Part shown: positions 1 through 22,992 of the stretch, in pieces
Position numbering within the stretch: the first letter of the stretch is position 1
Layout: the number at the start of each line of letters is the position of its first letter
Virus record (IMG/VR): IMGVR_UViG_3300037070_007140
Location: 1 to 22,992 of that record
Length of the DNA stretch: 22,992 bases
Strand: one strand, 5' to 3'
From: a virus
Made by a program: the position numbers and the translations under genes
Notes under the pieces: generated by a model
The model's database searches: none
What the model was told of the DNA's origin: nothing
Seen by the model: only the letters and a program-made list of their open reading frames with translations

Positions 1-234
1 CGCCGAGATGTTCGCGACCATCCGCCGCTCCGGCGACCCGATAGGCGACGCCGAGAAGTCGGGGCGTGCCCCCCCGGCCCGGTAGTCGAGGAGTCTCTCC
101 TGCTTGCCGGGGTTGTCGGCCCGCCACTTCTGATCCTGCGACCAGCCCGGCGTCGCGTTGCGGGGGCCGGGCCGGTTCGCCATGAACTCGGCCCACTCGA
201 CCTCCAGATCCTGAAGGTTCGGCAGCGCGGTCAT
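1..234 (-). CDS. Hypothetical protein, 3' end cut by window edge
   Basis: The frame is open from an ATG at 232-234 to the left window edge, giving 78 codons without a stop. The start has a strong GAGGAGG ribosome site just upstream on the minus strand. The visible part begins MTALPNLQDLEVEWAEFM and is rich in Trp, Arg, Pro and Gly. I do not recognise a family. It follows the collagen-like fibre gene by 63 nt in the same direction, so it probably belongs to the structural (tail) operon. That role is inference from position only. Confidence 0.75.
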   Translation of the reverse strand, partial: MTALPNLQDLEVEWAEFMANRPGPRNATPGWSQDQKWRADNPGKQERLLDYRAGGARPDFSASPIGSPERRMVANISA

Positions 235-297
235 GTCGCCTCCTCGGTCATAGGTACGCGCACACCGGCGCCGGGACGATGAACCAGAGAGACGACA

Positions 298-1446
298 TCA
301 GGCCTTCGTGATCCTGATAAACCCCGGCATCAGGGTGGCTGCTCCCCCCGCGCCTGCGCCTACGGTTCCGTCTGACGCAACCCGCCACGCCCTGACCGAA
401 TAAGTGTGGCTCGCGTTCGACGGGGTCAGGAACCGCTCTGCCTTTATGGCAACCTCAGCAGCGAACACCAGCAAGCTATGTCCGACGGCCCCGATGCGGC
501 CGAGATCGGTCGATCCGTCCCAAAGATTCAGGATCGTGTAAGACCCCGCCGCGGAACCAGCCAGCACGTCCGGCGAATAGAACTCGATCTTCACCCGTGT
601 GCTGCCGTCGAACGAGACGGCTCCGGCGGACACCACGCTCTGCGCGGACGCCTCGACGGTTGCCGTGACGCTGAGCGAAGACGTGAACTCGACATACGCG
701 AGTTCCGTGCCGTCGCCCGTCGGGCCGGTCGGCCCCGTCGGCCCGGTCACGCCAGCGCCCGTCGCTCCCGTCGGCCCCGTGGGGCCGGTGACTCCGGCAG
801 CACCAGCAGTGCCGGTCGGGCCGGTGATCCCGGCAGCACCAGTCGGCCCGGTGATTCCCTGGATGCCCTGAGACCCGGTGGTGCCCGTCGGCCCCGTCGG
901 CCCTGTCACCCCTGCCGCTCCTGGCGTCCCGGGGTCGCCCTGAGCGCCGGTCGGCCCAGTCACGCCAGCAGCGCCAGCGGCACCGGTCGGCCCCGTCACC
1001 CCGGCTGCGCCAGCAGGCCCGGTCGGGCCAGTCACCCCGGCGGCACCGGCTGAACCGGCAGGCCCGGTCGGCCCCGTGACCCCGGCAGCGCCAGCGGAAC
1101 CCGCCGGGCCGGTCGGCCCCGTAACACCCGCAGCACCGGCCGAACCCGCCGGGCCGGTCGGGCCGGTCACACCCGCCGCGCCAGGATCGCCCTGAGCGCC
1201 GGTCGGCCCGGCAGCACCAGTGGCACCAGCAGCACCAGCAGCACCGGTCGGCCCGGTGACACCAGCCGCGCCAGCGCTACCGACCGGGCCGGTCGGCCCG
1301 GTCGGGCCAGCAGGCCCGGCCGCCGCGTCGACGTACTCGTGGACAGGCCCGACGAGAGACGAGACCTGGAGGATCCGGCCAACAGCGATGTTGGCCGGAT
1401 CGACGTCCTCCTGGTCTACGACCCGTACTGGGTTCCACTCAGCCAT
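298..1446 (-). CDS. Collagen-like phage fibre protein
   Basis: This 382-residue protein has three parts. Residues 1-43 are a short non-repetitive head, probably the virion-attachment end. Residues 44-244 are almost unbroken Gly-X-Y triplets dominated by GPT, GVT, GAA and GPA. One short interruption (GATGAGVT, about residues 227-234) breaks the triplet phase. Residues 245-382 form a beta-rich globular tail ([12 protein letters not shown] onward) like the trimerising C-terminal domains of phage collagen-like fibres. Such proteins form trimeric fibres or decorations on virions. The ribosome site before this ATG is weak, and the gene lies 20 nt after the tail-tube-like gene, so translational coupling is possible. 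Fibre assignment is strong; whether it sits on head or tail is not visible. Confidence 0.88.
1039..1173 (-). repeat. 45-bp tandem repeat inside the collagen domain
   Basis: Three consecutive 15-residue units of the form [15 protein letters not shown] (residues 92-136) are encoded by 45-bp units that are near-identical but differ at silent positions. Degenerate versions continue on both sides. The array could expand or contract by recombination and so change fibre length. Confidence 0.8.
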
Positions 1447-1466
1447 CGGGTCTCAGCCCGACAGGC

Positions 1467-2138
1467 TCAGCTGCCCGGCTCGACGTGCGTTGCGCCGCAG
1501 GCGGCGGTCGGCAGCGTGTCCGGCGTCTTCCAGTACCCGTAGTCGGAGATGTCGGAGCCGTCCGGCGGCCCGTCGTTGTACGGGCCTCCGCCCCACATCT
1601 GGTTCGTGGACGAGAACCCCGTCAACTGGTTCGCCATGAAGTCTTCCTCGGCGGTGTTGTCGCCCCGCTGCCACTGCGTGAACGGGAACACCCAGTGGAT
1701 GTACGGGAACGCCCCGTCGATCCCGCCGCCGACGATGTGCTTCGTCCAGACCTCGAAGCCGACGCCGACCGAAGCCTCGCCGCACTCGGAGTCCGAGACG
1801 CCCTTCCCGACACCGACGACGTCGGAGCCGTCCACGATCGTGTGGACACCCGTGTTCGCGAGCATCAGCGCTTCGAGTTCCGGCTCCAGCGCCCCGTCCT
1901 CGAACGTGAACGTCCAGAAGTTGAAGATGTCCGGTGTCCGGAACCGCGCGAGCGAGCAGCCGCACCCGTTCTTCCGGGAGAACGTCGTGCCCTGCTCCAC
2001 GTCCGGTGACATCTGGACGCTCGTCATCTTGTCGGACACGTAGCTGTTGTCGGCTACGTCCTGGACGACGCCTAGCTCGTCCAGGAGCGTCACCCGAATC
2101 GCGCAGACGCCGAAGCTGACGCCGCAGGCTACTGCCAT
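1467..2138 (-). CDS. Putative major tail (tail-tube-like) structural protein
   Basis: The protein has 223 residues. I chose the ATG at 2136-2138 because GAGGAGGG lies directly upstream. A longer frame reaching 2222 would overlap the preceding gene and reads as low-quality sequence. The N-terminus (MAVACGVSFGVCAIRVTLLD), the segment YVSDKMTSVQMSPDVEQG, and the Cys motif NGCGC at 57-61 followed by a Phe-rich strand and FEDGALEPELEALML resemble the tail-tube/structural proteins of many actinobacterial siphophages. It lies downstream of capsid and a second structural gene, where a tail tube gene is expected. The identification is from remembered family patterns, not a search; a head-tail joining protein is the main alternative. 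Confidence 0.6.
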   Translation of the reverse strand: MAVACGVSFGVCAIRVTLLDELGVVQDVADNSYVSDKMTSVQMSPDVEQGTTFSRKNGCGCSLARFRTPDIFNFWTFTFEDGALEPELEALMLANTGVHTIVDGSDVVGVGKGVSDSECGEASVGVGFEVWTKHIVGGGIDGAFPYIHWVFPFTQWQRGDNTAEEDFMANQLTGFSSTNQMWGGGPYNDGPPDGSDISDYGYWKTPDTLPTAACGATHVEPGS

Positions 2139-2166
2139 CTGAATCCCTCCTCGGTCGGCATCAACA

Positions 2167-3039
2167 TCAGGCTCCGCTCCAGTCGGCCAGCACCGCGCCC
2201 TGGAGTTGCTTGTCCCAGGCAACGACCATCGACTGCTCGGCTCTGAAGATCACGGTGTTCTGCTCCCAGTCCCGGGCCTCGCTCATCGTCTCCGGGTTCA
2301 GGAACACCTCGTCCGCCAGCGCGGCCTGGATCGGCCCCGTGACGTAAATCCATGACTTCCGGTCTCCGGCAGCGGCCTCCCCCTCGGGGGGCGCGCCAGG
2401 CGTCGCACCGGGCGTGTTGTCGTCCTGGGAGTACCCCAGGCCCGACACGACCGGAGCGCCGGAAGCGGTGCGGAGGACGCCGTCGCGGCCCTCCTCGAAC
2501 AACTCGAAGCCGCCGTGCGCGACAACCTCGGGCGGCATGTGCAGCCAGTACTCCTGGCCGGACGCCGCGCCGAGCGCCTCCAGCTGCGCGATCGCCGCCG
2601 CGGTCGGCAGAGCACCGGCGACGACGTTCGCGTCGGAGTCACCGAGGTACGGCTGCGTCACGAAGGTGCCGTTCATCAGCTGCCGTTCCAGCAGCCACGA
2701 CCGGCGGGCCTGGAGCGCCCGCGACGCGCGGTCACGCCACGACGCCCACTCCTCGCCGATCGAGCGGGCCGTGCAGATCTGCCCGAGGTACCCCTGGAAC
2801 AGCCGGAAGTCTCCGGGCAGGTCGAGGTCTTCGGGGGTCTCCTTCGTCGCCAGGCTCTCGGCCAGGTCGACGCAGTCATCGATCGCCGCCGGAAGACCCG
2901 GCGGATAGGGGATCGGCGCGACTCCCCGGAACCACTGGGAGTCCGTGATCTCCTGGGCCATGCTCAGGAGCGAACGACGTGGGGCGAGAGGCAGCGGCCC
3001 ATCGATGGGGTACGCCTTCGCTGTAGCGACAGTGCTCAT
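2167..3039 (-). CDS. Virion structural protein encoded next to capsid
   Basis: This is a 290-residue protein with a clear GGAGGAG ribosome site before its ATG. It lies 35 nt after the capsid stop and 28 nt before the next structural gene. The C-terminal part has a GPIQAALADEVFLNP segment and ends in a Trp-containing stretch (MVVAWDKQLQGAVLADWS) of a kind I associate with structural proteins encoded beside actinophage capsids. Residues near 215-235 are Gly/Pro/Ala-rich and probably a linker. The exact role (connector, minor capsid or decoration) is not determined. No signal peptide or membrane segment is visible. Confidence 0.55.
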   Translation of the reverse strand: MSTVATAKAYPIDGPLPLAPRRSLLSMAQEITDSQWFRGVAPIPYPPGLPAAIDDCVDLAESLATKETPEDLDLPGDFRLFQGYLGQICTARSIGEEWASWRDRASRALQARRSWLLERQLMNGTFVTQPYLGDSDANVVAGALPTAAAIAQLEALGAASGQEYWLHMPPEVVAHGGFELFEEGRDGVLRTASGAPVVSGLGYSQDDNTPGATPGAPPEGEAAAGDRKSWIYVTGPIQAALADEVFLNPETMSEARDWEQNTVIFRAEQSMVVAWDKQLQGAVLADWSGA

Positions 3040-3074
3040 CGATTCTCCTCCGCTACCTCTCGCCCGTCAGTCCG

Positions 3075-4904
3075 TTAGCTCGTCTGGCAGGTCAGCTCGG
3101 TGGTCTCCGGTGCCGCGACGCGACCATCCGGGCAGGTCGTGATCGCCAGGCGATGTCCGGCCTGGGGAGGCCCGACGAGGGCGAGCGACTCGAAGATCTC
3201 GCCCTGCACGGCGTACACGTTCTGCGCGTTGTGGTCGATGTCGCGGGTGACACCGAAGTCGAGCGTGCCGGTGTCGAGGTGGAGGACGTGGTTCCTGGGG
3301 AACAGCCGAGCGATGACCGTGGAGCCGGGCCAGTCGTTCTGCACCGATGCCGTCACCTCGTCGTTCCAGATCTCCTCGGTCGCGCCGACGCCGGTGGCCT
3401 CATCGAGATGCCACGTGACGTCGAACCCGAACCGTGAGATCAGCGCCTCGACCTGATCCGGCGTGACCGAGAACCGGTCGAACTGGCCGTTCACGATGTC
3501 CATCGAGAACATCGCGCGGAGCCAGAACGGCAGGATCACCTGGAAGCGCGTGTTGTCGTCCATCCGGAGCCGCGAGATGATCCCGGCCCGGGAGATCGAC
3601 AGCGCGTACAGCACCGTGCTTGACGTGCCGTACGCCACGTTCGCCGTCAGGTTCAGGAGGAGCGCGTCGAGCTTCTCCAGGAGCCGTCCCTCGGCGATCC
3701 TGGCGAAGATCGCCATCGTCTTCGAGTTCTCGATCGCGACGCCCTCGGGCCACGTGATCGTGTTCAGGTTCCCGTACGTCCGGCAGTGCGACAGGGTGTC
3801 CACGAAGGTGTCGACCCACGTGGCGCAGTCCATGTCGAGGCACGACTTCGTGGCGTACGTTCCGCCCTGGCCGTCCTCGGCTGCCGTGATGACCGTGACC
3901 GCCTCGGCCGCCGTGTCGATCCCCGTGGCACCCGGGATCGAGACGCCGCCCCTGGTGGCGCGGAAGCTCGGGAGCGCGTCGCGCACCGGCCGCCTCGTCG
4001 TCCAGAACTCCGGCAGGTCGTAGAACGGGGTCGGCGGCGCGCAGATCCCGCCGTCCGCCTGGCGGACGAAGCGGCCCATGTTCGCGACCGACTCGGGGAA
4101 GTACGGGTTGCCGATCCCGAGGATCTTCTCGAAGTTCTCGACGCCGTCACGGCCGAGCGTGAACTCGTCCGGGAACGGGAAGTCGACGTGGGCGACCGGG
4201 TGGACGAGACCGTCCCGCCAGCCTGGCCCCTGCCTGACCGGCCCGAGCTTGCGTGCCCGGTCGATCAGCGCCTGCGCGAACCCCATCCGGTCGAGGGACT
4301 TCCCCTCGGACAGGCCGTGGTTCCCGGCGGACGCGAGCAGCACCGCGCGGCCCGACGTGTCGTCGGCGACCTCGCGGGCCTGGTTCGACTTCGGCACCGC
4401 GAACCGCGGGGTCATCCGCGGGGCGGCGCTCGCCTGCACGACCTCGGCGACCTCGGCCTCCGGCTCGACTGCCGTCTCCTCGACGGTGGCCTCCGGCTCC
4501 TCGACCTCGGCCGACGCCTCGTCGTCCGGGGCGGGCTTCTCGTCGTCGTCCTCGTCCTCCGTCTCGGCGGCGAGTTCGGCGACCGGCTCGGCCTCGACCT
4601 CGAACGCCGAGTGCAGTTCGTCGGCCGCCTCGGCGGTGGCCTTCTCGGCCTCGTCGTTCGCGGCCAGCTGCGCCTTGATCCGGGTCGCGTCCGCGGCGGC
4701 GTCCTGCCACTGCTTCACGGCCTCGGCGTCACGCGCGGGCTTCGAGACCTGCTCGCCGAACTCGGCGACGAGGAACGCGTCGGCGTCCTCGGCCTTCAGC
4801 TGCGCGCTCACTGCGCCCATGTCGCGGAGGGTCTCGTGGAGCTTCTCGTCGCCGAGAGCCGAGAGATCCTCCGGAACCTCGGGGAACAATCGCTTGAACT
4901 CCAT
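3075..4904 (-). CDS. Major capsid protein with N-terminal acidic scaffold-like region
   Basis: The protein has 609 residues, longer than a minimal HK97-fold capsid subunit. Residues 1-100 look helical (KLHETLRDMGAVSAQLKAED, then Ala/Glu-rich helices). Residues 101-155 are low-complexity Glu/Asp/Ala/Val/Pro. The rest, from about 165, resembles actinophage major capsid proteins, with PDEFTLGRDG, FWTTRRPVRDALPSFRATRGG and a long helix EGRLLEKLDALLLNL. The N-terminal third probably acts as a fused scaffolding (delta) domain removed by the protease encoded upstream; the cut site is not identifiable here. The ATG has a strong GAGGAGGG site. About 200 nt of non-coding DNA precedes it. Confidence 0.82.
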   Translation of the reverse strand: MEFKRLFPEVPEDLSALGDEKLHETLRDMGAVSAQLKAEDADAFLVAEFGEQVSKPARDAEAVKQWQDAAADATRIKAQLAANDEAEKATAEAADELHSAFEVEAEPVAELAAETEDEDDDEKPAPDDEASAEVEEPEATVEETAVEPEAEVAEVVQASAAPRMTPRFAVPKSNQAREVADDTSGRAVLLASAGNHGLSEGKSLDRMGFAQALIDRARKLGPVRQGPGWRDGLVHPVAHVDFPFPDEFTLGRDGVENFEKILGIGNPYFPESVANMGRFVRQADGGICAPPTPFYDLPEFWTTRRPVRDALPSFRATRGGVSIPGATGIDTAAEAVTVITAAEDGQGGTYATKSCLDMDCATWVDTFVDTLSHCRTYGNLNTITWPEGVAIENSKTMAIFARIAEGRLLEKLDALLLNLTANVAYGTSSTVLYALSISRAGIISRLRMDDNTRFQVILPFWLRAMFSMDIVNGQFDRFSVTPDQVEALISRFGFDVTWHLDEATGVGATEEIWNDEVTASVQNDWPGSTVIARLFPRNHVLHLDTGTLDFGVTRDIDHNAQNVYAVQGEIFESLALVGPPQAGHRLAITTCPDGRVAAPETTELTCQTS

Positions 4905-4950
4905 GATCCCTCCTCGTATCTGTCGAAGCGCTGATCGGATGTGCCGCCGA

Positions 4951-4993
4951 CTTCGGGCGACTGATCCCGTCGGCGCTTCGGGCGACCGGGATC
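4951..4993. repeat. Direct and inverted repeats upstream of the capsid gene
   Basis: The 200-nt gap between the capsid start and the preceding gene contains an 11-bp direct repeat, CTTCGGGCGAC, at 4951-4961 and 4976-4986 (period 25 bp). It is interleaved with an inverted pair, GATCCCG at 4963-4969 and CGGGATC at 4987-4993. No convincing -35/-10 pair is visible nearby. It could be a protein-binding site or a leader structure for capsid expression; function is not shown. Confidence 0.4.
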
Positions 4994-5047
4994 CGATTCG
5001 TTCTGCGCTGCATCGTACTGGCGGCCCTGGAGGGGTCGTGCCGCCAC

Positions 5048-5084
5048 AACGACGAACGCCCCCTGGTGGGGGCGCTCAGTCGTT
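5048..5084 (-). terminator. Strong hairpin after the 104-residue gene
   Basis: A perfect 7-bp stem CGCCCCC/GGGGGCG closes a TGGT loop at 5057-5074. It is extended by an outer 6-bp pair, AACGAC/GTCGTT, across a small internal loop. It lies about 20 nt beyond the stop of the minus-strand gene ending at 5105 and upstream of capsid, where a terminator would separate the accessory island from the capsid operon. There is no U-tract, so termination is only probable. Confidence 0.45.
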
Positions 5085-5104
5085 CCCGAGGAAGGACCCC
5101 GGGG

Positions 5105-5419
5105 TCAGCCGACCTGCGTGATCTTCCGGCTGACGGAATCGACGGTGCCGTGGAAGACGCAGACCGCGCGTCCGATCGTGTCGCGCTCCCACACCTCGGC
5201 CCAGACCGACTCGGTCTCCGGGCCGTCCTCCTGCTTGTGCCAGGAGCGATCGATGCGGCGACCATCCTGGCTCGCGTTCATCAGGATCCGCGGAGCCTTC
5301 CCGCTGATCGCGTCCTCGACCGGCACGATCCCGAAGGAGCCGCCGTTCACGGTCAGGGTCACCCCGGACTTCGGGCTGACGAACCGCTCGCCGCACTTCA
5401 GGTTCAGGATCTCGCTCAT
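5105..5419 (-). CDS. Hypothetical protein with own promoter
   Basis: This 104-residue protein starts at the ATG 5417-5419, directly behind the conserved leader element at 5422-5488. The sequence (MSEILNLKCGERFVSPKSGV onward) suggests a small mostly beta protein with a hydrophobic strand SFGIVPVED. I see no catalytic motif, membrane segment or Cys cluster. It is the last minus-strand gene of the accessory island and is followed by a hairpin, so it may form a single-gene transcript. Function unknown. Confidence 0.75.
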   Translation of the reverse strand: MSEILNLKCGERFVSPKSGVTLTVNGGSFGIVPVEDAISGKAPRILMNASQDGRRIDRSWHKQEDGPETESVWAEVWERDTIGRAVCVFHGTVDSVSRKITQVG

Positions 5420-5421
5420 CT

Positions 5422-5488
5422 CGTCTCCTCCTCGGGAGTCGCAGTGGATTGACACACGGAATCTAGCACGCCCGGTGGGGGCTGTCAA
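5422..5488 (-). promoter_or_regulatory. Promoter/leader element P1
   Basis: On the minus strand TTGACA (5483-5488) and TAGATT (5460-5465) are separated by exactly 17 nt, an excellent sigma70-type spacing. TGTCA follows 5 nt after the -10. The leader ends in the 20-nt SD block (5422-5441), with C at the variable left position and G at the right, so the pair is C-G. The -35 contains the TGA stop of the preceding gene. Confidence 0.8.
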
Positions 5489-5497
5489 GCCCCCACC
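5474..5497. repeat. Inverted repeat centred on the P1 -35 box
   Basis: GGTGGGGGCT and AGCCCCCACC are perfect 10-bp arms around a GTCA centre. The centre holds both the -35 of P1 and the stop codon of the gene ending at 5485. It could be an operator, a terminator hairpin for the upstream message, or both. No U-tract follows. Confidence 0.7.
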
Positions 5498-6204
5498 TCG
5501 ACCTTGTGCTGCCGGAGCTTCCCGGTGCTCGTCACCGACGTCGTCTGCTTGCAGTGGTTGCAGACCGCCCGCGGGCTGTAGTAGCGGAGGCCGCTGCTGT
5601 CGTGGTCGTGGGTGCCGCTGCCGGGGCACCGGTTCGGGTCGACCGGCTTCGCCTCGCCGACCGTCCACTCGATCGGGGCGGTCGGGAAGCAGACGGTGCA
5701 GAGTGTCGGGCCGTGGGCGGCGACCGCGTCGGCCTCGGTCAGTCCGCTCACCGTCGGGAGCCAGGAGAAGCTCGTGCCCGACCCGAGCCGGTTGCAGGTC
5801 GAGCAGTGCATCGAGGAGTGGATGTGGCCGTTCGAGTTGTTGACGAGGAAGAACCGGCTCCACCGCTCCGCGGCGTACGTGTCGTTCAGCGGCTTCGCCT
5901 CGGCGGCGATCCGGGCCTGCTCGGCCTCGGCGTTCGCGAGCCGGTCGAGCAGGTCGGTGCGGCGGCGCTCGTCCCAGGAGTTGACCTCGGCGGTGCGGGC
6001 CATCTCGGCGACCTCGGCGAGGGAGTGCGGGTACTCGAAGACGAAGCCGCGGCCGCGAGCATCGCGGCGCTCGTCGCGGATGCCGAGCAGCCCGTGCAGG
6101 CTGACCCGGAGGCTCGCCAGGTCGCTGTCGACCTTGTTGGCTGCGCCGTAAAGCTCGGCGAGCCTGGTATCGATCTGCTGTTCTCGTGTGAGTGTCTCGC
6201 TCAT
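5485..6204 (-). CDS. Cys-rich phage protein, putative zinc-binding, unknown function
   Basis: The protein has 239 residues. The ATG at 6202-6204 follows the conserved P2 leader; a longer frame to 6255 would run into the promoter itself. Residues 1-115 look helical and charged, probably coiled coil. Residues 116-180 contain FFLVNNSNGHIHSS, CSTC (134/137) and CTVC (169/172), a pattern I recognise from many actinophage proteins of unknown function. A further pair, CNHC (215/218), lies near the C-terminus. The paired cysteines suggest one or two zinc ribbons. The stop codon is inside the -35 box of P1. Confidence 0.78.
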   Translation of the reverse strand: MSETLTREQQIDTRLAELYGAANKVDSDLASLRVSLHGLLGIRDERRDARGRGFVFEYPHSLAEVAEMARTAEVNSWDERRRTDLLDRLANAEAEQARIAAEAKPLNDTYAAERWSRFFLVNNSNGHIHSSMHCSTCNRLGSGTSFSWLPTVSGLTEADAVAAHGPTLCTVCFPTAPIEWTVGEAKPVDPNRCPGSGTHDHDSSGLRYYSPRAVCNHCKQTTSVTSTGKLRQHKVEVGA

Positions 6205-6206
6205 CT

Positions 6207-6274
6207 CGTGTCCTCCTCGGGACTCGGTTGCTACTGACACTCCGTATTCAAGCACACGTGGTGGGGGTTGTCAA
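6207..6274 (-). promoter_or_regulatory. Promoter/leader element P2
   Basis: TTGACA (6269-6274) is followed by a 17-nt spacer and TTGAAT (6246-6251), the weakest -10 of the six copies. TGTCA follows 6 nt later. The SD block at 6207-6226 has G at the left variable position and C at the right, so the pair is G-C. The -35 contains the stop codon of the gene ending at 6271. Confidence 0.7.
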
Positions 6275-6285
6275 CCCCCACCACG
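6257..6285. repeat. Perfect 13-bp inverted repeat centred on the P2 -35 box
   Basis: CGTGGTGGGGGTT and AACCCCCACCACG are perfect 13-bp arms around a GTC centre, 29 bp in all. The preceding gene's TGA stop and the P2 -35 hexamer lie at the centre. As RNA it is a strong GC-rich hairpin without a U-tract; as DNA it is a good candidate operator. Confidence 0.75.
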
Positions 6286-6495
6286 GCGAACGACGTCGAT
6301 CTCCGTACCGGCCGCCCAGGCCCGCCACTCGCGGCCGCCGTCGGTGAACGCGACGGTGACGGTCGGGGGGCCGCCGGGGCCGCCCTGCGGGAACGCGTCG
6401 CCGAGGGCCGTCCAGTGGTGGTAGCCGTCGGGGCCGTGGAACTCGTCGCCCTCGCGGATCTCCTCCGCCCGGATCGTGATCGTGGTGCCGGTCAT
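6271..6495 (-). CDS. Small hypothetical beta-barrel-like protein
   Basis: This 74-residue protein begins MTGTTITIRAEEIREGDEF, with an AGGAGG site 5 nt upstream of the ATG at 6493-6495. Short strand-like segments with GD, GYHHWTALGD and a C-terminal TEIDVVRR suggest a compact SH3-like beta protein. An alternative GTG at 6568-6570 overlaps the preceding stop and would add 25 residues containing CPYC and a further Cys/His (zinc-knuckle-like). The codons there look coding, so the longer form is a real possibility. The stop lies in the P2 -35 box. Function unknown. Confidence 0.65.
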   Translation of the reverse strand: MTGTTITIRAEEIREGDEFHGPDGYHHWTALGDAFPQGGPGGPPTVTVAFTDGGREWRAWAAGTEIDVVRRGGG

Positions 6496-6563
6496 CTCGT
6501 CCTCCTGGTTGACGTGCAGGGCGCACCTCTCGTCGGGCGCGCAGTACGGGCACCCCGGCACCG

Positions 6564-6770
6564 CTACCACCGGAGCACCGGGTGCTCGGTCGCGTCGGGG
6601 GCCGCGGGGTCGACCTCCACGACCCCGCGGACGAAGTCGCCGCCGGTCAGCGTCGCGGTCACGGCCCGGTGGGCCGCCCGCTCGGACGTCGCGGTCACGG
6701 TCACGATGCGGGTGTGGAGGCTCCCGGCGCTCGGGGCGATCCAGACCTCGTACTCGCGGGCCTCGTTCAT
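6564..6770 (-). CDS. Small hypothetical protein
   Basis: This 68-residue protein starts MNEAREYEVWIAPSAGSLHT. It has alternating hydrophobic residues (RIVTVTATS, VRGVVEV) around a probable helix (SERAAHRAVTAT), consistent with a small alpha/beta fold. A GGGAG site precedes the ATG. The start overlaps the upstream stop by 4 nt (ATGA), indicating translational coupling to the gene at 6767-7126. No known motif was recognised. Confidence 0.65.
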   Translation of the reverse strand: MNEAREYEVWIAPSAGSLHTRIVTVTATSERAAHRAVTATLTGGDFVRGVVEVDPAAPDATEHPVLRW

Positions 6771-7126
6771 GTCGTCTCTCCCTTCGAGATGTCGAGCAGA
6801 TGGTCGGCGCGGTCGACGCGACCGGCCGCCTTCGATTCGGTCTCCTGCCTCCAGCCGCAGGAGCAGCTGGAGTGGTGCTGGTAGATGGCCGCGTAGCCGC
6901 CCCAGGATCGGGAACCGGCGACGTGGGCGTCGTGGTCGAAGTACGCGTGGGCGGCGAGGTCGATCCGTCCGGCGGCGTGGGCCTCGGCGAGCGCGACCGC
7001 GACGGTCTTGCTCGGGAGATCCATGATGAGGACGTTCCCGATCTCGCCGGTCTCCGTTGCCTCGGCGACGTTCCAGCCCTTGAAGTTCCACACGACGAGG
7101 GGGCCGACTGTCGTCAGCTTCGCCAT
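6767..7126 (-). CDS. Small hypothetical protein with CxCGW motif
   Basis: The protein has 119 residues if started at the ATG 7124-7126, which overlaps the upstream TGA by 1 nt (TGATG). A GTG one codon upstream is also possible. The C-terminal segment YQHHSSCSCGWRQE, with C88 and C90, followed by an Ala/Asp/His helix (VDRADHLL), resembles a recurrent actinophage small-protein motif that may bind a metal. It is the middle gene of a three-gene coupled unit driven by P3. No enzymatic function can be assigned. Confidence 0.68.
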   Translation of the reverse strand: MAKLTTVGPLVVWNFKGWNVAEATETGEIGNVLIMDLPSKTVAVALAEAHAAGRIDLAAHAYFDHDAHVAGSRSWGGYAAIYQHHSSCSCGWRQETESKAAGRVDRADHLLDISKGETT

Positions 7127-7344
7127 CACGCGACCACCTTGTACTCGGCCGCGTTGTCCGCCGTGAGCTTCGCGGCGGCGAGCCGGGCGTTCGCGGCGGC
7201 GAGCTTCGCCATCACGATCGCGTACTCGGCGTCGGTCGACGTCCGGTCGGCCTCGCGGACTAGGGCTGCGTACCGACGGCGGTACCGGCGGCGCTCCGCG
7301 TCGTACGCGGTGAGCGCTGCGTTCTGGATCCTGATCCGTTCCAT
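7126..7344 (-). CDS. Small coiled-coil-like hypothetical protein
   Basis: This 72-residue protein is almost entirely Ala/Arg/Glu/Lys-rich, with heptad-like spacing (YDAERRRYRRRYAALVREAD; MAKLAAANARLAAAKLTAD), and is probably one long helix or helical hairpin. The ATG at 7342-7344 sits directly on the end of the P3 SD hairpin. It is the first gene of a minus-strand unit of three overlapping genes. Function unknown. Confidence 0.7.
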   Translation of the reverse strand: MERIRIQNAALTAYDAERRRYRRRYAALVREADRTSTDAEYAIVMAKLAAANARLAAAKLTADNAAEYKVVA

Positions 7345-7410
7345 CGTCTCCTCCTCGGGAGTCGTTTACCTGACACGACGGACTCTAGCATATCCCTGGT
7401 GGGGTGTCAA
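7345..7410 (-). promoter_or_regulatory. Promoter/leader element P3, divergent partner of P4
   Basis: TTGACA (7405-7410), a 17-nt spacer and TAGAGT (7382-7387) are near-consensus. TGTCA follows 6 nt after the -10. The SD block at 7345-7364 has the C-G variable pair and abuts the ATG. The -35 is 25 bp from that of P4 on the other strand, so the two promoters could be co-regulated. Confidence 0.82.
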
Positions 7411-7435
7411 GCCCGACGTGATTCGACCGAGGCAC

Positions 7436-7502
7436 TTGACAACCCCTACACGACCTGCTAGAGTCCGTCGTGTCAAGGTAATCGAGTCCCGAGGAGGACA
7501 CG
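7436..7502 (+). promoter_or_regulatory. Promoter/leader element P4
   Basis: TTGACA (7436-7441), a 17-nt spacer and TAGAGT (7459-7464) precede TGTCA at 7471-7475. The SD block at 7483-7502 has the G-C variable pair. It drives the plus-strand genes starting at 7506. Confidence 0.82.
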
Positions 7503-7505
7503 AAG

Positions 7506-7745
7506 ATGCAGAAGTTCCCCACCACCGTCGCCCAGTTCCGCCGCCAGGCCGTGCAGGGCTTCAAGCGGGCGAACCCCGAGGCCGCGGACACGCTGGTCAT
7601 CACGTGGGAGTTCGGCCCCGAGGCCGTCACGTTCCCGACCGGCATCACCGGCTTCTCCGGGGTCGCGATCGCTCGGGCCGACGGGTTCAAGACGAAGACG
7701 ATCGTCGCGACCGCCACCCGCGAGACCGGGCTGATGGTGCGCTGA
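7506..7745 (+). CDS. Small hypothetical protein
   Basis: The protein has 79 residues and starts MQKFPTTVAQFRRQAVQGFK directly behind P4. An amphipathic N-terminal helix is followed by strand-like segments (DTLVITWEFG, FSGVAIARAD, KTIVATATR), suggesting a compact alpha/beta protein. The stop overlaps the next ATG by 1 nt (TGATG). No known family recognised. It heads a three-gene plus-strand unit embedded in the accessory island. Confidence 0.72.
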   Translation: MQKFPTTVAQFRRQAVQGFKRANPEAADTLVITWEFGPEAVTFPTGITGFSGVAIARADGFKTKTIVATATRETGLMVR

Positions 7746-8101
7746 TGGAGACCCGCCTCTGCTCCGCGCTCCTCGCGATCGAGCATCCGCTCGGCGGCCG
7801 CCTCGACTCGTCCGGGATCTGCGGCGACTGCGGCCGCATCCACCAGGACGCCGCCGAGGCCCGAACGGAGTGCGGCCACATGTGTCGCGGCGGCGACGGC
7901 GTCGTCCGGTCGTGCGACCTGAAGGCCGGGCACACCGGTCTCCACGGGAAGACGATCGTGCTGCGCGGCTCGATGTCCGGGACGTACCGGTCGACTACGA
8001 ACTGGGGCGACGACGGTCTCGCGTGGCACGCGACCCGCGGACGCTCATACGACAACGGGCGGTCATGGGTCGCCCACCAGGACGGGAGGATCGGAGTCTG
8101 A
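7745..8101 (+). CDS. Small Cys/His-rich hypothetical protein
   Basis: This 118-residue protein uses the ATG at 7745, which overlaps the preceding TGA by 1 nt. The N-terminal half has a dense metal-ligand pattern: C26, C29 and H33, then C43, H45, C47, C57, H63 and H67. The CDLKAGHTGLHGK stretch resembles small zinc-binding motifs. The C-terminal half is aromatic and polar (TNWGDDGLAWHATRGRSY). It ends with another TGATG overlap. A nucleic-acid-binding role is possible but not shown. Confidence 0.7.
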   Translation: METRLCSALLAIEHPLGGRLDSSGICGDCGRIHQDAAEARTECGHMCRGGDGVVRSCDLKAGHTGLHGKTIVLRGSMSGTYRSTTNWGDDGLAWHATRGRSYDNGRSWVAHQDGRIGV

Positions 8102-8385
8102 TGCCAGCAATGCGAACAGTCGAGTACCCGGCCCCGCTCGATGGCGGCGAGATCATCGCGACGCCGAGCAGGATCCAGGTCGGCACCACCACCCTCGTCG
8201 TCGTCAAGACGACGGACGGCCGGTTCCAGATCGAGGCGGCCTGCCTCCGGCACGGGAACGAAGGGCCGGTCTGGAGGGCGCAGCGTGTCGTCTTCGTCGC
8301 GAAGTCGAAGCGGGAGATCCGCGCCTGGTTCGCCGGGCGGGAGTTCAACCCGGGCGGCCCCGTCGGAACCCCCGTCGGGTTCTGA
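8101..8385 (+). CDS. Small hypothetical protein
   Basis: The protein has 94 residues. The ATG at 8101 overlaps the upstream stop, and GGGAGGA lies about 10 nt upstream; a second ATG three codons later is an alternative start. Strand-like segments (TTTLVVVKTTDGRFQIEA, QRVVFVAKSKREI) suggest a small beta-rich domain, with a Gly/Pro-rich tail. It ends 1 nt before the stop of the convergent glycosyltransferase gene, leaving no room for a separate terminator. Function unknown. Confidence 0.68.
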   Translation: MPAMRTVEYPAPLDGGEIIATPSRIQVGTTTLVVVKTTDGRFQIEAACLRHGNEGPVWRAQRVVFVAKSKREIRAWFAGREFNPGGPVGTPVGF

Positions 8386-8386
8386 G

Positions 8387-9010
8387 TCAGTCGCCGGTGA
8401 ACCAGGCCGCGACGCGCGCAACGTTGCGTCCGGCCTGGTTCTTCCGGCCGATCAGGCTCGGCTCGATGTCGGGGTGCTGGACGAGGCACGGGAGCGGCAC
8501 CATCACCCGTGCCTTCGTCTTCAGCGCCCACCGTCCCGTCCAGCCGTCGTCACCGATCAGCGGCTGCCGCGGCGAAGCGTTCGCGACCTTCTCGTCCATC
8601 ACCGTCAGGAACGCGGCGGCCGACGCGACCGGCCAGACGAGCGCGACGGTTGGCACCATCGGCGGGCTGTAGATCCTGGCCCAGTCCTGCCCGGCCTGGC
8701 GGGCCATGTGGACGGTGCGGCGGAAGACGCCGTTGCCCGGGACGAACAGCGGCAGGAGCGCGTCGGGTTCCTGCTCGATCGCGGCGGCGAGGCGGGCCTC
8801 GAAGCTCGCGCACGGGAGCGCGTCGTCCTGCACGACCACGAGGTGCGTCACGTCGGCCGGGACTCGGCGGAGGCATTCGAGGTAGCAGCGGAGCGGCGAC
8901 CGGAGCGGCTCGTCTGCGCCGGGGTCGGGCACGACCTCGGACGGGCCGAGCGCCGCCTGGAGCGCGGGGAGGAGGGCTGCTCGGTCGGGGTGGTGCTGGA
9001 TGCGAATCAG
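8387..9010 (-). CDS. Glycosyltransferase-like protein, probable non-standard start
   Basis: The conserved-looking part includes HLVVVQDDALPC, a metal/sugar-nucleotide DD motif as in GT-A-fold enzymes, then LLPLFVPGNGVF and LIGDDGWTGRW, as in phage-encoded glycosyltransferases. The first GTG is at 8930-8932 (181 residues). The frame remains open upstream, and its codons read IRIQHHPDRAALLPAL, which looks like the true N-terminus of this family. A CTG at 9008-9010 with GGGAGGGG 11 nt upstream would give 207 residues. I use this extended form, with the GTG form as the conservative alternative. The start region overlaps the plus-strand promoter P5. Confidence 0.7.
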   Translation of the reverse strand: MIRIQHHPDRAALLPALQAALGPSEVVPDPGADEPLRSPLRCYLECLRRVPADVTHLVVVQDDALPCASFEARLAAAIEQEPDALLPLFVPGNGVFRRTVHMARQAGQDWARIYSPPMVPTVALVWPVASAAAFLTVMDEKVANASPRQPLIGDDGWTGRWALKTKARVMVPLPCLVQHPDIEPSLIGRKNQAGRNVARVAAWFTGD

Positions 9011-9014
9011 GTAC

Positions 9015-9081
9015 TTGACAACCCCTCCCGGTGTGCTAGAGTACGTGGTGTCAGAAGCAAGCGAGTCCCGAGGAGGACACG
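9015..9081 (+). promoter_or_regulatory. Promoter/leader element P5
   Basis: TTGACA (9015-9020), a 16-nt spacer and TAGAGT (9037-9042) are followed by TGTCA 6 nt later. The SD block at 9062-9081 has the G-C variable pair and abuts the ATG at 9082. Its -35 side overlaps the probable ribosome site of the divergent glycosyltransferase gene. Confidence 0.82.
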
Positions 9082-9579
9082 ATGTATCGCAAGAGCACCA
9101 GCCAGAACATGAGCCGCCCCCTCTACAAGTGCTGCGACTACTGCGGCCGGAACGATCACAAGGTCGCCGTTCGCGTCGAGCGCACGCGGAACCGGCAGGG
9201 GAACCTGAGCCACCCGGTCGTCGGGTACTGCACCAGCTGCTACGCCCTGAACGTCGAGCGGAACACCGAGACCGCCTGGCCGGTGCCCGGCACGGTCGTC
9301 TACGACACCCGCGGCCCCGCCGCCATGAAGAAGCACCCGACGGTGAAGGCGGCCCCGAAGCCGGTCGCCGGGTACGCCGTCTTCGCAGTCGCGAACGGCG
9401 AGACCTTCCGGGTCTCCGGAGTGATGACCGAGACCGAGGCCCACGAGATGTGGGATCGCCTCGACACCGCCGGACACGACACCTTCCGGTTCTTCGAGGT
9501 GCGGCAGGTCGTCGCGACCGGTGACGACTTCCGGGCCGAGGGACGCCACGACCGAGCGCCGTTCGCGGAGGTGGGGTAG
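9082..9579 (+). CDS. Putative zinc-ribbon hypothetical protein
   Basis: This 165-residue protein starts directly after the P5 leader. The N-terminal third carries CCDYC (17, 18, 21) and CTSC (50, 53), a typical four-cysteine zinc-ribbon arrangement with basic residues between. The C-terminal half (YAVFAVANGETFRVSG, then helix TETEAHEMWDRLDTAG) looks like a small alpha/beta domain. It is followed 3 nt later by the next plus-strand gene. A nucleic-acid or protein-binding role is plausible but not proven. Confidence 0.75.
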   Translation: MYRKSTSQNMSRPLYKCCDYCGRNDHKVAVRVERTRNRQGNLSHPVVGYCTSCYALNVERNTETAWPVPGTVVYDTRGPAAMKKHPTVKAAPKPVAGYAVFAVANGETFRVSGVMTETEAHEMWDRLDTAGHDTFRFFEVRQVVATGDDFRAEGRHDRAPFAEVG

Positions 9580-9582
9580 GCG

Positions 9583-9873
9583 ATGACCAGAGCGGAGACG
9601 TACCTGGAGAAGCTCGTGACCCGCCCGGAGACCGCGGCGAAGAAAATCGCGAAGATCCGCGGGCACGAGGGTCGGGAGGGCGGATGGATCTACACCGCCG
9701 ACGGCCGCCCGATCTGCCAGGGGTGGCACGAGTACGCGAGACGGATGCAGGGCGCGCACCTGATCGGCCAGGACGCCGAGACCGGCAAGTGGTACGTGTC
9801 GGTCGTGTCGCTCCCCCACGCCGACTGGCTCGCCGCCGAGCAGCTGTTCGGTCACTCGGCGATGAGCGCGTGA
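9583..9873 (+). CDS. Small hypothetical protein
   Basis: The protein has 96 residues and starts MTRAETYLEKLVTRPETAAK. GGAGG lies about 11 nt upstream, and the start is 3 nt after the previous stop. Its N-terminal helix is followed by a strand-rich part with many Trp, Tyr and His (GWIYTADGRPICQGWHEY, GKWYVSVVSL). Its last 22 nt overlap the end of the protease gene on the opposite strand, a tail-to-tail overlap. Function unknown. Confidence 0.72.
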   Translation: MTRAETYLEKLVTRPETAAKKIAKIRGHEGREGGWIYTADGRPICQGWHEYARRMQGAHLIGQDAETGKWYVSVVSLPHADWLAAEQLFGHSAMSA

Positions 9874-11267
9874 AGCGCTGCGGTGCCGCCGTCCATCAGG
9901 GCGGCGGCCGCACGCCCGGCAGCCGACCGGCCGACCGGCTCCCCGATCTGACACGTGAGGATCATCGTCGACACGTACATCTCGCCGTCCGCACTCGCGG
10001 CGAGCGCGACCTGGGACGGGACGCCGTAGCCGGGGATCGCGACCGTGACCGCCGCGATCAGTTCGAGATCGTGCGGGCTATTGCCGCGCCAGTCACCCGA
10101 CTGAGCGTTCGCCCGCAGCGCGGCGATCTGCTCCTCGGTGATGCCGGGGCGCAGCTGCCCGGAGAACCAGATGCCGAGGCGGCCGTCGACCGCACGGACG
10201 TACGCACCGGCGGCACCGTTCTTGTCGTAGAACCGCTTCGCCGCAGCCGGTGTCCCGGACGCGGGGGCGTGCCCGGCGTCGGACACCATGAGCTTCCCGA
10301 TCGGGATGACGTCTCCCTCGGCGGTCTCGACGTGTCCGGACGAGTGGAACTCCTGGTACCCGGAGATCGAGTGGGGCGGCGTGACGCACTGCGACCACGC
10401 GCCATTTATGAGGCCGACGTGGCAGGCGTCCCAGGGGGCGAGGTGCCCGTACACCTCGTACCCGTCAACCGTGAGCGGCGTCAGGACGTCCGCCTCGGGA
10501 CGGAAGAAGATCGAGCGGGGCGGGTTCAGCGGCGGCTCGGGCCGGTCGGCGGCCGCGAGCAGCACCAGTGGTGCCAGTGGTGCCACCTCGTGCGCGGACG
10601 CCTGGAGCGTCGTCATCAGGTAGCCCTCCGGCACCCCGAGCTTCTCGGCACCCTCGGCGCTCGCGAACCACGCGTGCGGCATCCAGGGTGTCCGGTCAGC
10701 ACTCGCGAGGAGCGCGATCTTCGCGTCGGCGAACGCGGGGGTCGGGCAGACGGTCGCGGCCATGATCTCGGCGTCGAGGATCGCGAACTCCATCAGCCCG
10801 GCCATCGCGGCCTCCCACTGCTCCTGCGTGGCGTCGTCCGGGGCGACGATGTCGCCGGAGTCTGGATCCCTCAGCGCCCAGTCGTGGATCGCGAGGTCGA
10901 CGCTGATGCCGGTCACGGTCTGCGAGTCCACGAGCCGTTCGGTGTCAGCGCCCCAGTCGCCGATGTCGAAGAAGCCGGTCGAGCGGACGAGGGTCACGCC
11001 GTCGGGCAGCTGCTCACCGCTGATGCGGGGGCCGTCCGACTTGTCGAACGTGTCCATCCGTCCGGCGACCTGAGCGCCGAGGTGGCCGCCCTCCGTCGTC
11101 TCCATCATGGACATCAGGGTCAGCGGGGGGGTGCGCCACCGGAGCGCGTCCGGGGCCATGTAGCGGCCGTCACCGGTCGACATGCCCTCGTACGCGATGT
11201 CGGAGACCCACGGCCTGCCGGTCGCCGGTTCCTGCGCCTCGGTGGTATCGACCTCGACTGCCGACAT
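9852..11267 (-). CDS. Capsid maturation (prohead) protease, internal start of the fused frame
   Basis: An ATG at 11265-11267 with a strong GAGGAGGACAGC leader would start a separate 471-residue protein, MSAVEVDTTEAQEPATGRPW onward. The first half contains VTGISVDLAIHDWALRDPDSG and an Ala-rich helix. The second half resembles actinophage capsid maturation proteases: YGHLAPWDACHVGL, CVTPPHSISGYQEFH, GKLMVSDAGHA, AGAYVRAVDGRLGIWFSGQLRP and LRANAQSGDWRGN. I do not assign catalytic residues. It would cleave the capsid N-terminal region during head maturation. Placement after MuF fits the family order, but the capsid gene is about 4.9 kb further on because of the accessory island. Confidence 0.8.
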   Translation of the reverse strand: MSAVEVDTTEAQEPATGRPWVSDIAYEGMSTGDGRYMAPDALRWRTPPLTLMSMMETTEGGHLGAQVAGRMDTFDKSDGPRISGEQLPDGVTLVRSTGFFDIGDWGADTERLVDSQTVTGISVDLAIHDWALRDPDSGDIVAPDDATQEQWEAAMAGLMEFAILDAEIMAATVCPTPAFADAKIALLASADRTPWMPHAWFASAEGAEKLGVPEGYLMTTLQASAHEVAPLAPLVLLAAADRPEPPLNPPRSIFFRPEADVLTPLTVDGYEVYGHLAPWDACHVGLINGAWSQCVTPPHSISGYQEFHSSGHVETAEGDVIPIGKLMVSDAGHAPASGTPAAAKRFYDKNGAAGAYVRAVDGRLGIWFSGQLRPGITEEQIAALRANAQSGDWRGNSPHDLELIAAVTVAIPGYGVPSQVALAASADGEMYVSTMILTCQIGEPVGRSAAGRAAAALMDGGTAALHALIAE

Positions 11268-13193
11268 GCTGTCCTCCTCGCTCGCGTCCTGGAAGGCTAC
11301 CCCGACCCCGGCCGGTGCCCGTGCCGCCCGGGCCGTAGGATGTGACTCGTGATCGATCCCGCGCAGGCCCGAGCCGACGGCTGGACGGAGGAGCAGATCA
11401 TCGAGTGGGTGATGGATCTCGGCCGGGTCGACCGTCTCACCGCGATCAACTGGATCGCGGCCCTGGAGCGCGGCGAGTCGCCCTGGGAAGACGTCGTTGA
11501 GATCCCCCGAGGCGACCAGATCGTCTCCCAGTAGCCCGGCTTCGCGGAGGACGCCCTCGATCGCCTCGGCGATCGGAGCGAACTCCTCGTCCGTCCAGTC
11601 CGACCGGAAGTCGAGGCCGCCACGGCGAGCCTTGCCCGCTAGCTCGTCCTGGATGAACACGTGCAGAAGCTCGCGCTCCTCCATGCTCCCATGACGCTTC
11701 GTCATCCAGTGCGCGAACGCCCTGGCCCACTGCTCGTGCGGACGCTCCAGGTACTCGGCCTTCTCCTGGAGCCGCTTCAGGTTCGCGCCCTTGATGACGC
11801 GGCCGTCATCGAGCGTGATCTGCGTCTTCCGGGCCAGCACCTTCTGTAGCCCCTTCGACTGGTCGGTCGCGGCGACGCGCTCCACGAACCTCGACATCCA
11901 TCCGCGTTCGGCCCCCGACTTCGCGACCTGCGACATGAACGTCGCCGACCGGGTCTCTAGCGACAGCACGGCGTGGTCGAGCCAGTGGCCGACCTCGTGC
12001 ATCGTCGTGTTGTAGATCGAGTGCTCGTACGACGCCCGGCTGCCGGGACGTACCTCGATCTGGATCGGTGACTTGCCCATGTTGCTGTAGCGACCGTACG
12101 CGCCGAGTTCGGCGTTCGCCTTGATCGGCAGCTGCCCCCCGACCGGCGTCAGCCTTTCGGCGGCGGCGTCGGAGATGCCGCCCGGCAGCGCCTCATCGAG
12201 GTCGGCTGCCACCTTGTCCATCGTCTCGAAGAAGTCGACCTGATCGTCCGTCATGAAGTCGCGACGCATCGTCTCCTTCGGCATCTGCATCAGCTGCGAC
12301 GGTGCCCTCGCGCCGCGGGGCGCGACGATCATCGGTTCGGTCGGCTCCGGCTCGGCCCGGGTTGCCTCGGGCGCGCGGACGCGTTCCTCGTACGTCTCGG
12401 TGCAGCGGCAGTTGCAGACCTCGGAGTTCGGGCCGAACGGGTCGCCGGGGTAGCTCATCATCGAGCCGCCGACGTTGTACGGCTGCCCGACCGGGACGTT
12501 CTGCCCGTCGGCCTGCTGGTGCGTGTCCCGCACCCTCGCATCCCCGGCACTGAGCCACGTCTTCGTCTCGAACGGCTTCGACTCCTGGTTCTGCTGCGCC
12601 GCCGCGTTCAACTCCTGGACGGCCCACTGGTTCGCCCCGTTGTTCATCCCGGTGAGGTCGGTGCGCGCCAGCATCGTCGCCTGCGACCGGGTGACGCCGA
12701 GCGCCGCCGCCTGGATGTACTTCGCGGTCTGCGGCACCGGCGCGCCCTCCGCCCACCCCCGCGTGATCGCGGTCACGACCGGCTCCCGGATCGCCTCCGA
12801 CAGCGCCGCCGCACGGACGCCCATCTGGTTCAGGATCTGCTGCGGCATCGGCGCGATCAGCCCGAACCCGACAGCGACCCCGCCCGGCGTCGCGAGTCCG
12901 GCCTCCTGGATGGTGCCGGTGATCGCGCCCATCATCGACGCCTGCGCCTGCCGGATCCTGGCGGTCTCGACCTGCACCGCGAGGACGTCGGCGGCCGTCG
13001 GGGGCGTCCAGTCCGCGGACGCCTGGAGGATCCCGACCAGCTGCACGAACCGCTTCGCGACGAGGCGGCTGATGCGGCGTAGCTCGCGCTCGTACGCGCG
13101 CGCGAGGGCGGCCTCCTCCTCGACAGCGGCTAGCTCGGTCGCGAGCCGGACGGCCTGGAGTTGCTCACCGAGCGACAGCCGTATCGTTGCCAC
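9852..13193 (-). CDS. MuF-like minor head protein with HExxH domain, fused in frame to capsid protease
   Basis: The uninterrupted frame encodes 1113 residues from a GTG at 13191-13193, with GGGAGGA upstream, overlapping the portal stop by 29 nt. Residues 165-270 match MuF head-morphogenesis proteins: ARTDLTGMNNGANQW, then DARVRDTHQQADGQNV, then PGDPFGPNSEVCNCRC. Residues 399-403 are HEVGH, with H407 nearby and HEQWARAFAHWM at 486-497 as a possible third-ligand helix, suggesting a zincin-like metallopeptidase. Around residue 557 the natural-looking sequence stops. Residues 558-642 are poor in protein-like features and lie opposite a plus-strand open frame. Residues 643-1113 are the protease. 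MuF is an internal or injected head protein in many phages. Whether the fusion is made, or two products, is open. Confidence 0.75.
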   Translation of the reverse strand: MATIRLSLGEQLQAVRLATELAAVEEEAALARAYERELRRISRLVAKRFVQLVGILQASADWTPPTAADVLAVQVETARIRQAQASMMGAITGTIQEAGLATPGGVAVGFGLIAPMPQQILNQMGVRAAALSEAIREPVVTAITRGWAEGAPVPQTAKYIQAAALGVTRSQATMLARTDLTGMNNGANQWAVQELNAAAQQNQESKPFETKTWLSAGDARVRDTHQQADGQNVPVGQPYNVGGSMMSYPGDPFGPNSEVCNCRCTETYEERVRAPEATRAEPEPTEPMIVAPRGARAPSQLMQMPKETMRRDFMTDDQVDFFETMDKVAADLDEALPGGISDAAAERLTPVGGQLPIKANAELGAYGRYSNMGKSPIQIEVRPGSRASYEHSIYNTTMHEVGHWLDHAVLSLETRSATFMSQVAKSGAERGWMSRFVERVAATDQSKGLQKVLARKTQITLDDGRVIKGANLKRLQEKAEYLERPHEQWARAFAHWMTKRHGSMEERELLHVFIQDELAGKARRGGLDFRSDWTDEEFAPIAEAIEGVLREAGLLGDDLVASGDLNDVFPGRLAALQGRDPVDRGETVDPAEIHHPLDDLLLRPAVGSGLRGIDHESHPTARAARAPAGVGVAFQDASEEDSMSAVEVDTTEAQEPATGRPWVSDIAYEGMSTGDGRYMAPDALRWRTPPLTLMSMMETTEGGHLGAQVAGRMDTFDKSDGPRISGEQLPDGVTLVRSTGFFDIGDWGADTERLVDSQTVTGISVDLAIHDWALRDPDSGDIVAPDDATQEQWEAAMAGLMEFAILDAEIMAATVCPTPAFADAKIALLASADRTPWMPHAWFASAEGAEKLGVPEGYLMTTLQASAHEVAPLAPLVLLAAADRPEPPLNPPRSIFFRPEADVLTPLTVDGYEVYGHLAPWDACHVGLINGAWSQCVTPPHSISGYQEFHSSGHVETAEGDVIPIGKLMVSDAGHAPASGTPAAAKRFYDKNGAAGAYVRAVDGRLGIWFSGQLRPGITEEQIAALRANAQSGDWRGNSPHDLELIAAVTVAIPGYGVPSQVALAASADGEMYVSTMILTCQIGEPVGRSAAGRAAAALMDGGTAALHALIAE
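11349..11534 (+). CDS. Possible 61-residue gene antisense to the MuF-protease junction
   Basis: A GTG at 11349-11351, with AGGA about 9 nt upstream, opens a 61-residue frame with a well-balanced composition: MIDPAQARADGWTEEQII, then EWVMDLGRVDRLTAINWIAAL, then a polar tail. By my count about 54 of its 61 codons end in G or C, against about 44 of 61 for the overlapping minus-strand frame, and the minus-strand translation there looks non-native. No P-type promoter is visible upstream. It may be a real small helical protein or a relic between two once-separate structural genes. Confidence 0.5.
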   Translation: MIDPAQARADGWTEEQIIEWVMDLGRVDRLTAINWIAALERGESPWEDVVEIPRGDQIVSQ

Positions 13194-15048
13194 GGAGACC
13201 GATCCTCCCGACGAGGTCTGCTGGTAGTGGCTCCGGCGTGTGGAGCGTCAGCGCGAACCACTGCGCGAGCGCGGGCAGGAGGTTCGACGCGTCGTACCCG
13301 AGTCCCTCCGCGATCGCGACGAACTCGGCGGTGATCTGCTCGATCGCGACTGTCGGCCGCAGCCCGAGCTTCTCCAGCGTCTCGCCGTCGAGGGCGGCGA
13401 GGAGATCCTGGTTCGGGACGTCCTCCAGCCCGGCGAGGCAGTCGGGGCAGGAGCGCTTCCGGCCGCGGACGTACGCGCCGATCTTCGCGCGGGCGCGCTG
13501 GTCGGCGAACACGATGATCCGCCGCTTCATCTCGGCCTGATCCGGCGTCTCCGACTCGCGCTCCTCGTCCGGCGGCTGCTCGTCCGGTGGCCCCGACGAG
13601 TCGGTCGCGGACTGATCCTCCGACTCGACCCCGGCGATCGCCGAGTCCTTCATCGCGATCGCCCGGAACCAGTCGAGTTCCTCGCCCTCCATCATGTCTT
13701 CCTCCGACCAGCCGTTCGCGTTCAGCACCGGCAGCCCCGCGAGCAGACCTTCCTGGTGCAACTTGATCGCGGTCGCGCCGCGGTCGGGGTCGGACACGAG
13801 GTCGGAGTAGTCGTAGTGAACGAAGATGTCTGGATCCTTCCCGGACGCCAACAGCATCGGGCGGAGGTAGACGGCGGTGGTGTCGTCGCAGAAGCCGGAC
13901 ACCCACGGCTCCGTCAGCTGCCACTTCTCGTCCTCGATCTTCCAGGCCGTCCAGTGGTTCGCCTGCGACATCCCGGTCATCGCCTCCGGCGGCAACGGCA
14001 GGTTCTGCGACAGCCGCTTGATGATCGACTCCTCCCGCTGCGACACGAACACGAGGGACTGGCTGCCCTCGTGCGTGTGGAGCATCCGCATCTCCTTCAG
14101 GTACTCGGCCTTCCCCTCGATCACGCCCGGGACGGCGGCGGTCGCGGAGCCGGGGTCGGAGATCGCGGTCATCATCACCTCGCCGACGTACTCGACCAGG
14201 GTGCCGTCCTCGGTGTCCTCGTCCGCGCCTTCCTGGTCGATCGCCCCCGGCGGCTTCCAGTCGAGTTCGATCGGGGCGAGGAGGAACCCGTTGTCGGCGA
14301 TCCGGTTCTGGAGGTCGGCGCGCTCGCCCATCGTCAGCCACCACAACTGCTCGTACAGGTCGAGCACCGGGCGCACCGGGCTGTCGGCTAGCTCGGACGC
14401 CTCGGGGTGCGGACGCCAGAACCTCCACGTCCGCATCTCGCCCGGCTCCGGATCCGCGCCCTCCTCATCCGAGGAGATATTCCGGTATGTGATCCGCTGG
14501 CCCTGACCGTACGGAGACCGGACGATCAGGCGGTTCTGGTCGGTCAGCTTGATCTCGACGGGGGAGAAGCAGTCCCACCGGACAGGGGCGTCGTCCTCGT
14601 CGTCGTGGTCGCGGTACTGACACAACCGGGTCTCGCCGACGAGCCACATCAGGAGTCCGTACTTGAACGCGACGCGCTGGAGCACGTCGACGGCGTCGAC
14701 GACGTCGGGATCCATGTCCCGCGTGATCTCCTCGGGCTTCCCGTCGTCGCCCATCACGGCCGGGAAGAACCGCATCTTCGACATCGCGGTCGGGATGAAC
14801 TGCGCCGGGTTCCAGCACTCCCCGAGCATGTTGTAGTAGCCGAGCGACCGGGACTGCCACTGCTGCACCGGCATCACCGGGACAGCGCCGCGACGCTCGT
14901 CGCCGTTCTGCCGTTCCGGCGACAGCGACACGGCCGCGCCCGTGATGACAACGGGATCCATCTCGAACCGGTGCTCGGCCCGAGACGGGTTAGCGCGGCT
15001 CAGCTGCCCCCGGAGACGAGGCCCACCTCGACGTGGGAACAGCGGCAC
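13165..15048 (-). CDS. Portal protein
   Basis: This 627-residue protein fits a siphophage portal in length, position and sequence. It precedes MuF and has RSLGYYNMLGECWNPAQFIP near the N-terminus, a central EQLWWLTMGERADLQNRIADNG segment, and SQNLPLPPEAMTGMSQANHW followed by EDEKWQLTEPWV. Residues near 490-520 are acidic and disordered. The C-terminal part is helical, with CPDCLAGL. It forms the ring at the capsid vertex for DNA entry and exit. The start is a GTG immediately after the TAG of the 17-residue peptide, with no ribosome site of its own, so it probably depends on coupled translation. Confidence 0.85.
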   Translation of the reverse strand: MPLFPRRGGPRLRGQLSRANPSRAEHRFEMDPVVITGAAVSLSPERQNGDERRGAVPVMPVQQWQSRSLGYYNMLGECWNPAQFIPTAMSKMRFFPAVMGDDGKPEEITRDMDPDVVDAVDVLQRVAFKYGLLMWLVGETRLCQYRDHDDEDDAPVRWDCFSPVEIKLTDQNRLIVRSPYGQGQRITYRNISSDEEGADPEPGEMRTWRFWRPHPEASELADSPVRPVLDLYEQLWWLTMGERADLQNRIADNGFLLAPIELDWKPPGAIDQEGADEDTEDGTLVEYVGEVMMTAISDPGSATAAVPGVIEGKAEYLKEMRMLHTHEGSQSLVFVSQREESIIKRLSQNLPLPPEAMTGMSQANHWTAWKIEDEKWQLTEPWVSGFCDDTTAVYLRPMLLASGKDPDIFVHYDYSDLVSDPDRGATAIKLHQEGLLAGLPVLNANGWSEEDMMEGEELDWFRAIAMKDSAIAGVESEDQSATDSSGPPDEQPPDEERESETPDQAEMKRRIIVFADQRARAKIGAYVRGRKRSCPDCLAGLEDVPNQDLLAALDGETLEKLGLRPTVAIEQITAEFVAIAEGLGYDASNLLPALAQWFALTLHTPEPLPADLVGRIGLRGNDTAVAR

Positions 15049-15102
15049 CTACTTGCCGCCGCCGCCGCCGACACGCGGCGTCTTCTTCCCGCAGTTGCAC
15101 AT
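15049..15102 (-). CDS. 17-residue Cys/Gly peptide upstream of portal
   Basis: An ATG at 15100-15102 with GAGGAG 8 nt upstream encodes the 17-residue peptide MCNCGKKTPRVGGGGGK, ending in TAG directly against the portal GTG. The CxC pair and poly-Gly tail are unusual. It may be a real small protein or a leader peptide that delivers ribosomes to the portal start. I favour at least a coupling role, since portal lacks its own ribosome site. Confidence 0.5.
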   Translation of the reverse strand: MCNCGKKTPRVGGGGGK

Positions 15103-15126
15103 GCCAGTCTCCTCGGTCGATCGACC

Positions 15127-15141
15127 CTCGTAGTCTACGAG
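15127..15141. repeat. Short inverted repeat upstream of the 17-residue peptide
   Basis: CTCGTAG and CTACGAG flank a single base, giving a possible 6-bp RNA hairpin with a 3-nt loop. It lies in the 61-nt gap between the DUF1360-like gene and the portal leader peptide, just before the ribosome site. Function unknown. Confidence 0.35.
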
Positions 15142-15163
15142 CGGCCCGAGCGGGGCCGTGCCG

Positions 15164-15478
15164 TCAGCGGTCGGTCGCGATATTGATCGTGATCTGGATG
15201 AACACGACGACGGCGAGGATCGCCCAGAGGCTCGCGAACCACGACGAGAAGTCGGGCCAGAGCGTCCAGGACAGCCAGACGGCTCCGCCGATCCATGCGC
15301 CACCGCAGTACGGGCACTCGATCCACTCCCGCCGCTTCGTGCTCGGTGGTGCCACCCGGTCGCGTACGCGGTTCAGAAGCTCGTCCTCGGCGAGGAGATG
15401 CCAGATCCTCCAGGCGGCCAGGGTGAGCAGCAGGAACGTCCAGGGGCCGGGGAGATCCACGGGTCGAGTGTCGCACAT
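15164..15478 (-). CDS. DUF1360-like small membrane protein
   Basis: This 104-residue protein begins near MCDTRPVDLPGPWTFLLL, with a GTG six codons later as an alternative start. It has hydrophobic segments at about 13-29 and 76-100, and a weaker one near 57-73. The order matches DUF1360-type membrane proteins: a first helix with LAAWRIWHLLAEDELLNRVRD, then a Cys pair in ECPYCGGAW, then the last membrane helix. The molecular role of this family is not established. No clear ribosome site is seen, and its 5' end is only 5 nt from the plus-strand promoter P6. Confidence 0.72.
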   Translation of the reverse strand: MCDTRPVDLPGPWTFLLLTLAAWRIWHLLAEDELLNRVRDRVAPPSTKRREWIECPYCGGAWIGGAVWLSWTLWPDFSSWFASLWAILAVVVFIQITINIATDR

Positions 15479-15483
15479 CGGGC

Positions 15484-15549
15484 TTGACAACCCGTGCCGA
15501 CCTGCTAGAGTACGTGGTGTCAGAGCATTCGATTCCCGAGGAGGAGACG
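15484..15549 (+). promoter_or_regulatory. Promoter/leader element P6
   Basis: TTGACA (15484-15489), a 16-nt spacer and TAGAGT (15506-15511) are followed by TGTCA 6 nt later. The SD block at 15530-15549 has T at the left variable position and G at the right, a T-G (U-G) wobble. It drives the plus-strand four-gene cassette and lies outside the main island. Confidence 0.82.
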
Positions 15550-15551
15550 AC

Positions 15552-15923
15552 ATGACCGCAGCCGCCCACACCACCGCCGTCAAGATCACCACCCCGACCG
15601 GCGAGGTCGAGTACCGGATGGGTGTCGTCGCCTCCGCCGTCGTGCGGGAGATCCGCGAGGCCGGTGGCACGATCGGAATCGGCGAGGGCGAGTACCGCAT
15701 CGCCCCGATCCACCCGGAGAAGGTGCCCGTCGAGCACGGCGGCGGCTTCACCGGGGAGTTCAAGGTCGGCGAGTTCGTGACGGTCGAGCACATCGGCGTC
15801 GCGAAGACCGGCCGGATCGTGAAGGTCACCCCCACCCGCGTCGCGGTCGAGGTCGTCGTCTACGGCGGCACCACCCGCGAGACGACGAAGGTCATCACGC
15901 GGGCGAAGGCGGCGTGTCGGTGA
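15552..15923 (+). CDS. Hypothetical protein with KOW/SH3-like C-terminus
   Basis: The protein has 123 residues and starts MTAAAHTTAVKITTPTGEVE directly behind P6. The C-terminal half (FKVGEFVTVEHIGVAKTGRI, then VKVTPTRVAVEVVVYGG) has the short alternating strands and GxV/G turns of a KOW or SH3-like barrel, which often binds RNA or protein. The family call is tentative. It is the first of four plus-strand genes that overlap one another. Confidence 0.7.
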   Translation: MTAAAHTTAVKITTPTGEVEYRMGVVASAVVREIREAGGTIGIGEGEYRIAPIHPEKVPVEHGGGFTGEFKVGEFVTVEHIGVAKTGRIVKVTPTRVAVEVVVYGGTTRETTKVITRAKAACR

Positions 15924-16123
15924 ACGCTCACGCCCTCCGGCCGCGGCCTGGCTCCTGGGTTCCGACGGCGACGTCGGGACTCGGGGGCCTGCGCTGCGCG
16001 ATCTGCGACCGCGACAAGCAGCGGGGATGGGGGTTCAAGGATGACGGCCAGGTAACGACGACGTCGGCGTTCGTGTGCGACGGTTGCATCCCCGCCGTCG
16101 TGGAAGGCAGGGTGTCATGGTGA
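15914..16123 (+). CDS. Small zinc-ribbon-like protein
   Basis: This protein has up to 69 residues from GTG 15914. A second GTG at 15920 overlaps the upstream TGA as GTGA and is equally plausible. CAIC (28/31) and CDGC (55/58) form a four-cysteine zinc ribbon separated by a polar loop. The stop overlaps the next gene's start. It could bind nucleic acid, but nothing beyond the Cys pattern supports this. Confidence 0.65.
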   Translation: MSVNAHALRPRPGSWVPTATSGLGGLRCAICDRDKQRGWGFKDDGQVTTTSAFVCDGCIPAVVEGRVSW

Positions 16124-16326
16124 GGTGGACGGAGTTGCCGGACGGCTCGTACCTCGGCGCTCGGGGCGGCCGTACGTTCTACACGAAGTGGCGCACATAC
16201 GGGCACCCGAGACGCGGCGGCGAGTGGTCGTACGGCGAGATCGTGGACGGCGTCAAGATCGTCTGGGGCGAGACGCCGCTTCTCATCTCCGCCAGGGTCG
16301 CGGTCGATCGGAGGGCGGCGGCATGA
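16117..16326 (+). CDS. Small hypothetical protein
   Basis: The protein has 69 residues, from the ATG at 16117 within the end of the preceding gene (7-nt overlap), with AAGGCAGGG upstream. It is rich in Trp, Tyr, Arg and Gly (VRWTELPDGSYLGARGGRTF, then GGEWSYGEIVDGVKIVWGE), consistent with a small beta sheet. No family recognised. It overlaps the next gene by 4 nt (ATGA). Confidence 0.65.
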   Translation: MVRWTELPDGSYLGARGGRTFYTKWRTYGHPRRGGEWSYGEIVDGVKIVWGETPLLISARVAVDRRAAA

Positions 16327-16520
16327 CGTGGCGGCGGCGTCCGTGGGAGACCGACTGGGACTTCGTCGGGGAGCCGGAGCCGGACTATGACCGGCCGTCC
16401 CTCTGGGACGAGGCGAGCGACGAGGAACGCGCCGCCGACGAGGAGGACGAGGGTGATGGTCGGGAGCCGGACGGGTACCGGCAGACGCTCGGCGGCCCGA
16501 CCGTCCCGACGTCCCGCTAG
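16323..16520 (+). CDS. Small acidic hypothetical protein
   Basis: This 65-residue protein starts MTWRRRPWETDWDFVGEPEP with a GGAGGG site and a 4-nt overlap with the preceding gene. The middle is a run of Asp/Glu/Ala (ASDEERAADEEDEGDG), so it is probably disordered. Its TAG interlocks with the convergent gene's stop through CTAG (16517-16520), leaving no space for a terminator between opposing transcription units. Confidence 0.62.
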   Translation: MTWRRRPWETDWDFVGEPEPDYDRPSLWDEASDEERAADEEDEGDGREPDGYRQTLGGPTVPTSR

Positions 16521-16720
16521 ACGCTCGGCATCGCCGTCGCGACCTGCAACCCGGAGTAGCGCTTCACGAGGAACGCGCGCACCTCGTCGTTGTGCTGGAA
16601 CACGATCACGTTGCCGGTGTCCTTCTCCGTCAGCCGGAGCACCCACGTCGGCTGACCGTTCTCCGGCGGGCCGGGGCCGACATCGATGTTCCAGCCCGAC
16701 AGGATCTTCCTGGTCGCCAT
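16517..16720 (-). CDS. Small hypothetical protein, last gene of the glycan operon
   Basis: This 67-residue protein (MATRKILSGWNIDVGPGPPE onward) has strand-like segments (TWVLRLTEKDTGNVIVFQ) and a helix (DEVRAFLVKRY), suggesting an alpha/beta fold. Its start overlaps the previous stop by 1 nt (TGATG). It is the promoter-distal gene of the long minus-strand operon and converges on the plus-strand cassette. Unknown function. Confidence 0.7.
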   Translation of the reverse strand: MATRKILSGWNIDVGPGPPENGQPTWVLRLTEKDTGNVIVFQHNDEVRAFLVKRYSGLQVATAMPSV

Positions 16721-17115
16721 CAGCCGATCGAGCGGTCGTGCGGGTCGACGCCGCCGGACTCCACGAACTCGACGGCCTCCACGGTGATCGACTTCGCGAA
16801 CAGGCCGACGCGATGCTCGTCCGAGGACTCGGCCCAGTCGTCGGCGGTCACGCCGAGCCGCTCGATGTGGTCGTCGGTGTAGCCCTCCAGCCAGACGATC
16901 GCGAACGGCGACAGGTCGACGGTGATCCCTTCGACGGTGAGGCTGTCGACGTAACCGTTCGCGGTGGTCGAGAACACGTGGCCGCCGATCGTGGCCCGGT
17001 CGAGGATGCCGATGCTGCCCGGGGTGCCGGGCTTCACGGCGTGGTCGCCGACCCAGGACAGCAGCCGGAGTTCGACGTCGAACGTCTTCGCGTCCACGAG
17101 GGTGTCGTCGGTCAT
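16720..17115 (-). CDS. Hypothetical beta-rich protein
   Basis: This 131-residue protein starts at ATG 17113-17115 behind AAGGAGGA. Regular strands (KTFDVELRLLSWVGD, GSIGILDRATIGGHVFST, SLTVEGITVDLSPFAIVWL) suggest a beta-sandwich, followed by an acidic helix (TDDHIERLGVTADDWAESSD). It lies between the glycosyltransferases and the last operon gene and overlaps both. No catalytic motif is seen. Carbohydrate binding would fit the context but is only inference. Confidence 0.7.
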   Translation of the reverse strand: MTDDTLVDAKTFDVELRLLSWVGDHAVKPGTPGSIGILDRATIGGHVFSTTANGYVDSLTVEGITVDLSPFAIVWLEGYTDDHIERLGVTADDWAESSDEHRVGLFAKSITVEAVEFVESGGVDPHDRSIG

Positions 17116-17885
17116 CGGTTCCTCCTTCGGATCCGGTCGAGCAGCAGCTGCCGCCCAGAGGGACTGAGGTCTTCGGGCCACGGCCGACGGCGCAGGTCGA
17201 CCTTCTCGTCGGGCCACATGATCGAGTCGAGGTGCGAGCCGCGGTGGAACCGGCCCTTGTCGTGTTCGACGTACCGGGCGTGCCGGGCGGCCCGGTCGGC
17301 CTTGCATGTCCAGCCGAGATGGAGGATCTGCGCGCCGGTCTCCTCCTTCCGGTGGTTCCTCCCGACGGCGAGGGGCACCCGCCCGGACGCGAGCTTCCGG
17401 TTCGGGATCCGCCAGTCGGCCCGGTGGGGGAACGCGCCGACGCGGCGGTAGAGGATCGGGACGCCGTGTGAGCGCCAGCCGCCGTCCTCCCTGACCTGGA
17501 TGCCGCGGGCGTCGGCCTTCCAGATCTCCTGCATGTCGAGCGTCCACACCATCCCCCGTGACCGCTCCTCCTCGACGGCCTCGCGGATGAGGTGGCCGTT
17601 CTCGATCAGTTCGTCGGCGTCGACTGCGAGCACGAACGTCGGGCTTGCCTCGTTCGCCCATTCGAGCGCCTTCTGCCGGGCCGCGCCCTCATGCATGAAG
17701 AACGAGGAGGTGTCGGCCCGCTTCACGTGGACTCGGTCGACGGCGGCGGCGATCTCGGCGCTGCCGTCGACCGAGCCGTCGTCGTATACCCGGATCTCGT
17801 CGCAGACGCGCGCGAGCGCCTGGAGCACCGGGACGAGGTACCGGTCGGCCTCGTCCTTCACGATCATCATCCCCACGAGGTTCAC
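17112..17885 (-). CDS. Family-2-like glycosyltransferase
   Basis: This 257-residue protein starts from a GTG that overlaps the preceding TGA (GTGA), with AGGAGG 5 nt upstream. The N-terminal MMIVKDEADRYLVPVL, YDDGS at 34-38, and DADE at 89-92 after TFVLAVDADELI are the classic GT-A signatures for nucleotide-sugar and metal binding. Downstream HGVPILYRR and PNRKLASGR segments fit the acceptor half. It would transfer a sugar from a nucleotide sugar in the host cytoplasm. Donor and acceptor are unknown. The stop overlaps the next ATG by 4 nt. Confidence 0.82.
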   Translation of the reverse strand: MNLVGMMIVKDEADRYLVPVLQALARVCDEIRVYDDGSVDGSAEIAAAVDRVHVKRADTSSFFMHEGAARQKALEWANEASPTFVLAVDADELIENGHLIREAVEEERSRGMVWTLDMQEIWKADARGIQVREDGGWRSHGVPILYRRVGAFPHRADWRIPNRKLASGRVPLAVGRNHRKEETGAQILHLGWTCKADRAARHARYVEHDKGRFHRGSHLDSIMWPDEKVDLRRRPWPEDLSPSGRQLLLDRIRRRNR

Positions 17886-18610
17886 GCTGCCTCCTGCCAC
17901 CAGTCGTAGTACATGGAGGGCATGTCGTCCCACGTGCCCCAGGGGCGCTCCCACGCGTTCAGGCGGTACTCCCACGACAGCTGCGGCCACGGCCCGACAG
18001 GGACGCGGGAGAGGTCGCAGGAGAGGAGGTCGGGTGCGATCCAGCCGCGCACCGGCTGGTGGAGGTGCTGCCACTCCGTGAAGCCGAACCGTCCGGCGGG
18101 TTCGAGCGCGGGCCGGTCACGGAACGCCTGGACGCGCATCAGGCCGACACCCCCGATGTGGGAGGACTCGACCCACGTGTACGCGTCGGGGGTGAGCGCC
18201 AGCGGATCGGCGGGCGGCCACGGGAATCCGGTGCAGCCGTTCGCCATCCCGGCCTCCATCCCGAGGAGGTCGAGGCCGGGGTTGCGTTCCATCACCGACG
18301 CCAGCCGTTCGAGCCAGCCGGGCGGCACCATGATGTCGTTGTCGAGCTTCGCGAAGAAGTCCGCGCCGGAGTGGGCGAGGTAGTGCAGCATCGTCCGGAC
18401 AGGCGACTTGAACGTCGTCTCGACCAGCGTCGTCGGCACCGGCACATCGAGGAGCCGCTGCTTCAGGAACCGGAGGGTGCCGTCCTTCGACCCGTCGTCG
18501 TACACCCGGAGGGAATGCACGAGCGACCAGTCGGTGTTCGCGACGAGCGCCTGCCAGGTGCGGGCGGTGTACGCGTGGCGGTTCCACGTCAGGTAGACGA
18601 CGTCGATCAC
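17882..18610 (-). CDS. Glycosyltransferase, GT-A fold
   Basis: This 242-residue protein starts from GTG 18608-18610, overlapping the upstream TGA (GTGA). It has VVYLTWNRHAYTARTW at the N-terminus, YDDGS at 37-41 and KLDND at 88-92 followed by MVPPGWLERL, all typical of family-2 glycosyltransferases. The C-terminal part is Trp/Pro-rich (RPWGTWDDMPSMYYDWWQEA). It is adjacent to and coupled with the glycosyltransferase at 17112-17885, so the two probably add successive sugars to one glycan (inference). Confidence 0.8.
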   Translation of the reverse strand: MIDVVYLTWNRHAYTARTWQALVANTDWSLVHSLRVYDDGSKDGTLRFLKQRLLDVPVPTTLVETTFKSPVRTMLHYLAHSGADFFAKLDNDIMVPPGWLERLASVMERNPGLDLLGMEAGMANGCTGFPWPPADPLALTPDAYTWVESSHIGGVGLMRVQAFRDRPALEPAGRFGFTEWQHLHQPVRGWIAPDLLSCDLSRVPVGPWPQLSWEYRLNAWERPWGTWDDMPSMYYDWWQEAA

Positions 18611-18894
18611 GTGTGGCCCAGGAGACGGCAGCACGTGGCCCGCCACGCGACGTTCTCGAACGAGAAGGTCTCCTCCCCGGCCCGGAACACGAGGTGTGAG
18701 GTTGTGCCGTGGTGCTCGGCGCGCGCGCCTCTCCCGACGAGGATCCGGATCTCGAACGCTGTCGCGGTGTTGTAGTCGCCGCCGGGGCCGTGGGGTCTTA
18801 CGACGACGGTCGCGGAGCCGAGGAGGCTGTCGCCGACCCGGATGTCGTGGGCGTGCAACCGGCGGTCGCGGCCCCACCTGATCCGTTCGCTCAT
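18607..18894 (-). CDS. Small hypothetical protein
   Basis: This 95-residue protein (MSERIRWGRDRRLHAHDIRV onward) has beta-strand patterning (GSATVVVRPHG, AFEIRILVGRG, TSHLVFRAG, ETFSFENVAW) and a short Cys pair, TCC, near the end. It overlaps both neighbours by 4 nt. No family recognised. Confidence 0.65.
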   Translation of the reverse strand: MSERIRWGRDRRLHAHDIRVGDSLLGSATVVVRPHGPGGDYNTATAFEIRILVGRGARAEHHGTTSHLVFRAGEETFSFENVAWRATCCRLLGHT

Positions 18895-19061
18895 CGGTAC
18901 TCGATCCTCTGCCGGTCGCCCACCTGGGGATGGTCTCCGTCGAACACGACGCCGCAGCGGTCGCAGTACCTCCAGCCTGGCCCGTACACGTGGGGGCCGA
19001 TCTTCATGCCGGACACCCAGTACGGCTTGTGGCCGATCACCCGGCAGATCAGACGCATCAT
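18891..19061 (-). CDS. Small CxxC protein
   Basis: This 56-residue protein starts MMRLICRVIGHKPYW at the ATG overlapping the preceding TGA (TGATG); the next codon is also ATG. It has C6/H11 and C33/C36 (RYCDRCG), a possible single zinc site, with a Tyr/Trp/Gly-rich middle. Similar tiny Cys proteins are common in actinophages and mostly uncharacterised. It overlaps its neighbours by 1 and 4 nt. Confidence 0.66.
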   Translation of the reverse strand: MMRLICRVIGHKPYWVSGMKIGPHVYGPGWRYCDRCGVVFDGDHPQVGDRQRIEYR

Positions 19062-19234
19062 CAGCGCACCCCCGTCTGCGACCCGACCGCGGCGGACGCC
19101 CCGCACTTCGTCTGGTGCTGCCGCTTGAAGTCGGCGATGCGTTCGCGGCTCGCGGTCTCGGAGTCGGCGGTGCCTGCCTTCCGCTCGTGGCACCGGTAGC
19201 ACCACGCCTCCCAGTACGACCTCGCAGTCTTCAT
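19061..19234 (-). CDS. Small Cys/His protein of 57 residues
   Basis: The frame runs from ATG 19232-19234 to TGA 19061-19063: MKTARSYWEAWCYRCHERKA, then a helix, then RQHQTKC. C12, C15, H40 and C44 form a plausible zinc-binding set with a helical hairpin between. It overlaps the previous stop by 4 nt (ATGA) and the next start by 1 nt, so it fills an otherwise empty 170-nt slot in the operon. Role unknown. Confidence 0.68.
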   Translation of the reverse strand: MKTARSYWEAWCYRCHERKAGTADSETASRERIADFKRQHQTKCGASAAVGSQTGVR

Positions 19235-19893
19235 CGTTCCCCCTTCACTCGTCTGACGAGCCGCAGCATCTCGTTTCGTTCCTGCTGGTGCGTAGCCTGC
19301 TGGTACATCCGGTCGGTGCCGTACGCGTAGTCGAGCGACCGGTGCGGCACGTTCACGAGGACACGGTCGGTCAGGCCGGTGAACACGACGTCGCAGGTGC
19401 GAAGGAACAGCGGCGACGGCGGCTGCGTATCGAGCGGATCGGGGTGCCCCTGGCTGAACGCCCGGCCGGGGAGGTCGCGGTGGAACGCTGCGCCGAACCC
19501 GACGAGCGCGTGGTCAGAGTAGAACGGGTTCGAGCGCCACGGCTCCGGCATGTTGCACACCACCACGAGGTCTCTGGTCGCGGCGGCGACGCCTGCGATC
19601 GCGCGGGGGTCGGAGACGATGCAGTCGTCGTCCTGGACGTAGATGATCTCGTGCGACGCATGCTCGATCGCGGCGTACCGGCCGTACACCGCGACGTCCG
19701 GGCCGGTCTCGACACAAGACTCGATCGGGCCGCGACCGTTCCGCCCTGGTGGCATCACGCAGCATGTCGCGCCGCCGCCGTCGAGGGTGCCGCCGTTGTT
19801 CCACACGACCTGCTCCCACTCCGGCGGCAGGCTGTCGAGCACCGGACGGAGGTCGACGTTGCCGCGCGTCACGATGACCGCGGAGACGTTCAC
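19231..19893 (-). CDS. Glycosyltransferase-like protein
   Basis: This 220-residue protein starts from GTG 19891-19893 (GTGA overlap). VNVSAVIVTRGNVDLRPVLD, then WNNGG, then IIYVQDDDCIVSDP with D88-D90 match a family-2-like GT-A core. GFGAAFHRDLPG downstream resembles the acceptor-site loop. The protein is shorter than many members of the family but appears complete. It belongs to the glycan operon. Sugar donor and acceptor are unknown. Confidence 0.76.
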   Translation of the reverse strand: MNVSAVIVTRGNVDLRPVLDSLPPEWEQVVWNNGGTLDGGGATCCVMPPGRNGRGPIESCVETGPDVAVYGRYAAIEHASHEIIYVQDDDCIVSDPRAIAGVAAATRDLVVVCNMPEPWRSNPFYSDHALVGFGAAFHRDLPGRAFSQGHPDPLDTQPPSPLFLRTCDVVFTGLTDRVLVNVPHRSLDYAYGTDRMYQQATHQQERNEMLRLVRRVKGER

Positions 19894-20435
19894 CGTGCCC
19901 ACTCCCGCAGGTCGCCCTGCCACGTCTCCTCGATCTCCAGACGTCGCGCGTTGTGCCCGTGCGGCCGCTGGCAGCGAGCGTTGTGTGACCACTCGCCGTG
20001 GAGGCAGTACGGGCAGTGCCACTCCACCAGCAGCACCCGTATCTTCATGTCCAGCCCGGCGTCCTGAAGCGCGGGCAGGAGTTCGTACTCGGCCATCTCG
20101 CAGTCGAGCTTCAGGATGATCTCAGCGCCGTCCTCGGCGTGCCGCTCGATCTCTGTTGGCAGGTCGACGCACTTCAGGAACGCGCCGCCCTGCTCGTCCT
20201 CCAGCGCGTTCACGTGGGAGCCGTACCCGGCCGTCACGAACCGGACGGTGCCGTAGTGCAGCCACGCCGCCCACGGGCGCACCGTCACCCTGGTGGCCCC
20301 GAGGTTGTACTCGGCCTCGGCGGCGAGGGGGTCGTAGCCGATCAGCCAGTCCGGCCGGAACTCCTCCACGAGCGGCTCGATCGAGCGGTCTCCTCCGCCG
20401 TGGTCGTAGCAGCCGACGTCGATCACGACCCTCAT
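19890..20435 (-). CDS. FkbM-like SAM methyltransferase with Cys/His tail
   Basis: This 181-residue protein starts at ATG 20433-20435 with GGAGGAG upstream. VIDVGCYD (4-11) is the SAM-binding loop, ILKLDCEMAEYELL (107-120) is a hallmark of the FkbM family, and LLVEWH follows at 135-140. FkbM enzymes O-methylate hydroxyls, including those of sugars. A cluster C141, C144, H146, H151, C155, H159, H161 after the core is unusual and may form a zinc knuckle. It is a tandem paralogue of the next upstream gene (20432-20956), with which it overlaps by 4 nt. Confidence 0.78.
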   Translation of the reverse strand: MRVVIDVGCYDHGGGDRSIEPLVEEFRPDWLIGYDPLAAEAEYNLGATRVTVRPWAAWLHYGTVRFVTAGYGSHVNALEDEQGGAFLKCVDLPTEIERHAEDGAEIILKLDCEMAEYELLPALQDAGLDMKIRVLLVEWHCPYCLHGEWSHNARCQRPHGHNARRLEIEETWQGDLREWAR

Positions 20436-20956
20436 CTCCACTCCTCCACTGGGACACGCAGCCGGGCCAGCACATCTTCGAGCACCGGCCGCTCGTTCGC
20501 CACGTCGTGCTCGTCGTGCCACTCGACCAGGAGACGCTCGACCCACTTGATCTGGCCGGTTGCGATCAGGTGCGAGAGGAGCCGGTACTCGCCGCCTTCG
20601 CAGTCGAGCTTCAGGATGACACGCTCAGACAGATCCTGGAGCCACCGGGCCAGGTCGAAGCACTCGACCAGCACCCCGGCGCTGACGCCCACGAGCGTCG
20701 CTCTGGAGCCTTCTCCGTGCAGCATCTGCCAGCCGTCCTTCGTCCATGCCGCAGACCGGCGGATCTCGACGCGGGTGCGGCCGGTCGAGTAGCCGCGGAC
20801 GCGGGCGGCGACGGCGGGGGTCGGGTCGAACCCGAACAGCATCCGCGGCGCGAACCGGTGGATCAGGAGGTCGACGGAGCGCTCGTCGTTCCAGTCGGCG
20901 CAGCCGACGTCGACCACGATGTCGGCGGCGGAGATCAGCCGGTGGCCCTCGGTCAC
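20432..20956 (-). CDS. FkbM-like SAM methyltransferase
   Basis: This 174-residue protein starts from GTG 20954-20956 (GTGA overlap). VVDVGCADWNDERS holds the SAM loop, GFDPTP the acidic strand end, ILKLDCEGGEYRLL (114-127) the FkbM hallmark, and LLVEWHDEHD follows at 142-151. Both this protein and the adjacent paralogue are shorter than typical FkbM enzymes but keep the core motifs. Sugar O-methylation in the glycan operon is the likely role, by family and context. Confidence 0.78.
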   Translation of the reverse strand: MTEGHRLISAADIVVDVGCADWNDERSVDLLIHRFAPRMLFGFDPTPAVAARVRGYSTGRTRVEIRRSAAWTKDGWQMLHGEGSRATLVGVSAGVLVECFDLARWLQDLSERVILKLDCEGGEYRLLSHLIATGQIKWVERLLVEWHDEHDVANERPVLEDVLARLRVPVEEWR

Positions 20957-21486
20957 GGCTGCGCGCTCCTGGCCCAGGCGGCCCATCCGCACGACCACGG
21001 CTCGCCCTCCGCATGGACGACGTTCTGCCGGGTCTCGGCGTGCATCAGCGGGAACCCCGACGTGCCGAGGAGCGCGACGACGCCGGACACGGTGAACCGG
21101 TGCAGGTCGGCCTTCTCGATGACCGGCCAGTTCGTCGGCCCTGTCACGATCAGGTGGCCCCCCGGCTTCAGCACCCACATCCCCTCGGCGAGCAGCACCA
21201 GCATCGCCTGGAGTTCGGCCAGCGGGATGTACTGCCACACCTGGGTCATCATCACCGTGTCGTACTCGCGGCCGAGGACGGCCTCGCTGCCGGTGTCGTC
21301 TCCGTCGTGGACGGCACCCGGCAGACTCATCCTGTCCCACCCGACGTACTTCCCTCCGGCGTACTCCACGATGTCACGATAGGGCTGACGGCCGCAGCCG
21401 AGGTCGAGCACCGACCCCTTCAACAGCTTCTTCTGGGACATCAGCCAGTCCCGGATCGACTTCGTCTCCCGCTCCCGCAGCGTCAC
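20953..21486 (-). CDS. Class I SAM-dependent methyltransferase
   Basis: This 177-residue protein starts from GTG 21484-21486 (GTGA overlap). VLDLGCGRQPYRDI (26-39) is motif I, GWD follows at the acidic strand, and QVWQYIPLAELQ with VLKPGGHLIVTGP are the motif II/III region of class I methyltransferases. The substrate is unknown. Its place between the deacetylase and FkbM genes suggests modification of the same glycan. Confidence 0.8.
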   Translation of the reverse strand: MTLRERETKSIRDWLMSQKKLLKGSVLDLGCGRQPYRDIVEYAGGKYVGWDRMSLPGAVHDGDDTGSEAVLGREYDTVMMTQVWQYIPLAELQAMLVLLAEGMWVLKPGGHLIVTGPTNWPVIEKADLHRFTVSGVVALLGTSGFPLMHAETRQNVVHAEGEPWSCGWAAWARSAQP

Positions 21487-22037
21487 GCGTGCCACTCCCT
21501 CATGTCGAGGAGTTCGTAGAACCACGGCCGCCTGGCCGGGTGCGCGATCTGCGTCGTGAAGCACGCTAGCGCCCGCAGCTTCCGGGCGATCATGTCGGGG
21601 TCAGGCTCCACGAGGTTCCCGTACTTCTGCCGTCCCTTCGTCCTGGTGTACGTCTGGTACCACGTCACCCGTTCGGCCCCGAGGGTGTCGAGCGCGACGC
21701 GGCCGACGACGTTGTGCTCGTGGTGGCCGTGGTCGTGCGGGGCCGGTGCGTACACCATGTCGTACTCGACGTCGTGGAGGTGCTCGACCAGCCCGTACGG
21801 CCACGCGTCCTCGCCGAGTGCGCCCTCGTAGCAGACCGACTCGAACCGGGTCTGGACGGACGCGAAGCTGATCCCGAGGGCGAGGAGCGCGTCATGCGAC
21901 TCGCCGCGACGGTCGAGGTGGTCGAGGTGGTTGCGCGGCGGGAACACCCACGCGATCTGCGGGCGCTCACGCATCAGCGTGTAGGCGGCGAACAGGATCT
22001 CGTCGTCGTAGTGCGGCGCGAGCAGCAGCGCGGTCAC
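21483..22037 (-). CDS. PIG-L/LmbE-family deacetylase
   Basis: This 184-residue protein starts from GTG 22035-22037 (GTGA overlap). APHYDDEILFA (7-17) is the PHxDDE metal/catalytic motif of PIG-L/LmbE enzymes, and HDHGHHEHN (101-109) supplies the second His motif. These zinc enzymes remove acetyl groups from N-acetyl sugars such as GlcNAc conjugates. The usual Pro in PHPDDE is Tyr here. Its operon context with glycosyltransferases supports a de-N-acetylation step on a sugar intermediate (inference). Confidence 0.83.
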   Translation of the reverse strand: MTALLLAPHYDDEILFAAYTLMRERPQIAWVFPPRNHLDHLDRRGESHDALLALGISFASVQTRFESVCYEGALGEDAWPYGLVEHLHDVEYDMVYAPAPHDHGHHEHNVVGRVALDTLGAERVTWYQTYTRTKGRQKYGNLVEPDPDMIARKLRALACFTTQIAHPARRPWFYELLDMREWHA

Positions 22038-22243
22038 GGCCGCCGCCCGAACACCGACTTCTGCTTGACCTCACGGCGGACTCTGGAGCCGAACGCCCAG
22101 GTGCCGGAGCCGACACCCGCGATCCGCCGGACGCGGGCGCGGTGCTTCGCCTGGATCGCCGGGATCGGCCCGCGCTCCAGTTCCTCCGCCGCCGCCTGCT
22201 CGCGGGCCTCGCGTTCCCGCCGGATCCTCGCGTGCTTCGCCAT
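22034..22243 (-). CDS. Small basic hypothetical protein
   Basis: The protein has 69 residues from the ATG at 22241-22243, which overlaps the previous TGA (TGATG) and has better spacing to GGGAGG than an ATG one codon upstream. It is very rich in Arg, Ala and Lys (KHARIRREREAREQAAAEEL, then KHRARVRRIAG), so it is probably helical and may bind nucleic acid. No family recognised. Confidence 0.62.
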   Translation of the reverse strand: MAKHARIRREREAREQAAAEELERGPIPAIQAKHRARVRRIAGVGSGTWAFGSRVRREVKQKSVFGRRP

Positions 22244-22443
22244 CATCGCCTCCCGTTCGTCTTCGCCGACAACGCGCACGCGAGACAGAGGTGCCGCTGC
22301 ACGAGCGCGTCGATCCGCACATACGTGTCGCCCGGGCTGATCGTCTCCGCGCAGATGTCGCACGACCACGTCTTCTTCGCGGTCAGCGGCCACCCGTTCG
22401 CCCTGAACTCGACCCCGGCCGTTGTCGTTCCTGCGTACCTCAT
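22243..22443 (-). CDS. Small zinc-finger-like protein
   Basis: This 66-residue protein starts at ATG 22441-22443 (ATGA overlap) behind GAGGAG. A longer frame to 22488 would overlap the upstream gene. CDIC at 28/31 and H51, C53, C56 in QRHLCLAC, separated by ETISPGDTYVRID, look like a LIM/PARP-type or treble-clef zinc finger. It is probably a binding module; the partner is unknown. Confidence 0.7.
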   Translation of the reverse strand: MRYAGTTTAGVEFRANGWPLTAKKTWSCDICAETISPGDTYVRIDALVQRHLCLACALSAKTNGRR

Positions 22444-22992
22444 CGGCTTCTCCTCTCCCGGATCTGCTGGGCCTGCGCGTTCCGCCACCGCTGCCGGAAC
22501 ACCGCGATGTCCTCCTTACCCTTCGCGAGCGCCTTCCGATACGTGTCGTCCATCTCGGCCTTCTTCGCGAACGGATGCAGATGCTCCACCACGCTGTCCT
22601 TCGCGAACGCCCACATGCCTCGCATCAGGGCGGCGGTGCATAGCTCGTTGTCGACGCACTGGTGGTCGTACCCCTCGTGCAGGAGGACGCCGGGGCCGTC
22701 CCATCCGCCGCCGATCTCGCGGACGTAGTCGACGGACACGAGGGAGTGCGTCGAGTGGCGGCCCCTCCGAACGCTCGGGTTCCAGAGGTCGTTCGTGCCG
22801 ATCACCGACTTCCCGTAGTTCGCGGCGACGAGCATGGCGGCCTGGAGCCAGCCGGGGTGGAACGTGAGGTCGTCCGCGCCGGTGAACACCCAGTCGAACC
22901 CGTGCGACTCGGCGAGCCGGTACCCGTGATTGATCTTGCGGGCGTAGTCTCCCGGGCCTGGCTCGAACTCGACGTTCACGTTCCAGGTCGGC
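22440..22992 (-). CDS. Glycosyltransferase-like protein, 5' end cut by window edge
   Basis: The frame is open to the right edge. The GTG at 22977-22979 is internal, since the sequence above it reads in frame (PTWNVNVEFEPGPG). The visible 183 residues carry DWVFTGADDLTFHPGWLQAA, a family-2-type metal-binding ADD motif, and HPFAKKAEMDDTYRKALAKG near the C-terminus. It is the first visible gene of the glycan operon and overlaps the next gene by 4 nt. The missing N-terminus would hold the nucleotide-binding strand. Confidence 0.72.
   Translation of the reverse strand, partial: PTWNVNVEFEPGPGDYARKINHGYRLAESHGFDWVFTGADDLTFHPGWLQAAMLVAANYGKSVIGTNDLWNPSVRRGRHSTHSLVSVDYVREIGGGWDGPGVLLHEGYDHQCVDNELCTAALMRGMWAFAKDSVVEHLHPFAKKAEMDDTYRKALAKGKEDIAVFRQRWRNAQAQQIRERRSR

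What the first reader, a model, noticed from the sequence alone, without database searches (positions are those of the whole stretch)
5422..15549. Six-copy 5' leader whose SD-containing hairpin shows covariation
Six promoters on both strands (P1-P6) end in the same 20-nt block around the Shine-Dalgarno sequence. It can pair as CGA-N-TCC with GGA-N'-ACG around a CGAGGA loop, with one conserved A-A mismatch. The only variable stem positions change together: C-G (P1, P3), G-C (P2, P4, P5) and U-G (P6). Such compensatory change implies selection for an RNA hairpin that partly occludes the SD, or for a protein-binding site. I know of no named phage element with this form. With six copies the support is modest.
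Basis: partly seen in the sequence, partly recalled or inferred. Interest (0 to 1): 0.78.

Follow-up and report, generated by a model that had tools for sequence, protein, structure and literature searches.

The report
Phage leaders with ribosome-site RNA hairpin
Six small genes of an uncultured virus of actinobacteria each start with the same promoter and a short RNA hairpin that half hides the ribosome's landing site; paired bases of this hairpin change together here and in two unrelated virus lineages, so the hairpin itself is probably selected, most likely to control translation.

Summary
In detail: six promoters on both strands lead into a 20-nt block that is identical at 18 positions, lies 0-3 nt before ATG, and whose two variable positions always pair (C-G, G-C, U-G). 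Six copies alone are weak (1 of 20 arrangements). I found 13 more copies in four related contigs: 19/19 pair, against 20/38 in chance hits. A scan for promoter, SD and ATG that put no condition on the stem then found two other actinophage lineages (G008/G009, G010) whose leaders have the same hairpin plan, NNCC-[loop ending GGA]-GGN'N'. There a different pair varies, through A-U, G-C, U-A and G.U. Selection for an RNA hairpin holding the last GG of the SD in its stem is therefore well supported. The outer CG/CG pairs and A-A mismatch are not: three relatives break them. A named analogue does exist: the Start-Associated Sequences (SAS/ESAS) of cluster K mycobacteriophages and Microbacterium cluster EF. 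Sequence, SD position in the hairpin, both-strand orientation and location within the structural region differ, so this is SAS-like, not an SAS. Best reading: a dispersed promoter/leader cassette giving shared translational control. The regulator, and the sign of its effect, are unknown.

The parts
5422..5441 (-). P1 leader hairpin block CGACTCC-CGAGGA-GGAGACG, 2 nt before ATG 5419
6207..6226 (-). P2 leader hairpin block CGAGTCC-CGAGGA-GGACACG
7345..7364 (-). P3 leader hairpin block (C-G form), ATG directly follows
7483..7502 (+). P4 leader hairpin block (G-C form)
9062..9081 (+). P5 leader hairpin block (G-C form), ATG directly follows
15530..15549 (+). P6 leader hairpin block (U-G form)
5460..5488 (-). 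P1 promoter TTGACA-N17-TAGATT; -35 at the centre of a 10-bp perfect inverted repeat GGTGGGGGCT/AGCCCCCACC
6246..6274 (-). P2 promoter TTGACA-N17-TTGAAT; -35 at the centre of a 12-bp perfect inverted repeat
7382..7410 (-). P3 promoter TTGACA-N17-TAGAGT, then TGTCA box
7436..7464 (+). P4 promoter TTGACA-N17-TAGAGT; CTTGACA/TGTCAAG inverted repeat across -35 and start region
9015..9042 (+). P5 promoter TTGACA-N16-TAGAGT, then TGTCA box at 9049
15484..15511 (+). P6 promoter TTGACA-N16-TAGAGT, then TGTCA box at 15518
5105..5419 (-). gene behind P1, 104 aa, no family match
5485..6204 (-). gene behind P2, 239 aa, phrog_2433 (unknown function)
7126..7344 (-). gene behind P3, 72 aa, no family match
7506..7745 (+). 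gene behind P4, 79 aa, no family match
9082..9579 (+). gene behind P5, 165 aa, Cys-rich N terminus, no family match
15552..15923 (+). gene behind P6, 123 aa, no family match

Best explanation
Each copy is a promoter plus 5' leader cassette. Host-type RNA polymerase starts near the TGTCA box (inferred from its position 6 nt after the -10). The resulting ~35-nt leader folds a 4-bp hairpin, (C/G/U)UCC-CGAGGA-GGA(G/C), just before AUG (sequence conservation shown; folding predicted). The SD AGGAGG is split: AGGA lies in the loop, the final GG in the stem. Compensatory changes keep the stem while the loop stays fixed (shown in the sequences). Most likely (inferred) the hairpin is a shared translational control element: a weak, about -5 kcal/mol, half-masked ribosome site whose opening, or recognition by a phage or host factor, sets together the translation of scattered accessory and early genes. 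The promoter part carries its own inverted repeats and probably adds transcriptional control. It works like an SAS/ESAS pair but with other sequences.
For: Six exact copies only at gene starts. Thirteen further copies in G001-G004, whose MCP, MuF and portal are 29-51% identical to the window's where present (G001, G003, G004); the genes behind the leaders have no detectable homologue there, so the leader, not the gene, is conserved. N/N' pairs in 19/19 (C-G 12, G-C 6, U-G 1; 0/500 shuffles) against 8/18 and 12/20 in chance hits. P3 and P4 leaders differ at 3 of 28 nt, two being N and N' (I21). About 5 joint switches on a tree of the upstream region (weakly supported). The G-C form folds only in this register. 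G008/G009: the pair next to GG is AU 6, GC 5, UA 2, GU 1 in 14/15 copies (permutation P 3e-4). G010: AU, GC, GU in 17/17. Those loci were found without any stem condition. Background SD sites reach 4 bp in 16-27%. In G001 the leader precedes ERF recombinase, DUF932 and GATase genes.
Against: Within the window family only one of the pairs varies; TCC/GGA never does, and could be fixed for other reasons. The outer pairs break in G001. The stem is weak, so masking may be slight. Shuffles ignore shared ancestry; copies may have spread by recombination. Not all TGTCA-box leaders have this hairpin: G013 mismatches, G005-G007 use another register (CTCC-NNN-GGAG), L308 and L370 show none. No regulator was identified. 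No expression or probing data exist, and no cultured phage I tested carries the element.
Confidence: 0.66

Rival explanations
1. DNA operator: the block is an inverted repeat, GTCC-N6-GGAC or CTCC-N6-GGAG, bound by a dimeric repressor, and its overlap with the SD is incidental.
For: The promoters carry further inverted repeats (10-12 bp around the -35 in P1 and P2, TTGACA/TGTCA elsewhere), so DNA-binding control is likely somewhere in the cassette. ESAS was read this way.
Against: Always in one orientation and 0-3 nt from ATG. P6 and several copies in G008-G010 hold the stem by G-U, which is no symmetry in DNA. A protein reading the base would not tolerate C-G to G-C swaps. The loop contains part of the SD in every lineage.
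Confidence: 0.12
2. Strong SD plus history: the block is just an efficient ribosome site copied among genes; the N/N' linkage comes from shared ancestry, recombination, or template-switch mutation at a short inverted repeat, without selection on structure.
For: The G-C form is confined to G000 and G002, which share near-identical copies; only one pair varies; six copies alone give 1 in 20.
Against: Both forms occur in both promoter subtypes and in the nearly identical divergent leaders P3 and P4. The conserved mismatch was not 'corrected'. Unrelated lineages G008/G009 and G010 vary a different pair in the same hairpin plan. Conservation extends beyond any pairing to 16S rRNA.
Confidence: 0.14
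3. The hairpin acts on the RNA rather than on initiation: a 5'-proximal stem that stabilises the leader, or a processing/attenuation site.
For: Short leader, hairpin 15-20 nt from the inferred start; one G001 copy has an extra GC-rich hairpin between promoter and block.
Against: No U-tract; the hairpin is placed on the SD rather than at the 5' end in every lineage; its loop always contains GGA of the SD.
Confidence: 0.08

Closest known systems
Start-Associated Sequence (SAS) of cluster K mycobacteriophages, GGGATAGGAGCCC (PMC3203893, PMC11373665, PMC12699233)
   Same: Repeated, unusually conserved SD block a few nt before ATG of scattered genes; short complementary arms around an SD-containing loop; conservation goes beyond 16S pairing; function unknown in the papers.
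   Different: Other sequence; SD wholly in the loop and 3' arm CCC, whereas here the last GG of the SD is in the stem. In 7 cluster K phages sampled the arms are mostly invariant and departures mostly break pairs, so no clean covariation. K copies lie on one strand outside structural genes; here on both strands inside the structural region.
Extended SAS (ESAS), promoter with 15-17-bp imperfect inverted repeat (PMC3203893, PMC11373665)
   Same: SigA-like -35/-10 overlapped by inverted repeats directly upstream of the SD block.
   Different: Different repeat (TTGACA/TGTCA, or 10-12 bp around the -35); much shorter right arm.
SAS/ESAS of Microbacterium cluster EF phages, GGGAAAGGACCCC (PMC7302621)
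   Same: Ten copies at gene starts with an upstream motif centred on GTAGAG, which resembles the TAGAGT -10 here.
   Different: Sequence, loop and arms differ.
CsrA/RsmA-type and phage-operator SD hairpins (general knowledge)
   Same: GGA of the SD displayed in a small hairpin loop, stem free to covary.
   Different: No CsrA found in the five contigs, all fragments; no binding protein known.

Membership tests
SAS (cluster K) | Match to GGGATAGGAGCCC with at most 2 mismatches | tested here: not met
   No window site with fewer than 3 mismatches; count at chance
SAS (cluster K) | Repeated SD-containing block within a few nt of start codons, mostly ATG | tested here: met
   6/6 at 0-3 nt before ATG
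SAS (cluster K) | One orientation, in the non-structural half | tested here: not met
   Three per strand, within the MCP-MuF-portal region
SAS (cluster K) | Short complementary arms around the SD loop | tested here: met
   4-bp stem, 19/19 pairing at the variable pair; K: GGG/CCC
ESAS | Promoter with long imperfect inverted repeat upstream of the SD block | tested here: inconclusive
   Promoters present; perfect 10-12-bp repeats in P1 and P2, only 5-7 bp in P3-P6
Any Rfam family | Score at or above the gathering threshold | tested here: not met
   No Rfam 15 match in the window or in L340, L297, L283, L270
CsrA-type translational control | CsrA homologue present | tested here: inconclusive
   PF02599 absent from five incomplete contigs; the host is unknown
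Translational operator hairpin | Binding protein and regulation shown | not testable with these tools
   Needs experiment

The most novel reading that the evidence does not exclude
An undescribed, widespread class of actinophage leader: a promoter with TGTCA start box followed by a hairpin that holds the last GG of the SD in its stem, with lineage-specific fixed loops (CGAGGA, GCACCGGA, AAGGA/CCAAGGA) and a freely covarying stem, read by a phage-encoded or host RNA-binding factor that switches translation of a whole dispersed regulon.
Probability: 0.33. Interest if true: 0.76.

Novelty: new variant of a known kind. Interest (0 to 1): 0.6.

Why it matters
Start-associated sequences have been known since 2011 with no known function. 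These leaders give covariation evidence that such SD blocks can act as RNA hairpins rather than as plain strong ribosome sites or DNA sites. They supply several lineages and compensated natural variants with which to test translational control of phage regulons in actinobacteria.

Tried and rejected
Pattern TTGACA..TCCNNNNGGANNANACG was mis-built and is ignored. Exact promoter pattern: no hits. Letting two stem pairs vary: only known family members plus coding chance hits. Genome contigs: 18 hits, chance; L075 has ATG behind it but no convincing promoter. 57 MCP relatives and a covariance model of the six blocks: members only in G000-G004; the best other hit, L168, is coding. De novo SD repeats in those relatives: none convincing. 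INPHARED blastn: chance or single sites. DUF3310, proposed in PMC11373665 as a possible SAS factor: not found, but the control did not ring either. The outer CG/CG stem and A-A mismatch were rejected as supported features. Pairing of N' with the upstream GTGTC was rejected: that box is constant while N' changes.

Full report
What is there. The window is an IMG/VR virus fragment of 22,992 bases. It carries the portal (13165-15048), a MuF-like protein (9852-13193), the major capsid protein (3075-4904) and a collagen-like protein, all leftward. By the nearest portals it is an actinophage, but no cultured phage matches at DNA level. Six small genes, three on each strand, sit in or beside this structural region. 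Each is preceded by a -35/-10 promoter, a TGTCA box after the -10, a variable spacer of about 6-9 nt, a 20-nt block and, 0-3 nt later, ATG. TCCCGAGGAGGA occurs six times exactly and nowhere else.

Family. An IMG/VR scan for TCCCGAGGAGGANACG, which leaves both variable positions and the 5' arm free, gave 30 stretches. Those with a promoter and ATG come from four contigs, G001-G004, with 6, 4, 2 and 1 copies. G001, G003 and G004 share MCP, MuF and/or portal with the window at 29-51% identity; the genes behind the leaders have no detectable homologues there. In G001 the promoter is different (CAGGCATGATT as the -10 region) but the block is the same. The block is therefore conserved independently of gene and of promoter.

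Covariation. In all 19 copies the two variable positions pair: C-G 12, G-C 6, U-G 1. Chance hits of the same pattern pair in 8/18 and 12/20 cases. Shuffling partners reproduces complete pairing in 9e-5 of trials (17 copies); the window's six copies alone give 1 in 20. A tree of the upstream region asks for about five joint switches, but it is weakly supported and recombination is possible. The cleanest case is P3 versus P4, divergent leaders alike over 28 nt: of three differences two are N and N' (I21). Folding gives about -5 kcal/mol for C-G and G-C and -2.4 for the U-G form and for the mismatches in this register; the G-C form cannot use the alternative register with a CGA triloop. The inner UCC/GGA pairs never vary. 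The outer C-G and G-C pairs vary only by breaking, in three G001 copies.

Independent lineages. Contigs with several copies were searched whole for the leader pattern. In G008 and G009 (related to each other) the leaders read NNCC-GCACCGGA-GGN'N'; the pair next to GG is AU 6, GC 5, UA 2, GU 1, unpaired 1, permutation P about 3e-4; the exception re-pairs with a bulge. In G010 (130 kb, 17 copies) they read GACC-AAGGA-GGTC or GCC-CCAAGGA-GGC, with AU, GC and GU at the same pair and a UG next to the loop. The G010 subset with a single loop length (12 copies) is not significant by itself in the shuffle test of the covariation score (76/500); the all-copy test is (P 0.00025 for at least 3 bp). All share the window's plan: loop ends in GGA, stem starts with GG, both parts of the SD. 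Ordinary SD sites nearby reach 4 bp in 16-27% and 3 bp in 40-57%. Not every TGTCA-box leader does this: G005-G007 show GACTCC-NNN-GGAGG (another register, fixed stem, variable 3-nt loop), G013 has a mismatch, L308 and L370 nothing. The lineages examined were chosen for having several copies, after seeing the hits; that is a mild selection effect.

Comparison. SAS of cluster K phages are 13-bp SD blocks, GGGATAGGAGCCC, 3-7 bp before start codons, with ESAS inverted repeats that contain SigA-like promoters (PMC3203893; PMC11373665); Microbacterium EF phages have GGGAAAGGACCCC (PMC7302621). I re-read SAS in seven cluster K phages and one EF phage: the arms are nearly always GGG/CCC, and departures mostly break the pair. 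The present element fails the SAS sequence test and the orientation and location features, but matches in plan. It works like an SAS/ESAS; it is not one. Rfam has no match.

Mechanism. Shown: repeated leader, fixed loop, covarying stem across lineages, strict placement on the SD. Predicted: weak hairpin, start of transcription at the TGTCA box. Inferred: control of translation, by tuning or by a factor that reads the loop. A fixed loop with a free stem favours recognition by something, but SD function alone also fixes GGA. G001 places the leader before ERF recombinase, DUF932 and glutamine-amidotransferase genes, so the set includes early-type functions; in the window the genes look like accessory insertions in the structural operon.

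Noticed in passing
window 5465-5488(-) and 6246-6280(-): The -35 boxes of P1 and P2 sit at the centre of perfect 10- and 12-bp inverted repeats; on the other strand they resemble the cluster A stoperator GGTGGMTGTCAAG (5 of the 6 promoters match within 2 mismatches). Possible repressor sites.
   Followed up: partly
window 298-1446(-): Collagen-like Gly-Pro-X repeat protein of 382 aa in the structural operon, giving most of the window's direct repeats.
   Followed up: no
window 7345-7502: P3 and P4 are divergent and form a near-perfect inverted pair (28 nt plus 41 nt arms), a bidirectional control region.
   Followed up: partly
G001 2229-2278(-) (L057): One leader copy lacks the -35 and carries a GC-rich hairpin, CCGGGCGGCG-CATT-CGCCGCCCGG, between the -10-like motif and the SD block, before an ERF recombinase gene.
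   Followed up: no
L376: Leader TAGAGTCCTCCTTGTC-ATCAC-GACAAGGAGGACTTTCGCATG in which a long perfect stem, starting within the -10, would fully bury the SD.
   Followed up: no
G010 (L340): Several leaders have a second upstream stem, TGTCAAGG/CCTTGACA, before the SD hairpin, and the promoters carry a TTGACAC/GTGTCAA inverted repeat.
   Followed up: no
G005-G007 (L313, L283, L324): About 150-kb phage contigs with 22 leaders GACTCC-NNN-GGAGG: fixed stem, variable triloop, another SD-hairpin design behind the same promoter box.
   Followed up: partly
all window-family blocks: The 5' arm always contains GANTC (GACTC, GAGTC or GATTC) except in G003 11396; probably a by-product of the stem.
   Followed up: no
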